From assembly GCA_900541315.1 (NCBI GenBank), contig UQJF01000001.1, forward strand, positions 14,579 through 78,578: a stretch of 64,000 nucleotides of DNA, given 5' to 3'. Source of the DNA: an uncultured Clostridium sp. (GTDB taxonomy: Bacteria > Bacillota > Clostridia > Lachnospirales > Lachnospiraceae). The notes beneath the pieces were generated by a model. It was not told the DNA's origin. It ran no database searches and was given only the letters and a program-made list of their open reading frames with translations. Both the position numbers and the translations under genes were made by a program. Each line of letters begins with the position of its first letter. Position 1 is the first letter of the stretch. Shown one piece after another: positions 1-64,000 of the stretch.

Positions 1-146
1 GTCGTATTATGGACATGGGGATCACAAAAGGAAGTGAGCTTTATATTAGAAAAGTTGCTCCTTTAGGAGATCCTGTTGAAATTACAGTAAGAGGTTATGA
101 GCTTTCTGTAAGAAAAAATGATGCTCAGTGTGTAGAAGTAAAATAA
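1..146 (+). CDS. feoA: FeoA, C-terminal fragment (cut by window edge)
   Basis: The reading frame is open from the first bases (codons begin at base 3) to a TAA at 144-146. About 47 residues remain, with the FeoA/SH3-like ending: a MDMGITKGSELYIRK stretch followed by GDPVEITVRGYELSVRK. FeoA proteins are small cytoplasmic SH3-fold partners that bind FeoB and are needed for ferrous iron uptake. The 67-nt gap to feoB and the shared strand support a feoAB operon. The start and promoter lie outside the window. The identification rests on the short tail and on position before feoB; both agree well. Confidence 0.85.
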   Translation, partial: RIMDMGITKGSELYIRKVAPLGDPVEITVRGYELSVRKNDAQCVEVK

Positions 147-213
147 ACGGACACAACACACCGTGAGAATTAAAAGGAGTCCTTTGCAATGGACTCATGG
201 AGGTAAATGAAAA

Positions 214-2400
214 ATGGCAATTAAGATCGCGCTTGCCGGAAATCCAAACTGCGGAAAAACAACTATGTTTAATGCATTAACAGGTGCCAATCAGTATGTT
301 GGTAACTGGCCTGGTGTTACGGTAGAGAAAAAAGAGGGAAAATTAAAAAGCAAGAGCCAGAGCGAAGAAGTGATCGTTACTGACCTTCCGGGTATTTATT
401 CACTGTCTCCTTATACTTTGGAGGAAGTTGTCAGCCGTGATTATCTGTTAAAGGATGATCCGGACGTTATTGTAAACCTGGTTGACGCAACAAACATCGA
501 GCGTAACTTATATCTGACCACCCAGATGATCGAAACCGGTATTCCGGTAGTGATCGCATTAAATATGGCAGATCTGCTTGCCAAGAGAGGTATTAAGATC
601 GACATTGAACGTCTTTCCATGCTTCTTGACTGTCCGATCGTTGAAACATCTGCATTGAAGCAGACCGGTCTTGATAAGCTGATCGACGAAGCAGTTAAGG
701 TTGCTAAGAAGAAAGAAGCTGATCTTCCTAAGGAGATCTTTTCTAAGGAATTAGAAGCAGCAGTAGCTGAGGTTGAAGGCGTACTGCCGGCAGACATCAC
801 TGAGAACAAGAAGAGATGGTATGCTGTTAAGTTTCTTGAAAATGACAGCAAGGTAGTTGAGAGCACCCCTCTTTCTGCTTCCGGCAAGTCTATTGTTGAG
901 AACGCAAGAAAAGCCATCGAAGAAGCTCATGATGACGATATGGAAAGTATTGTAACTGATGAGCGTTACAAATTCATCCAGAAGGTAGTTGGGACTGCTG
1001 TTAAGAAGAGCGGCGAGAAGCTGACCGTATCTGATAAGATCGACCAGATCGTTACCAACCGTTTCTTAGGTATTCCGATCTTTATGCTGGTAATGTGGAT
1101 CGTATATTACATCTCTGTAACTACAATAGGTACATTCGTAACTGACTGGACTAACGATACATTCGTAGGTGCTATTCAGGAAGTTGTAGGCGGATTCCTT
1201 GAAAATGCCGGTGCAAGTGACCTGATCTTAAGCCTGGTTGTTGATGGTATCATCGGCGGTCTGGGAGCAGTGCTTGGTTTCGTTCCTCAGATGGCGATCC
1301 TGTTCCTGTTCCTTTCCATCCTGGAAGACTGCGGTTACATGGTACGTATCGCATTCGTTATGGACCGTGTATTCCGTCACTTTGGTCTGTCCGGTAAGAG
1401 CTTCATCCCGTTACTGATCTCCTCTGGTTGTGGTATCCCAGGTATCATGGCTTCCAAGACCATTGAGCAGGATAACGACAGAAGACTTACAATTATGACA
1501 GCAACCTTTATCCCATGTGGTGCTAAACTTCCTGTAATCGCTTTAATGGGCGGCGTTATGGCTGGTTATGTAACTGGCTGGGATGTAGCTGGCATGATGG
1601 CTCCTATCATGTACTTTGTAGGTATCGTAGCTGTTCTTGTAGCAGCTATCATGTTAAAGAAAACAAAACCATTCTCCGGAAAACCGGCTCCATTCGTTAT
1701 GGAGCTTCCACAGTACCATATCCCATCTGCTAAGACTGTTCTGATGCATGTCTGGGAAAGACTGAAAGGCTTCATCATCAAGGCTGGTACTATCCTGTTC
1801 CTTGCCTGCGTAGTAATGTGGCTGCTTTCTACTTTTGGATTTGCTGATGGTTCCTTTGGTATTGTTGAAGATTCCGCAGACAGCCTTATGGCTATCATTG
1901 GCGGTGCGATCGCGCCTCTCTTTGCTCCTCTTGGCTGGGGCGAGTGGCAGCCGGTTGCAGCTGCGATCTCCGGTTTCAGTGCAAAAGAAGGTATCGTTTC
2001 TACCATGGGCGTACTTGCAAATGTTGCCGGTGACGTTGAAGATGCAGAAACCGTTGCAGAAGGTGTTGGAATGTGGTTCCCAACCGCTTTAGCCGGATTC
2101 AGCTTCCTGCTGTTTAACCTTCTTGACTCTCCGTGTCTTGCAGCTATTTCGACAATGGCCCAGCAGATGCAGGACAGAAAGTGGTTCTGGTTTGCGATCC
2201 TGTTCCAGAATGTATTTGCTTACACTGTTACTCTTTGTGTATACCAGATCGGCAGCTTCTTATTCTATGGCTCCTTCGGCGCAGGTACAGTTGTGGCATT
2301 CGTAGTGCTGCTGTTCATGCTGTACATGCTGTTCCGTCCAGATCCATATAAGGATCAGAAGACCTATTCCAAGCGCTCTGTACAGTCCGCAAGTTTATAA
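214..2400 (+). CDS. feoB: Ferrous iron transport GTPase FeoB
   Basis: FeoB is the inner-membrane ferrous iron permease with an N-terminal G domain. The G1 motif GNPNCGKT is at residues 9-16, the switch region GNWPGVTVEKKEG follows, G3 DLPG is at 57-60 and G4 NMAD at 117-120. A helical linker domain leads into the membrane part, where the two Gate motifs are visible: SSGCGIPGIMASKTIE and, further on, IPCGAKLPVIAL. The length of 728 residues is normal for the Firmicute form. The start at 214 has a strong AGGAGG-like site (GGAGGT, about 8 nt upstream). It follows feoA and is followed by an imperfect terminator and by small Cys-rich membrane proteins of the kind often linked to feoB in Clostridia. 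Confidence 0.97.
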   Translation: MAIKIALAGNPNCGKTTMFNALTGANQYVGNWPGVTVEKKEGKLKSKSQSEEVIVTDLPGIYSLSPYTLEEVVSRDYLLKDDPDVIVNLVDATNIERNLYLTTQMIETGIPVVIALNMADLLAKRGIKIDIERLSMLLDCPIVETSALKQTGLDKLIDEAVKVAKKKEADLPKEIFSKELEAAVAEVEGVLPADITENKKRWYAVKFLENDSKVVESTPLSASGKSIVENARKAIEEAHDDDMESIVTDERYKFIQKVVGTAVKKSGEKLTVSDKIDQIVTNRFLGIPIFMLVMWIVYYISVTTIGTFVTDWTNDTFVGAIQEVVGGFLENAGASDLILSLVVDGIIGGLGAVLGFVPQMAILFLFLSILEDCGYMVRIAFVMDRVFRHFGLSGKSFIPLLISSGCGIPGIMASKTIEQDNDRRLTIMTATFIPCGAKLPVIALMGGVMAGYVTGWDVAGMMAPIMYFVGIVAVLVAAIMLKKTKPFSGKPAPFVMELPQYHIPSAKTVLMHVWERLKGFIIKAGTILFLACVVMWLLSTFGFADGSFGIVEDSADSLMAIIGGAIAPLFAPLGWGEWQPVAAAISGFSAKEGIVSTMGVLANVAGDVEDAETVAEGVGMWFPTALAGFSFLLFNLLDSPCLAAISTMAQQMQDRKWFWFAILFQNVFAYTVTLCVYQIGSFLFYGSFGAGTVVAFVVLLFMLYMLFRPDPYKDQKTYSKRSVQSASL

Positions 2401-2430
2401 AAGTATCAGTCGGTACATACCGGCATAATG

Positions 2431-2465
2431 AAAGGGTCCGGGTGATAACATCCGGTCCCTTTTTA
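2431..2465 (+). terminator. Terminator after feoB
   Basis: An AAAGGGTCCGG arm pairs with CCGGTCCCTTTTT with one internal mismatch across a 10-nt loop and runs into a T tract. It lies 31 nt behind the feoB stop and may separate feoAB transcription from the Cys-rich genes, or only reduce it. Confidence 0.65.
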
Positions 2466-2513
2466 AAACTGCTGCATTGTGGTAAAATGGATCTGGCAGA
2501 TATTTATCGTTTT

Positions 2514-2531
2514 ATGTTTCCGAGAGAACAT
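2514..2531 (+). repeat. Family 1 repeat, end remnant (copy 1)
   Basis: The word TTTCCGAGAGAACAT matches the right end of the family 1 palindromes at 14032-14183 and 30581-30664. Only this end is recognisable. It stops 23 nt before the start codon of the Cys-rich protein, the same placement as the other copies. Confidence 0.6.
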
Positions 2532-2554
2532 CAAGAAGAAAGAAGGGAATATTT

Positions 2555-2773
2555 ATGATAGCAAATGTAATTATATTGCTCCTTATATTTGGCTACTGTG
2601 GTCTGGTGATTTACTGGAAACGTACCGGTGCGTTAAAGGACAGCTGCAGCAGCTGTGGAAGCGGAAAAAGTGGCTGTGGCGGTGGCTGCGGCGGCTGCAG
2701 CGGACATTGCAGCAGTTGTGGAAGTGTTCATGCACATCATGGGGACGTTCATAAAACGATGAAAAAGCACTGA
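2555..2773 (+). CDS. FeoB-associated Cys-rich membrane protein
   Basis: A 72-residue protein with one N-terminal membrane helix (about residues 2-21) and a short soluble tail very rich in Cys, Gly and Ser. It has eight Cys residues (15, 31, 34, 41, 45, 48, 52, 55) and a His-rich end (H59, H61, H62, H66, H72). This is the layout of the small proteins annotated as FeoB-associated Cys-rich membrane proteins in Clostridia. Their exact function is not established; metal binding near FeoB is the usual guess and fits the Cys/His content. The start has an AGAAGGGAA ribosome site. It sits one terminator downstream of feoB and just behind a family 1 repeat end. Confidence 0.85.
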   Translation: MIANVIILLLIFGYCGLVIYWKRTGALKDSCSSCGSGKSGCGGGCGGCSGHCSSCGSVHAHHGDVHKTMKKH

Positions 2774-2876
2774 TCCAGTTGCTGTCTGTATTTACACGCA
2801 GCAATGGACCTGTATTTATGATGGTGCTATTTTCTGGTGATATGTACGTTATGTATGTTTAGAAAGGAACAGAAAA

Positions 2877-3023
2877 ATGGGAAATTCATCTGGTTCCATG
2901 CTTTATATGGTAGTTGCCCTTATTATCATCTATGTAGTGGGAATGGGGATCTACCAGGGAGTAAAATATATCCAGAAAAAGCGGGAACAAGCAAGAGATA
3001 AGAAATTCCGCGAAGAAAAGTAG
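2877..3023 (+). CDS. Small single-pass membrane protein, 48 aa
   Basis: The frame opens with MGNSSGSMLYMVVALIII and closes with TAG at 3021-3023. It encodes one membrane helix (about residues 8-26) and a highly charged tail (KKREQARDKKFREEK). A good ribosome site, AGAAAGGA, lies about 9 nt upstream. There is no Cys, unlike its two neighbours. It resembles a short membrane anchor or accessory subunit, but I recognise no family. Its place between two Cys-rich proteins, in the same direction, suggests one transcription unit with a role near metal uptake; that is inference. Confidence 0.6.
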   Translation: MGNSSGSMLYMVVALIIIYVVGMGIYQGVKYIQKKREQARDKKFREEK

Positions 3024-3062
3024 GCAGTACAGACCTGTTACAGAAACGAAAGGGACATAAAA

Positions 3063-3425
3063 ATGGTTAATATAATCGTAATACTTATATTGATCCTGAT
3101 CGCAGTGTTCGCTGTCAGAGGCACTATCAAACATATGAAAGGCGAAAGCCCGTGCTGTGGCGGCGGCGGAGCCAGCGAGGTGAAAGAAGAGCCAAGTAAA
3201 CTGGAAGGCCCTGTGGTCGGTGAAAAGATTATGCAGATCTCAGGTATGACCTGTGAGCATTGTGTAAATCGTGTAATGCATGCTTTAAACAAGATAGACG
3301 GTGTATCTGCAAATGTCAGCTTAAAGGGAAAAAGAGCTGTTATTTCTTATGACCGTGAGGTTGATGAGAAGGTGCTGAAAAAGGCAGTAGAAGATGCAGG
3401 TTATACGGTAAATTCTATTTCATAA
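3063..3425 (+). CDS. Membrane-anchored heavy-metal-associated (HMA) domain protein
   Basis: A 120-residue protein with an N-terminal membrane helix (about 3-19), a CCGGGG motif at 31-36, a short acidic linker, and an HMA fold from about residue 53 to the end. The metal-binding loop GMTCEHC is at 61-67 (C64 and C67), the signature of CopZ/Atx1-like metallochaperones and of P-type ATPase N-terminal domains. The membrane anchor is unusual for a chaperone and resembles the FeoB-associated protein two genes upstream. HMA domains usually bind Cu(I) or similar soft metals, so a role limited to iron is not assured. It is followed by a family 2 repeat and a terminator. Confidence 0.85.
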   Translation: MVNIIVILILILIAVFAVRGTIKHMKGESPCCGGGGASEVKEEPSKLEGPVVGEKIMQISGMTCEHCVNRVMHALNKIDGVSANVSLKGKRAVISYDREVDEKVLKKAVEDAGYTVNSIS

Positions 3426-3503
3426 GCCTGCGTTTTTAGACCTGCACACTCAAATCCGCATCCTACGTGATTCGTACAGTTATTTACGAAACGATGTACT
3501 AGA
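3426..3503 (+). repeat. Family 2 repeat, half element (copy A)
   Basis: This stretch starts directly behind the HMA gene stop codon. It matches the reverse complement of 29552-29627 with about five mismatches over some 72 bases. It ends in CGATGTACTAG, the terminal word of the family. Only one arm of the full palindrome is present. Confidence 0.85.
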
Positions 3504-3507
3504 TCGC

Positions 3508-3561
3508 AAAAAAGACCAGGAGTGTCCGGACATATCTGTCTGGTACACAGCTGGTCTTTTT
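3508..3561. terminator. Bidirectional terminator
   Basis: AAAAAGACCAG pairs with CTGGTCTTTTT around a 31-nt loop, with T tracts in both directions. It lies between two convergent units: the Cys-rich/HMA genes on plus and the ABC exporter genes on minus. Confidence 0.85.
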
Positions 3562-3588
3562 GTTTTGTGGATCACTACTTGCGGATTG

Positions 3589-5274
3589 CTATTTGCAGAT
3601 CGTTCTGTAACATTTTAATTCCCCAGCCTGTAATATCCTGCTGCATCCCGTCAGCGTACTGCTTCTGTGGGAGATCAGCAGTAATGTTTTGCCTGCATAA
3701 GCTGTCTGCAGTGTATGGAGAAGTTCTTTCTCGTGAAGGGCATCTAAAGCGCTGGAAGGTTCATCCATAAGGCAGATATCCGGATTGCGCAGCAATATTC
3801 TTGCAATGCCGATCCGCTGGCGTTCCCCGCCTGAAAGCCTTGCACTCATCTGTCCCATGTCTGTATCATAGCCCTCTGGCAGTGTATCAATAAACTCTGC
3901 AATACCGGCCTGTTTTGCGGCATCCTTGATCTCTTCTATGGATGCACCGGGCTTTGCTATCCCGATATTTTCCCCAATAGTCATATCAAACAAATAGGTA
4001 TCCTGTTCCAGAAATGCGATCCGTTTATGAAGTTCGCTGAAGCTGATCTGTTCTAATGGAATGCCATTGATCAGGATCTGGCCTTCAGAAGGTGCGTAAA
4101 ACCGCAGTAACAGGCGCAGCAGTGTGGATTTTCCGGCACCAGATTCACCGGCGATACCGATCTGGTCTCCTTTATGGATCACATAGTTAAAGTGTTCCAG
4201 GATTTTTCTCTCTGTACCTGGATAAGCGAAAGACACATTTTTAAATTCGATGGTCTGGATCTCGCCGCAGGTGACAGGATGCACAGGTTCTTCTGTTTCA
4301 GGCAATGTATCTTCGATCTTAAAAATACGTTCTGCAGCGCCATAAGCTTCCAGAAGACTTGTTACCACAAAGGTAAGGCTGAAAGAAGAGGATAAAGAAG
4401 CAGTTGCAGCAAAGGAAATAGCAATGGTTCCTACCGGGTTATCAATCCCCTTTGATGCAAGATATCCGGCGCATACCAGGATCAGTATCCTTGCAAGATA
4501 GATGAAAAAGCTGGGAAAAGAAGCAATGGTCTGCCTGTGGAGCGTAAGCCCTAAAGCAGCTTTATTTACCCGGTTGTTTGCCAGCATCACATCATTCATT
4601 TTCCGGTTTCCGGCGCCAAAGATCTGGATATCCCGTATGCTGTATACACTTTCCAGTATTTTTGACTTTAAGTCACCAAGCTGTTCCCTGTAGCGCATAC
4701 CGATTCCACGTCCTGCTATTAATGCACCAAGAGGCAGTACAACGCTGATCATAACGTAAATGGGGATCAGCACCAGTGCATACAGAGGATTTACAAACCA
4801 TGCTAAAGCAATGGTAGTTACCGGAAGCAAAATAACTGTAAACATGGGTCCGATGGTATGGGCAAAGAAATATTCAAGAGTTTCAATATCCGCTACAGCA
4901 ATGTTCATAATATCGCCGGTTTCACGTCCGATCATATAAGCAGGTGAGATGCGGTCGATAGCATCAAAAAGATGTACTCTCATTTTCGCAAGAATACCAT
5001 AAGCACCTAAATGGGAGAATAAACCTTCCAGGTAGCGGCATACTGCGATCAGAACAGCGCAGGCGATGGTAAGGGCTGCATAAGCTATTGTCCCATTGCA
5101 AAAACCGGCTGCAGCTAAGAGCCATAAAGCTCCAAAGCCCATAAGTCCCATGTGGGAAAGGGCCCCAAGTACACTGGCTATCGTTGATATGGCAATATAT
5201 TTTCGGATCGGTCTTCCGATTGCCAGAAGCCGCCGGTTCATGTCTTTCATTGAATAACTGAATTTTCCCTTCAT
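3589..5274 (-). CDS. ABC exporter half-transporter, second subunit (CydC-like)
   Basis: A membrane domain of about 320 residues is followed by an ATPase domain. Walker A GESGAGKST is at 376-384, the signature LSGGE at 480-484, Walker B CLMDEP at 501-506, and the H-loop SHR follows. Length 561 residues is normal for a fused permease-ATPase half-transporter. It overlaps its partner by the ATGA of their shared junction, so the two are translationally coupled and probably form a heterodimer. The pair resembles CydDC in layout and in parts of the sequence, but no cytochrome bd genes are near. A peptide, lipid or drug exporter is equally possible, so no symbol is given. Confidence 0.85.
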   Translation of the reverse strand: MKGKFSYSMKDMNRRLLAIGRPIRKYIAISTIASVLGALSHMGLMGFGALWLLAAAGFCNGTIAYAALTIACAVLIAVCRYLEGLFSHLGAYGILAKMRVHLFDAIDRISPAYMIGRETGDIMNIAVADIETLEYFFAHTIGPMFTVILLPVTTIALAWFVNPLYALVLIPIYVMISVVLPLGALIAGRGIGMRYREQLGDLKSKILESVYSIRDIQIFGAGNRKMNDVMLANNRVNKAALGLTLHRQTIASFPSFFIYLARILILVCAGYLASKGIDNPVGTIAISFAATASLSSSFSLTFVVTSLLEAYGAAERIFKIEDTLPETEEPVHPVTCGEIQTIEFKNVSFAYPGTERKILEHFNYVIHKGDQIGIAGESGAGKSTLLRLLLRFYAPSEGQILINGIPLEQISFSELHKRIAFLEQDTYLFDMTIGENIGIAKPGASIEEIKDAAKQAGIAEFIDTLPEGYDTDMGQMSARLSGGERQRIGIARILLRNPDICLMDEPSSALDALHEKELLHTLQTAYAGKTLLLISHRSSTLTGCSRILQAGELKCYRTICK

Positions 5275-7010
5275 TCTGTCACCTCCATTGTCTGCTGACG
5301 CAGGACTAGCTGACGGTATAAGCCATCCTGTGCCATTAAAGCTTCATGATCGCCCTGCTGAGCTACCTGACCGTCTTTTAAGACGTAAATGCAGTGGGCA
5401 CTGCGTACAGATGACATCCGGTGGGAGATGATGATAAGGGTTCGTGTATGAGCCAGGCGGCTAATGGTATCCCAGATTTCTTTTTCACTTTCCGGGTCAA
5501 CGCTGGAAGTAGCTTCATCAAAGATCATGTATTCAGCCTTTGATAAAAGGGCTCTTGCGATGCCCATTTTCTGCCTCTGTCCGCCAGAAAGAGAAGCACC
5601 TGCATTACCTATATCTGAATCAAGACCATTTTCCAGTGACTGGACAAATTTTAAAAGACCTGCTTCTGTTACGGCTTCCATTAAAGCTTTATCGTCAGCA
5701 TCCGGGTCAGCAAGGAGCAGATTCTCCCGGATGGTTCCGGAAAACAGGTTTACCTGCTGGGGAACCATTACAATATGTTTTCGCAGTTCTTCCGGTTTCA
5801 TGCTGTGGTAATCTTTGCCTTCCATATAAATATGTCCTGCTGATGCGTCACAAAAACGCATTAAAAGGGATGCAGTAGTGGATTTTCCACAGCCTGAAAG
5901 CCCTACAAGAGCAATCACAAAACCTTTGGGAACAGTAAGGGAAAGGTTCTGTAAGGCTTTGGACCGTCCTTTATAACCATAAGACACATTTTCCATTCGG
6001 ATCCCGTTGAAATGTTCTTTATCTTCCGGCAGTAATGGATCAAAGGGACGGGAAGTATCAGTATCCAGGATCTCTTCTACCTTTCCGGCTGCAGAAATAG
6101 CAGTCAGGGCACTGTGGGAAGCGCTCATCAGCTGCTGGGCAGAAGAAAAATAGCTGTAAGAAAGCATTAGAACCACTAATGCCTGTGAAATGGTGATGGT
6201 GCCTCTTGTAATACGGATACAGGAGTCTGCCAGGGCAGTCACCAGCGCAGCGTAGATCAGCGCCTCTGTTACCAGAAAAGAGGTAAAATTGATTTTCATA
6301 AAGCAGTTGATATTTTTATTCAATATATCTGCTTTTTCTCCAAGGATATGAGAATGTTCTTTATCTCTGTTAAACAGCTTTAAAGTAGTAAGTCCGCGCA
6401 GGCTATCCATATAATAACCGGTCATATCATCTAATGAACGCCAGTAGATCTTACGGATATCTTCAATCCTGCTGCGGAATGCATTATTAATGGGAAGAAG
6501 AAAAAGTGATACCACCAATAATAAAACAGCCACCGGCATAGAGATGCCCTTTAAGTGAAAGAACAGGTAAACAGGTGCTATGATACTGTAGATCAGGCTT
6601 GGAAGATAGGTGCTGAAATAGGTCTGCATCTGTTCTACTGCATCCACAGAAGCTGTGATAGCGGAAACAGGACCGATCTTTTCAATGCCGCCTGCATCCA
6701 GTTCCAGTACCTTTGAAAAGATCATTTTCCGCATGCCTTCCCTTGCTTTTGCAGCGGTCCTGTATTCCAGAAGTCCCTTTAAAAGCTGGGCAAGAAAGGT
6801 AAATACAGCGGCAGCCAGAGCAGCGCTGACAGCGCCCCAGGCAGTATGCAGGATCTCCTGAGGCTGAAAAAGAGTACCAAGGAAACCGGCAATGATCTCA
6901 GCCAGTGCAGTAGTCCCCGCCAAGGTAAGAAAGCCCATACCTGCTATGGCAAAGATCCAAAGCCATAGTCCCCGTGCAAGCTTTAAAAGTGTTTTGTTCA
7001 TTAAAAGCAT
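5271..7010 (-). CDS. ABC exporter half-transporter, first subunit (CydD-like)
   Basis: A fused permease-ATPase with Walker A GLSGCGKST, signature LSGGQRQ, Walker B YMIFDEATSSVD and H-loop SHR. The start is set at 7010 because GGGGGA lies 6-10 nt upstream; length is then 579 residues. The in-frame ATG at 7037 lies only about 9 nt behind the predicted transcription start, inside the operator palindrome, and has no ribosome site. Its DEATSS Walker B is canonical, as is DEPSSALD in the partner. The promoter and operator directly upstream suggest control by a repressor that responds to the exported compound. The substrate cannot be read from the sequence. Confidence 0.85.
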   Translation of the reverse strand: MLLMNKTLLKLARGLWLWIFAIAGMGFLTLAGTTALAEIIAGFLGTLFQPQEILHTAWGAVSAALAAAVFTFLAQLLKGLLEYRTAAKAREGMRKMIFSKVLELDAGGIEKIGPVSAITASVDAVEQMQTYFSTYLPSLIYSIIAPVYLFFHLKGISMPVAVLLLVVSLFLLPINNAFRSRIEDIRKIYWRSLDDMTGYYMDSLRGLTTLKLFNRDKEHSHILGEKADILNKNINCFMKINFTSFLVTEALIYAALVTALADSCIRITRGTITISQALVVLMLSYSYFSSAQQLMSASHSALTAISAAGKVEEILDTDTSRPFDPLLPEDKEHFNGIRMENVSYGYKGRSKALQNLSLTVPKGFVIALVGLSGCGKSTTASLLMRFCDASAGHIYMEGKDYHSMKPEELRKHIVMVPQQVNLFSGTIRENLLLADPDADDKALMEAVTEAGLLKFVQSLENGLDSDIGNAGASLSGGQRQKMGIARALLSKAEYMIFDEATSSVDPESEKEIWDTISRLAHTRTLIIISHRMSSVRSAHCIYVLKDGQVAQQGDHEALMAQDGLYRQLVLRQQTMEVTE

Positions 7011-7035
7011 ATGTTTTCCCCCGATTTTTCTGTTC

Positions 7036-7081
7036 ATATGATGTACTAGTACATCATATATAATAAGAAATCCTTTTTCAA
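7036..7081 (-). promoter_or_regulatory. Promoter with perfect 24-bp palindromic operator
   Basis: On the minus strand TTGAAA (7081-7076) is followed after 17 nt by TATGAT (7058-7053). Bases 7036-7059 form a perfect palindrome with the core ATGTACTAGTACAT that overlaps the -10 box and the expected transcription start. This is classic repressor placement. No regulator gene is adjacent. Confidence 0.75.
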
Positions 7082-7153
7082 TCCCTAATCACCAGTTGAA
7101 AAAAATCGCTTATTAATTTTTCATGAATTATATCGAAATATTTCCCTGAAGAT

Positions 7154-7182
7154 TTGAAAAATGGAGTATAGTATGGTATATT
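7154..7182 (+). promoter_or_regulatory. Promoter of the rfbABD-glmM operon
   Basis: TTGAAA at 7154-7159, a 17-nt spacer, and TATATT at 7177-7182. Transcription would begin near 7189, giving a leader of about 78 nt before rfbA. Confidence 0.65.
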
Positions 7183-7266
7183 GAACAAAGAATAACCAGT
7201 GGTCCGGCCGTAGTCTGCTTTAAAACAGGAGGCAAGATGGTTACAGGGACCTGCAAGGAGGAAAAA

Positions 7267-8166
7267 ATGAAAGGGATTATACTTGCCGGCGGAAGCGGCA
7301 CCAGACTTTACCCTTTGACCAAAGTTACATCGAAGCAGCTGCTTCCTATTTATGACAAACCTATGATCTATTACCCATTATCTGTATTGATGAATGCAGG
7401 TATCAGGGATATCTTAATCATCTCCACACCAGATGACACCCCTCGATTTGAGGCTCTGTTAGGTGATGGAAAGCAGTTTGGTATTAATTTAAGCTATGCA
7501 GTACAGCCAAGTCCAGATGGTCTGGCTCAGGCATTTATCATTGGTGAAGAGTTTATTGCCGGTGATTCAGTTGCTATGGTATTAGGTGATAATATTTTCC
7601 ACGGACAGGGCTTAAATAAAAGATTAAAGGCTGCTGCCAACAAGGGAAAAGGTGCAACTGTATTTGGCTATTATGTAGACGATCCGGAACGTTTTGGTAT
7701 TGTTGAATTTGATACAAATGGAAAAGCTATTTCTATTGAAGAAAAGCCTGAAAAACCGAAGTCTAATTACTGTGTAACAGGACTTTACTTCTATGACAAC
7801 CGTGTTGTAGAATATGCAAAGAACTTAAAGCCATCTGCAAGAGGCGAGTTAGAGATCACAGACCTGAACCGTATCTATCTGGAAAATGGTGATCTGGATG
7901 TTATTTTACTGGGACAGGGCTTTACCTGGCTGGATACAGGAACCCATGAGTCTTTAGTAGAGGCGACCAACTTTGTAAAGACTGTAGAAACCCATCAGCA
8001 CAGAAAGATCGCATGTCTGGAAGAAATCGCATATTTAAACGGCTGGATCACGAAAGAGCAGGTATTAGAGACCTACGAAGTCCTGAAGAAGAACCAGTAT
8101 GGCAAGTATCTGAAGGACGTTTTAGACGGTAAGTATGTAGATAAGTTACACAATAGAGAGTTCTAA
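7267..8166 (+). CDS. rfbA: Glucose-1-phosphate thymidylyltransferase
   Basis: This enzyme makes dTDP-glucose from dTTP and glucose 1-phosphate, the first step to dTDP-L-rhamnose. The nucleotide-binding motif [11 protein letters not shown] is near residue 8, then the KPMIYYPL motif, GDNIFHG and the EEKP motif; [10 protein letters not shown] lies near the end. The start at 7267 follows an AAGGAGG site by 5 nt. An in-frame ATG at 7237 adds ten residues unlike the family, so it is not chosen. Length 299 residues matches RmlA. It opens an operon with rfbB, rfbD and a glmM-like gene; rfbC is 54 kb away. Confidence 0.96.
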
Positions 8167-8245
8167 TGATCACAGGCGTTCGTCACGGCGTTTACCGTGG
8201 CGTAAATGCTCACTTTGAGCTATTTTAGGAGGAAATATTTACATT

Positions 8246-9268
8246 ATGAAGATCATCGTAACCGGCGGTGCCGGATTTATCGGAAGCAACTTTGTACACC
8301 ATATGGTAAATAAATATCCAGATTATGAGATCATCAACCTGGATCTGCTGACCTATGCAGGAAATCTGGAAAACTTAAAGCTGGTAGAGGACAAGCCAAA
8401 CTACCGCTTTGTAAAAGGCGATATCGCTGACAGAAAGTTCATCTTTGACTTATTTGAAAAAGAAAAACCAGACGTAGTAGTAAACTTTGCTGCAGAAAGC
8501 CATGTAGACCGTTCTATCACCGATCCAGAGGCATTTGTACGCACCAATGTAATGGGAACCACAACTTTACTGGATGCATGCCGTACCTATGGCATTAAGC
8601 GTTATCATCAGGTATCTACGGATGAGGTTTACGGAGACCTGCCATTAGACCGTCCGGACCTGTTCTTTACAGAAACAACACCACTGCACACATCCAGCCC
8701 ATATTCTTCATCCAAGGCAAGTGCAGACCTGTTTGTGCTGGCATACCACAGAACTTACGGAATGCCTGTAACAGTATCCCGCTGCTCCAATAACTACGGC
8801 CCATATCACTTCCCGGAGAAGCTGATCCCGCTGATCATCAGCCGTGCTTTAGCAGATGAAGAGCTTCCTGTATACGGAACCGGTGAAAATGTACGTGACT
8901 GGCTTCATGTATCCGATCACTGCGAGGCTATCGATCTGATCATCCACAAGGGCCGCGTTGGTGAAGTTTACAATATTGGCGGACACAACGAGAGAACCAA
9001 TCTGGAAGTTGTAAAGACCATCTTAAAGGCATTAAATAAGCCGGAAAGCCTGATCAAGTTTGTAACAGACCGTCCGGGACATGACCGTCGTTATGCTATC
9101 GATCCAACTAAGATCGAGACAGAATTAGGCTGGAAGCCAAAATATAACTTTGATACGGGAATTCAGCAGACCATCCAGTGGTATCTGGATAACCAGGAAT
9201 GGTGGAAAAACATTTTAAGCGGTGAGTACAGTAATTACTTCGATAAAATGTACGGAAACCGTCTGTAA
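8246..9268 (+). CDS. rfbB: dTDP-glucose 4,6-dehydratase
   Basis: A short-chain dehydrogenase/reductase enzyme that turns dTDP-glucose into dTDP-4-keto-6-deoxyglucose using bound NAD. GGAGFIGSNF near residue 7 is the NAD fold motif. The catalytic YSSSK motif and the STDEVYGDL segment of the active site are present. Length 340 residues is typical. The gene has an AGGAGGAAA site and follows rfbA after a 79-nt gap that holds a GC-rich hairpin near 8181-8202. Confidence 0.96.
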   Translation: MKIIVTGGAGFIGSNFVHHMVNKYPDYEIINLDLLTYAGNLENLKLVEDKPNYRFVKGDIADRKFIFDLFEKEKPDVVVNFAAESHVDRSITDPEAFVRTNVMGTTTLLDACRTYGIKRYHQVSTDEVYGDLPLDRPDLFFTETTPLHTSSPYSSSKASADLFVLAYHRTYGMPVTVSRCSNNYGPYHFPEKLIPLIISRALADEELPVYGTGENVRDWLHVSDHCEAIDLIIHKGRVGEVYNIGGHNERTNLEVVKTILKALNKPESLIKFVTDRPGHDRRYAIDPTKIETELGWKPKYNFDTGIQQTIQWYLDNQEWWKNILSGEYSNYFDKMYGNRL

Positions 9269-9293
9269 GTAAACCATAAGCAAAAAGTAACTG

Positions 9294-9319
9294 TGGCTGA
9301 CGGAAATTTCCGCCAGCCA
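9294..9319. other. Intercistronic palindrome
   Basis: TGGCTG and CAGCCA flank CGGAAATTTCCG, giving a nearly perfect 26-nt hairpin between rfbB and rfbD. There is no T tract, so an RNA processing or stability role is more likely than termination. The core resembles the middle of family 1 repeats (GTGGC, then TTTTCCGCCAG), but the match is short. Confidence 0.5.
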
Positions 9320-9405
9320 TTGACATGTATGATGAGGATTGCAGATGTATATTATGCAGTGCGGTCTGATATCAGAAAGCAAGAACAAAAAGTGAGGGAT
9401 CATTT

Positions 9406-10266
9406 ATGAGAGTTCTGGTAACAGGTGTAAAAGGACAGCTTGGACATGATGTAATGGACGAACTGGCAGCAAAGGGCATCGAAGGGATTGGCGTAGATGT
9501 AGAGGAAATGGACATTACAGATGCTGCAGCCTGCGAAAAAGTAATTACAGAGGCAAAACCGGATGCAGTGATCCACTGTGCAGCATATACTGCAGTAGAT
9601 GCTGCAGAAGACAACGTGGAACTGTGCCGTAAGGTAAACTCAGAAGGAACAAGAAACATTGCCAAAGTGTGCAAGTCCTTAGACATAAAAATGATGTACA
9701 TCAGTACAGACTATGTATTTAACGGCGAAGGACAGCGTCCATGGGAGCCGGATGACCACAGAGAGCCATTAAATGTATATGGACTGACTAAATATGAAGG
9801 TGAGATCGCAGTAGAACAGAACCTGGATAAGTACTTTATTGTCCGCATTGCTTGGGTATTTGGTATAAACGGAAAGAACTTTATTAAGACTATGCTCCGC
9901 TTAGGCAAAGAAAGAGGTGCTGTCAGCGTTGTAAATGACCAGATCGGTTCTCCAACTTATACCTATGATCTGTCTAAGCTGTTAGTTGCCATGATCCAGA
10001 CGGATAAATATGGCAGATATCATGCAACCAACGAAGGACTCTGCAGCTGGTATGACTTTGCCTGCGAGATCTTCCGTCAGGCTGGTATGGATGAAGTAAA
10101 GGTAACACCGGTAGATTCATCAGCATTTCCGGTTAAAGCAAAACGTCCGTCCAACAGCCGCTTAAACAAAGAAAAACTGACAGAAAAGGGATTTGAGAGA
10201 CTTCCTGCATGGCAGGACGCTTTAGGACGTTATTTGAAGGAATTAAAAGGACAGGAAGGACTGTAA
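9406..10266 (+). CDS. rfbD: dTDP-4-dehydrorhamnose reductase
   Basis: The last enzyme of dTDP-L-rhamnose synthesis, reducing the 4-keto group with NAD(P)H. The N-terminal VTGVKGQLGHDV motif is the cofactor site. ISTDYVFNGEG and the catalytic YGLTKYEGE (YxxxK) follow, and GSPTYTYDLSK closes the family pattern. Length 286 residues is normal. The stop at 10266 is only 3 nt from the next start, so the two genes are probably coupled. Confidence 0.95.
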   Translation: MRVLVTGVKGQLGHDVMDELAAKGIEGIGVDVEEMDITDAAACEKVITEAKPDAVIHCAAYTAVDAAEDNVELCRKVNSEGTRNIAKVCKSLDIKMMYISTDYVFNGEGQRPWEPDDHREPLNVYGLTKYEGEIAVEQNLDKYFIVRIAWVFGINGKNFIKTMLRLGKERGAVSVVNDQIGSPTYTYDLSKLLVAMIQTDKYGRYHATNEGLCSWYDFACEIFRQAGMDEVKVTPVDSSAFPVKAKRPSNSRLNKEKLTEKGFERLPAWQDALGRYLKELKGQEGL

Positions 10267-10269
10267 AAA

Positions 10270-11622
10270 ATGGGAAAATATTTTGGAACAGACGGCTTTC
10301 GCGGAGAGGCAAATGTAAACCTGACTGTTGAGCATGCTTTTAAAGTAGGACGTTTCTTAGGCTGGTATTATGGACAGAAAAATCCGGCTGAAAGATGTCG
10401 TATTGTTATTGGAAAAGATACCAGACGAAGCAGCTATATGTTTGAGTATTCACTGGTAGCAGGTCTGACTGCTTCTGGTGCAGATGTATTTCTGCTTCAT
10501 GTAACCACCACACCAAGCGTATCTTATGTAGTGCGTACAGAAGGCTTTAACTGCGGTATCATGATTTCCGCAAGCCATAATCCATATTACGATAATGGTA
10601 TTAAGGTTATTAATGAAAAAGGCGAAAAGCTGGAAGAATCTGTGATCACAGAGATCGAGAAATACTTAGATGGTGAAATAGAGGAGATCCCTTTTGCCAA
10701 GAAAGATAAGATCGGCCGTACCGTAGATTTTGCAGCAGGCAGAAACCGTTATATTGGCTATCTGATCTCCATTGCCACCCGTTCCTTCAAGAACATGAAA
10801 GTGGCTTTGGACTGTGCAAACGGAAGTGCTTCTGCTATTGCCAAAAATGTATTTGATGCTCTGGGCGCCCAGACCCATGTGATCAATAATGAACCAAATG
10901 GCTTAAATATCAATACAGACTGCGGTTCCACCCACATTGAGCATTTACAGAAGTTTGTAGTAGAGGAAGGCTGTGATGTAGGTTTTGCTTACGACGGGGA
11001 TGCAGACCGTTGTATTGCTGTAGATGAAAAGGGAAATATAGTAGACGGCGATGGTATTATGTATATCTGCGGTAAATACATGAAGGAGCAGGGAAGCCTG
11101 TTCCACAATACAGTTGTTACTACGGTCATGTCAAATTTCGGCCTGTACAAAGCATTTGACCGTGAAGGCATTTCCTATGAAAAGACTGCAGTAGGCGATA
11201 AATATGTTTATGAAAATATGGCAGCTACCGGCAACTGCTTAGGCGGTGAACAGTCCGGCCATATTATTTTCAGTAAGCATGCAACCACCGGTGACGGCAT
11301 CCTTACTTCCCTGAAGGTAATGGAAGTTATCTTAGAGAAGAAGCAGACACTTGCAAAGCTGGCATCTGAGTATGAAGTTTATCCACAGGTTCTTAAGAAC
11401 GTAAAGGTAAAAGACAAAAAAGCAGCCCAGGATGATGAAAAAGTCCAGGCAGAAGTTAAAAAAGTAACAGAAAGCCTGGGAAGCGATGGACGGATCTTAC
11501 TCCGCCAGTCTGGTACAGAACCTGTTGTACGCGTTATGGTCGAAGCCTCTGATCTTGAAACCTGCGAAAAATATGTTGACCAGGTAATTAAAGTTATGGA
11601 AGAACAGGGACACTGCTTATAA
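10270..11622 (+). CDS. glmM: Phosphoglucosamine mutase-type phosphohexomutase
   Basis: An alpha-D-phosphohexomutase. The N-terminus KYFGTDGFRGEAN and the phosphoserine loop ISASHNPYYDNGIK (Ser102) match GlmM, as do NTDCGSTHIE and the metal loop DGDADR. The C-terminal phosphate-binding loop RQSGTEPVVRVMVE is intact. GlmM interconverts glucosamine 6- and 1-phosphate for peptidoglycan precursors. Its position 3 nt behind rfbD makes a second reading possible: supply of glucose 1-phosphate for RfbA. The GlmM-type loop favours glucosamine, but substrate range in this superfamily overlaps. Length 450 residues is normal. Confidence 0.85.
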   Translation: MGKYFGTDGFRGEANVNLTVEHAFKVGRFLGWYYGQKNPAERCRIVIGKDTRRSSYMFEYSLVAGLTASGADVFLLHVTTTPSVSYVVRTEGFNCGIMISASHNPYYDNGIKVINEKGEKLEESVITEIEKYLDGEIEEIPFAKKDKIGRTVDFAAGRNRYIGYLISIATRSFKNMKVALDCANGSASAIAKNVFDALGAQTHVINNEPNGLNINTDCGSTHIEHLQKFVVEEGCDVGFAYDGDADRCIAVDEKGNIVDGDGIMYICGKYMKEQGSLFHNTVVTTVMSNFGLYKAFDREGISYEKTAVGDKYVYENMAATGNCLGGEQSGHIIFSKHATTGDGILTSLKVMEVILEKKQTLAKLASEYEVYPQVLKNVKVKDKKAAQDDEKVQAEVKKVTESLGSDGRILLRQSGTEPVVRVMVEASDLETCEKYVDQVIKVMEEQGHCL

Positions 11623-11701
11623 GGTAAGCTGATACGTCTGAAAAAGCTGGCTTGGAATATTAACCATAACCAGAACGAATAATAAAATGAAATCTCATTG
11701 C

Positions 11702-11730
11702 TTGTAAGAATAAATAGTATATGGTATACT
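11702..11730 (+). promoter_or_regulatory. Promoter of the leuA leader
   Basis: TTGTAA at 11702-11707, a 17-nt spacer and TATACT at 11725-11730. Transcripts would start near 11737, only about 35 nt before a strong terminator, which suggests an attenuated leader or a short RNA. Confidence 0.55.
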
Positions 11731-11771
11731 GTAGCATATACTTTTATTGTATGTTGCAGCAATGAGGCTGG

Positions 11772-11806
11772 ATGCTCCGGAGACAAAGCTGCTCCGGAGC
11801 ATTTTT
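11772..11806 (+). terminator. Strong terminator or attenuator ahead of leuA
   Basis: ATGCTCCGGAG and CTCCGGAGCAT form a perfect 11-bp stem with a 9-nt loop, followed by five T. It could end the glmM operon or attenuate transcription started at 11737. A 16-codon frame (11762-11812) with CTG CTC leucine codons inside the right arm overlaps it. Confidence 0.8.
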
Positions 11807-11842
11807 ATGTAATAGGAAATTCTTTGAAATTTCCTATTACAT
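11807..11842. other. Perfect 15-bp hairpin in the leuA leader
   Basis: ATGTAATAGGAAATT pairs fully with AATTTCCTATTACAT across a 6-nt loop. It begins immediately after the T tract of the preceding terminator. No T run follows on the plus strand. Confidence 0.7.
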
Positions 11843-12196
11843 AAAAAGACACTAACGTGCCAATGATGCGCACTCGCGCGAAGAAGAAACATGTCGCAAG
11901 CGACCGCGCTCGGCGCGAGAATGTGCCAAGGCACATTCTATATTGGTAAAGTGCCATTCTGCATATGATTTTATGAGAAAAGGAATGATGAAACGTGGGG
12001 CTGAATCAGTAAAAGTACTGCTGTTTATCGTCTGCCGTTACGGTGTGATCGAGCGACTGCCCGGAAGGGCTTGGAATTTAAAGGAAATACAAAGCAGATC
12101 CGTTGAAATGCCGGTTACAGCAATAAATAGAATTGCGAGAGTGCAAAGCATGTAACAGAAAAAGACAGAGATAAACACAAGGAGGAAATAGTTATT
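11843..12196. other. Structured non-coding region upstream of leuA
   Basis: About 350 nt with no convincing gene. It is GC-rich around 11860-11920, with CTCGCGCG and CGGCGCGAG arms, and has a perfect hairpin at 11919-11938 (GAATGTGCC, AA, GGCACATTC). A 70-codon frame at 11943-12155 has no ribosome site or family resemblance. No T-box sequence (AGGGTGGNACCGCG) was found. The leuA ribosome site AAGGAGGAAA closes the region. Confidence 0.5.
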
Positions 12197-13864
12197 ATGT
12201 TAAATTATGCGAGATATAAAAGAGTACCTGTAGTCCATTTCCCGGAGCGTACCTGGCCGGATAAAGAGATTGAAAAGGCTCCTGTATGGTGCAGCGTTGA
12301 CCTGCGTGATGGAAACCAGGCACTGGTAGAACCAATGGTAGTAGAAGAAAAGGTAGAAATGTTCAACCTTTTAGTAAAGCTGGGCTTTAAGGAGATAGAG
12401 GTTGGCTTCCCTGCAGCATCCCAGATCGAATACGATTTTCTTCGCACCCTGGTTGACCGCAAGCTGATCCCGGATGATGTAGAAGTTCAGGTATTAGTAC
12501 AGTGCCGTGAGCATCTGATCAAGAGGACTTTTGAGGCATTAAAGGGTATTAAAAAGGCTGTCGTACATATTTACAATTCCACATCTACTCTTCAGAGAGA
12601 TGTTGTTTTCCACAAAGATATGGACGAGATCAAAGATATCGCTATTGTAGGTACCAAGATGGTACAGAGATATGCAGCAGAATGTGATACGCAGATCCGT
12701 CTTGAGTATTCTCCGGAGAGTTTTACCGGCACAGAGCTGGATTTTGCCCTTGATATCTGTACTGCTGTTCAGGAGACCTGGGGAGCTACCAAGGAGAACC
12801 CGATCATCATCAACCTTCCATCTACTGTTGAGATGAATACTCCAAATGTATATGCAGACCAGATCGAATGGATGCACACACACTTTAAGAACAGGGAAAG
12901 CATTATCTTAAGCGTACATCCGCACAATGACAGAGGAGAAGGCGTTGCAGCTACCGAATTAGCACTTCTTGCAGGTGCTGACCGTGTAGAGGGAACTCTG
13001 TTTGGAAATGGCGAGCGTACTGGCAATGTAGATATACTGACCGTTGCTTACAACATGTTCTCCCAGGGTATCAACCCGGAATTAAATATTGAAAATGTGC
13101 GTGAGATCGCAGAGGTTTATGAACGCTGTACTAAAATGCAGATCCCGCCAAGACATCCATATGCAGGCAAGCTGGTATTTACCGCATTCTCCGGTTCCCA
13201 TCAGGATGCCATCAACAAAGGTATGCAGGCTCTCCACGAAAGAAACAGCCAGTACTGGGAAGTTCCGTATCTGCCTATCGACCCAAGCGATATCGGAAGA
13301 GAGTACGAGCCGATCGTCCGTATCAACAGCCAGTCCGGAAAGGGCGGCGTAGCCTTTGTTATGGATACTTTCTACGGCTTCAAGCTTCCGAAGGGCATGC
13401 ACAAGGAGTTTGCCGATGTGATCCAGGCTATTTCCGAGAAGCAGGGTGAGGTTGCTCCGGAGCAGATCATGGAGGAGTTTAAGAAGGATTATCTGGACCG
13501 CAAAGAACCAATGCATTTCCGCAAGTGCCGCATTACCGATACAGAGACTGCAGATGGCGAGTTTGCAACACTTGTTAAGCTTACTTATACTGACCATGGC
13601 ATTGAGAAGCATTTCGATGGCATTGGAAATGGACCGATTGATGCTGTCCAGAGAGGCTTAGAAGAGGCACTGGGCATCCAGATCAAGGTATTAGACTACA
13701 CCGAACATGCACTTGCATCTGGTTCTGGCGCACAGGCTGCTTCCTATATCCACTTAGTAGACCAGACCACCGGAAAAGCAACCTATGGCGTAGGCATCAG
13801 TTCCAATATTACCAGAGCATCTATCCGTGGTATTTTCAGTGCAGTAAACAGACTGTTCTATTAA
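12197..13864 (+). CDS. leuA: 2-isopropylmalate synthase (long type)
   Basis: It condenses acetyl-CoA with 2-ketoisovalerate in the first committed step of leucine synthesis. The N-terminal DLRDGNQAL motif and the SVHPHNDRGEG metal/catalytic segment mark the DRE-TIM metallolyase family. The start MLNYARYKRVPVV and the 555-residue length match the long LeuA type known from actinobacteria, fungi and many Clostridia. The C-terminal LeuA allosteric domain (about 430-555) normally gives leucine feedback inhibition. No leuB, leuC or leuD is beside it. The long structured leader suggests control at the RNA level. Confidence 0.94.
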   Translation: MLNYARYKRVPVVHFPERTWPDKEIEKAPVWCSVDLRDGNQALVEPMVVEEKVEMFNLLVKLGFKEIEVGFPAASQIEYDFLRTLVDRKLIPDDVEVQVLVQCREHLIKRTFEALKGIKKAVVHIYNSTSTLQRDVVFHKDMDEIKDIAIVGTKMVQRYAAECDTQIRLEYSPESFTGTELDFALDICTAVQETWGATKENPIIINLPSTVEMNTPNVYADQIEWMHTHFKNRESIILSVHPHNDRGEGVAATELALLAGADRVEGTLFGNGERTGNVDILTVAYNMFSQGINPELNIENVREIAEVYERCTKMQIPPRHPYAGKLVFTAFSGSHQDAINKGMQALHERNSQYWEVPYLPIDPSDIGREYEPIVRINSQSGKGGVAFVMDTFYGFKLPKGMHKEFADVIQAISEKQGEVAPEQIMEEFKKDYLDRKEPMHFRKCRITDTETADGEFATLVKLTYTDHGIEKHFDGIGNGPIDAVQRGLEEALGIQIKVLDYTEHALASGSGAQAASYIHLVDQTTGKATYGVGISSNITRASIRGIFSAVNRLFY

Positions 13865-13870
13865 TAAAAC

Positions 13871-13942
13871 TTTCATGCCGGGACCGGCATGAAATAAAAG
13901 TAAAGATCAAAAGCGCATTGTCTTTTATGGCAATGCGTTTTT
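13871..13942 (+). terminator. Hairpin pair ending the leuA transcript
   Basis: A perfect 11-bp hairpin (13871-13894, arms TTTCATGCCGG and CCGGCATGAAA) is followed by CGCATTG/CAATGCG (13914-13937) with a TTTTT tail. The second is the likely terminator. Confidence 0.8.
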
Positions 13943-13986
13943 CTGTTATGGAAGTGCTGTCAGGCAGATATAGGTTTGCTCCTTCA

Positions 13987-14015
13987 TTGACTTAGGCTGT
14001 GGTCAATGTTACAAT
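13987..14015 (+). promoter_or_regulatory. Promoter of bioY
   Basis: TTGACT at 13987-13992, exactly 17 nt, then TACAAT at 14010-14015. An ATTGAC/GTCAAT inverted pair with a 10-nt spacer overlaps the -35 box and could be an operator. The expected start near 14022 puts the family 1 palindrome at the very 5' end of the transcript. Confidence 0.75.
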
Positions 14016-14031
14016 GTTTCAAGACATTTAT

Positions 14032-14183
14032 ATGTCCTCTCGGAGTCTTTCCTGTATTTGTCTTTGTGGCCGATTTTCCGCCAGTCGCACTCGGATTTCA
14101 TCACCGTACGCCACAGAAATTTGGGTACAACTGACAAAAAATCTTCTCATAAAATCAGGTACAGAAAGATTCCGAGAGAACAT
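14032..14183 (+). repeat. Family 1 palindromic repeat, long form (copy 2)
   Basis: The left end ATGTCCTCTCGGAGTCTTT and right end AAAGATTCCGAGAGAACAT are inverted copies of each other. The interior TGTCTTTGTGGCCGATTTTC matches copy 7. This copy carries about 70 extra bases in the middle. It fills the 5' leader of bioY and ends 27 nt before the start codon. Confidence 0.8.
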
Positions 14184-14209
14184 TTATAGATCACGGAGGA
14201 AAAATATTC

Positions 14210-14803
14210 ATGCATGAATTAAAAGTGGCCCGTGTCCAGGCGCTTACTACAAGGGAAATGGCTCAGATCGGCCTGTTCACTGCACTTATTGCAGCGGGGG
14301 CTTATATTAAGGTCAATATACCGGTTCAGCCGTTTCCCATGCATTTTACTATGCAGTTTTTATTTGTTCTTTTAGCTGGATTTTTACTTGGGGCGAAAAA
14401 AGGCGCTATTTGTGTAGGAATCTACCTGGCAGTAGGACTTTCCGGTATTCCGGTATTTGCAGCAGGCGGCGGTCCGGCATATTTGATCCGTCCAACCTTT
14501 GGTTTTTTGCTGGGGTTTGTATTTGCAGCATGGATCACAGGAAAATTATCCTCTCTTCGTCTGGGAGCAGGTACTGCCTGGAATCTGTTCAGTGCCTTCT
14601 GGGGAATGATGGCTTACTATGTTTCCGGAATGGTGTATTTTTACGTGATCAGTAATTTCGTGATCCACATGCCGGTTTCATGGAAACTGGTGGTGATCAA
14701 CTGCTTTCTGATCACAGTTATGGAAGATTTTCTTCTCTGCGTTATGGCGGCATTTTTAGCAAAGAGGATCAGGGCACTGGCGGGAGATATGTTCCGTAAG
14801 TAG
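14210..14803 (+). CDS. bioY: Biotin transporter BioY (ECF S component)
   Basis: An integral membrane protein of 197 residues with about six helices. It has the BioY motifs IGLFTALIAAGAYIKVNIP near the start, PFPMHFTMQFLFVLLAG, and a GGGPAYLIRPTFGFLLGF segment that forms the biotin site. BioY binds biotin and works with the shared ECF module (EcfA, EcfA' and EcfT), which is not present here. The ribosome site ACGGAGGA lies 9 nt before the start. It has its own promoter and a family 1 leader. The last residues (RIRALAGDMFRK) are cytoplasmic and basic. Confidence 0.93.
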   Translation: MHELKVARVQALTTREMAQIGLFTALIAAGAYIKVNIPVQPFPMHFTMQFLFVLLAGFLLGAKKGAICVGIYLAVGLSGIPVFAAGGGPAYLIRPTFGFLLGFVFAAWITGKLSSLRLGAGTAWNLFSAFWGMMAYYVSGMVYFYVISNFVIHMPVSWKLVVINCFLITVMEDFLLCVMAAFLAKRIRALAGDMFRK

Positions 14804-14820
14804 TTGATCAGATGAACAAC

Positions 14821-14836
14821 GATTCCGGGAGAACAT
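14821..14836 (+). repeat. Family 1 repeat, end remnant (copy 3)
   Basis: GATTCCGGGAGAACAT equals the right end of copy 7. It lies in the short gap between bioY and the HAD gene, 26 nt before the GTG start of the latter. Confidence 0.7.
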
Positions 14837-14862
14837 CCTTGGAAATATGGAGGTTAAACAGC

Positions 14863-15681
14863 GTGAAGAAATATAAAATAATCTTTAGTGATATTGATGG
14901 AACTCTTTTAAATGATGAAAACCAGGTTCCGAAAGAAACTGTAGAAGAACTGCAAAGTCTGGACAAAAGAGGAATTCCTTTTGTGCTGGTATCAGCCCGT
15001 ATGCCGGAAGGAATGCGTCCGATCCGGGAAGAACTGGGCATTCATGCACCTATGGTGTGCTACAGTGGCGGACTGGTATTGGGACCGGATAATGAGGAAA
15101 TCTACAGCTGTCTGATGGATCTTGATCTGGCCTGTGAGATCAAAAAACTGGTTGAAAAAGAATTTCCCCAGGTCGTCTGCGGCACATACGGCGGGGAACA
15201 CTGGGTAGTAGATGATGGGTCTGATCCTTGGGTACTCCGGGAACAGGAGATTACCCATCTGGTACCTGAAACAGGCGATATAAGGGAAATATTTGGGAAA
15301 ACCGGAGGTATCCATAAGTTTCTTTTTATGGGAGAACAGAAGTCAGTCATCCAGACAGAAAAGCGGTTGAAAGAGCTTTATCCAGAACTTTCTATAGCAA
15401 GATCTAAACCGGTCTATCTGGAAGTGATGAACGGAAACGTGTGCAAATCAGCCGGGGTGAAGATCGTATGTGGGAAATACAACATATCATTAGAACAGGC
15501 AATGTCTTTTGGGGACGGACAAAATGATCTGGATATGTTAAATGCAGTAGGGGCAGGTTTTGCCATGGCAAATGCACCGGAAGAGGTGAAGCTGGCGGCA
15601 CCGTTTGTGACTCCTGCAGATAACCAGCATCAGGGTCTGCTGGCTGTAGTGAGGAAATATTTTGCCACTAACATCTATTGA
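14863..15681 (+). CDS. Cof-type HAD phosphatase
   Basis: A cytoplasmic haloacid dehalogenase-fold phosphatase of the Cof/IIB subgroup. The nucleophile motif FSDIDGTLLNDENQ is at the start, the motif II region FVLVSARM follows, and the C-terminal metal motif FGDGQNDLDML is intact. Such enzymes dephosphorylate sugar phosphates or pyridoxal phosphate; the substrate here is unknown. The GTG at 14863 is chosen because ATGGAGG lies 9 nt upstream; an ATG at 14812 would add 17 residues translated from the repeat. Length 272 residues. The stop overlaps the next start by 4 nt. Confidence 0.88.
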   Translation: MKKYKIIFSDIDGTLLNDENQVPKETVEELQSLDKRGIPFVLVSARMPEGMRPIREELGIHAPMVCYSGGLVLGPDNEEIYSCLMDLDLACEIKKLVEKEFPQVVCGTYGGEHWVVDDGSDPWVLREQEITHLVPETGDIREIFGKTGGIHKFLFMGEQKSVIQTEKRLKELYPELSIARSKPVYLEVMNGNVCKSAGVKIVCGKYNISLEQAMSFGDGQNDLDMLNAVGAGFAMANAPEEVKLAAPFVTPADNQHQGLLAVVRKYFATNIY

Positions 15682-16490
15682 ATATGCACATGAGGGAAAG
15701 TGCTTTGGCAGATACAGGAAGAAACTTTGGCTTAAGCGGTGCAGCACTTAAATGGATCGCTATGATTACCATGCTCATTGATCATATTGGGGCAGTGGTG
15801 ATGGAATATGGTCTCTATTACCAGGGCGGGGCAGAGACTTTTCGCAAACTTCTGGACAGTGGCAATGGACAGTGGCTGTATACCTTTCAGCGCCTGACGC
15901 GTATGGTCGGACGGCCATCCTTTTTACTGTACAGCTTCCTTCTGGTAGAAGGATTTTTTCATACAAGAAGCAGAAAACGCTATACATTTCAGATGCTTTT
16001 ATTTGCCCTGATATCAGAAATCCCTTTTGATCTGGCTGCAAGCAATTGCTGGTTTTATCTGGGTTATCAGAATGTTTTTTTTGAGTTTCTCATAGGGCTT
16101 ACTGTTTTGTGGGGCATGGAACAGGCCGTGATTTTGGGAAAAACACCGCTGACAGTGGAGGCAGGAAAGATATTTGTGGTAGTCTTAGGCTGTATGGTAG
16201 CGGTATTTATACAGGCCGATTATGATTATATAGGGATCATTATCATTGCAGCCTTTTACGAATTTCACGCAAGCAGAGCAGGGCGCAGCTTGTCGGCAGC
16301 TGTACTGGGCGGGTTGGAAACACTGGATTTAAACTTCGGTATAGGGGCACTGGCAGCAATACCTATCTGGTTTTATAATGGAAAACGTGGAAATCAGAGG
16401 TTTAAATACCTGTTTTACTGGTTTTATCCAGTGCATCTAATGATACTGGTGGTGGTTAGAAGCGTTACTTTGGGTATAGTTCCCACATAA
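15678..16490 (+). CDS. TraX-family membrane protein (acyltransferase-like)
   Basis: A 270-residue integral membrane protein. The opening LSGAALKWIAMITMLIDHIG is the mark of the TraX family (named for F-pilin N-acetylation), which is widespread in Firmicutes without conjugation genes. Several further helices follow, and the end FYWFYPVHLMILVVV is the family's conserved C-terminal helix. No conjugation gene is near, so acetylation of a surface polymer or lipid is more likely than pilin; the true substrate is unknown. The ATGA overlap with the phosphatase gene indicates co-translation. Confidence 0.85.
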   Translation: MNMHMRESALADTGRNFGLSGAALKWIAMITMLIDHIGAVVMEYGLYYQGGAETFRKLLDSGNGQWLYTFQRLTRMVGRPSFLLYSFLLVEGFFHTRSRKRYTFQMLLFALISEIPFDLAASNCWFYLGYQNVFFEFLIGLTVLWGMEQAVILGKTPLTVEAGKIFVVVLGCMVAVFIQADYDYIGIIIIAAFYEFHASRAGRSLSAAVLGGLETLDLNFGIGALAAIPIWFYNGKRGNQRFKYLFYWFYPVHLMILVVVRSVTLGIVPT

Positions 16491-16614
16491 GACATTTTTA
16501 TAAAGGTCTGTACACAGGAGAGAAATCTGTTGATTGTGTGCAGACTATTTTTTTGGTACAATAGAACAAGATATTTGCTTTTTGAGACTTATGAATGAAA
16601 AGGAGCGGCATAAA

Positions 16615-17718
16615 ATGAAAAAATACGATTATATATTAGTAGGAAGCGGCCTGTATTCTGGTGTTTTTGCCTGGTACGCAAAGCAGCATGGAAAGTCCTG
16701 TCTGGTAGTGGAAAAGAGAGATCATATTGGCGGAAATGTTTACTGTGAGGGGACAGAAGGCATCCACGTACATAAATACGGTGCCCACATTTTCCATACA
16801 AGTAATAAAGAAGTATGGCAGTTTGTAAATTCTCTGGCAGAGTTCAACCGTTATACTAACAGCCCGGTTGCCAATTACAAAGGTGAAATGTATAATATGC
16901 CGTTTAATATGAATACCTTCAGCAAGATGTGGAATATTTCCACACCGGATCAGGCAAAGGCGATCATTGAAGATCAGAAAAAAGAGGTTACGGGTGAGCC
17001 AAAGAATCTGGAAGAACAGGCTATCAGTCTGGTAGGACGCGAGATCTATGAAAAGCTGGTAAAGGGATATACGGAAAAGCAATGGGGAAGAGACTGTACT
17101 GAGCTTCCGGCTTTTATCATCAAGAGACTGCCTGTGCGTTATACCTATGACAACAATTATTTTAACGACTTATATCAGGGGATCCCGATCGGTGGCTACA
17201 ATGTGATCATCCAGCGTCTCTTCGAGGGCTGTGATATTGAAACAGGTGTAGATTATCTGGAAAAGAAGGAGTATTACGACAGTTTAGGGGAAAAGATCGT
17301 GTATACGGGAACCATTGATGCTTATTATAAGTATCAGTTCGGTAAACTGGAATACCGCAGTCTGCGTTTTGAGTCTGAGATCCTGGATGAGGAGAACTAT
17401 CAGGGCGTTGCTGTAGTGAATTACACGGACCGTGAGACTCCATATACCCGTATCATCGAGCACAAACACTTTGAATTTGGCACCCAGCCCAAGACTGTTA
17501 TTACCAGGGAATATCCGGTTACCTGGCAGGAAGGCATGGAACCATATTATCCGGTCAATGATGAAAAGAACCAGGCGTTGTACCAGAAATACGCCAAACT
17601 GGCTGAAAAAGAAGAAAATGTTATTTTCGGCGGTCGTTTAGGCGAGTATAAATATTATGACATGGACAAAGTGATTGCTTCTGCCATGGTGCGGGCAAAA
17701 GAAATCTTTGGGGCATAA
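16615..17718 (+). CDS. glf: UDP-galactopyranose mutase
   Basis: A flavoenzyme that converts UDP-galactopyranose into UDP-galactofuranose, the donor for galactofuranose in surface glycans. The FAD motif VGSGLYSG is at the N-terminus with EKRDHIGGNVY after it; GAHIFHTS, KGYTEKQWG and FGGRLGEYKYYDMD are UGM hallmarks. ATG 16615 is chosen because AAGGAG precedes it and the protein then begins MKKYDYILVGSG; an upstream in-frame ATG at 16534 adds 27 unrelated residues. Length 367 residues is typical. The matching transferase may be the gene at 26186-27145. Confidence 0.95.
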   Translation: MKKYDYILVGSGLYSGVFAWYAKQHGKSCLVVEKRDHIGGNVYCEGTEGIHVHKYGAHIFHTSNKEVWQFVNSLAEFNRYTNSPVANYKGEMYNMPFNMNTFSKMWNISTPDQAKAIIEDQKKEVTGEPKNLEEQAISLVGREIYEKLVKGYTEKQWGRDCTELPAFIIKRLPVRYTYDNNYFNDLYQGIPIGGYNVIIQRLFEGCDIETGVDYLEKKEYYDSLGEKIVYTGTIDAYYKYQFGKLEYRSLRFESEILDEENYQGVAVVNYTDRETPYTRIIEHKHFEFGTQPKTVITREYPVTWQEGMEPYYPVNDEKNQALYQKYAKLAEKEENVIFGGRLGEYKYYDMDKVIASAMVRAKEIFGA

Positions 17719-17756
17719 AATTTATAATAAAGTATATGCAGGATCAAAAGGTGATG

Positions 17757-17798
17757 GCTGCTGCGAAATGGAAAATAACCATTTTGCAGCAGCTTTTT
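17757..17798 (+). terminator. Terminator after glf
   Basis: GCTGCTGCGAAATGG pairs with CCATTTTGCAGCAGC with one mismatch and runs into five T. The rest of the gap to 18003 is AT-rich with no gene seen. Confidence 0.85.
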
Positions 17799-18003
17799 AG
17801 TTAATTTATAAATCAGTATCATTTCCATAAATTCCCATATGTATATTTTATAATGCTGTTTTAACACAAAAAAAGTTGTAAAATGACGAATGTAAAAGTG
17901 ACAAGTCGAAAGTTTTTTGTATAATTTTCGGCCTTAAGGAATAAGAATTAAGGTAATTACAAAGAAAAAACAGTAAAAAAATACAAAACTACAACAAAAA
18001 AAC

Positions 18004-18032
18004 TTGCATTTTTAACAGGGGTGTGCTACACT
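18004..18032 (+). promoter_or_regulatory. Promoter of the DUF3798 transporter operon
   Basis: TTGCAT at 18004-18009, 17 nt, then TACACT at 18027-18032. The leader would be about 125 nt and contains a family 1 end at 18126-18140. No known riboswitch pattern was recognised in it. Confidence 0.6.
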
Positions 18033-18125
18033 TACACACACATGTAGACCGTGGACGTACAAAGAAATGTTTGTATGCCACCGGACATGAGAACAGCGTA
18101 AAATTATGTTGGAAACATGCAGGGG

Positions 18126-18140
18126 GATCCGCGAGAACAT
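18126..18140 (+). repeat. Family 1 repeat, end remnant (copy 4)
   Basis: GATCCGCGAGAACAT differs slightly from the family right end (GATTCCGAGAGAACAT). It ends 24 nt before the start codon at 18165, matching the placement of the other copies. Confidence 0.5.
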
Positions 18141-18164
18141 AACAATGATCAAGGAGGACAAAGT

Positions 18165-19400
18165 ATGAAAATCAAAAAAATGATGGCTCTTGTTACAGCA
18201 GCAGCGATGGCATTTGGTCTTGCAGGATGTGGTGGTGGAAATACCGCAGCTACCACAGCAGCACCTACTGAAAAAGCGGAAGGAACTACAGCAGCAGAAG
18301 CTGTTACAGAAGCAACAGAGGCTGCAAAATCAGAAGGCAGTGATAACTGGAAGGTTGCAATTTTAACAGGTACTGTTTCCCAGGGCGAGGAAGAGTTCCG
18401 TGCAGCAGAAAAAGCATTAGCTGCATATGGACCGGAGCACATTGTTACAGCCACTTATCCAGATAACTTTATGTCCGAGATGGAGACCACTGTATCACAG
18501 ATCGTATCTTTTGCATCTGATCCTGATGTAAAAGCTATCGTTATGTGTCAGGCAGTGCCTGGTGCAAAGGCTGGTTTCGATAAGGTCCGTGAGATGGGAA
18601 GAGATGATATCCTTCTGATCGCAGGTACTCCACAGGAAGACCCGGCTGTTATTTCCGCAGCTTCAGATCTTGTTTTATATGCAGATGAAGCAGCACAGGG
18701 CGATACCATTATGGAAAAATGTGCAGACTGGGGCATTGATGTATTTATTCATTATTCCTTCCCACGTCATATGGCAATGGAGCTGATCGTAGCACGTCAC
18801 GAACTTCTTAAGAAGAACGCAGATGCACTTGGCATTGAAATGGTAGATGTTACTGCTCCGGACCCGACAGCAGAGGCTGGAGTTTCTGCTTCCCAGCAGT
18901 TCATTCTGGAAGATGTTCCACAGCAGCTGAAAAAATATGAAGGCAAGAAAGTTGCTTTCTTCACAACTAACTGTGGTATGCAGCCGTCTTTACAGACCGC
19001 TTGCTTAGATGAGCCTAATGCTTATTATCCACAGCCATGCTGCCCGAGTCCATATCACGCATTTCCGGCTACATTAGGACTGGAACTTGCAATTGGCGGT
19101 GATGACGAAGACGCATTAAAGCAGATTGCAGCTAAATTAAAGGAGCATGACGCAGTAGGACGTTACTCTACATGGGCATCCCCGGTTGCTATGACCATTA
19201 TTGCAGTTGGTGTTGATTATGCAAAGGGATATATCACAGGCGAGATTACAGACCGCAATGATGCTGATAAGCTGGTTGAAATGTTTAACTCTAAAGTTGA
19301 AGGGGCAAAGATCAATAATTATACCAATGCAGAAGGTGAAACTTTTGATAATTACTATACCATTCTGCTTGCTCCAGTTGATTTTAATGATTACTTATAA
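18165..19400 (+). CDS. DUF3798 substrate-binding lipoprotein
   Basis: A 411-residue lipoprotein. The signal MKIKKMMALVTAAAMAFGLAGC carries a LAGC lipobox, followed by a Thr/Ala/Glu-rich linker and a periplasmic-binding-protein-like fold that begins with WKVAILTGTVSQGEEEF. The body matches the DUF3798 family; a Cys-rich stretch from NCGMQPSLQTAC to QPCCPSPYHAF is distinctive. Ligand and role are not known. Its place ahead of an RbsA-type ATPase and two permeases makes it the receptor of an ABC importer. The start follows AAGGAGG; upstream ATG 18117 is rejected because it lies before the signal peptide. Confidence 0.85.
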   Translation: MKIKKMMALVTAAAMAFGLAGCGGGNTAATTAAPTEKAEGTTAAEAVTEATEAAKSEGSDNWKVAILTGTVSQGEEEFRAAEKALAAYGPEHIVTATYPDNFMSEMETTVSQIVSFASDPDVKAIVMCQAVPGAKAGFDKVREMGRDDILLIAGTPQEDPAVISAASDLVLYADEAAQGDTIMEKCADWGIDVFIHYSFPRHMAMELIVARHELLKKNADALGIEMVDVTAPDPTAEAGVSASQQFILEDVPQQLKKYEGKKVAFFTTNCGMQPSLQTACLDEPNAYYPQPCCPSPYHAFPATLGLELAIGGDDEDALKQIAAKLKEHDAVGRYSTWASPVAMTIIAVGVDYAKGYITGEITDRNDADKLVEMFNSKVEGAKINNYTNAEGETFDNYYTILLAPVDFNDYL

Positions 19401-19417
19401 GAAACTTGAAATCGGAG

Positions 19418-19453
19418 AAAAGGCTCACCCTGTTGATTTCGGGTGGGCCTTTT
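19418..19453 (+). terminator. Intercistronic partial terminator
   Basis: AAAAGGCTCACCC and GGGTGGGCCTTTT form a stem with one wobble pair just behind the binding-protein gene and before the ATPase gene. This is the usual way to make more binding protein than membrane complex. Confidence 0.75.
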
Positions 19454-19477
19454 CAGCTACAGAAAGGGGGAATTTCA

Positions 19478-21094
19478 ATGAACATAGAAAAAGAGTATGT
19501 TCTTGAGATGAAAGACATTACCAAACATTATGGTGAAAATACCGTATTAAATGGCGTGTCTCTTTCCGTGAAAAAAGGTGAGATCCATGCACTTTTAGGA
19601 GAAAACGGAGCCGGTAAATCCACTTTGATGAATATACTGTTTGGTATGCCAGTCATCCACAGCACAGGGGGCTTTGAAGGAAAAGTCCTTTTAGATGGAG
19701 AAGAAACACATATCTATTCTCCTTATGATGCTATGGAAAAGGGAATTGGTATGGTACATCAGGAATTTATGCTCCTTCCAGGATTTACCATTACTGAAAA
19801 CATCAAATTAAACCGTGAGATCACAAATCCTAATCCGGTGAGCCGCCTTTTTGGAAAGAACCTGGAAAGCCTGGATATGAAGGCAATGGCTTTTGACGCA
19901 AGAAAAGCGCTGGATGCTGTAGGAATGAATCTTGATGAAAAAACCCTGGTTCATGGAATGCCCGTTGGCTATATGCAATTTATTGAGATCGCCCGTGAAA
20001 TCGATAAAACAGGGGTAAAGCTTCTGGTATTTGATGAGCCTACTGCTGTTCTTACGGAAAGTGAGGCAGCCCAGCTTATTTCCGTTATGAAGAAGATCTC
20101 TGAAAGCGGTATCGCTATTATCTTTATCACCCATCGTCTGGACGAAGTAATGGCAGCTTCCAACAGTATTACGATCCTGCGTGACGGAAAGTTAGCGGCC
20201 ACCAGAGAGACTGCAAAGACCAGCATCCGCGAGATCGCGGAGCTCATGGTAGGTCGAAAAGGGGAAGCTATGGTAGAAGCAGCCCTAAGACCTGTTCCAG
20301 GTGAAAAGGTGGCTATGAGCATCCATGATCTCCATGTAGATATGCCAGGTGAGCAGGTAAATGGCTTATCTGTGGATATTTACGAGGGAGAGATCTTTGG
20401 TATCGGCGGTCTGGCAGGCCAGGGAAAACTGGGCATCCCCAATGGTATTATGGGTCTTTATGATGCAGATGGAAAAGTAGAACTGTTTGGACAGGAATTA
20501 AACTTTAAAGATACCAAGTCTGTTTTACAGGCGGGCGTTGCCATGGTTTCAGAAGACCGTAAAGGCGTGGGGCTTTTATTAGACCGTTCCATTGAAGATA
20601 ACATCGTGTTTAATGCTATGCAGATCAAAGGGGAGTATTTGAAGAAATTTGGCCCATTTACCCAGATCGACAGCAAAAAGATCCGGGAAACAGCCCAGGC
20701 GTACATAAAAAATCTGGATATCCGCTGTTTTGGACCAACCCAGCATTCAGGTACATTATCCGGCGGCAACCAGCAGAAGGTTTGTATTGCAAAGGCGCTG
20801 TGCATGTCCCCTAAATTCCTTTTTGTTTCTGAACCTACCCGTGGTATTGACATTGGTGCAAAAAAGCTGGTGTTAGAGACGCTGGTACGCTTAAACAGAG
20901 AGCTGGGAATGACCGTTGTCATAGTTTCCTCAGAACTTCAGGAGCTTAAGAGTGTTTCTGACCGTATTGCCATTGTTTCTGAAGGCAAACTGGTAGATAT
21001 CTTGTCTCCTCAGGCATCAGATGCAGATTATGGTCTGGCTATGTCCGGCATTAAACCGTCTGAGCATACAGAGAAAGGGGGAACAGAAGAATGA
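19478..21094 (+). CDS. ABC importer ATPase, tandem domains (RbsA/YufO type)
   Basis: Two ABC domains in one chain of 538 residues. The first has Walker A GENGAGKST and Walker B LLVFDEPTAV. The second has lost a clear Walker A (GGLAGQGKLG) but keeps the signature LSGGNQQK and the FVSEPTRGID segment; this asymmetry is normal in the RbsA/MglA/YufO group. The start at 19478 follows AGAAAGGGGG; an upstream ATG at 19406 adds residues from the terminator region. It overlaps the first permease by ATGA. The group carries sugars, nucleosides and autoinducer-2; the substrate here is open. Confidence 0.93.
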   Translation: MNIEKEYVLEMKDITKHYGENTVLNGVSLSVKKGEIHALLGENGAGKSTLMNILFGMPVIHSTGGFEGKVLLDGEETHIYSPYDAMEKGIGMVHQEFMLLPGFTITENIKLNREITNPNPVSRLFGKNLESLDMKAMAFDARKALDAVGMNLDEKTLVHGMPVGYMQFIEIAREIDKTGVKLLVFDEPTAVLTESEAAQLISVMKKISESGIAIIFITHRLDEVMAASNSITILRDGKLAATRETAKTSIREIAELMVGRKGEAMVEAALRPVPGEKVAMSIHDLHVDMPGEQVNGLSVDIYEGEIFGIGGLAGQGKLGIPNGIMGLYDADGKVELFGQELNFKDTKSVLQAGVAMVSEDRKGVGLLLDRSIEDNIVFNAMQIKGEYLKKFGPFTQIDSKKIRETAQAYIKNLDIRCFGPTQHSGTLSGGNQQKVCIAKALCMSPKFLFVSEPTRGIDIGAKKLVLETLVRLNRELGMTVVIVSSELQELKSVSDRIAIVSEGKLVDILSPQASDADYGLAMSGIKPSEHTEKGGTEE

Positions 21095-22956
21095 CAAAAA
21101 ATAAGATCCAGAGACTCCTTGCCATTCTTTGCGCAGCAGCAGCAGCCTTCTGTATGGTATTAGGATTTATAAATATGCCCAAACAGAACGGAACGGCAGG
21201 TCAGGAGATCCTTCGTACTATGCGTATCCAGACACTGCTTAATGCTACTGGCGACAGTGTGGTAGAAAGCTATGTGGCTATTGCAAAGCAGGAGGCCCAG
21301 GCAGCAGCCAAGGCATCCGGGGGCGGCATGGCGGCTATCCGTGAAGCAGTAGAAAAAGCAGAAACAGAAACAAGGGAAAAATATGAAAATGGTGCCCAGA
21401 ATGATCTGTCCGGTATTGATACAACGGGTCTTTCAGCAGCCGTTGACGTATATACAGAGGCTGTAAAGGCTTATGCGGAAGCCCAGGCCCAGGCCCGTGC
21501 TGCTTATGAAGAGGCACATTATGCAGAAGCAGAGGCAGCTTTAGAGAAGAAACATGAAGAAATGCTGGCAGCAGGAGAGGAAATTCCGGAAGATGAAGAA
21601 GTAGTGGTAGATATGTCCGGTTTTGAGGCAACTCCTGAAATGATTGAGAAACAGGAAGAAGCAAAGGCTATGTATGCAAATGTAGGGGCTGAGCTGAAAA
21701 AGATCTATCCGGTGCTGACAGATGAAGCCTTAGAAACACTGGAAGAGACTGTAGAAGGCATCCTTTATCAGTCTGGTGACAGTTTTTCTTCCCAGTATGA
21801 CCGTTATGTTAAACAGAGCAATATCAAAGAGACAAATGTAGGACGGCTCATCCGTCATGGAGATGATCTGGTTTATTTAGGCTTTGCGCTTCTGGTACTG
21901 ACTGTGCTGTTATTATTTAACAGCTGGCTTATTGATAAACTGGGTATTCCAAGAGTGATCATTGGAGTGTTCTTTATTTTGCTTTGCTTTATGACCTTAT
22001 GGTATGATTTATCTCTTTCCACGCTTCTTAGCAATACCATCGTGCGAATGGGTATGAATGCTATCATGGTACTGGCAATGGTTCCTGGTATCCAGTGCGG
22101 TATCAGCCTGAACCTGGGTCTTCCTATTGGTCTGGTTGCAGGCCTGATCGGTGGCTTGCTTACCATTGAACTTGGAATTCCAGGATGGGGAGGTTTCCTT
22201 TTTGCCATTGTTTCAGGCTCAGCACTGGCAGCTGTGTGCGGTTATCTGTATGCACTTATGCTAAACCGCTTAAAGGGCTCTGAAATGTCTGTTACCACTT
22301 ACGTTGGTTTTTCTATTGTATCTTTAATGTGTATAGCATGGCTGGTGCTTCCGTTTAAGTCATTAAAGCTTCGCTGGCCATTAGGAACCGGCCTTAGAAA
22401 TACCATTGGTCTGGACGGGACTAATTTTCGCCATATCTTAAATGATTTTCTGGCATTCCAGATCGGTGATTTTACCATTCCAACAGGACTGCTTTTGTTT
22501 ATGTTATTTAGCTGCTTTGTTGTATGGATGTTTTCACGAAGCTGTACCGGTCAGGCTATGCAGGCAGTAGGAAACAACCCGCGCTTTGCAGAATCTGTAG
22601 GTATCAATGTTGATAAAATGCGTATTATAGGTACTGTATTTTCAACAGTATTAGGTGCAGTGGGAATTCTGGTATATTCCCAGAGTTACGGTTTTATGCA
22701 GCTGTACACAGCACCCCGCCAGATGGGTTTTATTGCAGCATCAGCTATCCTTATTGGCGGCGCTTCCACAAGCAGGTGCAAGATCAGCCATGTTCTTATT
22801 GGTACGTTTCTGTTTCAGGGCGTTTTAACATTGGGAATGCCGGTTGCAAACGTATTAGTACCTGGTTCTACTATTTCTGAAACATTGCGTATCCTGATCT
22901 CCAACGGGATCATTCTGTACGCACTTACAAAGTCAGGAGGTGAGTCTCGTGCGTAG
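21091..22956 (+). CDS. ABC importer permease with large extracytoplasmic insertion
   Basis: A 621-residue permease of the BPD_transp_2 (RbsC/YufP) class. The first helix (about 7-27) is followed by roughly 220 hydrophilic residues rich in Ala, Glu and Lys, mostly predicted helical or coiled coil (for example AEAQAQARAAYEEAHYAEAE). The regular permease helices start near residue 255. Permeases of this class are usually 300-400 residues, so the insertion between helix 1 and helix 2 is unusual; it should lie outside the membrane, where the DUF3798 protein docks. It overlaps the ATPase gene by 4 nt and the next permease by 8 nt. Confidence 0.88.
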   Translation: MTKNKIQRLLAILCAAAAAFCMVLGFINMPKQNGTAGQEILRTMRIQTLLNATGDSVVESYVAIAKQEAQAAAKASGGGMAAIREAVEKAETETREKYENGAQNDLSGIDTTGLSAAVDVYTEAVKAYAEAQAQARAAYEEAHYAEAEAALEKKHEEMLAAGEEIPEDEEVVVDMSGFEATPEMIEKQEEAKAMYANVGAELKKIYPVLTDEALETLEETVEGILYQSGDSFSSQYDRYVKQSNIKETNVGRLIRHGDDLVYLGFALLVLTVLLLFNSWLIDKLGIPRVIIGVFFILLCFMTLWYDLSLSTLLSNTIVRMGMNAIMVLAMVPGIQCGISLNLGLPIGLVAGLIGGLLTIELGIPGWGGFLFAIVSGSALAAVCGYLYALMLNRLKGSEMSVTTYVGFSIVSLMCIAWLVLPFKSLKLRWPLGTGLRNTIGLDGTNFRHILNDFLAFQIGDFTIPTGLLLFMLFSCFVVWMFSRSCTGQAMQAVGNNPRFAESVGINVDKMRIIGTVFSTVLGAVGILVYSQSYGFMQLYTAPRQMGFIAASAILIGGASTSRCKISHVLIGTFLFQGVLTLGMPVANVLVPGSTISETLRILISNGIILYALTKSGGESRA

Positions 22957-24178
22957 TAAATTAGATATTCGTGAAATACTGCAGAAAAATGCAGTTACAG
23001 TCATGTTCGTGGTATTATGTATCATCGGACTCATCTGCTCTGGACAGACAGTTTCTTATGTAATGTATGAATTATTCGGCCGCTTAAGCCGAAATGCATT
23101 TATCGTACTGGCACTTATTATTCCTATCGTTGCCGGTATGGGTATCAACTTTGCTATTACCATTGGTGCCATGGCAGCCCAGATCGCAGCTTTGTGGGTG
23201 ATAGAATGGGGCATCAGCGGACTAACCGGATTCCTGGTTGCCATGCTTATGACCATGCCTATTGCAGCGTTTTTTGGTTATCTTATCGGTAAACTGATGA
23301 ACAAGATGAAAGGCCAGGAAATGATCGGAGGCCTGATCTTAGGTTACTTTGCAAATGGATTGTATCAGTTATTGTTCTTGTTTATTTTCGGCAATCTGAT
23401 CCCGTTAAAGGCACCGGGACTGGTGATCAAGGGATCTACCGGTGTTGCCAATACCATCGATCTTTCTACAGACCGTGGTTTTAAATATGCTTTAGATGGC
23501 CTGCTGCGTGTTTCCTTCAGCACAGCCGTTCTCGTTATCTGCGGTATTATGGCAGTGGGGGCGTTAGTAATGTTTGCAATGAAGAAAATGGAGAAGAAAA
23601 AAGCTTTTACTTATGCCGGTATCTGCGTGGGAGCAATTGCAATGGTACAGCTTCCAGTTGTGAAAAATCTATTTTCCATGGTCAGTGTACCAATGGTCAC
23701 TTTCTTCGTTGTAGGATTGCTCTGTATATTTAACAATGCACTGATGAAAACAAAGATCGGTCAGCAGTTCCGTGCCGTTGGCCAGAACCGTACGGTTGCC
23801 AATGCTTCCGGAATCAATGTAGACCGGGTTCGTGTGATAGCCATTGTGATCTCTACTGTACTGGCTGGCTGGGGACAGCTGATCTTTGTTCAGAACATGG
23901 GCTCTTTCCAGACTTACGGTGCCCATGAGCAGGTTGGTCTTTATGCAGGCGCAGCTATCCTGGTAGGCGGTGCATCCATTAAAAAGGCTACTAACGGACA
24001 GGCGCTTCTTGGCTGTATCCTGTTCCACTTACTTTTCATCGTAGCCCCATCTGCAGGAAAGAACCTGTTTGGTGATGCTGCCATTGGTGAGTATTTCCGT
24101 GTATTTATTTCCTATGGAGTTATCGCTCTGGCACTGGTTATGTATGCATGGGGAGATTATAAAAAGAAAAAGAGTTAA
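22949..24178 (+). CDS. ABC importer permease, second subunit
   Basis: An all-helical permease of 409 residues in the BPD_transp_2 class, partner of the gene before it. The EAA-like coupling region GQQFRAVGQNRTVANASGI is clear and equals the position of QAMQAVGNNPRFAESVGI in the other subunit. The start is GTG at 22949, 8 nt after a perfect AGGAGG; a GTG at 22940 overlaps that site and is rejected. The end is followed by a strong terminator, so the operon is binding protein, ATPase, permease, permease. Confidence 0.9.
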   Translation: MRSKLDIREILQKNAVTVMFVVLCIIGLICSGQTVSYVMYELFGRLSRNAFIVLALIIPIVAGMGINFAITIGAMAAQIAALWVIEWGISGLTGFLVAMLMTMPIAAFFGYLIGKLMNKMKGQEMIGGLILGYFANGLYQLLFLFIFGNLIPLKAPGLVIKGSTGVANTIDLSTDRGFKYALDGLLRVSFSTAVLVICGIMAVGALVMFAMKKMEKKKAFTYAGICVGAIAMVQLPVVKNLFSMVSVPMVTFFVVGLLCIFNNALMKTKIGQQFRAVGQNRTVANASGINVDRVRVIAIVISTVLAGWGQLIFVQNMGSFQTYGAHEQVGLYAGAAILVGGASIKKATNGQALLGCILFHLLFIVAPSAGKNLFGDAAIGEYFRVFISYGVIALALVMYAWGDYKKKKS

Positions 24179-24195
24179 TATGTTGCAAATACAAT

Positions 24196-24238
24196 AAAAA
24201 GACCGTCTGGCCTGGGAAATAGGTTCAGGCGGTCTTTT
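24196..24238. terminator. Bidirectional terminator
   Basis: AAAAAGACCG and CGGTCTTTT with an inner CCTG/CAGG pair, between the convergent transporter operon (plus) and the cytidylyltransferase fusion (minus). Confidence 0.8.
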
Positions 24239-24270
24239 ACTGTCAGTCCATTAAAAAAGGTTTTATATTG

Positions 24271-26103
24271 TTACTGCTTAGAGCATTGAGCTAAAATTTC
24301 TTTAAGGGCTTTTACCAGTATATTATCTTCTGCCTCGTTCCGGATGGCAATCCGTAAAAACTGGCGGCCGTTTCTGGAAATCTTGGAGGACAGGTCTTTG
24401 ATAAACAGGTTATAGCGGGTCAAAAGAAGCTCTGTTATCTCTGTGGCGCTGATGCTCTTGCCTGTCAGTTCCACCATCAGGTAATTTGCCTGGGATGGGA
24501 AGACGCGGACACCTGGGAGATTACTTAGTTTTTCTGCAAAACGGGTTCGCTCTCCACGGAGTTTGTCTAAAGCGGAGTCATAGTCTTTTCTGTATTTCTC
24601 TTCGATCTGCATATAAAATTCACCGAAGGAATTGATATTCCAGATGGCAACATCTTTTTTCAGCTGTCCGATCAGGTCAGTATCGCCGCTGGCAGCCACT
24701 CCCAGACGCAGTCCGGGGATACCATAAGACTTGGAAATACTTTTTACCACGATCATATGTGGATTTTCATCTAACAGTTCTTCCACCAAAAGGGTAGGTT
24801 CTGCTTCTTCTGAGAAATCTACAAAGGACTCATCTGCAAGGAAGCGGATGTTTTTTTCTTTTGTCCAGCGGGCCAGCTTTAACATGCCCTTACGGGAGAT
24901 ATAATTGCCGGTAGGATTGTCCGGATTGACAAGTACCAGACAGTCAAGATTTTTACCTTCAAAGAAGTCCATTACATCATTTTCATCATAGGAGAAATCT
25001 TCTGTCTGGGGAACGAAGGCAATGACCTTTTCTTTGTCACAACGGTTTGCATATTCTTCAAAAGCAGGACGGATCACACCAAGATTACCCTTTACACGCT
25101 CCATAAGGGCTTTGATCAGCTCTGCAGCGCCATTTCCTATAACGATCTGGTTCTGGCGCAGGGAGAAGTTTCTGGCAGCCAGAAGAGAGTTTACAGCCAT
25201 TCCGGAAGGATACTGTCTTGCAAGGACGTCAAAATTATGTTTGATCTCATCCATCATTTTTTCAGGCGGATAATAACTGTTTACCAGATAGCAGAAATCC
25301 AGCATTTTCGGATAACGCCAGTAGCCGCCGAAGCGCTTCTGGATCAGGTGGGTGCGTTCCTTTTCCGGTGCGAAAATGGACTCAGCAATGTTAAGATCCT
25401 GGATATCGTCAATTTCATACCAGCGCTGGTTCTCATCCAGACGTTTTGCCTTGATGCCTGGATCATCTAAAGTTACCAGAATCTTTAATACCTGTTCATA
25501 GTATTCATTATTTCCCAGTGCTTTTGTATAAGCTTCCAGGAAAGGAACATAATGTGTCCTGGAAAATTCACGGCTGAATTTATAAAGATTTACGGTCTTG
25601 TAATAATGTTCTGTATCGGAAAAACGGAATTTTTTGCCTGGGATCATGGCTTCGATATCATCCTGATCAGAGAGGACCAGACAGGTTCCATCCATCCAGG
25701 ACTCGTATTTTGCAGCCAGGGCAAGACTGTCTCTTGGATCATCAGTAAGGCTGTTTAATACAGAGTCTTCAAAGATGATATCGGACTCTAAAAGAAGAGT
25801 ATCTTCCTTTAACAGATAGTCTTTTGCCAGGAAAAGGGAGTAGATATTGTTAGTGCGGTCATAGACCGGATTGTCGATAAAGACAACAGGTGTTTTGATA
25901 TGCAGACTTTCAATATGTTCCCGAAGCTTCTGACCTTCATAACCGGTAACAATAACGATCCGGGACAGGTCATGCTGTTCTAGCTGGCTTAAGGTGCGGT
26001 TGATCAGAGGAACACCGTTTACCTTTACCATACATTTTGTATTATTCTGTGTCAGCTGCTTTAAACGTTTTCCCATTCCGGCAGCCAGGATGATTGCTTG
26101 CAT
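24271..26103 (-). CDS. Cytidylyltransferase-PLP aminotransferase/decarboxylase fusion
   Basis: Two enzymes in 610 residues. Residues 1-240 are a LicC-like nucleotidyltransferase: LAAGMGKRL at 7-15, the LESDIIFED metal site near 105-113 and NTKCMVKVNGVPLI. Residues 260-610 are a fold-type I PLP enzyme of the HisC/CobD branch: VNPDNPTGN at 392-400, ADES with Asp424, and the PLP lysine in SISKSYGIPGLRLG (Lys458). LicC activates phosphocholine with CTP; CobD relatives decarboxylate phosphothreonine or phosphoserine. Inferred job: make a phospho-amino-alcohol and activate it as a CDP derivative for LicD. It differs from PntC, whose transaminase belongs to another branch and which sits with phosphonate genes absent here. 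Confidence 0.8.
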   Translation of the reverse strand: MQAIILAAGMGKRLKQLTQNNTKCMVKVNGVPLINRTLSQLEQHDLSRIVIVTGYEGQKLREHIESLHIKTPVVFIDNPVYDRTNNIYSLFLAKDYLLKEDTLLLESDIIFEDSVLNSLTDDPRDSLALAAKYESWMDGTCLVLSDQDDIEAMIPGKKFRFSDTEHYYKTVNLYKFSREFSRTHYVPFLEAYTKALGNNEYYEQVLKILVTLDDPGIKAKRLDENQRWYEIDDIQDLNIAESIFAPEKERTHLIQKRFGGYWRYPKMLDFCYLVNSYYPPEKMMDEIKHNFDVLARQYPSGMAVNSLLAARNFSLRQNQIVIGNGAAELIKALMERVKGNLGVIRPAFEEYANRCDKEKVIAFVPQTEDFSYDENDVMDFFEGKNLDCLVLVNPDNPTGNYISRKGMLKLARWTKEKNIRFLADESFVDFSEEAEPTLLVEELLDENPHMIVVKSISKSYGIPGLRLGVAASGDTDLIGQLKKDVAIWNINSFGEFYMQIEEKYRKDYDSALDKLRGERTRFAEKLSNLPGVRVFPSQANYLMVELTGKSISATEITELLLTRYNLFIKDLSSKISRNGRQFLRIAIRNEAEDNILVKALKEILAQCSKQ

Positions 26104-26125
26104 GAGTTTTCTCCTTATAATTAAT

Positions 26126-26169
26126 ATGTTCTCACAAAATCAAGTGCAGGAAAGACTCCGAGAGGACAT
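26126..26169 (-). repeat. Family 1 repeat, deleted form (copy 5)
   Basis: On the minus strand this reads ATGTCCTCTCGGAGTCTTTC at one end and TGTGAGAACAT at the other; only 44 bases remain. It ends 22 nt before the start of the fusion gene. Confidence 0.7.
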
Positions 26170-26185
26170 TAATATCTTTTTAAGA

Positions 26186-27145
26186 TCAAATTATTTTGTA
26201 TCCACTTCCAGGCAGGTAATCCGGGGATTTCCCGTCAGGTGTTTTATGGCGGTTTTTCAGTACATCTTTGTAAATTTTAATACGGTAACGGCGCATTTCT
26301 TTCTGGTCTCCAAACAGAAGTCCGAGGGTATCTAAGAAAATGTGAGCCTTGTGGTTCAGCCAGATATATGCCATGTACAGGCGGGGATTCTTGGAATAGG
26401 TCTTTCCTATATCAATGGCATTGCGGAAGCCGTAGTAGTTTTTCCAGCTGATGGCCGGGGCAGAACTGGCAGGTGTTGTTTTATGGTTTAAAACAGCTGT
26501 GGTCACATTTAAGATACGTGACTGATCATGGAAACGCAGACAGTATTCTGTATCATCAAACCAGATAAAATATTCCGTTTTTGGAAGGCCTATCCTTCGC
26601 ACCATGTCAGCCTTTACCAACAGACCGCAGAAGGTGCTGATATCGTATTCAAAAGAAGCTTTGGCATATGCTTCTTCCGGTACTGGTCCATAAAGCATCA
26701 GCCGGGGACATTTAATGAAACGCCGGTGGGTGGTGTCAATGGATCCGGCAGTGGTTACTGTACCAGAATATGCCAGATAATTTGTCCTTAAGATGGCTTT
26801 CTGAAGCTGTTCTATATAATCGGCTGCGATCATGGCATCATCATCAATGATCAGGATCCAGTCACAGTCTGTTTTTCCAAGATTCTCAATACCTTTTGCA
26901 AAGCCGCCTGCTCCGCCGATATTTTCCGGAAGATGAAGAATGTGAAATTCCGGTTTATTTTTGTCAGAGGAAGCTGTTTGGGTCTCAGCCACCAGCTGGT
27001 CCAGATACTTTGAAGTACCGTCTGTACTATTGTTGTCTACTATACAAATATAGGAAAAGGGAACTGTCTGCGACAGAACCTGTTGTACGCATTCTTTTAA
27101 TAATTCCAGCCGGTTGTACGTAACGATGGTAACTGCGAATTTCAC
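26186..27145 (-). CDS. Family 2 glycosyltransferase, galactofuranosyltransferase-like
   Basis: A 319-residue GT-A enzyme. VTIVTYNRLELLKECV opens it, IVDNNSTDGT follows, and IIDDDAMI is the metal-binding DDD motif. The WFDDTEYCLRF segment is typical of the GlfT/rhamnosyltransferase branch and supplies the catalytic base region. The C-terminal part is typical for this branch. UDP-galactofuranose from glf would be a natural donor, but donor identity cannot be read directly. It is transcribed from a clear promoter and is followed by the fusion enzyme after 82 nt. Confidence 0.82.
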   Translation of the reverse strand: MKFAVTIVTYNRLELLKECVQQVLSQTVPFSYICIVDNNSTDGTSKYLDQLVAETQTASSDKNKPEFHILHLPENIGGAGGFAKGIENLGKTDCDWILIIDDDAMIAADYIEQLQKAILRTNYLAYSGTVTTAGSIDTTHRRFIKCPRLMLYGPVPEEAYAKASFEYDISTFCGLLVKADMVRRIGLPKTEYFIWFDDTEYCLRFHDQSRILNVTTAVLNHKTTPASSAPAISWKNYYGFRNAIDIGKTYSKNPRLYMAYIWLNHKAHIFLDTLGLLFGDQKEMRRYRIKIYKDVLKNRHKTPDGKSPDYLPGSGYKII

Positions 27146-27171
27146 GGGTGTGCTCCTTTGATATATTCGTT

Positions 27172-27231
27172 ATAACGGTATGGAAAAACACCGTTATTTT
27201 ATAGTATACGCAATTGATCTGGGAAAGTCAA
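27172..27231 (-). promoter_or_regulatory. Promoter of the glycosyltransferase-fusion unit
   Basis: On the minus strand TTGACT (27231-27226), 17 nt, TATACT (27208-27203). Downstream at 27197-27172 is an ATAACGGT/ACCGTTAT inverted repeat that may be an operator or a leader hairpin. Confidence 0.75.
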
Positions 27232-27368
27232 AAAAATCTCTTTGGCAGTTTCAATTTTAGTGTTATATTTACGTAGCTATGATTTGGGTGGGGGAATTTT
27301 GTTGCATATACAGAAGAAATGTGATAATCTACCAATATAGGATTCCTCTGTATTACGGAGGAAGAAAA

Positions 27369-28328
27369 ATGAGTAAAAAAACACTGGAAGAACTGGTATT
27401 TCATGACGATTTTATGTTTGCGGCTGTTATGATGGATGCAGAAAACTGCAGATGTTTTCTGGAACGTGTATTGGAGATCCGGATTGAAAGAGTTGAGATC
27501 AGTGCGGAGCATGGCTTCTTTTTTAATCCAGAATGCAAGAGCATTCGCATGGATGTATTTGCAAAAGATGAAAACAGGACACATTATGACATTGAGATGC
27601 AGCTGGTAAAAAAAGATAGTCTGGAAAAACGCAGCCGTTATTACCACAGTCAGATGGATGTGGAAATGTTGGAAAAAGGGAAGAGTTATGGAGAACTGGC
27701 AGATACATATGTCATTTTTATTTGTAACTTTGATCCACTGGGACAGAAAAAATGCCGTTACACTATCCGGAGATATTGTGAAGAAACAGGAAATGTATTT
27801 GGTGACGGGGTCTGTACCGTTTTTCTTAACACAAACGGAGAAAATCGAGAGGAAGTACCGAAGGAACTGACATCATTACTTGATTTTGTTAAGGCTGATC
27901 TGGTTGGAAGCGAAGCTGATTATGAAGATATATTTGTCAAACAGCTTCAGAATTCCATGCGTCAGATTAAAAGAAGCCGGAAAATGGGGGAACGCTATAT
28001 GATGTTTGAGCAGTATATGAAAGAGTATGTTCAGGAGCATGCAGATGAGATCCGGGAAGAAGCCAGAGAAGAAGGACTGGCAGAAGGTCGTGCAGAAGGA
28101 CTGGCAGAGGGCCGTGCAGAGGGCCGTGCAGAAGGACTGGCAGAGGGCCGTGCAGAAGGACATGCAGAAGGACATGCAGAAGGACATGCAGAAGGTCAGG
28201 AAGAAGCTACGGTCAGACTGAATAAATTATATTCTTGTCTTCTGACATCAGGGCGTGCAGATGATTTACAGCGTGCAGTGAAAGATCCTGCATATCTGAA
28301 ACAGTTACTGCAGGAATTTGGATTCTGA
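27369..28328 (+). CDS. Rpn/PD-(D/E)XK nuclease-family protein with EGRAEGLA repeats
   Basis: A 320-residue protein of the Rpn (YhgA-like) putative transposase/nuclease family. The N-terminal DDFMFAAVMMDAENCRCFLERVL and DIEMQLVKKDSLEKRSRYYHSQMD stretches are family marks; D in RMDVFA and the EMQ pair form the likely PD-(D/E)XK core. Residues 230-275 are a tandem array of EGLA, EGRA and EGHA units encoded by imperfect 12-nt repeats (28074-28196). Such repeats are common in this family and vary in number. The start at 27369 has GGAGGAAG upstream. RpnA of E. coli is a DNA endonuclease that promotes recA-independent recombination; the role here is unknown. Confidence 0.85.
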   Translation: MSKKTLEELVFHDDFMFAAVMMDAENCRCFLERVLEIRIERVEISAEHGFFFNPECKSIRMDVFAKDENRTHYDIEMQLVKKDSLEKRSRYYHSQMDVEMLEKGKSYGELADTYVIFICNFDPLGQKKCRYTIRRYCEETGNVFGDGVCTVFLNTNGENREEVPKELTSLLDFVKADLVGSEADYEDIFVKQLQNSMRQIKRSRKMGERYMMFEQYMKEYVQEHADEIREEAREEGLAEGRAEGLAEGRAEGRAEGLAEGRAEGHAEGHAEGHAEGQEEATVRLNKLYSCLLTSGRADDLQRAVKDPAYLKQLLQEFGF

Positions 28329-28379
28329 TGGTCAAATAAACATCGATTATTGTAAATCCTACAATAAGTCAAAAAATTC

Positions 28380-28404
28380 CGGCTCATATCTTATGAGCCG
28401 TTTT
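28380..28404 (+). terminator. Terminator after the Rpn gene
   Basis: CGGCTCATA and TATGAGCCG form a perfect 9-bp stem with a 3-nt loop and a TTTT tail. Confidence 0.75.
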
Positions 28405-28704
28405 GCCTGAATGGCAGAGTCTATTTTTATTAAGTATCTTATATCATGGTCAATCGACCGAAATTCAAAAGAGGTACAGAGGAATCCTATATGCTTCTAT
28501 AAATAAAAGTGAAAGCTGCCGTAGGAATATTTGCTTAGGATGATCCTGCGACAGCATGTTTTTTGTTGATTATCGTTTTGGTTGCCAAATGTTTATATGC
28601 CCTTATGTGCAAGTGCGCAGTTCATATAGCCACCTGGCAATGCTTTCAATGAAGTCAGTTGTTGCGTGCAGTTGGTACTCCTGCAGTACATCGAAAACGA
28701 TGTG
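28405..28704. other. Intergenic region with a second hairpin
   Basis: No gene seen. A hairpin at 28515-28555 (GCTGCCGTAGGA against TCCTGCGACAGC) runs into a T tract and may be a backup terminator. At 28687-28702 ACATCG, AAAA, CGATGT followed by GTTAGTA resembles the end of family 2. Confidence 0.5.
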
Positions 28705-29367
28705 TTAGTATTCGTAATCATATTCTATATCATCGTCTGCCGTGTCATCTCCTGGTTCATCTACAGCGTCATGGTAGGTTTCATCCAGTACACCGTCAGA
28801 ATCGAAATAGTAATACTTTCCATCTATGGTCAGACCTCCGGTTACCATAGCACCGCTGGTATTAAAATAGTACCAGTGTCCATTTAACTGCTGCCAGCCG
28901 GTAAGCATATATCCATCACTGTTAAATAAATAGGTGGAACCGTCGATAGCAGCTGTTCCGTCGGCGTAATAAGTATTTTCAGAAGAACGATACCACCAGC
29001 CATGGTCGTCATGCTGCCAGCCGGTGGAAACTTCCGGTGCTGTGGTTTCTGGTGGGGTCTGGGTTTGGGAAGAAGACTGATTTTGGGAGGAAGAACCACC
29101 TGAAGATCCGGACTTACCAGAAGAAGAACCGCCTCTATAAGGGCAGACACCGTTTGGATGCAGATGAGCAGGATAGCTGCCGCAGTGATAATGGTAGCTT
29201 CCAAGCCCGCTTTTATTTTTATTGTCCCGATGTCCGCCGTTTGCATCTGTCCGTCCGGGATGAGCCGCAGCCTCTATAACCAGATTGCCGGATATTCCGG
29301 TAAATCCAGGTGTAAGGCCTAAAGAAAGGCTGAATGTTGTGATAAGAATAGCTAAGGTTTTTTTCAT
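28705..29367 (-). CDS. Secreted YHYH-domain protein with cell-wall-binding repeats
   Basis: A 220-residue exported protein. A signal peptide (about 1-30) is followed by the YHYH module: AHPGRTDANGGHRD, then SYHYHCG at 57-63 and AHLHPNGVCPY, with many His and two Cys that suggest metal binding. A Ser-rich linker leads to three to four YG-type wall-binding repeats (for example GWQQLNGHWYYFNTSG). These belong to the choline-binding-like CW_binding family. The tail is very acidic (DEPGDDTADDD). It probably sits on the cell wall; enzyme activity is not evident. A family 1 repeat precedes it on its own strand. Confidence 0.85.
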   Translation of the reverse strand: MKKTLAILITTFSLSLGLTPGFTGISGNLVIEAAAHPGRTDANGGHRDNKNKSGLGSYHYHCGSYPAHLHPNGVCPYRGGSSSGKSGSSGGSSSQNQSSSQTQTPPETTAPEVSTGWQHDDHGWWYRSSENTYYADGTAAIDGSTYLFNSDGYMLTGWQQLNGHWYYFNTSGAMVTGGLTIDGKYYYFDSDGVLDETYHDAVDEPGDDTADDDIEYDYEY

Positions 29368-29392
29368 AATGTATATCCCCCTTTGTAATAAA

Positions 29393-29470
29393 ATGTCCTT
29401 TCGGAGTCTTTTGTGTGCCTGCCTTTGTGACAGATTTTCTGTCAGCCGAAGAAAGATTACGAGAGAACAT
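29393..29470 (-). repeat. Family 1 palindromic repeat, full form (copy 6)
   Basis: Seventy-eight bases: ATGTCCTTTCGGAGTCTTTT at one end and AAAGATTACGAGAGAACAT at the other, with an inner CAGATTTTCTG palindrome. It fills the leader of the YHYH gene, ending 25 nt before its start. Confidence 0.8.
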
Positions 29471-29551
29471 CAAGATTCTATATCGACTTTGTGTATGGTT
29501 ACATTATAAGTATAGAATAGATCTTAAATGTGTAATTTGTCAATATTCAGC

Positions 29552-29712
29552 ACATCGTTTCATAAATAACTGTACCAATCGCGTAGGATGTGTATTTGAG
29601 TGTGCAGGTCTAAAAACGCAGGCGTAGCGGGCTACGCTGAGGCTTTTAGACCTGTGCAATCAGATTTGCAGACAAGTGAGTGGTACAGTTATTTTGAAAA
29701 CGATGTACTAGT
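29552..29712. repeat. Family 2 repeat, full element (copy B)
   Basis: The ends ACATCGTTTCATAAATAACT and its near inverse (TGGTACAGTTATTTTGAAAA then CGATGTACTAG) are terminal inverted repeats. A second inverted pair, AGGTCTAAAA and TTTTAGACCT, flanks the GCGTAGCGGGCTACGC centre, so the whole can fold into one long hairpin. It ends against the stop codon of the RpiR gene. No protein is encoded. Confidence 0.85.
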
Positions 29713-29713
29713 A

Positions 29714-30550
29714 TCATCGTCCTATGATCTGTGCATATTCAGCCCGCAGTTCTTCCAGATAATGGCTGGATGAAAGACTGTTTTTACTTGCCTGCATCAG
29801 GTGCAAAATGATCAGGTCAAGAATCAGTAAAGGAACGGTCATAGAATGGTATTCATTTGGTTCACCGCGGTAGCAGTAAAAAGTTAGTCTAGAGGGCGAT
29901 CCTTCCTGGGTTGAGAAAAGGTCTGTAAAGAGGATCACAGGGCAGTTTATTTTTTGACAGAGATCTAAAAGAATCCGTGTTTCCCTTAAAAGGCGTGAAA
30001 AACTGAAAATGAGTACCAGATCATTGTCGGTAATATTGATCATGTATTCATAAATAGCTGATCCGCCTTCTAACAGAACAGGTTGAATCCCCAGTCTCCT
30101 TGCACGGTAGCAAAAAATAGATGCCAGACCACAGGAAGCATCCGGGGCAAAAATATAAACATGCTGTGCCTGCAGCAAAAGAGCTGCTGCACGGGTGGGC
30201 AGTGCCGGATCCATACGATCCAGTGTTTTTTCTGTATTATTTCCAAAATGCATTTTCAGATCTTCAGTAAGAGAGGCAGTTTCTTCAAAGCGTTTCAGTG
30301 CTGAAGTGAGACGGGTACTGGGGGAGGCAGTATCCTGGATACGTTGTTTTATCTTCAGTTCTTTTAAATTTTGAAATCCTATTTTTTTCCAGAATCTTGA
30401 AACGGTTGCGGGGCTGATTCCGGTATGGGAAGAAAGCTCTTCAGAAGTAATATATTGAAGCTGTTCTTCATTGCGTAGAAGATACTGTATCAGTTTATGA
30501 TCTGATTTTGAAAATGAATCTTTATATTGTTCATATAATTCCTGAAGCAT
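29714..30550 (-). CDS. MurR/RpiR-family regulator
   Basis: A 278-residue DNA-binding regulator. The N-terminal helix-turn-helix contains ITSEELSSHTGISPATVSRFWKKIGF; a SIS domain from about residue 110 (AQHVYIFAPDASCGLASIF and DNDLVLIFSFS) normally binds a phosphosugar. The start at 30550 follows AAGGAG by 12 nt; an in-frame ATG at 30709 would add 53 residues read from the family 1 repeat. It is divergent from the isomerase-importer operon and most likely controls it, with a phosphorylated sugar as signal. The gene ends at a family 2 element. Confidence 0.87.
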   Translation of the reverse strand: MLQELYEQYKDSFSKSDHKLIQYLLRNEEQLQYITSEELSSHTGISPATVSRFWKKIGFQNLKELKIKQRIQDTASPSTRLTSALKRFEETASLTEDLKMHFGNNTEKTLDRMDPALPTRAAALLLQAQHVYIFAPDASCGLASIFCYRARRLGIQPVLLEGGSAIYEYMINITDNDLVLIFSFSRLLRETRILLDLCQKINCPVILFTDLFSTQEGSPSRLTFYCYRGEPNEYHSMTVPLLILDLIILHLMQASKNSLSSSHYLEELRAEYAQIIGR

Positions 30551-30580
30551 ATGAGAATAAATCTCCTTTTTATGATTTAT

Positions 30581-30664
30581 ATCCTCCGGGAGTTTTCCAT
30601 GTATCTGTCTTTGCGGCTGATTTTCCGTCAAAAACTCAGGTACAGAAAGATTCCGGGAGAACAT
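30581..30664 (-). repeat. Family 1 palindromic repeat, full form (copy 7)
   Basis: Eighty-four bases; the left end (CTCCGGGAG) is degraded, the right end AAAGATTCCGGGAGAACAT is intact. The interior TGTCTTTGCGGCTGATTTTC matches copy 2. It lies 31 nt upstream of the RpiR start on the minus strand. Confidence 0.8.
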
Positions 30665-30796
30665 ATTTGAATGGCTGGAAAAGCTCATCTGATCATCTAT
30701 GTGAGTCATTTTATCATTTGTGGATCATAAATGCAAATAAAATTTCATAACAAAATAAAATGAAAAATATTACTCATATTTTACATTTTCATGCTT

Positions 30797-30824
30797 TTGA
30801 ATTTTACATTCTAAATCGTATAAT
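30797..30824 (+). promoter_or_regulatory. Promoter of the isomerase-importer operon
   Basis: TTGAAT at 30797-30802, 16 nt, TATAAT at 30819-30824. The start point is near 30831, about 25 nt before the first gene. Confidence 0.7.
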
Positions 30825-30855
30825 GCAAACAGTTCAACAGGAAAGGGGCATGAAT

Positions 30856-31632
30856 ATGAAACAAATATTTGTTTCATCGACTCTGCTTTGGAATGCCGGG
30901 CTGGAGGAAATGTTTCAGCGGGTATATGACAATGGATTTGATGGAATCGAACTTTGGGCGCAGCATTTTTTTACAAAAGGGTATGACACACAGGAGTATC
31001 TGCGTCTTCAGGCATTGTATCCTTTAAGAACCTGTGTACACAGTTGCAGCTGGGATCTGAACCTGGCTTCCATGAATCAGGGAATCCGCGAAATGTCCAT
31101 AAGACAGGTGGAAGTATCTATGAGGCTGGCAGCAGAACTGGAAGCCTTGGAACTGACCGTTCATCCGGGGCATATGACACTTCCGGGTCGGAGAGAAGAG
31201 AGCATGAAACTTCTTCAGGATTCCTTAGAGCAGATTGGAAGGTTTTCTGAACGGATCGGAGTAGATGTTTCCTTAGAGATCATGGAAAAGATCCCGAAAG
31301 AATTTATAACAGATGCGCAGAGCATGAAGGAAGCAGCAGAAAGCAGAAAGAACCAGTTTTTCTATACGCTGGATATTGCACATTGCGATAGCGAAGAAGA
31401 ACCATTTCACATATTAGATCAGTTAAAACGGATCTCCAAGATCCATATCAGCAACCGAAAAGGAGGGTGTTACCATACTCCATTAGGAAATGGTGACTTT
31501 TCTTTTAAGGAAATGCTTCCAAAACTTTTGGCATATGGACTCCCTCTGGTAACAGAAGGTTACGACGACAGCAGGGATTTTCATAGATTTATGGAAAATA
31601 CAGTTTTTTTAAAAACAAACGGAGGACTTTAA
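30856..31632 (+). CDS. Sugar phosphate isomerase/epimerase-type TIM barrel
   Basis: A 258-residue AP-endonuclease-2-like TIM barrel (xylose isomerase-like family). Metal-binding positions are visible: HPGH near residue 92, LEIMEK (Glu), DIAHC with Asp-His, HISNRKG and VTEGYD near the end. The family covers sugar isomerases, epimerases and inosose dehydratases. The ATG at 30856 has AGGAAAGGGG 7 nt upstream; ATG 30850 is too close and ATG 30760 precedes the promoter. As first gene after an RpiR regulator it probably acts on the imported compound. Confidence 0.8.
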   Translation: MKQIFVSSTLLWNAGLEEMFQRVYDNGFDGIELWAQHFFTKGYDTQEYLRLQALYPLRTCVHSCSWDLNLASMNQGIREMSIRQVEVSMRLAAELEALELTVHPGHMTLPGRREESMKLLQDSLEQIGRFSERIGVDVSLEIMEKIPKEFITDAQSMKEAAESRKNQFFYTLDIAHCDSEEEPFHILDQLKRISKIHISNRKGGCYHTPLGNGDFSFKEMLPKLLAYGLPLVTEGYDDSRDFHRFMENTVFLKTNGGL

Positions 31633-31634
31633 AA

Positions 31635-32738
31635 ATGAAGAAGAAAATGGCACTGATCTTAACAACAGCAGCAGTTATGGGACTTGCAGGATGCAGCGGA
31701 CAGACTACTAAAACAGAAACAACTGCAGCATCAGCTGCTGAAACAACCAGTGAGCAGACTACACAGGCAAAATCAGAAGCAGCAGAAACAACAAAAGCTT
31801 CAGCAGAGACCGCAAAGAAAGATGTGTCCGGAAAGATTACAGTATATACTTCCCAGCCAGAGGAAGATGCACAGAAGCTGATCGATGGTTTTAATAAGGA
31901 GTGCCCGGATGTAACGGTAGATGTATTCCGCTCCGGAACAGAAGAAGTAGTCAGTAAAGTTTTAGCAGAGCAGACAGCAGGAGCTGTCCAGGCAGATGTG
32001 CTTTTAGTAGCAGACAGTGTTACATTTGAAACTTTAAAAGAGCAGGATATGCTTTTATCTTATGAGTCACCAGAACTGAAAGGTATTCCAGAAGAGTATA
32101 TTGATAAAGATCATATGTATACAGGAACAAAGGTGATCACAACAGGTATTGTATACAACACAGATTTGGTAAAAGATGCACCAAAGGGATTTGCAGATCT
32201 GACTGGGGAAGCATTTAAGGATGCAGTGATCATGCCAAGTCCGCTGTATTCCGGCGCAGCAGCTTACAATCTGGGTGTACTCAGCCGCAATGAAACATTA
32301 GGCTGGGATTTCTTCCAGGGATTAAAGGATAATGGAATTACAGTAGATAAAGGAAACGGAGCTGTACAGAAAGCAGTAGTAGCAGGAGAAAAGTCCTGCG
32401 GTATTTTGGTAGATTATATGGCAAACCGCTCTAAAAATGATGGTGCCCCGGTAGAGTTTGTTTATCCGGAAGAAGGTTCACCAGCTATTACCGAACCAAT
32501 TGGTGTGTTAAAAGATTCCAAGAACCAGGAGGCAGCAGAAGCATTCGTAGATTTTGTCCTTTCTGATGAAGGGCAGGAACTGGCAGCTTCTATTGGCTAT
32601 ACACCTGTAAAAGAAGGCGTAGATGCACCAGAAGGTCTGAAGTCGATCGATCAGATCAAAACGATCAGCTCCGATACCAAAGAACTTTACAGCAGCCGTG
32701 AAGCAGATAAAGAGAAATTTTCTGCAATCTTCCAGTAA
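31635..32738 (+). CDS. Solute-binding lipoprotein, FbpA/AfuA type
   Basis: A 367-residue lipoprotein: signal MKKKMALILTTAAVMGLAGC with the LAGC lipobox, a long Thr/Ala/Glu linker to about residue 65, and the fold-class II binding domain starting GKITVYTSQPEEDAQKLIDGF. This subgroup was first called ferric-binding, but it also includes AfuA (hexose phosphates), PhnS (aminoethylphosphonate) and ThiB. The paired Tyr residues that bind iron in FbpA are not obvious here. The gene is 3 nt behind the isomerase gene, so a phosphorylated organic ligand is more likely than iron. Confidence 0.85.
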   Translation: MKKKMALILTTAAVMGLAGCSGQTTKTETTAASAAETTSEQTTQAKSEAAETTKASAETAKKDVSGKITVYTSQPEEDAQKLIDGFNKECPDVTVDVFRSGTEEVVSKVLAEQTAGAVQADVLLVADSVTFETLKEQDMLLSYESPELKGIPEEYIDKDHMYTGTKVITTGIVYNTDLVKDAPKGFADLTGEAFKDAVIMPSPLYSGAAAYNLGVLSRNETLGWDFFQGLKDNGITVDKGNGAVQKAVVAGEKSCGILVDYMANRSKNDGAPVEFVYPEEGSPAITEPIGVLKDSKNQEAAEAFVDFVLSDEGQELAASIGYTPVKEGVDAPEGLKSIDQIKTISSDTKELYSSREADKEKFSAIFQ

Positions 32739-32773
32739 CAGTAGGTATGCAGGCAGAAAGGGGCAGCATTGTT

Positions 32774-34504
32774 ATGAAACATAAAAAAGTCTTAGGCAGT
32801 ACAGGACTGCTGCTGTTTTATCTGGGAGTATTCCTTGTATTTATAGCACCAGTGATACGTTTGCTGTTTATGAGCCTGAAAGGAAGTGAAGGTTATGGAT
32901 TTTCCAATTATCAGGTACTTTTACAGGAAAAGCGGACCAGGGAAGCAATCTTTAATACGATCCTGATCGCTGCTTCCTCTACATTGATCGCAATAGTGGC
33001 AGGCAGCGGACTGGCTCTGGCAGCAGCTTATACCAATATAAAAAGAAAAAGACTTTTAGAATTACTGGTGCTGCTTCCTTTCATTATCCCGTCTTATATT
33101 ATCACTCTTTCCTGGAGCGGTTTTTTAAGTAAAAAGGGGATCGTAAATCAGATCCTTGAAGCAATAGGGATAGGCCCGGTGAATATTTATTCCATTGGCG
33201 GTATTTTACTGGTGATCGGTATCTGTAACACCCCCATTGTATATATGAGTGTGATCCATATGCTGCGGCGCATTCCAAAAGATCTGGAATGGGCGTCCAG
33301 AGCCTGCGGATTTGGTCTTTCTTATACATTGATCCATGTGGATCTGGTACAAGTGCTTCCTTCTATTATTGCAGGTGGACTTCTGGCGTTTTTATCAGCC
33401 ATTGACAACTTTTCTGTGCCGGCATTTTTAGGGATCTCTTCTGGCATCCCGGTGCTTAGTACGTATATTTACGAAAAGGCAATTGGATTTGGACCAGATG
33501 CTTTTCCTCTAGCAGCTGCGCTTTCTGTTCTGTTGTCTGTGATCGCAGTAGGCGGTACTGTGCTGGAAACAGCATTAGTGGGAAAAAGTGGGAAATCGGA
33601 AAGCATTAAGGAAGATTATTCGGTACGTATTGAGCTGGAAGATAAGAAGCGGAGAATACTGGAATGGGGGATGATCGGAACATTAGGTGTATTAAATCTG
33701 GTTCCCATTCTTGTAATGATCAAAAGCGCCTTTTTAAAAACATATGGCCTGAAAATGACCTGGGACAATCTGTCGCTTAAAAATTTTACGTTTGTATTTA
33801 CAAACAGAGGTGTTCTTTCTGCTGTCAGAAATAGTATCCTTCTGGCACTTGCGACCTGTGGAGTCTGTATTACCTTGGGAACTGCAGCAGCATACATGAA
33901 AGTAAGAAGAAACAGTAAAGGGGCTGAAGCTATGGAAAAATGTGCTTCGCTGACCTATGCAATTCCGGGTATTGTTCTTTCTCTGGCAATGATCTTCCAC
34001 TGGGTAGAGCCCCTTCCGGCGATCCGTCCGGGAGTATATGGAACTATATGGATCCTGGTGATCGCATATATAACCAGATACCTGATCCTTCAGATCAAGG
34101 AAAGCACTACTGCTCTTATGTCTGTAAATCCGGAGCTGGAAGAGGCAGTACGTGTCTGCGGCAGAGGCAAAAGGGCTCTCTGGCAGCAGGTATTGCTCCC
34201 AATGCTGGCACGTCCTATTTTATCTGGCTCTTTTTTGATCTTTGTATCATCACTTACAGAACTTACCTTGTCATCTATGCTTGCCAGTGCAGGCACAAAA
34301 ACCATAGGACTTACTATTTTTAACTTCCAGCAGTCAGGGGATTATAATCTGTCAGCAGCTATGTCCGCTGTGATTGTTGTAATGGTTCTTACAGGCTATT
34401 GTCTGATCGCTTTAAAACCGGCAGAGAAAAAGAAGAGAGGAAAAGAACATGAGTCTTTATTTAGAGCATGTAACCCAGAGGTTCGGGCAAACACTGGCGC
34501 TTAA
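32774..34504 (+). CDS. ABC permease, fused two-domain FbpB/AfuB type
   Basis: A 576-residue membrane protein with two MetI-like permease domains in one chain, each with an EAA-type coupling loop: LEWASRACGFGLSYTLIHVDL near residue 176 in the first, and LEEAVRVCGRGKRALWQQV in the second. This doubling is normal for FbpB, AfuB, ThiP and PhnV relatives. The start at 32774 follows AGAAAGGGG by 10 nt; an ATG at 32747 would add nine residues. The 3' end overlaps the ATPase gene by 56 nt, an unusually long overlap that suggests tight coupling. Confidence 0.85.
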   Translation: MKHKKVLGSTGLLLFYLGVFLVFIAPVIRLLFMSLKGSEGYGFSNYQVLLQEKRTREAIFNTILIAASSTLIAIVAGSGLALAAAYTNIKRKRLLELLVLLPFIIPSYIITLSWSGFLSKKGIVNQILEAIGIGPVNIYSIGGILLVIGICNTPIVYMSVIHMLRRIPKDLEWASRACGFGLSYTLIHVDLVQVLPSIIAGGLLAFLSAIDNFSVPAFLGISSGIPVLSTYIYEKAIGFGPDAFPLAAALSVLLSVIAVGGTVLETALVGKSGKSESIKEDYSVRIELEDKKRRILEWGMIGTLGVLNLVPILVMIKSAFLKTYGLKMTWDNLSLKNFTFVFTNRGVLSAVRNSILLALATCGVCITLGTAAAYMKVRRNSKGAEAMEKCASLTYAIPGIVLSLAMIFHWVEPLPAIRPGVYGTIWILVIAYITRYLILQIKESTTALMSVNPELEEAVRVCGRGKRALWQQVLLPMLARPILSGSFLIFVSSLTELTLSSMLASAGTKTIGLTIFNFQQSGDYNLSAAMSAVIVVMVLTGYCLIALKPAEKKKRGKEHESLFRACNPEVRANTGA

Positions 34505-35480
34505 TGATATTGATCTGGAAATACGAAATGGAGAATTTCTGGCTATTTTAGGACCTTCCGGATGCGGAAAGACCACACTTTTGAGGGCAATCGGTGGATT
34601 TGCAAATCCTACAGAAGGCGAGATACGGATGGATGGTGTGATCTATTCAGGAAATGGGAAAATGGTTCCGGTAGAGCAGAGGGATCTGGGAATGGTATTC
34701 CAGTCCTTTGCTTTGTGGCCAAATATGACAGTGCGCCAGCATGTAGAATTTCCCATGAAAAGTCCCAGGCAGAAACATTTGACAGAGGACCAGAAAAATG
34801 AAGCAGTAGATGCAGCTATTGAAAATATGGGATTAAAGTCTTATGAATCCAGGTATCCGGGAGAACTTTCCGGAGGACAAAGACAGAGAGTTTCTCTTGC
34901 AAGAGCTATTGTTGGAAAACCATCTATTCTTTTAATGGATGAACCTTTAAGTGCTTTAGATGCAGAATTAAAGATCAGTATGCGCCGGGTGATACAGGAT
35001 GTTCACCGTATGACTGGGGCGACCATCATTTATGTGACCCATGACCAGAGCGAGGCCCTTGCCATGGCAGATCGTATTCTCATTATGAAAAATGGAAAAA
35101 TAGAACAGGTGGGAACACCGGAGGAAATCTATCTGCATCCACAGACTGAATTTGCAGCTTCCTTTGTAAGCAAATGTAATTTTGTGCGGGGACAATGGAA
35201 CGATCCGTATTTTAAGGTAATGGATCAGTCACTTGTATATGCCGGACCGGAAGTAGCACAGGCTTTTAAAAAACATGGTCTGTTTCCGGTACGTCCGGAG
35301 CAGTTTTGTATTGTAAAAGAAGGGAATGGTATTCCTGCAACTGTAACCAACAGGCAGTATAGTGGCAGGGAAATCCATTATTCGTTAAAATGCGGGGAAG
35401 ATACATTTACAGTATACGCAGGAAGCAGAGAACAGTATGAGCCGGGAGAACAGGTAAAACTGATTTACCAGGCATCATAA
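34449..35480 (+). CDS. ABC importer ATPase, FbpC/PotA type
   Basis: A 343-residue ATPase with Walker A GPSGCGKTT near residue 36, Q-loop FQSFALWPNMTV, signature LSGGQRQR, Walker B LLMDEPLSALD and the switch His in VTHDQSEA. The C-terminal TOBE domain (about 240-343; FPVRPEQFCIV) is typical of the CUT1/FbpC group. It completes a binding protein-permease-ATPase importer. It starts inside the permease gene and ends 17 nt before the PHP gene. Confidence 0.92.
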   Translation: MSLYLEHVTQRFGQTLALNDIDLEIRNGEFLAILGPSGCGKTTLLRAIGGFANPTEGEIRMDGVIYSGNGKMVPVEQRDLGMVFQSFALWPNMTVRQHVEFPMKSPRQKHLTEDQKNEAVDAAIENMGLKSYESRYPGELSGGQRQRVSLARAIVGKPSILLMDEPLSALDAELKISMRRVIQDVHRMTGATIIYVTHDQSEALAMADRILIMKNGKIEQVGTPEEIYLHPQTEFAASFVSKCNFVRGQWNDPYFKVMDQSLVYAGPEVAQAFKKHGLFPVRPEQFCIVKEGNGIPATVTNRQYSGREIHYSLKCGEDTFTVYAGSREQYEPGEQVKLIYQAS

Positions 35481-35497
35481 GAAAAGAGGAATAGAAG

Positions 35498-36253
35498 ATG
35501 AAGCTGTTATTTGATCTTCATACACATACAGTGGCCAGCGGCCATGCGTTTAGCACATTAAAAGAAAATATAGAAGAGGCAGCGGCCAAAGGATTAAAAG
35601 CAATGGGAATGTCGGATCATTACAGCACTATGCCAGGATCTGCACAGCCTATTTATTTTACCAATTTTAAGTCAATCAAAGAGAAGATAATGGGAGTCCG
35701 TATTTTTACCGGTATGGAAGCAAACATTGTAGATCTGGAAGGTAAACTGGATGCAAAAGAAGACGTTTTAAAGAAAATGGATTATGTGATCGCCAGTCTT
35801 CATGTGCCCTGCATAAAAGCAGGAACAAGAGAGGAAAATACAAATGCATTGATCGGAGCCATGAAAAATCCTTATGTGAAGATCATTGGACATCCGGATG
35901 ACGACCGTTTTCCTCTGGATTATGAAAAACTGGTGGAAGCGGCAGCAAAAGAAAAGGTGGCTCTGGAAGTAAACAACAGCTCGTTTTCTCCGCGTACCGG
36001 CAGACTGAATGCAGATAAAAATCTTCCGGTGATGTTGTCTTTCTGTAAAAAATATAAGGTGCCGGTGATCGTAGACAGTGATGCCCACATATTTTACGAT
36101 ATAGGAAACCTGGACAGGGCAAAGGAAATGTTAGAAGCCTGTGAATTTCCGAAAAAACTGATCCTGAATACGAAATTAAAAGGTCTTTCTTATGTGCTGA
36201 ATCTGGAACGGGAAGAAACAAGAGAAAAATATGATCATATGATGGAAGACTAG
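35498..36253 (+). CDS. PHP-domain phosphoesterase (YcdX-like)
   Basis: A 251-residue PHP protein. The metal-binding motifs are in order: DLHTHT at 6-11, SDHYST near 40, MEAN, SLHVP, GHPDDDR and DSDAHI. YcdX-type PHP proteins use a trinuclear metal centre and hydrolyse phosphate monoesters. In this operon it may release phosphate from the imported compound or its product. The substrate is not known. The stop is followed by two CTAGTACA words and a terminator. Confidence 0.88.
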   Translation: MKLLFDLHTHTVASGHAFSTLKENIEEAAAKGLKAMGMSDHYSTMPGSAQPIYFTNFKSIKEKIMGVRIFTGMEANIVDLEGKLDAKEDVLKKMDYVIASLHVPCIKAGTREENTNALIGAMKNPYVKIIGHPDDDRFPLDYEKLVEAAAKEKVALEVNNSSFSPRTGRLNADKNLPVMLSFCKKYKVPVIVDSDAHIFYDIGNLDRAKEMLEACEFPKKLILNTKLKGLSYVLNLEREETREKYDHMMED

Positions 36254-36272
36254 TACACTAGTACATTGCAAA
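36250..36272. repeat. Tandem CTAGTACA words
   Basis: Two copies of CTAGTACA, one base apart, begin at the PHP stop codon. The same 8-mer ends family 2 repeats and forms the core of the operator at 7036-7059. They may be leftovers of excised or decayed elements. Confidence 0.45.
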
Positions 36273-36285
36273 TTGGTTTGGCTGG

Positions 36286-36330
36286 AAAAATCCGTAATAA
36301 TGCTGTTGCTGGCATTGGTACGGATTTTTT
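36286..36330 (+). terminator. Terminator after the isomerase-importer operon
   Basis: AAAAATCCGTA and TACGGATTTTTT with an inner AATGC/GCATT pair, ending in a T tract. Confidence 0.85.
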
Positions 36331-36368
36331 CGTTGTTTTCTGGTTAAGGAGATGTATGTGCAAATCCC

Positions 36369-36397
36369 TTGCTTAAAAATGCTTCCATGGGTATAAT
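36369..36397 (+). promoter_or_regulatory. Promoter of the flippase-licD unit
   Basis: TTGCTT at 36369-36374, 17 nt, TATAAT at 36392-36397. Confidence 0.75.
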
Positions 36398-36450
36398 GAG
36401 CCAAGAGACAGAATAATTTCGAGAAAACAGAAATGTACATGGAGAAATTT

Positions 36451-37914
36451 ATGAGCAAAACACCCAGCGTTCGAAAAAATTATATTTACAACCTGATCTA
36501 CCAGGTGATGACTCTGATCACCCCTTTTATCACAACGCCCTATATTTCCCGTGTTCTGGGGGCGGACGGAACGGGAATACAAAGCTATACCAATTCCGTG
36601 GTCCAGTATTTTGCTATACTGGCGGCGCTGGGAACAGCTTCTTATGGGCAGAGGGAGATCGCAAGACACAGAGATGATCTAAAGATGCGCAGCCGACTTT
36701 TCTGGGAGATCGAGATGCTCTGTATGGCAACTACAGCAGCATGTCTTATCATCTGGCTGTTTGTGATCGGCTTTGCAAAGGAATACCGGCCTTATTATAT
36801 TGTGCTTACTATGACGCTCACAGCTGTGGCTTTTGATATTTCCTGGTTTTTTGGTGGTCTTGAGCAGTATTCACTGATCGTTCTGCGAAATACGGCAGTG
36901 AAGCTTATTGGCATTGCCATGCTGTTTTTATTTATCCGGGAAAAAGAAGACCTTCTGCTGTACGTGGCGCTGACTGCGGCAACAGGACTTCTGGGAAATA
37001 TCTCTATGTGGGGGTATTTAAAGGGACAGGTAGAAAGGCCGGTTTTAAAGGAACTTTGTCCTTTGCGCCATTTAAAAGAGACTTTGGTTTATTTTATTCC
37101 TACTATTGCCACTTCCGTGTATACCATTCTGGATAAGACCATGCTTGGCTGGTTTTCCGGGGAAAATAAATCACAGAACGGTTATTATGAATATGCCACC
37201 GGTTTTGTAAATATGGCGAAAATACTGATCATGTCTTTTAATGCAGTTATGTCCGCACGCATGTCCTATTTATTTGGGAATGGGCAAATGGAGGAGATCC
37301 ATAAGCGTATCCGGGAATCCCTGGATTTCGTGCTTTTAATGGCGATGCCTATTATGCTGGGGCTGGCGGGGATTGCAGCCGGGTTTATCCCATGGTTTTT
37401 AGGAAATGGATATCTGCCGGTGACATTTTTAATGTATGTGTGCAGTCCACTGGTGCTGGTAGTAGGCTTAAGTGACTGTATCGGCAGCCAGATATTAACT
37501 CCCGGAGGTAAACGTGCCCAGAGCGGAAAAGTGATCGTGGCGGGAGCAGTGGTCAATGCCTGTTTAAATTTCCTGCTGATCCCCCATTTTGCAGCTCTGG
37601 GAGCAGCTGCTGCGTCAGTAGCAGCAGAGTGTTTTATCACCTCCCTTTATCTGTGGCTGGGAAGAGATTTTATAAAGCTGGGAATGCTGGTGCGATATGG
37701 CTGGAAACGGCTTGTGGCAGCTGTAGTTATGTTAGGAGCTGTAGTGTGGACGGGGCAGTTTTTGGAACAGGTCCGGGGACTTGGACCGATCACTACCTTT
37801 GTACAGATCGGAGCAGGGGCAGTAGTGTATTTCCTGGTGCTTTTGGTTATGCATGATGTGTTCCTGTACCGGTATCTGGGAATTATATACAGGCGGCTGA
37901 CAGGACAGCTATAG
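36451..37914 (+). CDS. Polysaccharide flippase (Wzx/MATE-like)
   Basis: A 487-residue integral membrane protein of the polysaccharide biosynthesis/export flippase family. The N-terminus NYIYNLIYQVMTLITPFIT and YISRVLGADGTGIQSYTNS are typical of Wzx-type proteins that move lipid-linked repeat units across the membrane. About 12-14 helices are expected. ATG 36451 is chosen over 36433 because ATGGAG lies 9 nt before it. A licD gene follows after about 105 nt, so the flipped glycan may be the one LicD decorates. Confidence 0.88.
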   Translation: MSKTPSVRKNYIYNLIYQVMTLITPFITTPYISRVLGADGTGIQSYTNSVVQYFAILAALGTASYGQREIARHRDDLKMRSRLFWEIEMLCMATTAACLIIWLFVIGFAKEYRPYYIVLTMTLTAVAFDISWFFGGLEQYSLIVLRNTAVKLIGIAMLFLFIREKEDLLLYVALTAATGLLGNISMWGYLKGQVERPVLKELCPLRHLKETLVYFIPTIATSVYTILDKTMLGWFSGENKSQNGYYEYATGFVNMAKILIMSFNAVMSARMSYLFGNGQMEEIHKRIRESLDFVLLMAMPIMLGLAGIAAGFIPWFLGNGYLPVTFLMYVCSPLVLVVGLSDCIGSQILTPGGKRAQSGKVIVAGAVVNACLNFLLIPHFAALGAAAASVAAECFITSLYLWLGRDFIKLGMLVRYGWKRLVAAVVMLGAVVWTGQFLEQVRGLGPITTFVQIGAGAVVYFLVLLVMHDVFLYRYLGIIYRRLTGQL

Positions 37915-38020
37915 AATTGCGAGAGTGGAAAGTACGCAGCAATTCAGTATCAGAGGGGTTAAAATACCTATAAAAGAAAGCTTAGGTCAGACAAAAACAG
38001 TTTGGAGGGAATCAGGGGAC

Positions 38021-38908
38021 ATGCTGAAAGAAAAGCCGGAATTTTATAAAGAAGAAATACGCTGCGGATACACCGTAGATGAAAAAACGAAACGTGTTTG
38101 GGCAGTGCAGCTGGAAATGCTGGATGAAGTAGAACGTATCTGTAAAGCCAATGGGCTTAAATATTTTGCTGACAGCGGAACTCTGATCGGGGCTATCCGC
38201 CATGAAGGATATATTCCCTGGGATGACGATATTGATCTGGTGATGCTGCGGGAAGATTATGATAAATTTGTGCAGATCGCTCCAGCATGGCTGAAAGAAG
38301 ATCTGGTGCTTCAGACTGTGTATACAGAGAAAAATTACCTTCGGGGTCATGCACAGATCCGTAACAGCAAAACCTGCGGCTGCAATGAAGAAGATAAAAA
38401 GGCGGGATATAACTGCGGTATTTTCATTGATATTTTTCCCTTAGATGGTATGCCGGATACAGCAAAAGGAAGAAAAAGCTGGGCGAAGAAGATAGAATTT
38501 TACTGGATGGTACTGTATACATGGTATCGGTTTGATTATTATGAAAATGCAACATTTTTCGGAAAGCTCCTTCATGGCGTTGGAACCATTCTTCATGTTC
38601 CTATGCGCAAAGCGTATAAGGGTTATGAAAAATTGTGTACCCGTTTTAAAGGAAAAGACACGGAATACGTCTGCGATACTGTATTTATCCGCTATCTGGA
38701 GAAGAATACCTGGAAGAGGGAATGGTTCAAAGAAGCTGTCTACATGCCTTTTGAAAACCGTAAAATACCTGTTCCAGTAGGTTATGACGGAAGACTTACA
38801 GCTGAATATGGCGATTACATGAAACCGGCCAAAGCGCCGACTATGCATGGCGGACTGATCTTGGATCCGGATGTGCCATATACGGAATATTTAAAAAGAG
38901 AAAATTGA
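38021..38908 (+). CDS. licD: LicD-family phosphotransferase
   Basis: A 295-residue LicD protein. The defining motifs are the DSGTLIGAIRHEGYIPWDDD stretch at 51-70 with the metal-binding WDDDIDL at 67-73, then the CGIFIDIFPLDGMP block. LicD enzymes transfer phosphocholine or a similar group from a CDP donor to a surface glycan or teichoic acid. ATG 38021 follows GGAGGGA and GGGGA; a GTG at 37925 could add 32 residues that do not look like the family. The closest donor maker in the window is the fusion enzyme at 24271-26103. No licA (choline kinase) or choline importer is seen. Confidence 0.85.
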   Translation: MLKEKPEFYKEEIRCGYTVDEKTKRVWAVQLEMLDEVERICKANGLKYFADSGTLIGAIRHEGYIPWDDDIDLVMLREDYDKFVQIAPAWLKEDLVLQTVYTEKNYLRGHAQIRNSKTCGCNEEDKKAGYNCGIFIDIFPLDGMPDTAKGRKSWAKKIEFYWMVLYTWYRFDYYENATFFGKLLHGVGTILHVPMRKAYKGYEKLCTRFKGKDTEYVCDTVFIRYLEKNTWKREWFKEAVYMPFENRKIPVPVGYDGRLTAEYGDYMKPAKAPTMHGGLILDPDVPYTEYLKREN

Positions 38909-39052
38909 TAGGGCTTTACCCAGGAAATTATTTGAGGTGGAAAATTTCGCACGATCCACACGCCGTTGGTACAGACAAGGGAAACCTGAGAGATGCAGGA
39001 GAAGTGTGCGCCTGCCAAATAATTATCTGGTTTAGCATATATAGTAGAACGA

Positions 39053-39099
39053 AACAGGCAGAAACTTCGCATATTATAATTGCAAAGATTCTGCCTGTT
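39053..39099 (+). terminator. Terminator after licD
   Basis: AACAGGCAGAA and TTCTGCCTGTT form a perfect 11-bp stem with a 25-nt loop; the tail is T-rich but interrupted (ATCTTTATCTT). The stretch 38909-39052 holds no gene that I can see. Confidence 0.6.
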
Positions 39100-39105
39100 A
39101 TCTTT

Positions 39106-39160
39106 ATCTTGTATACGAGATGAATACGTTTTCTTTTTGGAAATGGACTGTTATTATCTA
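39106..39160. repeat. Copy of the GntR promoter segment
   Basis: This matches 46417-46472 at roughly 80 percent, including ATCTTG, a TATAC centre and the identical stretch AGATGAATACGTTTTCTTTT. The TTGTATAC core is palindromic like a FadR-type operator. Here it lies between the ends of two convergent genes, where an operator has no obvious target. Confidence 0.7.
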
Positions 39161-39176
39161 TTTAAACAGAGAAAAC

Positions 39177-40322
39177 CTATTTTTTTCTGTAATAATACTG
39201 GATACCTCTTAAGAGCCCATCTGTTTCCAGATGGTCAAAATCGAGCTGAACAGGAATGCCTGGAATATCTGGAAGGTAGAATCGCCCGTCTTTGATCTGG
39301 GATACAACCTTAAAGTAAGGAATCAATACTTCATTTAATGGCTGATGGAATTCCAGAAGTTCATTTTCGGAATAGAGGGCACCTAAAGCGGCATTTATAA
39401 ATGGAAAGCCGCCAGTAGAAATACGGCAGTTATGTTGGTGGGCATAATCCCGTACACGCATGATTTCAGCAAGGCAGTATAAACGGGCAGGCTGGAGATG
39501 ATCTACGCCATGTTCTGCATAATCCACATGAGCATGATAACTTCTGACAGATTCACCCATAGCAATTTCCATGGAAATACCGGCATTATCCATCTGGTCG
39601 CGCAGAGAGCGAAGCGCCTCCATGTCAAAAGCATGGACAGGTTCTTCAAACCATTCCACATTATAAGGAGCAGCAGCTTTTGCAAATTCAAAAGCGGTAT
39701 CAGCATCCCAGGCTTGGTTTGCATCTACAGCAATGCCAAAATCATCGCCCAGAGCCAGTCGGGCTTTTTCAAGACGGCGGACATCTGCAGACCAGTCATT
39801 GCCATTTCCACCAATCTTAAATTTGGTGATTTTGAAACCTTCTGATTTGAAGCGGAGAAGATCGTCTAAAAGGGCTTCATCGCTAAGAAGCACAGAACCG
39901 CCGCCTTTATAGACGCTGGCCCAGTCTTTTGTGGCACCAAGAAAACGATGAAGTGGCTTTTGGGCCCGGTTGGCTAAAAGGTCTAAAAGGATCCAGTCCA
40001 GATTAAACATTTCTGCAACATAAGGGCTTTGATAGCCAAAGTTGCGGATCTCCCACCAGAAGTAATGAGTCCATTCACTATTGGTTTTTCCGCCTTGCTC
40101 TAATAGTCTTGGGACAAAGAAATCTACCATGATACGGGAAGCTGGGCCCTGACCACAGAAACCATCTTCGTCATATACTTTTAGCCAGCCCTGGAAAAAG
40201 GATGCATGACGGATCCCGCCAGTTCCGTCTTTAAAAGGAACTGGAAGTGGAATAGGTGCTACATTATAAAATATAGCTTCTTTGATTTTAAGGACATCTG
40301 GATAGTTAAAAAGATAGTTCAT
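39177..40322 (-). CDS. Enolase-superfamily (mandelate racemase/MLE) dehydratase
   Basis: A 381-residue enzyme of the mandelate racemase/muconate lactonising group. The KxK base motif (Lys167, Lys169) is in ITKFKIGG. Metal ligands are Asp200 in AVDANQAW, Glu226 in WFEEPV, and Glu in AMGESV, with a STGGFPF stretch near the C-terminus. The usual His-Asp base pair is not clear, so the stereochemistry is uncertain. Members dehydrate aldonic or aldaric acids, or cycloisomerise. It overlaps the tandem LysR gene by 4 nt, so regulator and enzyme are co-translated, an uncommon arrangement. Confidence 0.82.
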   Translation of the reverse strand: MNYLFNYPDVLKIKEAIFYNVAPIPLPVPFKDGTGGIRHASFFQGWLKVYDEDGFCGQGPASRIMVDFFVPRLLEQGGKTNSEWTHYFWWEIRNFGYQSPYVAEMFNLDWILLDLLANRAQKPLHRFLGATKDWASVYKGGGSVLLSDEALLDDLLRFKSEGFKITKFKIGGNGNDWSADVRRLEKARLALGDDFGIAVDANQAWDADTAFEFAKAAAPYNVEWFEEPVHAFDMEALRSLRDQMDNAGISMEIAMGESVRSYHAHVDYAEHGVDHLQPARLYCLAEIMRVRDYAHQHNCRISTGGFPFINAALGALYSENELLEFHQPLNEVLIPYFKVVSQIKDGRFYLPDIPGIPVQLDFDHLETDGLLRGIQYYYRKK

Positions 40323-42223
40323 GAAAATACCTCCTCATAATGTTCAAAATAGGTTTCAAATGTGTCATAAAGCAAATTTTCCAAATCTCGGGTCACAGGG
40401 GGCATGGCGCGGATCGGATGATGGGCCATGATCAGAAAATATCCCTGAGGTGGTGTAAAGGAATGAATATCATCAGGAGTGTCAGCAAAAATCTTTGATG
40501 GAAGGATCGTGTTGCCAATTCCATTTTTTTCCAGAAAATGCAGGATGGATGGAATAGCCTCACAAATGGAGGATACACAGGCCGGACATATCTGTTGGAA
40601 TAAACGTTCCTGTTCGCAGTGCAGCGCATTTGTCTGAGGGACCATCATAGCTTTCGCAGATTCTAAAGAACAGGAAGCAATATCGTTTTTAGAACAATAT
40701 ACTAGTTCATCTTCATCCAGAATACGGCTGTCTAAAATGGGATGCTCTTCTTCACAGGAAAAATAGATGCCATAATCTACGGATGCATTTAAAAGAGCTT
40801 CCTGGATTTGTTCACGGTTACCGCAGGTGATATGAAGCTGGATATCTGGATGCTGTTCCTGAAAAGCAGAAACAATCTGAGTTTGTATAATATGTATCAG
40901 ACTGGGATCACATTGCAGGTAAATACTTCCCTCATGTCCTTGCTGATAAGCTTTAATATGTTCGGACATTTCAGCTTCAATCTGTAGGATGTTACGGGCG
41001 AAGTTGACAAATACCTTTCCAGCATTGGTGGGGAGCAGTGTATTATGTTCGCGGATAAATAATTTGGTACAAAGCATTTTTTCCATACCATGCAGATACC
41101 GGGAAAGAGCAGGCTGGGTAAGATAAAATTTTTCGGCAGCTTTTGTCAGACTTTTTTCATCAACAATGGCAATAACGTAACGCAGCAGTTGTGGATTCAG
41201 ATTTAATTCAGGAGGATTTTGTGTGGATGCCAAAGTACCAGGGATATCTGGTGCAGAAATACCTGAACCTTTATTTCCTAATGACAGGTCAGCAGCCAGA
41301 AGCAGATCGTTGACCTGTGAGGATGGAATGATCTCAAAGTGTTGATCTGGATCAGACTGCAGATCCTGGATCAGTAAAGATGCGAGATATTTTTCCGGTT
41401 CTGTCAGTTTATACCCCAGAGGAAAACGAATATGTGTGACTTGGTGAACAGGTGGATCTAAAGGAAGGAATACCAGCTCATTACAAGGTGTGACATATGT
41501 TTTGGATACAAGACCTGCTCCAGCTGCGTGATGGAGCATAGAATCAACAAGAATCACATTATCTGACTCAAAAGTGATCACAGGTTCAAAGCCTGCTTCC
41601 TTAAAAAGTTCTTCTGCAAGGATGCGAATGCTGTGTCGGGACCCCTGTAGTACAAATGGGGTATCTTTCAGATCAGCCAGACGGATCTTGCTGGAAGTGG
41701 CTAATGGATGAGCTGCAGGAAGTGCAACCAGAAGCTCTTCATAGGCAATGGGAATATCTGTTACTTTATCAGAGGCTTTTCCAGAACCAATTGCCAGATC
41801 TACCTGCCCATGCAAAACAGCGTTCGTTTGTTCATTAGAGTAAAGCTCTGTTAAAGATAATGAAATATTGGGATAACGGTTTATAAATGACTGGTAAATA
41901 CGGCTGTATATCATGGATCCGCGATTGGGGCCGGTTGCCAGGCGGATACAGGAATGATCCATATTTGTGATCATTCTCAGTGACTGGGAAAGTCTTGTTT
42001 GTTCATTTACGATTTTATGTGCATATTCGATTACACAGCGTCCTACAGAAGTAGGCACCAACTGTCTGTGATAACGAAGGAAGGTCTGGAAACCCAGTGA
42101 GGTTTCATATTCAGTAAGAAATTTGCTGAGTGCAGGCTGAGAAATCTGCAATGCCTGTGCTGCTGCTGAGAGATTTCCAAAATCAGATATAACAGTAAGA
42201 TAATAAAGCTGTCGTGTTGTCAT
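40319..42223 (-). CDS. Tandem-fused LysR-family regulator (two LysR units in one chain)
   Basis: A 634-residue protein made of two complete LysR proteins. Unit 1: helix-turn-helix at 1-62 (LSAAAQALQISQPALSKFL) and effector domain at about 92-295. A linker of about 45 residues follows. Unit 2: helix-turn-helix at 341-400 (SLTKAAEKFYLTQPALSRYL) and effector domain to the end. LysR regulators are normally near 300 residues and form dimers of dimers; here one chain carries two DNA-binding and two sensor domains. There is no frame break between units. It is divergent from the TctCBA importer and overlaps the dehydratase gene, so control of both is likely. Confidence 0.88.
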   Translation of the reverse strand: MTTRQLYYLTVISDFGNLSAAAQALQISQPALSKFLTEYETSLGFQTFLRYHRQLVPTSVGRCVIEYAHKIVNEQTRLSQSLRMITNMDHSCIRLATGPNRGSMIYSRIYQSFINRYPNISLSLTELYSNEQTNAVLHGQVDLAIGSGKASDKVTDIPIAYEELLVALPAAHPLATSSKIRLADLKDTPFVLQGSRHSIRILAEELFKEAGFEPVITFESDNVILVDSMLHHAAGAGLVSKTYVTPCNELVFLPLDPPVHQVTHIRFPLGYKLTEPEKYLASLLIQDLQSDPDQHFEIIPSSQVNDLLLAADLSLGNKGSGISAPDIPGTLASTQNPPELNLNPQLLRYVIAIVDEKSLTKAAEKFYLTQPALSRYLHGMEKMLCTKLFIREHNTLLPTNAGKVFVNFARNILQIEAEMSEHIKAYQQGHEGSIYLQCDPSLIHIIQTQIVSAFQEQHPDIQLHITCGNREQIQEALLNASVDYGIYFSCEEEHPILDSRILDEDELVYCSKNDIASCSLESAKAMMVPQTNALHCEQERLFQQICPACVSSICEAIPSILHFLEKNGIGNTILPSKIFADTPDDIHSFTPPQGYFLIMAHHPIRAMPPVTRDLENLLYDTFETYFEHYEEVFS

Positions 42224-42339
42224 GTGAGATTCACCCCTTTCTTGTTGTTTTTTTTAATTATAGACAAAATCTAATGAGTGTCAAGAAAAAATGAGTTTAC
42301 TATAACTAAAATGATATGAACACTATAATCAAAATGACT

Positions 42340-42368
42340 TTGCAAAATGCAAAATCGAAGTATATAAT
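42340..42368 (+). promoter_or_regulatory. Promoter of the tctCBA operon
   Basis: TTGCAA at 42340-42345, 17 nt, TATAAT at 42363-42368. Upstream, two ACTATAA words 25 nt apart (42299-42305 and 42324-42330) could be LysR sites. A leader hairpin AACAGAGC/GCTCTGTT lies at 42426-42449 without a T tract. Confidence 0.65.
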
Positions 42369-42480
42369 ACGAAATATAAAAGCAATTAGCGAAAAAATAT
42401 AGCAAAATTGCTAAAAAATGCAAATAACAGAGCGAAAGATTGCTCTGTTAAAAATGATATGAAAAAGGAGAGAAAAAACT

Positions 42481-43560
42481 ATGAGAAAGAATTTGTATCG
42501 TTTTTTAGCGGCAGGTGTGATCCTGGTAGCGGTAGCAGGAATGGCAGGCTGTTCTGAAAAAAAAGATGAAACAGTTTCTACTGCGGCAGCTTCTGAAGCG
42601 GAAACGCAGGAAAATGACAGTAAGGCGGCTGCTGATACAGAAATTGGTTTTCCAAAAGATGAAACGATCACACTGGTTGTTCCTGGAAAAGCAGGTGGCG
42701 GCTCTGATTTGGGAATCCGTTATTACAGTGAAGGATTGAATCGATTATATGGACTTAAAACAACCGTTACCAATTATGACAGTAATACGGTGGGGCATCA
42801 GACAGTAGCAAATGCAAAGCCTGATGGAACAACTCTTACAGTGGCAACGTCTGCTTTAAATATACAGTATATTACGGGTAATACTGATATTGATCCGAAC
42901 AAAGATTTCACATTGATCGCATGCCTTCAGGACAATGGATTTCTTACGTTAGCAGTTCCGGCTGATGCTCCTTATGATGATTTTACAGGTTTTGTAGAGT
43001 ATGCTAAGGAACATCCGGGAGAATTAAATGCAGGCATGCCTGCATCTGGCTCTAATACATTTTTATTTGGAATGTTAAGTAAAGAACTTGGTATTGAGTT
43101 GAATTCTGTTGAGTGTGCATCAGAAGCAGACCGTCTTACCAATCTTGCAGGCGGATTCATTGATGTAGGTGTTGTTGGCGTTGGAAATGCAGTAGAGTAT
43201 GAAAAAGCAGGAAAGTTAAAAGTAATTGGCACTGTTGCATCAGATGGAATTACGATTGGAGATTACCCGGAAGAATTACCGGATAATTATAAGACATTAC
43301 AGGAACAGGGATACGAGAATTGTACAATGTCTATATATCATTATCTTTTAGGACCTGCAGGTATGGATGAAAAGATGGTAGCTGAAATGAATGAGGCTAT
43401 GAAAGCGGTAGCAGAAGATCCAACTGTAAAAGACGGTATTGCGAGCATTGGCTGCATTCCAGGCTGGCATGATTTGGAAGAGTCTAAGGAGATTCATGAT
43501 AAAGAATATGCACAGTTTGTAGACATTGCAAAAAGCTTAGGTGTATGTGAAGTGGAATAA
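42481..43560 (+). CDS. Tripartite tricarboxylate transporter receptor, TctC type
   Basis: A 359-residue lipoprotein: signal to about residue 24 with MAGC lipobox, a short acidic linker, then the Bug/TctC fold beginning IGFPKDETITLVVPGKAGGGSDLG. The NYDSNTVGHQTVANAKPDGTTL region is a family hallmark. TctC proteins deliver carboxylates to the TctAB membrane pair with ion-gradient energy. The substrate could be a citrate-like acid or a sugar acid; the gene context favours a sugar acid. The start has AAAGGAGAG upstream. Confidence 0.9.
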   Translation: MRKNLYRFLAAGVILVAVAGMAGCSEKKDETVSTAAASEAETQENDSKAAADTEIGFPKDETITLVVPGKAGGGSDLGIRYYSEGLNRLYGLKTTVTNYDSNTVGHQTVANAKPDGTTLTVATSALNIQYITGNTDIDPNKDFTLIACLQDNGFLTLAVPADAPYDDFTGFVEYAKEHPGELNAGMPASGSNTFLFGMLSKELGIELNSVECASEADRLTNLAGGFIDVGVVGVGNAVEYEKAGKLKVIGTVASDGITIGDYPEELPDNYKTLQEQGYENCTMSIYHYLLGPAGMDEKMVAEMNEAMKAVAEDPTVKDGIASIGCIPGWHDLEESKEIHDKEYAQFVDIAKSLGVCEVE

Positions 43561-43621
43561 TGGAAAAGGATGTCCTAAGGGATCTCTCTCAGGACATTTT
43601 AGAAAGGAGAAGATTGGGAAT

Positions 43622-44089
43622 ATGAAAATGCACAGAGATACGATCACCGGTATTACAGGTCTGGTGGGAAGTGCTTTTTTTCTGTATTTTACCCGGTTTA
43701 TCAAACAACCGGCTAAATTATTGGAACCAGGACCAAGGATCGTGCCATATGTAGCACTGCTTCTTATTGCGGTCAGTTCTCTAGCTTTATTGATCAAAGG
43801 GGTCATAGAACGAAAAAGGGAGGAAAAGCCATATTTTCCCAAGGGAGGTATCTGTAAAATAACATTAAGCTTTATGAAACTGCTTCTTTATGCTGTTGCT
43901 ATGAATTATCTGGGATTTTTATTTACGACGCCCTTTGCTACTTTTGCATTTATTTATGATCTTAAGGGAGAAAGTAAGGTGCGGCTGGTTACGGCAATCA
44001 TTATTTCTGTGGTAGTTACAGCCAGTCTCTATGCAATGTTTGTTTATGGTTTTCAGATAAAACTGCCGTCTGGCATACTATTTGAGTAG
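43622..44089 (+). CDS. Tripartite tricarboxylate transporter small subunit, TctB type
   Basis: A 155-residue protein with four predicted helices, the size and shape of TctB. Opening MKMHRDTITGITGLVGSAFF and a LGFLFTTPFATFAF helix fit the family, which is conserved mainly by hydrophobic pattern. ATG 43622 is chosen since AGAAAGGAGAAG precedes it; a start at 43541 has no such site. It lies between tctC and tctA, the standard order. Confidence 0.85.
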   Translation: MKMHRDTITGITGLVGSAFFLYFTRFIKQPAKLLEPGPRIVPYVALLLIAVSSLALLIKGVIERKREEKPYFPKGGICKITLSFMKLLLYAVAMNYLGFLFTTPFATFAFIYDLKGESKVRLVTAIIISVVVTASLYAMFVYGFQIKLPSGILFE

Positions 44090-44106
44090 AAGAGAGGAGA
44101 AGAAAA

Positions 44107-45633
44107 ATGACGGATTATATGAATGCATTGCTGATCTGTCTGCAGCCAGTCAATTTCCTGTTGATCATAGCCATGGTTTCGTTAGGAATTGTATTTGGCG
44201 CAATTCCAGGACTTTCAGCTACCCTTGGTATTGCTTTATTGCTTCCTATTACATTTGGCCTTTCTACGGAAACTTCTTTTGTATTACTTCTTGCCATTTG
44301 GATCGGCGGAGTATCGGGAACTTTTATTTCGGCGGTTTTAATCGGTATTCCGGGGTCTTCTTCCGCTATTGCCACTTGTTTTGACGGCTTTCCTATGACA
44401 AAGAAAGGGCAAGCGGGAAAAGCATTAGGAATTGGTATGACGGCTTCCTTTATAGGAACGGTGGTTTCCGTTATCATTGCAACTGTATTATCTCCGGTTA
44501 TAGCAGAATTTGCGCTTCATCTGGGACCATGGGAATATTTTTCACTGTGTTTTTGTGCCATTACATTGATTGCTTCTTTATCAAAAGGAAATATTTTTAA
44601 AGGGATCATGGCTGCAGGTATTGGGCTGCTTATGGGATGTGTAGGCATGGATCCTATTAATGGATCACAGCGTTTTACATTTGGAAGTGTAAACCTTAGT
44701 TCTGGACTCAGTACAGTAGCGCAGATGTTGGGAATGTTTGCTATGTGTCAGATCATCCGTGATTCTGCATTGGGAGAAGGAAAGATGCCGGAAGCAGATG
44801 TAGTGAATATGAAGGGGATTGGTATTGGGTTGAAAGATATTTTTGACAATATCAAGACTATTTTATTTGCTTTTGCAACCGGTCTGTGGATTGGTTTTCT
44901 TCCAGGCATGGGTTCTGGTATTTCTAATATAGTGGCTTATGGATATGCAAAAAGTATCAGTAAAGATCCAGATAGTTTTGGAAAAGGAAATCCAGCAGGT
45001 GTATGGGCATCAGAAACTGCAAACAATGCATCTTTAGGTGGTGCGTTGATCCCAATGATGGCACTAGGAATTCCTGGAGATGGAATTACAGCGATGCTGA
45101 TCGCAGGTCTGACGATTCATGGATTACAGGCGGGACCGCTATTCATGACAGAACAGCCAGATTTGGCCATGCTGATATTTGCGTGTGTTTTGGTGTCGGC
45201 AATTGTTACTTATGTAATACAGATTTTAACAAAAAGGTGGTTTCCATACATTTTGAAAGTTCCGTATCACTATTTATACACAGTTATTCTTGTGATCTGT
45301 TATATAGGTGGTTATGGAATTTCCAATACTATGTTTAATATTTATGTTATGTTGGCATGGTGTGTGCTGGCTATCTTTATGAGTATTGCGGGACTGCCGA
45401 CTTCTCCGTTGGTACTGGCATTTATCCTTTCAAGTAAATTGGAACGTTATTTCCGCCAAGGTATCAGCTACGCCCATGGAAGTTATAAAGAATTTTTTAC
45501 GCGTCCGATATCCTGCGTTTTACTGATCATTTCTCTGGTTTGTTTAGTATGGCCACTGATATCAGATATATTAAAATCAAAGAAGAATCCAACAGAAACT
45601 ATGGAAAATATCATACAGGCAAATGATGATTGA
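44107..45633 (+). CDS. Tripartite tricarboxylate transporter large subunit, TctA type
   Basis: A 508-residue membrane protein with the TctA marks: IVFGAIPGLSATLGIALLLP, the FDGFPMTKKGQAGKALGIG loop, and the second-half GFLPGMGSGISN and MMALGIPGDGITAMLI. TctA is the transport channel of the TctCBA system. It ends the operon, 18 nt before a bidirectional hairpin. Start supported by AGAGGAGAAG. Confidence 0.93.
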   Translation: MTDYMNALLICLQPVNFLLIIAMVSLGIVFGAIPGLSATLGIALLLPITFGLSTETSFVLLLAIWIGGVSGTFISAVLIGIPGSSSAIATCFDGFPMTKKGQAGKALGIGMTASFIGTVVSVIIATVLSPVIAEFALHLGPWEYFSLCFCAITLIASLSKGNIFKGIMAAGIGLLMGCVGMDPINGSQRFTFGSVNLSSGLSTVAQMLGMFAMCQIIRDSALGEGKMPEADVVNMKGIGIGLKDIFDNIKTILFAFATGLWIGFLPGMGSGISNIVAYGYAKSISKDPDSFGKGNPAGVWASETANNASLGGALIPMMALGIPGDGITAMLIAGLTIHGLQAGPLFMTEQPDLAMLIFACVLVSAIVTYVIQILTKRWFPYILKVPYHYLYTVILVICYIGGYGISNTMFNIYVMLAWCVLAIFMSIAGLPTSPLVLAFILSSKLERYFRQGISYAHGSYKEFFTRPISCVLLIISLVCLVWPLISDILKSKKNPTETMENIIQANDD

Positions 45634-45651
45634 TCTAAGAACTAAAAAGCT

Positions 45652-45691
45652 GCCATTTTATGATCTGGTCTATCATGGATCATAAAATGGC
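45652..45691. terminator. Bidirectional terminator
   Basis: GCCATTTTATGATC and GATCATAAAATGGC form a perfect 14-bp stem between the convergent tctA and gntR genes. Confidence 0.8.
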
Positions 45692-45703
45692 TTTGATCTT
45701 GGA

Positions 45704-46360
45704 TCAACTTAAAAACGATGCCACCGCCGCTTCTTTAGAATGTATCAGATGCACCCGTATAGAAGCCACTGCACTTGGCAGGTCGTGGTTTTTGATGTAG
45801 TTGATCAGCTCTAAGTGTTCCATGGCGGCTACTTTGTGGCGTTCCCAGATGTTTTGCTCACCCAGAATGCGGATGCGGATATTCTGGTCGTAGATCTGGG
45901 ACAGGTTCATGTTCAGGTATTTGTTTTTACAGGCGTCGGCAATGGTGCGGTGTAAGGCATCGTCAATATTGCAGAAGATAACGGCGTCTTTCTGCTCTAA
46001 GATATCACTGCTTAAGATCTTATTTGTCTGTTCTTCTAATTCAAGAAGTTTATCCATATCAATATATTTGCTGTAGTTTTCAATAATATAGGGTTCCATG
46101 AGCAGTCTGGCTTCAAAGGTCATGGCGATCTCTTTCATGGTCAGCGGCAGGACCATGATCCCCTTTTTGGGAATGATCTGGACTAACTGCTCCTGGGCCA
46201 GCATATTTAAGGCTTCACGGATAGGCGTGCGGCTTGCGTCGATCTCTTCCATTAACATCATTTCGCTTAAAATGTCATTTGGCTTGTATTCGCAGTGGAT
46301 GATCTTTGATTTTATGGTCTCATAAGCGATCTGTTTTAAGTTTGTGTCTGTTTTCTTCAT
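45704..46360 (-). CDS. GntR-family regulator, FadR/FCD subgroup
   Basis: A 218-residue regulator. The winged helix-turn-helix contains SEMMLMEEIDASRTPIREAL, the standard GntR recognition helix; the C-terminal FCD domain (about 80-210) has the metal-binding D/H positions near DDALHRTIADAC and HLELINYIKN. FadR-type GntR proteins commonly bind a sugar acid or organic acid. It is divergent from the dctP-led operon, with a palindrome in the shared region, so it most likely represses that operon and itself. Confidence 0.88.
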   Translation of the reverse strand: MKKTDTNLKQIAYETIKSKIIHCEYKPNDILSEMMLMEEIDASRTPIREALNMLAQEQLVQIIPKKGIMVLPLTMKEIAMTFEARLLMEPYIIENYSKYIDMDKLLELEEQTNKILSSDILEQKDAVIFCNIDDALHRTIADACKNKYLNMNLSQIYDQNIRIRILGEQNIWERHKVAAMEHLELINYIKNHDLPSAVASIRVHLIHSKEAAVASFLS

Positions 46361-46412
46361 GTCAGTTGATCCCCTTTATATGAGTTTTTGGCTTGTTTTG
46401 TATATCACTTAC

Positions 46413-46436
46413 ATTCATCTTGCATACAAGATGAAT
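46413..46436. promoter_or_regulatory. Putative GntR operator
   Basis: ATTCATCTTG and CAAGATGAAT flank CATA, a 24-bp near-perfect palindrome whose core TTGCATACAA resembles the TTGTATACAA sites of FadR-type regulators. It lies 53 nt upstream of gntR and 139 nt upstream of the TRAP operon. The following bases up to 46472 are repeated at 39106-39160. Confidence 0.7.
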
Positions 46437-46574
46437 ACGTTTTCTTTTTAACAAGTTGCTGTTATCATCTAATTATAACAAAGAACCGACATGTTGGCAA
46501 AGAATTAATAGCTGTTTTGTATAAGATGTGTAATATGCATCAGAGAAACGATGCAGGAAGAAGGGAGTTTCATA

Positions 46575-47591
46575 ATGGGAATGAAATGGAAGAAAGCAGT
46601 TTCCGTTTTCGCGGCGGCCGCAATGACTGCAATGGCACTTTCAGGGTGCAGCGGCATGGGAAACGCAAAGGAAAGTGAAGTACAGCCGGTCCACCTTACA
46701 TTTGGACATGGTCAGGCAGAAGGTCATCCTTATCATATAGCTGCTCTGGAGTTTAAAAAACAGGTAGAAGAGAAAACAAACCACAGAGTTATTGTTGATA
46801 TCCAGCCAAATGGAAACTTAGGTGATGAGCGTGAGATGACAGAGGGCTTACAGCTTGGAACCATTGATATTACAGTGGCAGTTGCGGCAACCTTAAGCGG
46901 ATTTGATCCGGACATGGACGTATTTAACTTCCCCTATTTGTTTGATTCCAGAGAAGAAGCTTTTAAGGTTTTAGATGGGGCAACAGGACAGGAGATCTTT
47001 AAGGGACTGGAGAAACAGGGAATCGAAACTTATGGAACCTTTGATCTTGGTTTTAGAAGTATGACAAACTCCAGCAGACCTATCGTTCATCCGGCAGACG
47101 CAAAGGGGATCCGAATGAGAACACTGGAAAGTTCGGTTTGTGTTGATTCTTTAGGAGAATTGGGAATCGATGCAGTATCTATGAGTTTTGGCGAATTGTT
47201 TACTGCGCTTCAGACAAAAGCAGTGGATGGTCAGGAAAACCCATTGTTTACCATTTATAATTCCAGATTTTATGAGGTACAGAAATATTTGTCATTAACA
47301 GAGCATTTCTACCCTGTATGTCCGGTTATGGTCAGCGACCTGATGTGGAAGAAGTTAAATGACGAGGATGCGGCCATTGTAAAAGAAGAATTGTACGAAA
47401 TGGTGAAATATGAACGGAAAGTTGCCGGAGAACAGTTGGATGAGACTTTACAGAAGTTAAAAGATGCAGGAATGGAAGTAAATACTGTAGACAAGTCCGA
47501 GTTCAGAAAGGCTATTTCGCCGGTATATGAGAAATACAGTGCCCAGTATGGCGACCTGTTAAACAAGATCGAGAAAGCGAAGGGAGAATAA
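46575..47591 (+). CDS. TRAP transporter receptor, DctP type
   Basis: A 338-residue lipoprotein: signal with LSGC lipobox near residue 21, then the DctP fold starting LTFGHGQAEGHPYHIAALEF. The Arg that binds the ligand carboxylate lies in AKGIRMRTLESSVCVDSLGELG, a family hallmark. TRAP receptors of this class bind sugar acids such as galactonate or glucuronate. ATG 46575 has AAGAAGGGAG upstream. It heads the operon that carries the catabolic enzymes. Confidence 0.92.
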   Translation: MGMKWKKAVSVFAAAAMTAMALSGCSGMGNAKESEVQPVHLTFGHGQAEGHPYHIAALEFKKQVEEKTNHRVIVDIQPNGNLGDEREMTEGLQLGTIDITVAVAATLSGFDPDMDVFNFPYLFDSREEAFKVLDGATGQEIFKGLEKQGIETYGTFDLGFRSMTNSSRPIVHPADAKGIRMRTLESSVCVDSLGELGIDAVSMSFGELFTALQTKAVDGQENPLFTIYNSRFYEVQKYLSLTEHFYPVCPVMVSDLMWKKLNDEDAAIVKEELYEMVKYERKVAGEQLDETLQKLKDAGMEVNTVDKSEFRKAISPVYEKYSAQYGDLLNKIEKAKGE

Positions 47592-47593
47592 AA

Positions 47594-48073
47594 ATGAAAC
47601 TGGTATATCAACTGGATAAAATCGTAAATAAGATCCTTCAGCTGATCGTGGTCATTATGTTAAGCGTTATGTCTGTAGTGGTTTTTGCGCAGGTTATTTT
47701 CAGGATCATACATATGTCTATTCCGTGGAGTGAAGAACTTTCCAAGTACCTGCTGATCTGGAGCACGTTCCTTGGTTCTGCCATGTGTATCAGGAAAGGT
47801 TCCATGGTGGGACTGGAGTTTTTAAAGAACAGTTTCAGTGGGAAGAACCAGAAAATCTTACAGACTATTTTAAATGTAGTTGTCTGTGTGATGCTTACAT
47901 TTCTCATCAGTGTAGGTTTCTGGGCTGCACACCGTGTCTGGGGTCAGACCACAGCCGTTTTAAAACAGCCTATGGGTCTTATGTATGCAGCAATCCCTGT
48001 TGGTTCCGTATTTATGCTGATCAACCAGATTCTTACGACTATTTATCTGTGGAAAGGAGATGAAAACGCATGA
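47594..48073 (+). CDS. TRAP transporter small permease, DctQ type
   Basis: A 159-residue protein of four helices. The IPWSEELSKYLLIWSTFLGSAMCIRKG stretch is the DctQ signature (shown here as a motif in two parts: IPWSEELSKYLLIW and GSAMCIRKG). It begins 2 nt after dctP and overlaps dctM by 4 nt. Confidence 0.92.
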   Translation: MKLVYQLDKIVNKILQLIVVIMLSVMSVVVFAQVIFRIIHMSIPWSEELSKYLLIWSTFLGSAMCIRKGSMVGLEFLKNSFSGKNQKILQTILNVVVCVMLTFLISVGFWAAHRVWGQTTAVLKQPMGLMYAAIPVGSVFMLINQILTTIYLWKGDENA

Positions 48074-49347
48074 CCGCCGTATTATTTATCAGTTTGATCC
48101 TGCTCATCGTTGCAGGTGTGCCCATTGCCTTTGTTTTATGTGGTTCCTCTATTATAGCGATCCTTTCAACCAATGATATCCACAACGCCATTGTGATCCA
48201 GCGTATGTTTTCAGGAAGCGGAAGTTTCACGCTGTTAGCAATTCCATTCTTCGTGTTAGCCGGTAATTTAATGAGCTCCGGTGGTATTTCAAAGCGCCTG
48301 GTCAACTTATGCAACAGCCTGTTCGGCCACATTTCCGGCGGCCTTGCTATGGTAGCCATTATCACATGTGCCTTTTTCGCAGCAATCTCCGGTTCCAGTG
48401 CAGCAACTGCAGCGGCAGTAGGAACCATCATTATCCCGGAAATGCTGAAGCACAAATATGATAAGGATTTTGCAGGTGCCACCGTTGCATCTTCTGCAGA
48501 ACTGGGTGTTATCATTCCACCAAGCATCGGTCTGATTCAGTACGGTGTTGCTACCGGAACGTCCATCAGCAACCTGTTTATGGCTGGTTTCCTTCCAGGA
48601 ATTTTTATCTGCCTTGTTTTATGTGTAGTTGCCCACTTTATGTGCAAGAAACAGGGATTTGAGCCAAGCGAAAGAGCTACTACAGAAGAAAAGATCCAGG
48701 CATTTAAGGACGCCATTCTGGCGCTGCTGATGCCGGTGATCATCCTTGGTGGTATCTACAGTGGTTTATTTACTCCTACAGAGGCAGCTGTCATCGCAGT
48801 ATTCTATGGACTGATCGTTGGACTGTTTGTATACAAAGAAATCAAATTTTCCGACATTCCAAAGATCCTTACAGAGTCTGCTATTACCATGTCAACGGTC
48901 ATGCTGATCATGTCTGCATCCACCATTTTCGGCTGGATCTTAACAAAGCTTCAGATTCCACAGGCAGTTGCGCAGGGATTTTTAGGAATTTCCGCAAGCA
49001 AATATGTATTCCTGCTGTTAGTCAACCTGCTCCTTCTCTTCATCGGTATGTTCTGCGAGGCAGGTGCTGCAATGGTTATCTTGGCACCGCTGTTAGCTCC
49101 TGTAGCAAAGACTCTGGGCATCGACCTGGTACATTTCGGTATCATTATGATGTCCAACCTGGCGATCGGCATGATGACACCGCCGGTTGGTGTGAACCTG
49201 TATGTTGTATGTGACACTGCAAAAGTAAAGATCGAAGGAATGTTCAAGTATCTGATCCGTTACTTCCTGGCACTGGTTGCAGGCGTTCTGTTTATTACCT
49301 ATGTACCTCAGCTTTCACTGCTGTTTGTAAACTTATTTGGAAAATAA
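48070..49347 (+). CDS. TRAP transporter large permease, DctM type
   Basis: A 425-residue membrane protein with 12 or so helices. GIPIAF-like VAGVPIAFVLCG near the start, AISGSSAATAAAVGT, and the second-half MMTPPVGVNLYVV are DctM marks. It forms the Na+-driven channel with DctQ. The 31-nt gap to the dehydratase gene supports one operon for uptake and breakdown. Confidence 0.94.
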   Translation: MTAVLFISLILLIVAGVPIAFVLCGSSIIAILSTNDIHNAIVIQRMFSGSGSFTLLAIPFFVLAGNLMSSGGISKRLVNLCNSLFGHISGGLAMVAIITCAFFAAISGSSAATAAAVGTIIIPEMLKHKYDKDFAGATVASSAELGVIIPPSIGLIQYGVATGTSISNLFMAGFLPGIFICLVLCVVAHFMCKKQGFEPSERATTEEKIQAFKDAILALLMPVIILGGIYSGLFTPTEAAVIAVFYGLIVGLFVYKEIKFSDIPKILTESAITMSTVMLIMSASTIFGWILTKLQIPQAVAQGFLGISASKYVFLLLVNLLLLFIGMFCEAGAAMVILAPLLAPVAKTLGIDLVHFGIIMMSNLAIGMMTPPVGVNLYVVCDTAKVKIEGMFKYLIRYFLALVAGVLFITYVPQLSLLFVNLFGK

Positions 49348-49378
49348 TGGAAATTAAGATCATGGAAAGAGGAGTTTT

Positions 49379-50554
49379 ATGAAGATCACAGATATTAAGA
49401 CCATAAAGCTGCAGTACCCATATAAAACCTGGATTGCCGACGGCTGCGGAAGCTGCGGCGCCAGAGGGGCCTTTCTTATATTCATTGAAACGGATACAGA
49501 ACTTACAGGCATTGGAGAAGCAGCAACTTTTGGAAGTTCCATGGATGCCATGGATGCCATTGTACAAAAACAGTTAAAGCCTTTGCTTTTAGAAGAAGAC
49601 CCCACAAAGATCGAATTTCTTCACCAGAAAATGCTGTGGAACAGCTGGGCAAATGGCCGTCAGGGAATGGTCATGGGGGCGATCAGCGGTATTGATGTGG
49701 CTCTCTGGGATCTCCTTGGAAAGGCAGCAGGCCTTCCGGTATGCAAGCTGCTGGGACAGGTAAGCGATAAAGTCCAAGGATATGCAAGTGCCGGATTTTA
49801 CGCAAAGGGAAAGACCTTAGAAGATCTGCAAAAAGAGATCGAAGGTTATCTGGACCGTGGATTTACAGCTTTTAAGATGAAGATCGGCAGAACTGCAAAC
49901 AACTACAAAATGCGTCTCCAGTATATGAAAAACGGTGATTTCTACCTGACGGGTGAGGAAGACAAAGCCCGGATCGAGCTGGTAAGACGGACCATTGGAC
50001 CGGATAAGACCTTAATGGTGGATATGAACTGCACCTGGGACGTGGATGACGTGCTCCGCTCTAAAGAGTTTTTTGAGAAAAATGACATTTTCATGGTAGA
50101 AGAGCCGATCCGCTCTGATGATATTGCAGGCTACAGACGTCTTACAAGAGAAATGGGCGGCATCCGGGTAGCCGGAATTGAGTCGGAACAGGGCGTTGCA
50201 AGATTTGGTGAGATGATCGCCACAGACACCATGGATGTGGTCCAGGCGTCTCTTGGCTGGGCCGGCGGATTTACCGGCTGCCGCAAGATAGCAGCTACTG
50301 CCCAGGCTTTTGACAAATTGTATACACCACATTCCTTCTTCTCAGCGGTCATGACAGCTGCCAACATCCAGTTTGCAGCGTCACAGGCTAACATACCGTT
50401 TATTGAGGCAGAGGAAAATGAAAATCCACTGCGTACAGAGCTGTTAAGAAGCCTGATAGAAACAGATGGCCACATGAATTATCTGGTAACAGATAAGCCG
50501 GGACTGGGCGTGGAGCTTAACTGGGATGTAGTGGAAAAATATATTATGCGTTAA
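49379..50554 (+). CDS. Enolase-superfamily sugar-acid dehydratase
   Basis: A 391-residue enzyme of the mandelate racemase group. Base motif FKMKIG with Lys166 and Lys168, metal ligands Asp215 in MVDMNCTW, Glu241 in MVEEPI, and Glu268 in GIESEQG; the second base is probably His in YTPHSFF. It has an unusual Cys pair (CGSCG) near residue 23. Such enzymes dehydrate aldonic or aldaric acids to 2-keto-3-deoxy acids. The neighbouring aldolase and reductase fit a hexarate (glucarate- or galactarate-like) or related acid as substrate. Confidence 0.85.
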   Translation: MKITDIKTIKLQYPYKTWIADGCGSCGARGAFLIFIETDTELTGIGEAATFGSSMDAMDAIVQKQLKPLLLEEDPTKIEFLHQKMLWNSWANGRQGMVMGAISGIDVALWDLLGKAAGLPVCKLLGQVSDKVQGYASAGFYAKGKTLEDLQKEIEGYLDRGFTAFKMKIGRTANNYKMRLQYMKNGDFYLTGEEDKARIELVRRTIGPDKTLMVDMNCTWDVDDVLRSKEFFEKNDIFMVEEPIRSDDIAGYRRLTREMGGIRVAGIESEQGVARFGEMIATDTMDVVQASLGWAGGFTGCRKIAATAQAFDKLYTPHSFFSAVMTAANIQFAASQANIPFIEAEENENPLRTELLRSLIETDGHMNYLVTDKPGLGVELNWDVVEKYIMR

Positions 50555-50643
50555 ATATTAAAACTTCCCCCTGCATAAGCAGAGGTAAGGATAGATGATC
50601 AAGTACATTAAAATTCAAATTTCAATAACAGGAGGAAACAAGA

Positions 50644-51537
50644 ATGAAAGTAGGATTTATCGGATTAGGAATTATGGGAAAGCCAATGGCAAAGAACCTT
50701 TTAAAAGCAGGTCATCAGGTTTGTGTTAATGACTTTAAAAAAGAAGCAGTAGAGGAACTGGTAGCCGCAGGCGCAACAGCAGGGGCAACCAACGCAGAAG
50801 TAGCAAAAGGCGTAGATGTGATCATTACCATGGTGCCAAACTCTCCAAATGTAAGGGCTGCTTTATTAGGTGAAAATGGTGTTGCAGAGGGCGCAGATAA
50901 GGATACGGTAGTCATCGATATGTCTTCTATTGACCCAGTAGAATCTAAGAAGATCGCTGCTGAGTTAAAAGAAAGAACCGGCATGGAAATGTTAGACTGC
51001 CCTGTTTCCGGTGGAGAGCCAAAGGCAATTGACGGAACCTTATCTATCATGTGCGGCGGCAAGAAAGAAATATTTGACAAATACACCGATCTGTTAAAAG
51101 CAATGGGAGGCTCTGTTGTATATGTAGGTGAGATTGGTTCCGGAAACGTGGCAAAACTGGCCAACCAGATGGTAGTTGCAGCGAATATCGGAATCTGCGC
51201 AGAGGCAATGACCTTTGCGAAAAAGATGGGAACAGATCCAGAGTTAGTATATCAGGCAATCCGCGGCGGATTAGCAGGTTCTACGGTTATGGATGCCAAA
51301 GTTCCTATGATGTTAGCGGGAAATTATAAACCTGGATTCAGAATTGACCTGCATATCAAGGACTTAAATAATGCATTAAACGCTTCCCATGCCATCAATA
51401 TGCCGGTTCCTATGACAGCCCATATGATGGAAGTAATGCAGGAATTAAAGAACCATGACGAAGGCAGCTGTGATCATGATGACATCATCCGTTACTATGA
51501 GAGAATGACAGGTGTTTCTATTGTAAAAGAGAAATAA
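50644..51537 (+). CDS. garR: 2-hydroxy-3-oxopropionate (tartronate semialdehyde) reductase-type enzyme
   Basis: A 297-residue beta-hydroxyacid dehydrogenase. GFIGLGIMGKPMAKNLLKAG is the NAD(P) motif, DCPVSGGEPKAI the substrate loop, and GSGNVAKLANQM holds the catalytic Lys. The closing LKNHDEGSCDHDDIIRYYER is typical of GarR/GlxR. GarR reduces tartronate semialdehyde to D-glycerate. It follows the dehydratase and precedes the aldolase; together the three would turn a hexarate into pyruvate and glycerate. Other 3-hydroxyacid dehydrogenases share these motifs, so the substrate is inferred from context. Start supported by AGGAGGAAA. Confidence 0.86.
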   Translation: MKVGFIGLGIMGKPMAKNLLKAGHQVCVNDFKKEAVEELVAAGATAGATNAEVAKGVDVIITMVPNSPNVRAALLGENGVAEGADKDTVVIDMSSIDPVESKKIAAELKERTGMEMLDCPVSGGEPKAIDGTLSIMCGGKKEIFDKYTDLLKAMGGSVVYVGEIGSGNVAKLANQMVVAANIGICAEAMTFAKKMGTDPELVYQAIRGGLAGSTVMDAKVPMMLAGNYKPGFRIDLHIKDLNNALNASHAINMPVPMTAHMMEVMQELKNHDEGSCDHDDIIRYYERMTGVSIVKEK

Positions 51538-51565
51538 TTCTTTGCTGATCTGAGAGGGAAATATT

Positions 51566-52465
51566 ATGAATACAGATTTTATCAAGGGCGTTATCGTTCC
51601 TATTATTACAGTCATTGATGAGGATGAAAAGATCGATGAAGCAGCCATGCGTGCGCAGGTAGACTATGTTATTAATGGCGGTCTTCACGGGATCCTTGCT
51701 TTTGGTTCCAACGGCGAGTTTTACCAGATCGAAGAAGAGGAAATGGAGCGCGGATTTAAGATCATGGTAGACCAGGCTGCTGGAAGAGTTCCGGTTTACT
51801 TTGGTATCGGCGCTATCAATACAAAGAAATGTGTCCGCCTGGCAAAAATGGCAGTGGCAAATGGCGCAGCAGGCATTTCCATTTTACAGCCAATGTTTTT
51901 AAAACCGAATTTTAATGAACTGTTCCTGCATTTTAAAACGATCGCAGAGGCAGTTCCGGAAACACCGGTTCTGCTGTATAATAACCCTGGAAGAGTTGGT
52001 TATACCTTAAGCGCAGATCTGGTGGAAAAACTGGCCCATGAGGTGGAAAACATCGTTGGTATGAAAGATACCTCCGGTGATATCACCCAGACAGAGGAAT
52101 TTATCCGAAGAAATGCAGATGTAGGCTTTAAGGTATTTGGCGGAAAGGACACACTGTTATATGCCAGCCTGTGTATCGGAGCTGTAGGCGGCGTGTGTAC
52201 AGCCGGAAACTTTATGCCGGAGCTGATCGTAGATATTTACAATAAATATGTAGCCGGAGACATCCAAGGTTCCCTGGCAGCCCAGTATAAGTTAAATCCG
52301 GTGCGTCTGGCTATGGACGGAGCCAGCTTCCCGGTAGCAGCAAAGGATATGGCAATCATGCGTGGACTGGCAGCTGGAAAACCATATTTACCAAATTTTC
52401 CAACACCGGAAGGTGTGTCTTATGATAAGATGAAGAAAGAAATGGAAAAAGCAGGTCTGATCTAA
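51566..52465 (+). CDS. DapA-family aldolase (keto-deoxy sugar acid type)
   Basis: A 299-residue class I aldolase of the DHDPS/NAL family. The N-terminal GVIVPIITVID and GGLHGILAFGSNGEF match; the catalytic Tyr is in LLYNNPGR and the Schiff-base Lys in GMKDTSGD. In a sugar-acid operon these enzymes cleave 2-keto-3-deoxy acids, or 5-keto-4-deoxyglucarate to pyruvate and tartronate semialdehyde. DapA itself is unlikely, because no lysine genes are near and its GGTTGE-type segment reads GSNGEF here. Confidence 0.86.
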   Translation: MNTDFIKGVIVPIITVIDEDEKIDEAAMRAQVDYVINGGLHGILAFGSNGEFYQIEEEEMERGFKIMVDQAAGRVPVYFGIGAINTKKCVRLAKMAVANGAAGISILQPMFLKPNFNELFLHFKTIAEAVPETPVLLYNNPGRVGYTLSADLVEKLAHEVENIVGMKDTSGDITQTEEFIRRNADVGFKVFGGKDTLLYASLCIGAVGGVCTAGNFMPELIVDIYNKYVAGDIQGSLAAQYKLNPVRLAMDGASFPVAAKDMAIMRGLAAGKPYLPNFPTPEGVSYDKMKKEMEKAGLI

Positions 52466-52466
52466 T

Positions 52467-53321
52467 ATGAAACATACAGTTACATTAAGAAATGGAGTGC
52501 AGGTTCCGGCCTTAGGGCTTGGAACCTGGTTCCTTGGAGAGAATAAGTCCGCCAGAGAGCGGGAACAGGAAAGTCTGCGTGCAGGTGTTGCAGCAGGCAT
52601 GACGCTGATCGATACAGCGGAAATGTATGGAAATGGAAAAGCGGAAAGTCTTATAAAAGAGGTCATTTCTGATAAAAAACGGGATGATCTTTTTCTGGTA
52701 TCCAAAGTTCTGCCAAACAATGCGGGAAAGCACCGCCTGGAGCGGGCGTTAGATGACTCTATGAAGCGCATGGGTGTAGAATATCTGGATCTTTATCTGT
52801 ACCACTGGAGGGGGAGCTATCCTCTGGAAGAAACCGTAGCAGAGCTGGAACGGGTAAAAAAGGCTGGAAAAATCAAAGATTGGGGCGTTTCCAACTTCGA
52901 TATTGATGATATGGAAGAATTATGGATGATCTCGGAAGGCCGAAACTGTCTGGTAAACCAGGTCCTTTATCACACCGGTTCCAGAGGGATTGAATATAGC
53001 CTTCTGCCATGGATGAGAAAGCATGATGTGGCGTTAATGTCCTATTGCCCACTGGCACAGGCGGGGACTTTGAGAAGGGGCATTTTAAATAACCCGGTTT
53101 TAAAAGAAATCGCCCAAAAGCATAATGCCACCGTAGAGCAGATCATGCTGGCCTGGAATATTCGGGACGGACACACCATTGCAATTCCAAGGAGCGGCAA
53201 GGCAGAACATACACTTCTTAATGCTGGGGCAGATGAGATACAGTTGACGGAACAAGATTACAAAGCCATAGATCAGGCTTATCCGCCGCCAACTAAAAAA
53301 GAATATCTGGATATACAATAA
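52467..53321 (+). CDS. Aldo/keto reductase
   Basis: A 284-residue NADPH-dependent TIM-barrel oxidoreductase. The tetrad is visible: Asp in LIDTAEMYG with Tyr, Lys in FLVSKVLP, and His in LYLYHWRG. GVSNFDIDDMEEL and the C-terminal IPRSGKAEHTLLNA bind the cofactor. It lies 1 nt behind the aldolase gene and is the last gene of the operon. It may reduce an aldehyde product such as tartronate semialdehyde, or interconvert a sugar and its acid; neither can be decided from sequence. Confidence 0.87.
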   Translation: MKHTVTLRNGVQVPALGLGTWFLGENKSAREREQESLRAGVAAGMTLIDTAEMYGNGKAESLIKEVISDKKRDDLFLVSKVLPNNAGKHRLERALDDSMKRMGVEYLDLYLYHWRGSYPLEETVAELERVKKAGKIKDWGVSNFDIDDMEELWMISEGRNCLVNQVLYHTGSRGIEYSLLPWMRKHDVALMSYCPLAQAGTLRRGILNNPVLKEIAQKHNATVEQIMLAWNIRDGHTIAIPRSGKAEHTLLNAGADEIQLTEQDYKAIDQAYPPPTKKEYLDIQ

Positions 53322-53322
53322 A

Positions 53323-53374
53323 AAATACCTCCTGACTCAGATGATAGGAACATCACCTGGTCAGGAGGTATTTT
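53323..53374. terminator. Bidirectional terminator
   Basis: AAAATACCTCCTGAC and GTCAGGAGGTATTTT form a perfect 15-bp stem between the convergent sugar-acid operon and the L,D-transpeptidase gene. Confidence 0.9.
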
Positions 53375-53386
53375 ATAGGTCAAGTA

Positions 53387-54889
53387 CTACTGTAATCCAT
53401 TTTCCGGTACGTTTGCATCAGTAGGATCATAGGTCTGTGTATCCGGGATCATGGTTTTGATGACCGGGCGGTCAAATGGACCTGGGATCGGGGATTCGTA
53501 TACAGTGATGGAAGTTCCAAGTGCGCAGTGTTCGTAGATCCAGCGGGAATCTGCGGTAGTCAGACGGATGCATCCGTGAGACTTGGTAGCGCCTAAATAG
53601 TTGTAAGTAAATGCTTTTAAGGTATACGGATCTGGTCTCTCATAAATAACAGAGTGAAGAAGGATCGGGATACCTGCATCCAGACGGGTCAGGTACTGGC
53701 AGTATTCATCGGTGTTCATCAGTCTCCAGCGGTATTTTTCAGGAGTCTTGTGCTCACCTAATGGGGTGTCATCACCAGTAGAACACAGGAAGGATTTGTA
53801 TGGGATGATATAGCCATTGTCCCCATCTGGAATATAAATAGTCAGGCAGTTCATCTGCTTGTTGATCTTGATCTTAAACTGACCCTGATAATTTAAGTAA
53901 GGTTCCAGATCAGTAACCAGCCTGCCGTCACCTTCAAAATAATACTTATATCCATCTATGTACTGCCATCCGGTTACAATGGAATTGTCTACCACATAAT
54001 AACGGTCTCTGTCATTCCATACCCATCCGGTAAAGTTATCACCGGTACCATTGCTGAATACAGGCGTGCCGTTTACGAACTGAATGCCGTCAGGAGCAGC
54101 AGATACTAATGGCTTGTCCATCTTATAAGCTGCGCCTTCTGTGCCTTTGCCCCACATGGAGAAGCGCATACCTGTAATAATGCGGCCGCAGGCCATAGCA
54201 CCGTTGGTGCCGCCATTTCTGGACCAGTCACATTCTGTTCCGTCAGAAAGATCAGAACGGTAATAAACATCAAAACGGTCACCGAAAATACCATTTAAAC
54301 GGATCTGTACAGCTTCAATTGGATTACCGGCTGCCCAATCTGTATGTCCGCCGTTCATCGCCCAGTTGCTCCAGCCCCGTGCGCTGCTGTAAGTACGGTA
54401 GAGGACATCACCAGGAAGATTGTTCGCGTAGATACACATGCTTAAAAAGCCGGATTCACCTACAGAAAGAACAGAGTCATCACGGACCGGATCGCTCCAT
54501 GTTGTATCAGAAGCACGAAGAAGCTGTACCTGTAAAAATGCCTGATTGGCCGGAACCTGGGCAGAAGTGTCTTCCGTAACAGTTTCTGCTGCAGTTGTGT
54601 TTTCTGTTGTGGTGTCAGAAGCGTTTTCTGTGGTCTGGGAAGTTTCAGACTGGGAATTGCCTGCAGGCTGGGAAGAATCTTCTGTAATGGCAGTCTGGGA
54701 ATCATTATTTCCAGATGCCTGGGAATTGTCACTGGTATCGCTAGGTGCCTGTAAAGACACTTCGTTGGTCTTTGCGGCGCCAGGACCATTGTTTGAATCA
54801 TTTTTGAATGCGAAAGCAGTGGTAGCCTGCCCTGCGATGAGTGCAGAGGCAAGAGCTGTCATTGCCAGATATTTAAAACTTTTGTACAT
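53387..54889 (-). CDS. L,D-transpeptidase (YkuD) with cell-wall-binding repeats
   Basis: A 500-residue exported protein. Signal peptide to about residue 28, a long Ser/Thr/Gln/Asn-rich region to about 115, an intermediate beta-rich domain with AAPDGIQFVNGTPVFSNG, two or three YG-type wall-binding repeats (GWVWNDRDRYYVVDN, GWQYIDGYKYYFEGDG) near 285-325, and the YkuD catalytic domain. The active Cys440 is in SHGCIRL. YkuD enzymes make 3-3 peptidoglycan cross-links or attach proteins. It shares its repeats with the YHYH protein. An inverted repeat TTATTGTT/AACAATAA (54919-54939) lies in its leader. Confidence 0.9.
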   Translation of the reverse strand: MYKSFKYLAMTALASALIAGQATTAFAFKNDSNNGPGAAKTNEVSLQAPSDTSDNSQASGNNDSQTAITEDSSQPAGNSQSETSQTTENASDTTTENTTAAETVTEDTSAQVPANQAFLQVQLLRASDTTWSDPVRDDSVLSVGESGFLSMCIYANNLPGDVLYRTYSSARGWSNWAMNGGHTDWAAGNPIEAVQIRLNGIFGDRFDVYYRSDLSDGTECDWSRNGGTNGAMACGRIITGMRFSMWGKGTEGAAYKMDKPLVSAAPDGIQFVNGTPVFSNGTGDNFTGWVWNDRDRYYVVDNSIVTGWQYIDGYKYYFEGDGRLVTDLEPYLNYQGQFKIKINKQMNCLTIYIPDGDNGYIIPYKSFLCSTGDDTPLGEHKTPEKYRWRLMNTDEYCQYLTRLDAGIPILLHSVIYERPDPYTLKAFTYNYLGATKSHGCIRLTTADSRWIYEHCALGTSITVYESPIPGPFDRPVIKTMIPDTQTYDPTDANVPENGLQ

Positions 54890-55047
54890 AATAAAAACCT
54901 CCTGAGGTTAGTTACATGTTATTGTTTTTATAACAATAATCATACTTCTACTAATTTATCATAATCAGGGGAAAAATGCCATATAGGATTTACATTTTAA
55001 AAGTGGTATTGTAAAATCGTAAATAAAATGACCACGGAATGTAAGAA

Positions 55048-56067
55048 ATGGAAGGTATTATGAAAGAAAACGAACAGGCGGTCCATGTGATCTATGCTTC
55101 CAATGACGGTTATGCCGGACATCTGGCGGCATCATTATGCTCATTGCTGGACAATAACCGCCATATAAATGATCTGGATATTTATGTGCTTTCAGCCCAG
55201 ATGTGCGAAGTGTTTAAGGAACGGCTTAAAAATCTGGCAGCTGGTTTTGGACGTAGGCTTTATGCAGTAGAACTGGGAGACCTGAAGGAAAGATTTCCTT
55301 ATAAAATAGATACCAGGGGCTTTGATATCAGTGCCATGGGGCGGCTTTTTGCGCCGGAGGTATTGCCGGAGACTGTGGATAAGGCGTTGTACCTGGACTG
55401 TGATACCATTGTCTGCGGTTCCATTGAAAAGATGTACAGGACACATTTAGGAGGCTGTCTGGCGGGTATGATCATGGAACCGACTGTGTATAAAGAAATG
55501 AAAGAGTCCATTCATATGGAAAAGGATGATGCCTATTTTAATTCCGGCGTGATCTTAATGAATCTTGCAGGCTGGCGCAGGGAAAATGTGCTGAAAAAGT
55601 TACTGGATTTTTACGGGGATCATGCAGGAAGCCTTTTTGCCTGTGACCAGGACACCATTAACGGAACATTAAAAGGGCGTATTTTACCTCTGTCTCCAAG
55701 GTATAACTTCTTTACCAATTACCGGTATTTCCAGTATAATACACTGGTGCAGCTTTGCGATGCTTACCGGGCGGTAGGCAAAAAGGAGTTTGCAGCAGCA
55801 AAGAGAAAGCCGGTGATCATCCATTTTCTGGGAGATGAACGTCCATGGATCAGGGGAAACCACAACCATTATGGAAAATGGTACAGGAAATATCTGGCTA
55901 TGACCCCATGGAAGGATATGTCCATGCAGAAGGGAAAATTCTGGTATATGCAGCTTTGGTGGTGCTTCAACCAGATCACAAGAATATGTCCGGCATTTCG
56001 CCTTGCGATCAGCAGGTGGCTGGGAATGAAGGTCATTGATGATCGCAAAAAACGTCAGGGAAAGTGA
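55048..56067 (+). CDS. Family 8 glycosyltransferase
   Basis: A 339-residue GT-A enzyme. IYASNDGYAGHLAASLCSLL opens the family 8 pattern, the metal motif is YLDCDTIV (DxD), and YFNSGVILMNL follows. Family 8 transferases use UDP-glucose or UDP-galactose and retain the anomeric form. It opens the surface polysaccharide locus. A TTACAT-16-TAAAAT promoter lies at 54990-55017. ATG 55060 is an alternative start four residues inward. It overlaps the GTG of the next frame, but the real next start is 56076. Confidence 0.87.
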   Translation: MEGIMKENEQAVHVIYASNDGYAGHLAASLCSLLDNNRHINDLDIYVLSAQMCEVFKERLKNLAAGFGRRLYAVELGDLKERFPYKIDTRGFDISAMGRLFAPEVLPETVDKALYLDCDTIVCGSIEKMYRTHLGGCLAGMIMEPTVYKEMKESIHMEKDDAYFNSGVILMNLAGWRRENVLKKLLDFYGDHAGSLFACDQDTINGTLKGRILPLSPRYNFFTNYRYFQYNTLVQLCDAYRAVGKKEFAAAKRKPVIIHFLGDERPWIRGNHNHYGKWYRKYLAMTPWKDMSMQKGKFWYMQLWWCFNQITRICPAFRLAISRWLGMKVIDDRKKRQGK

Positions 56068-56075
56068 AAGGGATT

Positions 56076-57023
56076 ATGGACGCAGACACGAATATATGTG
56101 CCGTAATATTAAATTATAATGATGCACAGACAACCATGAAACTTACAGAAAGCTGGAAAGACAGCAAAGTGATCCGCAATATCATTATCGTGGACAACTG
56201 TTCTACAGATGACTCCTGGGAAAGATTGGGAGAATTTAAAGAAGAATTAGCTTCTGATCATGCAGATAATCCAGATAATTTGGATAAGGTACAGCTGCAC
56301 CTGTTCAGGACACCCCAAAACGGCGGTTACGGAAGCGGAAACCAGGCAGGGATCGATTATGCGGTTCAGTATCTGGAGCCGGATTATATTATGATCGCAA
56401 ATCCTGACGTACAGGTAAGCGATGCCTGTATCCTGCGGGTGGCAGATGCTTTAGAAAAGCAGGAGGACGGAGCGGCAGCTTCTGCCATGGTGACAGATAT
56501 AAATGGACAGCCATCCTTTAGCTACTGGGATCTGCAGTCTATGTGGCTGGATCTTTTAGATACCGGGCTAGTGACCAGGCGGCTGTTCCGGGCATTTTTA
56601 AAAACACCGTTAGATAAGCTTCCGCTGGCAGCAGATGGAGCCAGCCGTATAGTTGGAGCGCTTCCGGGCTCCTTTTTCATGGTAAAAACAGGCTGTTTCA
56701 CACCTGGAGATCTAAAAGAGCTGTTTGATAAACACGTATTTCTCTATTATGAGGAGAAAATATTAGGACAGAAATTAAAGAAAATGGGATTAAAAGAGCT
56801 TTTAGTGACAGATGCTTCCTATGTTCATGCACATTCTGTAAGCATTAATAAAAGCTATAATAAGATAAGTGATAAACAGAAGCTCCTTCATAAGAGCAAG
56901 TTATATTACTACCAACATTACCTGAAATTGGGAAAAATGGAACTGGCTGTGGCAAAAGCATTTCTGGCGGTGGTCCTGGGAGAAGTAAAATTTCTCACAG
57001 GTGTCTTGAAGATGCGCTGGTAA
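56076..57023 (+). CDS. Family 2 glycosyltransferase, rhamnosyl type
   Basis: A 315-residue GT-A enzyme: CAVILNYNDAQTTMKL at the start, VDNCSTDDSW, and ANPDVQVSDA as the metal/donor motif, with PGSFFMVKTGCF and YYEEKILGQKLKKMG in the acceptor half. This pattern is common to rhamnosyltransferases that use dTDP-rhamnose, which rfbABCD can supply. ATG 56076 is chosen since AAAGGG precedes it; an overlapping GTG at 56064 is possible. Confidence 0.8.
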   Translation: MDADTNICAVILNYNDAQTTMKLTESWKDSKVIRNIIIVDNCSTDDSWERLGEFKEELASDHADNPDNLDKVQLHLFRTPQNGGYGSGNQAGIDYAVQYLEPDYIMIANPDVQVSDACILRVADALEKQEDGAAASAMVTDINGQPSFSYWDLQSMWLDLLDTGLVTRRLFRAFLKTPLDKLPLAADGASRIVGALPGSFFMVKTGCFTPGDLKELFDKHVFLYYEEKILGQKLKKMGLKELLVTDASYVHAHSVSINKSYNKISDKQKLLHKSKLYYYQHYLKLGKMELAVAKAFLAVVLGEVKFLTGVLKMRW

Positions 57024-57150
57024 TGGGGGATAATAGTATAACAGGATAAGAAAAAAGTGTTATTGTTCAGCCATGAGAGCTTCTTGTTTCCAGATTCATG
57101 AAAACAAGAGGCTTGGTGGAACTGTAACAGGGGATAGAGGGACAGAGACA

Positions 57151-57837
57151 ATGGATAAGGTACTTTTGGTCATACCGGCCTATAATGAAGGAAAAAACAT
57201 TGAGAGAGTGGTAGACCATATTAAAAACGATTTTCCGGAGCTGGATTATGTGGTGGTCAATGATGGATCAAAAGATGATACGGCTGCCATTTGCCGGAGG
57301 CGGGGATATAATTTTATTGATCTGCCGGTAAATTTAGGACTGGCTGGCTGTTTCCAGACCGGCATGAAATATGCATGGCAGAAGGGCTACAGCTACGCCG
57401 TACAGTTTGACGGTGACGGACAGCACCGACCGGAATATATTAAGTCCATGAAAGAAAAAATGGATGAAGGTTATGACATTGTTATTGGTTCCCGCTTTGT
57501 AACAGAGAAGAAAAGCTGGTCCATGAGGATGCTTGGAAGCCGGCTGATCGGAACGGCGATCTGGCTGACTACAGGAGCAAAGATCAAAGATCCTACCTCA
57601 GGCATGCGTCTTTTCAGCAGGAAGATGATAGGGGAATTTGCCTGGAATTTAAATTACGGACCAGAGCCAGATACCGTATCCTTCCTTATCCGTCAGGGAG
57701 CAAAGATCGCAGAGGTGCAGGTTACTATTGATGACCGGACAGCTGGGGAAAGCTATTTGAAACCATTGACAGCAGTAAGCTATATGGTGCGTATGCTGTT
57801 ATCCATACTGGTCATCCAGAATTTCAGAAAGCGTTAA
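57151..57837 (+). CDS. Family 2 glycosyltransferase, polyprenyl-phosphate sugar type
   Basis: A 228-residue enzyme with VIPAYNEGKNIERVV, VVNDGSKDDT and FDGDGQHRPEY, the pattern of dolichyl-phosphate mannosyltransferase-like enzymes that load a sugar on undecaprenyl phosphate. ATG 57151 is preferred because residues before MDKVLLVIPAYNEG (from 57073) do not fit the family. The C-terminal membrane anchors of DPM1/GtrB types are absent; only one short hydrophobic stretch is seen. Confidence 0.83.
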   Translation: MDKVLLVIPAYNEGKNIERVVDHIKNDFPELDYVVVNDGSKDDTAAICRRRGYNFIDLPVNLGLAGCFQTGMKYAWQKGYSYAVQFDGDGQHRPEYIKSMKEKMDEGYDIVIGSRFVTEKKSWSMRMLGSRLIGTAIWLTTGAKIKDPTSGMRLFSRKMIGEFAWNLNYGPEPDTVSFLIRQGAKIAEVQVTIDDRTAGESYLKPLTAVSYMVRMLLSILVIQNFRKR

Positions 57838-57849
57838 GCAGGTTTAAAT

Positions 57850-59166
57850 ATGAAAAATCTTACGAAACAGTTATTATATAAGGGGGATAATGTTGCAAGA
57901 GCCAATGTAATATGGAATATTGCAGGCAGCTTTGTATATGCCTTTGCAAGCATGGTACTCTCTTTTCTGGTCATACGTATGGCAGGAGAGGAAAAGGGAG
58001 GCATATTCTCCTTTGGATATTCTACATTGGGTCAGCAGCTGTTTTTAGTGGCTTATTTTGGAATAAGACCTTTCCAGATCACAGACGGAAAAGGTGAGTA
58101 TTCTTTTGGGGAATACAGGGAACATAGAAATATGACCTGTATGCTTGCATTGGTTGCAGGCGCTTTGTTTCTGACTGCAAGGACCATTGCTTTCCGAAAG
58201 GGGATCGGGGATTATACAGCAGGGAAATGCATGATCCTGCTTCTTCTTGTGATCTATAAGGTCATTGACGGATATGCAGATGTATATGAGTCAGAATTTC
58301 AGCGCCAGGGATGCTTATATCTTACAGGAAAGTCAAACTTTTTCAGGACTATTTTTTCTGTAGCTGTATTTACAGTGACCTTGGGGGCATTTAACCATCT
58401 GCTGTTTGCCTGCCTCATGGCAGTGGCTGCCCAGGTAATGGGTGCTTTTTTGTTTGACCTGGATGTGATCCATGCATTAGATCATGTAGACTGGACGATT
58501 ACAAAGGGAAAAGTGGCGAAGCTGTTTAAAAATACAGGGTTCTTGTTTATTTCCGTATTCCTGGATTTTTATATTTTCTCTTCTGCGAAATATGCGATAG
58601 ATGCCCGTATGAATAATGCAGCATCAGGATATTTCAACTTGATTTTTATGCCTACCTCTGTTATTTATATGGTAGCCAATTTCGTGATACGTCCCTACCT
58701 TACAACTCTTACAGATCTTTGGACAGAAGAAAAGATCACTGAATTTAAGAAGACACTGGTGCGTATCGCAGCGGTTATTTTAGGGCTTACTGTACTTGCA
58801 GTGGCAGGTACGCTTGTTTTAGGAAAATGGGCACTTTCCATTATGGAGCTTCTTATGGGAGGCGAAAAGGGAACACTGACCGTTTATTTTTGGGCATTTG
58901 CCGGGATCGTTCTTGGAGGCGGCTTTTATGCCCTGGCTAATCTGATGTATTACGCACTGGTTATCATGCGGAAGCAGAAAACCGTGTTTTTTGTATATGC
59001 GGCGGCAGCAGCAGCGGCGTTTTTCCTGTCAGGAAATCTTGTCGGGACTTTGGGCATTGACGGGGCGGCGCTTTGTTATCTGCTGCTGATGGCAGGAGAA
59101 ACGGCGGGTTTTGGTCTTTGTACCGTAAAGTCCTGCAGAAGTGAGGAAAAGGAGATAAGACAATGA
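57850..59166 (+). CDS. Polysaccharide-type membrane transporter (flippase-like)
   Basis: A 438-residue integral membrane protein of the lipopolysaccharide/polysaccharide export group. ANVIWNIAGSFVYAFASMVL opens it and FGIRPFQITDGKGEYSFGEY is typical of the family. It is the second flippase in the window; the other is at 36451-37914, outside this locus. The gene overlaps the next by 4 nt (ATGA). Confidence 0.8.
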   Translation: MKNLTKQLLYKGDNVARANVIWNIAGSFVYAFASMVLSFLVIRMAGEEKGGIFSFGYSTLGQQLFLVAYFGIRPFQITDGKGEYSFGEYREHRNMTCMLALVAGALFLTARTIAFRKGIGDYTAGKCMILLLLVIYKVIDGYADVYESEFQRQGCLYLTGKSNFFRTIFSVAVFTVTLGAFNHLLFACLMAVAAQVMGAFLFDLDVIHALDHVDWTITKGKVAKLFKNTGFLFISVFLDFYIFSSAKYAIDARMNNAASGYFNLIFMPTSVIYMVANFVIRPYLTTLTDLWTEEKITEFKKTLVRIAAVILGLTVLAVAGTLVLGKWALSIMELLMGGEKGTLTVYFWAFAGIVLGGGFYALANLMYYALVIMRKQKTVFFVYAAAAAAAFFLSGNLVGTLGIDGAALCYLLLMAGETAGFGLCTVKSCRSEEKEIRQ

Positions 59167-60155
59167 CAGAGGAAAGAAAGAGTGAAAATGCTCTTCGTAA
59201 ACCACGGGTGGATGTGGTGATTCCTACCTATAAACCAGGTAAGAAATTTTCCAGACTTTTAAAAATGCTGGAAAAACAGACCTATCCCGTAGGGAAGATC
59301 ATTGTAATGAATACAGAAAAGGCGTTCTGGAATGAAAAGGGCTTTGAAGGGATCGGCAATCTTCAGGTCCACCACCTGACGAAAGCGGAATTTGACCATG
59401 GCGCTACAAGAAACAGGGGAATGCGGTTCAGCAGGGCAGATATTGTAGTCTTTATGACTGATGATGCAGTTCCGGCTGATGGATTTTTAATTGAAAAACT
59501 GGTAGGGGCATTTGAACAGAGAGGTCCGGAAGGAGAAGCTGTGATCATGGCTTATGCAAGGCAGCTTCCTGACAAGGACTGCCCGCTGGCGGAACGTTAT
59601 ACCCGTTCTTTTAATTACCCGGAGAAAAGCTGCTTAAAGACAAAGGCAGATCTAAAGCGGCTGGGGATAAAGACCTTCTTTGCTTCCAATGTATGCTGTG
59701 CCTATGACCGGGAGAAGTTTTGGTTTCAGGGGGGATTTATTCAAAATGCCATATTTAATGAAGATATGATCTTTGCAGGAAAGGCGGTCATGGAAGATGA
59801 TTATGCCATTGCCTATGTGGCTGATGCAAAGGTGATCCATTCCCATAACTACAACTGCACCCAGCAGTTTAAACGGAATTTTGATCTGGCAGTATCCCAG
59901 GCAGATCATCCGGAGGTATTTGGCGGTATCCATTCGGAAAGCGAAGGGATCCGTCTGGTAAAGCAGACGGCCAGGTATCTGTTGCAGCAGCACAGACCAT
60001 GGCTGATCCCGGGAATGTTTGTAAAAAGCGGTTTTAAGTATATGGGATACCGCATGGGAAAGGTATATTCCATGCTTCCACGGTGGCTGATCTTAAAATG
60101 CACCATGAACCGGGAATACTGGCTGGAGAAAAAAGAAGGCGGTGACAGACGATGA
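59163..60155 (+). CDS. Family 2 glycosyltransferase, rhamnosyltransferase-like
   Basis: A 330-residue GT-A enzyme: VDVVIPTYKPGKKFSRLLKML, then KAEFDHGATRNRGM and the metal motif FMTDDAVPAD. The FDHGATRN block is characteristic of RfbF/WbbL-like rhamnosyltransferases. SNVCCAYDREKFWFQGGF and NEDMIFAGKAVMEDDY follow. dTDP-rhamnose is the likely donor. It overlaps both neighbours by 4 nt. Confidence 0.86.
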   Translation: MTEERKSENALRKPRVDVVIPTYKPGKKFSRLLKMLEKQTYPVGKIIVMNTEKAFWNEKGFEGIGNLQVHHLTKAEFDHGATRNRGMRFSRADIVVFMTDDAVPADGFLIEKLVGAFEQRGPEGEAVIMAYARQLPDKDCPLAERYTRSFNYPEKSCLKTKADLKRLGIKTFFASNVCCAYDREKFWFQGGFIQNAIFNEDMIFAGKAVMEDDYAIAYVADAKVIHSHNYNCTQQFKRNFDLAVSQADHPEVFGGIHSESEGIRLVKQTARYLLQQHRPWLIPGMFVKSGFKYMGYRMGKVYSMLPRWLILKCTMNREYWLEKKEGGDRR

Positions 60156-60550
60156 TGACAATGATGCTTCGTGTGATACTGATCGTAGTTTCTGTTATTA
60201 CCATGACATTTATGATGCGTAAGATACGTCAGGCGAAAGTTCAGATCGAAGCTGCCATGTTCTGGGTAATCATGGCGCTGCTCCTTGTAATATTTGCAGT
60301 GGTGCCGGGAGTGGCTGATCTTTGTGCAAGGCTTTTAGGTATTTACTCTACCCCGAATTTTTTATTCCTGTTTATGATCTTTTTGCTCATCATAAAAGCA
60401 TTTGGCATGACGATCCAGATATCCCAGCTTGAAAGCAAGCAGAGGGAGCTGATCCAGAAAATGGCGCTGGAACAGAAAGCGATAGAAGAAAAAGAGACAG
60501 TATTGGAAGAAAGGGAAGCTGCTCTGGAAACATGCAGGAAAGGTGAATAA
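60152..60550 (+). CDS. DUF2304 membrane protein
   Basis: A 132-residue protein with three predicted helices in the first 95 residues and a charged coiled-coil end (QKMALEQKAIEEKETVLEER). DUF2304 proteins are regular members of surface polysaccharide loci next to polyprenyl-phosphate glycosyltransferases; their function is not established. The pairing with the transferase at 57151 and the DUF2142 gene agrees with that context. Confidence 0.82.
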   Translation: MMTMMLRVILIVVSVITMTFMMRKIRQAKVQIEAAMFWVIMALLLVIFAVVPGVADLCARLLGIYSTPNFLFLFMIFLLIIKAFGMTIQISQLESKQRELIQKMALEQKAIEEKETVLEEREAALETCRKGE

Positions 60551-60564
60551 AAAGGAAAGAAAAG

Positions 60565-62346
60565 ATGAAAAAGAAATTATCTGTGTGGCTTTTATGGCCT
60601 TTCACTGTGTTTCTTCTGGGAGTCTGGCATCTTCTGGATGTGCAGGCATCTGTAACAGAGACAGGCCACTGCTGGCTGTATAGCTGGTATGGGGGCCTGT
60701 TTTTCGTGAGTCTGGCAATGCTGATAGGAATGGGAACACTGTTATTTGGAAAAAAATGGGAAAAATCTGGTGATATTTCCGGTGAACCAGGGGAGAAAAT
60801 GGTTTCAGGAAAAGAAAACCGGAAACTCCCAGGTTTGTTCTTTGGAACTGTCATGTGTCTTGGCATTTTATATATGATGGTTCTGGCTCCGCTTTCGGCA
60901 CCTGATGAAGTAAGCCACTATATCAGTGCTTATAAGCTTTCCAACTGCTTTTTAGGACTGCCGGCAGCTGATGAAGATGGTTATATCTATGTCCGGGCAG
61001 AAGATGACTGGCTGGAGGATGTGAACCAGGAGTTCCGGGACTGGAAAGAAAAAAGCAGACAGGAAGCGTTGGACGGGGAAAGTGGAGAGAATGATGCAGG
61101 AAAGCCCATTATCCTTGGACAGACCTTAAAAGAAGAAACTTACGTGGCGATCCATAATAGGAGAACGGTCAGTGAACAGAGTGCGGAACCGTCTGCAGAC
61201 AGTGAAAGCACAAAGGAGAGTACAAGTACAGGAGACAGTATAGGTATGGACAGCAGTGTGAAAACAGCTGGTCTGCGTGTCTCCCGCCAGCCCTCTGTGC
61301 GTACCACGCCGTTAGCTTATATGCCACAGGCACTGGGATTTACTCTGGCAAGAATATTGGGGCTTAACAGCATTGCCCTTTTATATCTGGGCCGGTTTTT
61401 TAATCTCCTGCTTTTTGCGGCAGTTGGTGCATTGACTATAAAACGGCTGCCTTTTGGCAAAAATGTATTTTTTGGTGTATCCATTTTACCAATGAGCCTT
61501 CATCTGGCAGCCTCTTTATCTTATGATGTGGTTATACTGGCATTTACAGGTTATTTTACGGCAGTGTGCCTGGATCTGGCTTATAAGGCAGAAACAGTGA
61601 AGGTAGGGGATGTGATCGCCCTGGCTGTGGTCATGGCAGTTATGGGGCCCTGTAAAATGGTATATGGTGCCATTGCAGGCTTCTGTCTGCTGGTCCCGGT
61701 AAGAAAGTTTGGAAATTTTGGGAAATGGATGCTTTCAGCGGCTGCTGTCCTTGGAAGTTTTTTAGCAGCTATGGCAGTGGTGAATTTAAGGACAGTTGCC
61801 ATGTATACACAGGAAAGTGACAGCTATGTTGCCTGGGCTGAAGAAGCAGGGTATTCCTTTGCAGAGCTGATCCACCAGCCGGTCCGGGTATTACAGCTTT
61901 TCTATAATACAGTATCGTGGCAGGGAGAAAGCCTGTATTCGGGAATATTAGGAGAGTCCTTAGGCAACCGGGATCCGGTGTTAAATACGCCTTATGTTAT
62001 CATTTTAGTGCTTACTGCATGTCTGGTACTGCTGGCACTTAAAAAGCCGGGAGAAGAGATTTTTATGAAAATAAAAGACCGGTTGTGGATCTGGTTTATC
62101 TGCCTGGTGATCTTTGGAGCGCTGATGTTTTCTATGCTTCTTGCATGGACTCCGAAAAGCTCCAATATGGTCCAGGGAGTTCAGGGAAGATATATGCTTC
62201 CCCTGCTTCCTGTTTTCCTGTTTACCCTTAAAAACCAAAAGGTGATACGGACAGGAACAGATGACAGGCTGATCCTGTATACTATGATGGCAGCGGATGT
62301 GTATGTGATCCTCCGCATTTTCGCAGTGGTGTGCTTAAGACTGTAG
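60565..62346 (+). CDS. DUF2142 membrane protein (GT-C-like)
   Basis: A 593-residue membrane protein. MVLAPLSAPDEVSHYISAYKL carries the Asp-Glu motif of the DUF2142 family (residues about 105-120), which resembles GT-C transferases that use polyprenyl-phosphate sugars. A hydrophilic loop at about 125-250 contains a Ser/Thr/Glu-rich run (SAEPSADSESTKESTSTGDS at about 208-227), longer than I would expect. QGRYMLPLLPVFLF near the end is a family mark. It probably modifies a glycan outside the cell; substrate unknown. Confidence 0.83.
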   Translation: MKKKLSVWLLWPFTVFLLGVWHLLDVQASVTETGHCWLYSWYGGLFFVSLAMLIGMGTLLFGKKWEKSGDISGEPGEKMVSGKENRKLPGLFFGTVMCLGILYMMVLAPLSAPDEVSHYISAYKLSNCFLGLPAADEDGYIYVRAEDDWLEDVNQEFRDWKEKSRQEALDGESGENDAGKPIILGQTLKEETYVAIHNRRTVSEQSAEPSADSESTKESTSTGDSIGMDSSVKTAGLRVSRQPSVRTTPLAYMPQALGFTLARILGLNSIALLYLGRFFNLLLFAAVGALTIKRLPFGKNVFFGVSILPMSLHLAASLSYDVVILAFTGYFTAVCLDLAYKAETVKVGDVIALAVVMAVMGPCKMVYGAIAGFCLLVPVRKFGNFGKWMLSAAAVLGSFLAAMAVVNLRTVAMYTQESDSYVAWAEEAGYSFAELIHQPVRVLQLFYNTVSWQGESLYSGILGESLGNRDPVLNTPYVIILVLTACLVLLALKKPGEEIFMKIKDRLWIWFICLVIFGALMFSMLLAWTPKSSNMVQGVQGRYMLPLLPVFLFTLKNQKVIRTGTDDRLILYTMMAADVYVILRIFAVVCLRL

Positions 62347-62399
62347 TGTTTTTGTGCTAGTACATGCCGGGAACATGGTGACAATGTGTGGATAAACAG

Positions 62400-62428
62400 T
62401 TGCAGACTTGTTGATAACGTGGTAAAAT
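62400..62428 (+). promoter_or_regulatory. Promoter of rfbC
   Basis: TTGCAG at 62400-62405, 17 nt, TAAAAT at 62423-62428. A CTAGTACA word lies upstream at 62358-62365. Confidence 0.55.
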
Positions 62429-62518
62429 TTCCAGATGAATGTGGAAATTATATCATTATTAAGTTATAGCCGATAAACAAAAAACTAAGAATCAGAAGAA
62501 AAATAAAGGAGAAGCATT

Positions 62519-63073
62519 ATGGGAAAGATTAAAGTAACAACCTGTGATATTGAAGGACTTTATGTGATCGAGCCTACTGTATTTAAAGATGAAAGAGGCT
62601 ATTTCATGGAAACTTACAACCAGAACGATTTCAAGGAAGCGGGTCTGAACATGACTTTCGTCCAGGATAATCAGTCCATGTCAGTAAAAGGTGTTTTAAG
62701 AGGGCTTCATTTCCAGAAGCAGTATCCTCAGGGTAAATTAGTACGTGCTGTCCGCGGAACTGTATTTGACGTAGCAGTAGATCTGCGTTCTGACTCCAAA
62801 ACGTATGGAAAGTGGTTTGGTGTAACCTTATCTGCTGAGAATAAAAAGCAGTTCTATATTCCGGAAGGCTTTGCACATGGTTTCTTAGTTCTGTCTGATG
62901 AAGCAGAGTTTGCTTATAAGTGTACTGATTTCTATCATCCAGGTGATGAAGGCGGTCTGTTATGGAGCGATCCTGAGATCGGCGTAGACTGGCCTATCGA
63001 ACCGGGTATGGAACTGATCATCTCTGATAAGGACAAAAAGTGGAGCGGTTTAAAGGATACTTTTAAGTTCTAA
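62519..63073 (+). CDS. rfbC: dTDP-4-dehydrorhamnose 3,5-epimerase
   Basis: A 184-residue cupin that epimerises dTDP-4-keto-6-deoxyglucose, the third step of dTDP-rhamnose synthesis. VFKDERGYFMETYNQNDF and QDNQSMSVKGVLRGLHFQ (catalytic His64) match RmlC, followed by FYIPEGFAHGF and YKCTDFYHPGDEGG. It completes the pathway whose other three genes lie at 7.3-10.3 kb, and sits beside the glycosyltransferases that would use the product. Start supported by AAAGGAGAAG. Confidence 0.96.
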   Translation: MGKIKVTTCDIEGLYVIEPTVFKDERGYFMETYNQNDFKEAGLNMTFVQDNQSMSVKGVLRGLHFQKQYPQGKLVRAVRGTVFDVAVDLRSDSKTYGKWFGVTLSAENKKQFYIPEGFAHGFLVLSDEAEFAYKCTDFYHPGDEGGLLWSDPEIGVDWPIEPGMELIISDKDKKWSGLKDTFKF

Positions 63074-63112
63074 GACAGTTCTGCCAGGAAAAAAGTATAA
63101 GGAAACGAATTT

Positions 63113-63925
63113 ATGAATTATGCGCTGTCTCTTTTAAAAGAGATCATTAAAAAAAGAAAACTGGTATGGGATCTGGGAAAAGCAGATTTTCGCAAGCGTT
63201 TTGTAGGATCCTATTTTGGTATTGTGTGGATGTTCATCCAGCCGGTAGTTACCATTGTGATCTATGCGGTTATCTTTGGCATAGGCTTTAAATCACCGCC
63301 TCCGGTTCCGGGAGTCAGTTATGTGATCTGGCTGGTTCCGGGTATTGTCCCCTGGTTTTTCTTCGGGGAAGCTTTAAATGGGATCACGGGCTGTCTGCAG
63401 GAATACAGCTATCTGGTCAAGAAAGTAGTATTTAAAGTAGAGATACTGCCTATGATCAAGCTGATATCCTGTTTGCTGGTACATGGTTTTTTCGTTCTTA
63501 TTATGATGATCATGTATCTGGTAGCAGGAAGAACGCCAATGCTTTCCTGGATCCAGGTGATCTACTATAGCTTTGCAGCATCTATGCTGGCTCTGGGACT
63601 GGGATATTTTACTTCCTCTGTGAATGTATTTTTCAAGGATATGTCCCAGATCGTAGGAATCTGCCTTCAGTTTGGTATCTGGATGGCGCCCATCATGTAC
63701 CATGAGTCCATGTTTACCAACCGTTTACCCTGGATCGAACCATTATTTAAGATCAATCCATTTTATTACATTGTAACCGGTTATAAGGACAGTATGATCA
63801 CAGGTAACTGGTTCTGGGAAAGACCGAAACTGACCATTTATTACTGGGTCTTCACTCTTTTTGTATTTGGAGTGGGACTTAAGATGTTTAAGAAGCTGCG
63901 GCCTCATTTTTCAGATGTGCTGTAG
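63113..63925 (+). CDS. ABC-2 type polysaccharide export permease (Wzm/TagG-like)
   Basis: A 270-residue membrane protein with about six helices. ADFRKRFVGSYFGIVWMFIQPV and PGIVPWFFFGEALNGI are the marks of the TagG/RfbA/Wzm family, which exports lipid-linked teichoic acids, rhamnans or O-antigens. It should pair with an ATPase (Wzt/TagH) that is expected just beyond the right edge. The 39-nt gap to rfbC suggests one transcript. Confidence 0.9.
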   Translation: MNYALSLLKEIIKKRKLVWDLGKADFRKRFVGSYFGIVWMFIQPVVTIVIYAVIFGIGFKSPPPVPGVSYVIWLVPGIVPWFFFGEALNGITGCLQEYSYLVKKVVFKVEILPMIKLISCLLVHGFFVLIMMIMYLVAGRTPMLSWIQVIYYSFAASMLALGLGYFTSSVNVFFKDMSQIVGICLQFGIWMAPIMYHESMFTNRLPWIEPLFKINPFYYIVTGYKDSMITGNWFWERPKLTIYYWVFTLFVFGVGLKMFKKLRPHFSDVL

Positions 63926-63944
63926 GCTGTGATCGGCTAATGTT

Positions 63945-64000
63945 CCTAGTACATCGTTTTCGAAATAACTATACCACTCACTTGTCTGCGAATCTGATTG
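63945..64000 (-). repeat. Family 2 repeat, partial (copy C, cut by window edge)
   Basis: The reverse complement matches 29657-29712 with about three mismatches over 54 bases and ends in CGATGTACTAG. It begins 20 nt behind the permease stop and runs off the window. Confidence 0.85.

Follow-up and report, generated by a model that had tools for sequence, protein, structure and literature searches.

A cytidylyltransferase fused to a CobD-like PLP enzyme in Clostridia: a candidate one-protein route from phosphoserine to CDP-ethanolamine

INTRODUCTION

Phosphoethanolamine on bacterial glycans usually derives from a phospholipid, and choline-type groups on bacterial surfaces come from imported precursors. 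In the Lic-1 pathway, choline is imported rather than made, and the cytidylyltransferase LicC (PDB 1JYK), whose phosphocholine pocket carries aspartates, has LicD as its partner. A related design is found in PntC-AEPT of Treponema denticola (Tde1415; 6PD1/6PD2), where an N-terminal LicC/PntC-type cytidylyltransferase is joined to a C-terminal amine-making PLP enzyme, a class V aminoethylphosphonate transaminase, within a phosphonate cluster. According to PMC6697681, Glu104 and Glu196 of Tde-PntC face the primary amine of aminoethylphosphonate, while Spn-LicC has Asp at both positions, and LicC prefers phosphocholine over phosphoethanolamine 2700-fold. Three further enzymes bear on the comparison, namely CobD (1LC5-1LC8), which acts on threonine phosphate; SMUL_1544 of Sulfurospirillum multivorans (6OUX), a standalone protein that serves norcobamide; and Cj1436 of Campylobacter jejuni, a separate enzyme which, according to PMC11800397, converts L-serine phosphate to ethanolamine phosphate for the capsule, the product being amide-linked to glucuronate and not CDP-activated.

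Here, we describe a gene on a 64,000-nucleotide stretch of DNA from an uncultured Clostridium sp. (the window) that combines a cytidylyltransferase with a PLP enzyme in one protein. Like PntC-AEPT, this fusion places a LicC/PntC-type cytidylyltransferase ahead of a putatively amine-making PLP enzyme and has a glutamate pair in the cytidylyltransferase pocket; unlike PntC-AEPT, its PLP half is of the class I/II CobD type and PEP mutase is not nearby. With LicC it shares the CTP transferase fold and motif and the LicD partner, and with SMUL_1544 the PLP clade, the C-Y-L-x-N-x-Y stretch, S426, and a first-ranked Foldseek match, whereas SMUL_1544 has Arg where the fusion has Lys569. CobD has the same fold, PLP lysine, and R337 equivalent, but the positions of its N32 and R323 are changed in the fusion. 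The likeness to Cj1436 lies in its reported reaction, which is the one proposed here, and in surface polysaccharide synthesis. The fusion is a widespread variant of a known design. Among the titles and abstract beginnings listed by searches of open-licence PubMed Central, none describing the fusion or its pathway was found, and the few source names seen call the protein merely an aminotransferase.

RESULTS

The fusion gene and its family

The initial annotation described a fusion of a CTP-transferase to a PLP enzyme at 24271-26103, and the ORF translation confirmed it and added the strand, which is minus. The protein has 610 aa, starts with an ATG at 26103, and contains 0 internal stops. Pfam matches to NTP_transferase (residues 3-119, 45.8 bits) and NTP_transf_3 (43.7 bits) together span residues 3-123, and Aminotran_1_2 covers residues 315-600 (100.3 bits), all three above their curated cut-offs. 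A PDB sequence search with the whole fusion matched 6oux (167 bits), CobD 1lc5, LicC 1jyk, and PntC-AEPT 6pd1, and fold searches likewise support a cytidylyltransferase joined to a PLP decarboxylase-like enzyme. Residues 1-245 (25369-26103, minus strand) form the LicC/PntC-type cytidylyltransferase with R13, K23, E106, D108, E203, D232, and D233, and residues 246-610 (24274-25368, minus strand) form the CobD-like PLP enzyme with Y298, N396, D424, K458, R466, K569, and R584. Because the full-length model (pLDDT 78.1) was weak in stretches at both active sites, residue claims were built on alignments.

Among 84,980 species represented by one genome each, 380 genome stretches encode a relative. 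The best 80 of these 380 loci hold the same two-domain protein at 60-74% identity; contig ends truncate some copies, and that of L028 is frame-broken. Most of these loci belong to metagenome-assembled Lachnospiraceae and further Clostridia, the remainder including Erysipelotrichaceae and a few Treponema. Within one order, the fusion was found in 17 of 246 genomes at 42-65% identity, including three with stop codons in the matched stretch (G097, G197, and G222) and two pairs of near-twins (G097 with G197 and G073 with G135). A search of 5.8 billion protein sequences scored at least 7998 candidates, all at E 0.001 or better, and all 120 protein relatives among the matches listed bear both domain types. 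Since the same two-domain protein recurs in many genomes across the family, an assembly accident or a chance fusion was ruled out. Its distribution is patchy, like that of surface polysaccharide genes. The neighbourhood survey described below covered 81 loci (the window included), with L017 and L040 being one strain; these loci and the 17 genomes are not independent samples because they share genomes (at least L043 = G001, L037 = G057, L011 = G203, and L027 = G056, by identical contig coordinates).

A PntC-like acceptor pocket in the N-terminal half

By sequence, the best PDB chains for the N-terminal half were LicC 1jyk, in first or second place, and PntC-AEPT 6pd1, and a profile of 17 N-terminal halves aligned with Tde-PntC over residues 2-240 and with LicC over residues 2-101. 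R13 and K23, the consensus catalytic Arg and Lys, are invariant together with E106 and E203 in 88/88 fusions, a set made up of the window, 77 of the 80 other loci, and 10 further loci (42-63% identical, with two near-twins); an earlier residue table covered the window and 79 of the 80 loci, the frame-broken L028 being omitted. E106 sits in an LLLESD motif identical to that of PntC and E203 in a Y-E-x-x-L motif. The printed HMMER alignment places Y202 opposite PntC Glu196, so the match of E203 with Glu196 rests on the motif. In the fusion, the two glutamates replace the LicC choline-pocket aspartates D105 and D192 (positions from PMC6697681). The earlier description of this half as LicC-like holds for the enzyme type, a LicC/PntC-type cytidylyltransferase, while the substrate pocket is nearer to PntC than to LicC. 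With the PntC-type glutamate pair present and the LicC aspartates absent, the sequence favours a small primary amine over choline as the predicted acceptor.

A PLP half that groups with a serine-phosphate decarboxylase

The PLP lysine noted initially was identified as K458, and Pfam, the PDB search, and the alignment bear out a CobD-like fold and family for the C-terminal half. SMUL_1544 (6oux) was its best PDB match by sequence (168.8 bits, about 31% identity), followed by CobD 1lc5 (111.1 bits); the source names the SMUL_1544 record P0122 'norcobamide biosynthesis serine-O-phosphate decarboxylase'. In a maximum-likelihood tree, 19 fusions and 15 SMUL_1544-type proteins, drawn from the 120 listed relatives, formed one group (SH-aLRT 99.2 / UFBoot 100) in which the fusions make up their own subgroup (91.3/96), and five CobD-type proteins, 3ftb, and the one HisC included fell outside. 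Alignment features follow this grouping: L273 is common to fusions and SMUL_1544-type proteins and is Asn in the four CobD-type proteins covering the site; S426 is likewise common to both and is Ala or Cys in four of the five CobD-type proteins and Ser in 3fkd; and a C-(Y/F)-L-x-N-x-Y stretch is shared by the printed fusions and SMUL_1544-type proteins.

The PLP residues K458, D424, N396, R466, and Y298, as well as R584 (CobD R337), are invariant in 88/88 fusions. At the position of CobD R323, all 88 have Lys (K569), whereas the compared CobD and SMUL_1544 proteins all keep Arg; we take R323 and R337 of CobD to bind the substrate phosphate. A structural comparison with CobD, as the initial annotation had proposed, was run by Foldseek with a model of the C-terminal half (mea976c888406, pLDDT 92.7) and ranked SMUL_1544 first and S. 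enterica CobD next.

Association with DUF1015 and serA

Each of the 17 fusion genomes searched (from the 20 then known, leaving out G097, G197, and G200) contains one DUF1015 match above the cut-off. A SerA-like gene adjoins DUF1015 in 9 of the 12 loci fetched, seven of these genes showing 2-hydroxyacid dehydrogenase domains in Pfam and two (in L107 and L108) being recognised by sequence only. The remaining three loci comprise L101, the locus of the G230 fusion itself, along with L102 and L103, which show neither. Moreover, in four of the 17 genomes (G012, G057, G080, and G230), DUF1015 and the fusion are about 2 kb apart or less, a result with a chance probability near 1e-7 to 1e-6, assuming independence and computed after the pattern was seen; in three of these four, octopine dehydrogenase stands there as well. 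Among the 81 loci, DUF1015 is the +1 gene of the fusion in L020, L037, and L070, and since L037 is G057, the cases of DUF1015 beside the fusion come from six distinct genomes.

The association with DUF1015 and serA supports phosphoserine as the substrate of the PLP half and hints that DUF1015 acts on serine or phosphoserine. No kinase activity is claimed for DUF1015, because a profile search against solved serine kinases gave no convincing match (best E 0.7). PMC12704722 counts DUF1015 (given there as DU1015) as one of the domains that occur in combination with a ParB fold.

A conserved surface-glycan gene order around the fusion

The LicD gene initially placed near 38021-38908 corresponds to an ORF at 37925-38908 on the plus strand (Pfam LicD, 157 bits; 69% identical to the LicD of L001) and is a candidate user of the CDP product. 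A polysaccharide flippase adjoins it at 36433-37914 (plus strand, Pfam; 70% identical to that of L001). Directly upstream of the fusion lies a GT2 glycosyltransferase (26186-27145, minus strand, Pfam; 68% identical to that of L001), rhamnosyl/galactofuranosyl-like in NCBIfam under the cut-off, and on the far side a UDP-galactopyranose mutase, Glf (16534-17718, plus strand, Pfam; 81% identical to the L006 copy), which has the same placement in L001, L002, L003, and L005-L008. The usual order in the Enterocloster/Lachnoclostridium loci L001-L009, with some members missing, is LicD and flippase in one direction, GT2 and fusion in the other, and then Glf in the direction of LicD. The window keeps all five genes in the L001 order at 68-81% identity by tblastn (match spans 38015-38899 for LicD, 36403-37908 for the flippase, and 16615-17700 for Glf), now spaced out by intervening genes that include a transposase-like gene, an RpiR-type regulator, and two ABC transport systems. 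Because these genes match the relatives' set in the same order, LicD is probably an old neighbour of the fusion that stands 11 kb away today.

Several other window genes were recorded. A transposase of the PD-(D/E)XK nuclease family (27279-28328, plus strand), which carries an AEG-rich repeat close to its C-terminus, is situated between the fusion operon and the flippase and LicD genes, and a DUF3798 protein, an ABC ATPase, and two permeases (18117-24178, plus strand), absent there in L001, separate the fusion from Glf. The Pfam-assigned genes at 7237-10266 are of the dTDP-rhamnose type. A 634-residue ORF (40319-42223, minus strand) contains two stretches each of LysR HTH and LysR substrate-binding domains. 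Proteins with choline-binding repeats are encoded at 28705-29367 and 53387-54889 (minus strand), one of them with an L,D-transpeptidase domain, and are possible readers of a phospho-amine-decorated polymer.

The initial view that phosphonate genes are absent nearby and the PntC route unlikely held up: Pfam scans of 50 window ORFs found none, a set outside which lie two non-overlapping ORFs of at least 120 aa (3063-3425 and 62519-63073). No cobamide genes were recognised among the scanned ORFs, and tblastn with one or two representatives each (E 1e-5) found no octopine dehydrogenase, OCD, DUF1015, or SerA in the window.

Opine-type dehydrogenases beside the fusion in other loci

Neighbours were surveyed over up to 8 ORFs per side of the fusion in the 81 loci, many of which end at contig ends, and were labelled by scanning a single representative of each single-linkage BLAST cluster. 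The clusters recurring near the fusion were GT2 (38 loci), LicD (37), the Octopine_DH family (33), flippase (28), epimerase (27), OCD/mu-crystallin (16), a second LicC-like gene (14), and a CDP-glycerol-type phosphotransferase (11), and a LicD or CDP-glycerol-type transferase stood by the fusion in 48/81 loci. As to the co-occurrence of fusion and licD suggested for checking, LicD lies near the fusion in 37 of 81 loci and occurs anywhere in 12 of the 17 fusion genomes, and the fusion is also found without LicD nearby. Two other neighbours were an ATP-grasp ligase with an L-amino acid ligase domain (L043, 11870-13084, and L027) and a short-chain dehydrogenase at +1 of the fusion (L059, 6002-6874, and L065), which may represent further routes to modify the amine.

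The pairing with opine-type dehydrogenases, which occurs outside the window, is more surprising than the fusion itself. Octopine_DH-family genes (for example L061, 9834-10910, and in L012, L013, L014, L017, and L022) are immediately adjacent to the fusion on the same strand in 29 loci, 28 of them with a gap of at most 100 bases (median 6), and OCD genes are immediately adjacent in 12. One or the other is near the fusion in 46/81 loci and in 0/13 of the Enterocloster type. Both are present in 3/81 loci, so that exclusion is not strict (Fisher p 0.04 on all 81 loci; 0.006 after removing the 13 Enterocloster-type loci, a choice made post hoc). The L061 representative matched PF02317 (101.6 bits), octopine dehydrogenase 3c7a (E 2e-22), and N-(1-D-carboxylethyl)-L-norvaline dehydrogenase 1bg6 (E 1e-8), and the one OCD representative matched pyrroline-2-carboxylate reductase 6t3e and the putative ornithine cyclodeaminase 4m54.

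Across the 246 genomes, Octopine_DH is rare, occurring in 14: in 6/17 with the fusion versus 8/229 without it (Fisher p 9e-5, kinship ignored), and in five of the six genomes having both, the two genes lie within about 7 kb. OCD showed no clear enrichment (5/17 fusion genomes versus 28/229 others, Fisher p 0.06, kinship ignored) and adjoins the fusion in just one (G155) of the five genomes with both.

DISCUSSION

From the observed architecture, families, conserved catalytic residues, and gene neighbourhoods, we infer both reactions, their order, and the acceptor glycan. The PLP half would take O-phospho-L-serine, which arises during serine biosynthesis, and decarboxylate it to phosphoethanolamine; the N-terminal half would couple this product to CMP from CTP, giving CDP-ethanolamine; and a LicD-type enzyme, or in other loci a CDP-glycerol-phosphotransferase-like one, would transfer phosphoethanolamine to a surface polysaccharide that the adjacent flippase exports. 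We consider such a bifunctional enzyme reasonably probable on the basis of the SMUL_1544 clade, the DUF1015/serA link, the PntC-like pocket, and the LicD gene in conserved order. The phosphoserine route put forward by the initial annotation is therefore the best-supported reading, qualified by K569 at the position of CobD R323 and by the transamination to a serinol-like product that had been raised alongside it.

For the PLP half, such a transaminase could turn dihydroxyacetone phosphate into serinol phosphate, the whole protein then making CDP-serinol or a similar CDP-amino-alcohol. According to PMC11800397, Campylobacter Cj1437 makes (S)-serinol phosphate from dihydroxyacetone phosphate by transamination, and HisC-type transaminases share the fold of the C-terminal half, some outscoring one CobD-labelled chain; Lys569 in place of Arg also fits. 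However, sequence, tree, and Foldseek rank all place a decarboxylase closest among named enzymes, and the DUF1015/serA association points to phosphoserine, which makes a transaminase unlikely. A preference for phosphothreonine would give CDP-1-amino-2-propanol, a linker of the cobalamin type that would be rerouted to the surface or into a cobamide. This reading draws on the VIA-align Z tie of S. enterica CobD and SMUL_1544 against the C-terminal half and on CobD TIGR01140 being the best NCBIfam family for the fusion. That match, at 167.8 bits, is far below the cut-off of 290.55, and separate CobD-like genes score better in three of the four genomes searched (286.3, 269.5, and 228.7 bits, likewise under the cut-off; G001, G002, and G004, though not G003). 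Together with the tree, in which the PLP half groups with the serine-phosphate enzyme, these scores leave phosphothreonine a quite improbable substrate. A cobamide role was rejected on account of the CobD-like genes elsewhere in three of four genomes and of the scanned window ORFs, among which cobamide genes were not recognised.

For the N-terminal half, the enzyme type, the two-domain layout of 6pd1/6pd2, and the PntC-like glutamates would also suit a phosphonate enzyme like PntC-AEPT that yields CMP-2-aminoethylphosphonate, and a PEP_mutase-family (PF13714) match above the cut-off occurs in 2/17 fusion genomes. Both matches are on contigs other than that of the fusion, the PLP half is Aminotran_1_2 and not a class V AEP transaminase, and the scanned window ORFs lack a phosphonate gene; we rejected this route, which we regard as highly improbable, with the PLP half being of another class and PEP mutase not beside the fusion. 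Use of phosphocholine in a Lic-1 type choline decoration, with the PLP half as a side activity or regulator, would agree with the rank of LicC 1jyk among the PDB matches and with the two choline-binding repeat proteins of the window. It is nevertheless very unlikely, as glutamates stand in for both LicC aspartates in 88/88 fusions, a change tied to a smaller pocket in PMC6697681, and choline use offers no evident task for a PLP enzyme.

Beyond the route from phosphoserine to CDP-ethanolamine, the recurrence of opine-type dehydrogenase genes by the fusion (46/81 loci) suggests an N-carboxyalkyl-ethanolamine phosphate. A review covering Proteus mirabilis and Klebsiella pneumoniae (PMC9630907) gives N-[(R)-1-carboxyethyl]ethanolamine phosphate as an O-polysaccharide component, and for Providencia both alanopine and N-(1-carboxyethyl)lysine are reported (PMC10609480); the accessible portions of these two sources name no gene for the carboxyethyl-ethanolamine step. 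We tentatively propose that, in many Clostridia and some Treponema, the fusion, a reductase of the Octopine_DH or OCD/mu-crystallin type, and LicD may act in succession as a surface pathway that N-alkylates ethanolamine phosphate. The reductase would couple the amine with pyruvate or another keto acid, giving N-(1-carboxyethyl)ethanolamine phosphate or a close relative. The chemistry of this group is known from enterobacterial O-polysaccharides, and in the Proteus and Klebsiella list it belongs to Proteus. The two dehydrogenase families would stand in for each other at the same step, and the window's own lineage would represent the plain ethanolamine version.

If the proposed reactions are true, one soluble protein would lead from phosphoserine to CDP-ethanolamine, a bacterial Kennedy-type route without uptake or lipid that would be common in gut and rumen Clostridia, and the fusion would be a second case of the PntC-AEPT design with a different class of PLP partner. 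The link with DUF1015, a serA-associated family of unknown function, provides a hint that can be tested. Moreover, the opine-dehydrogenase neighbours would supply a testable gene set for N-carboxyalkyl ethanolamine phosphate.
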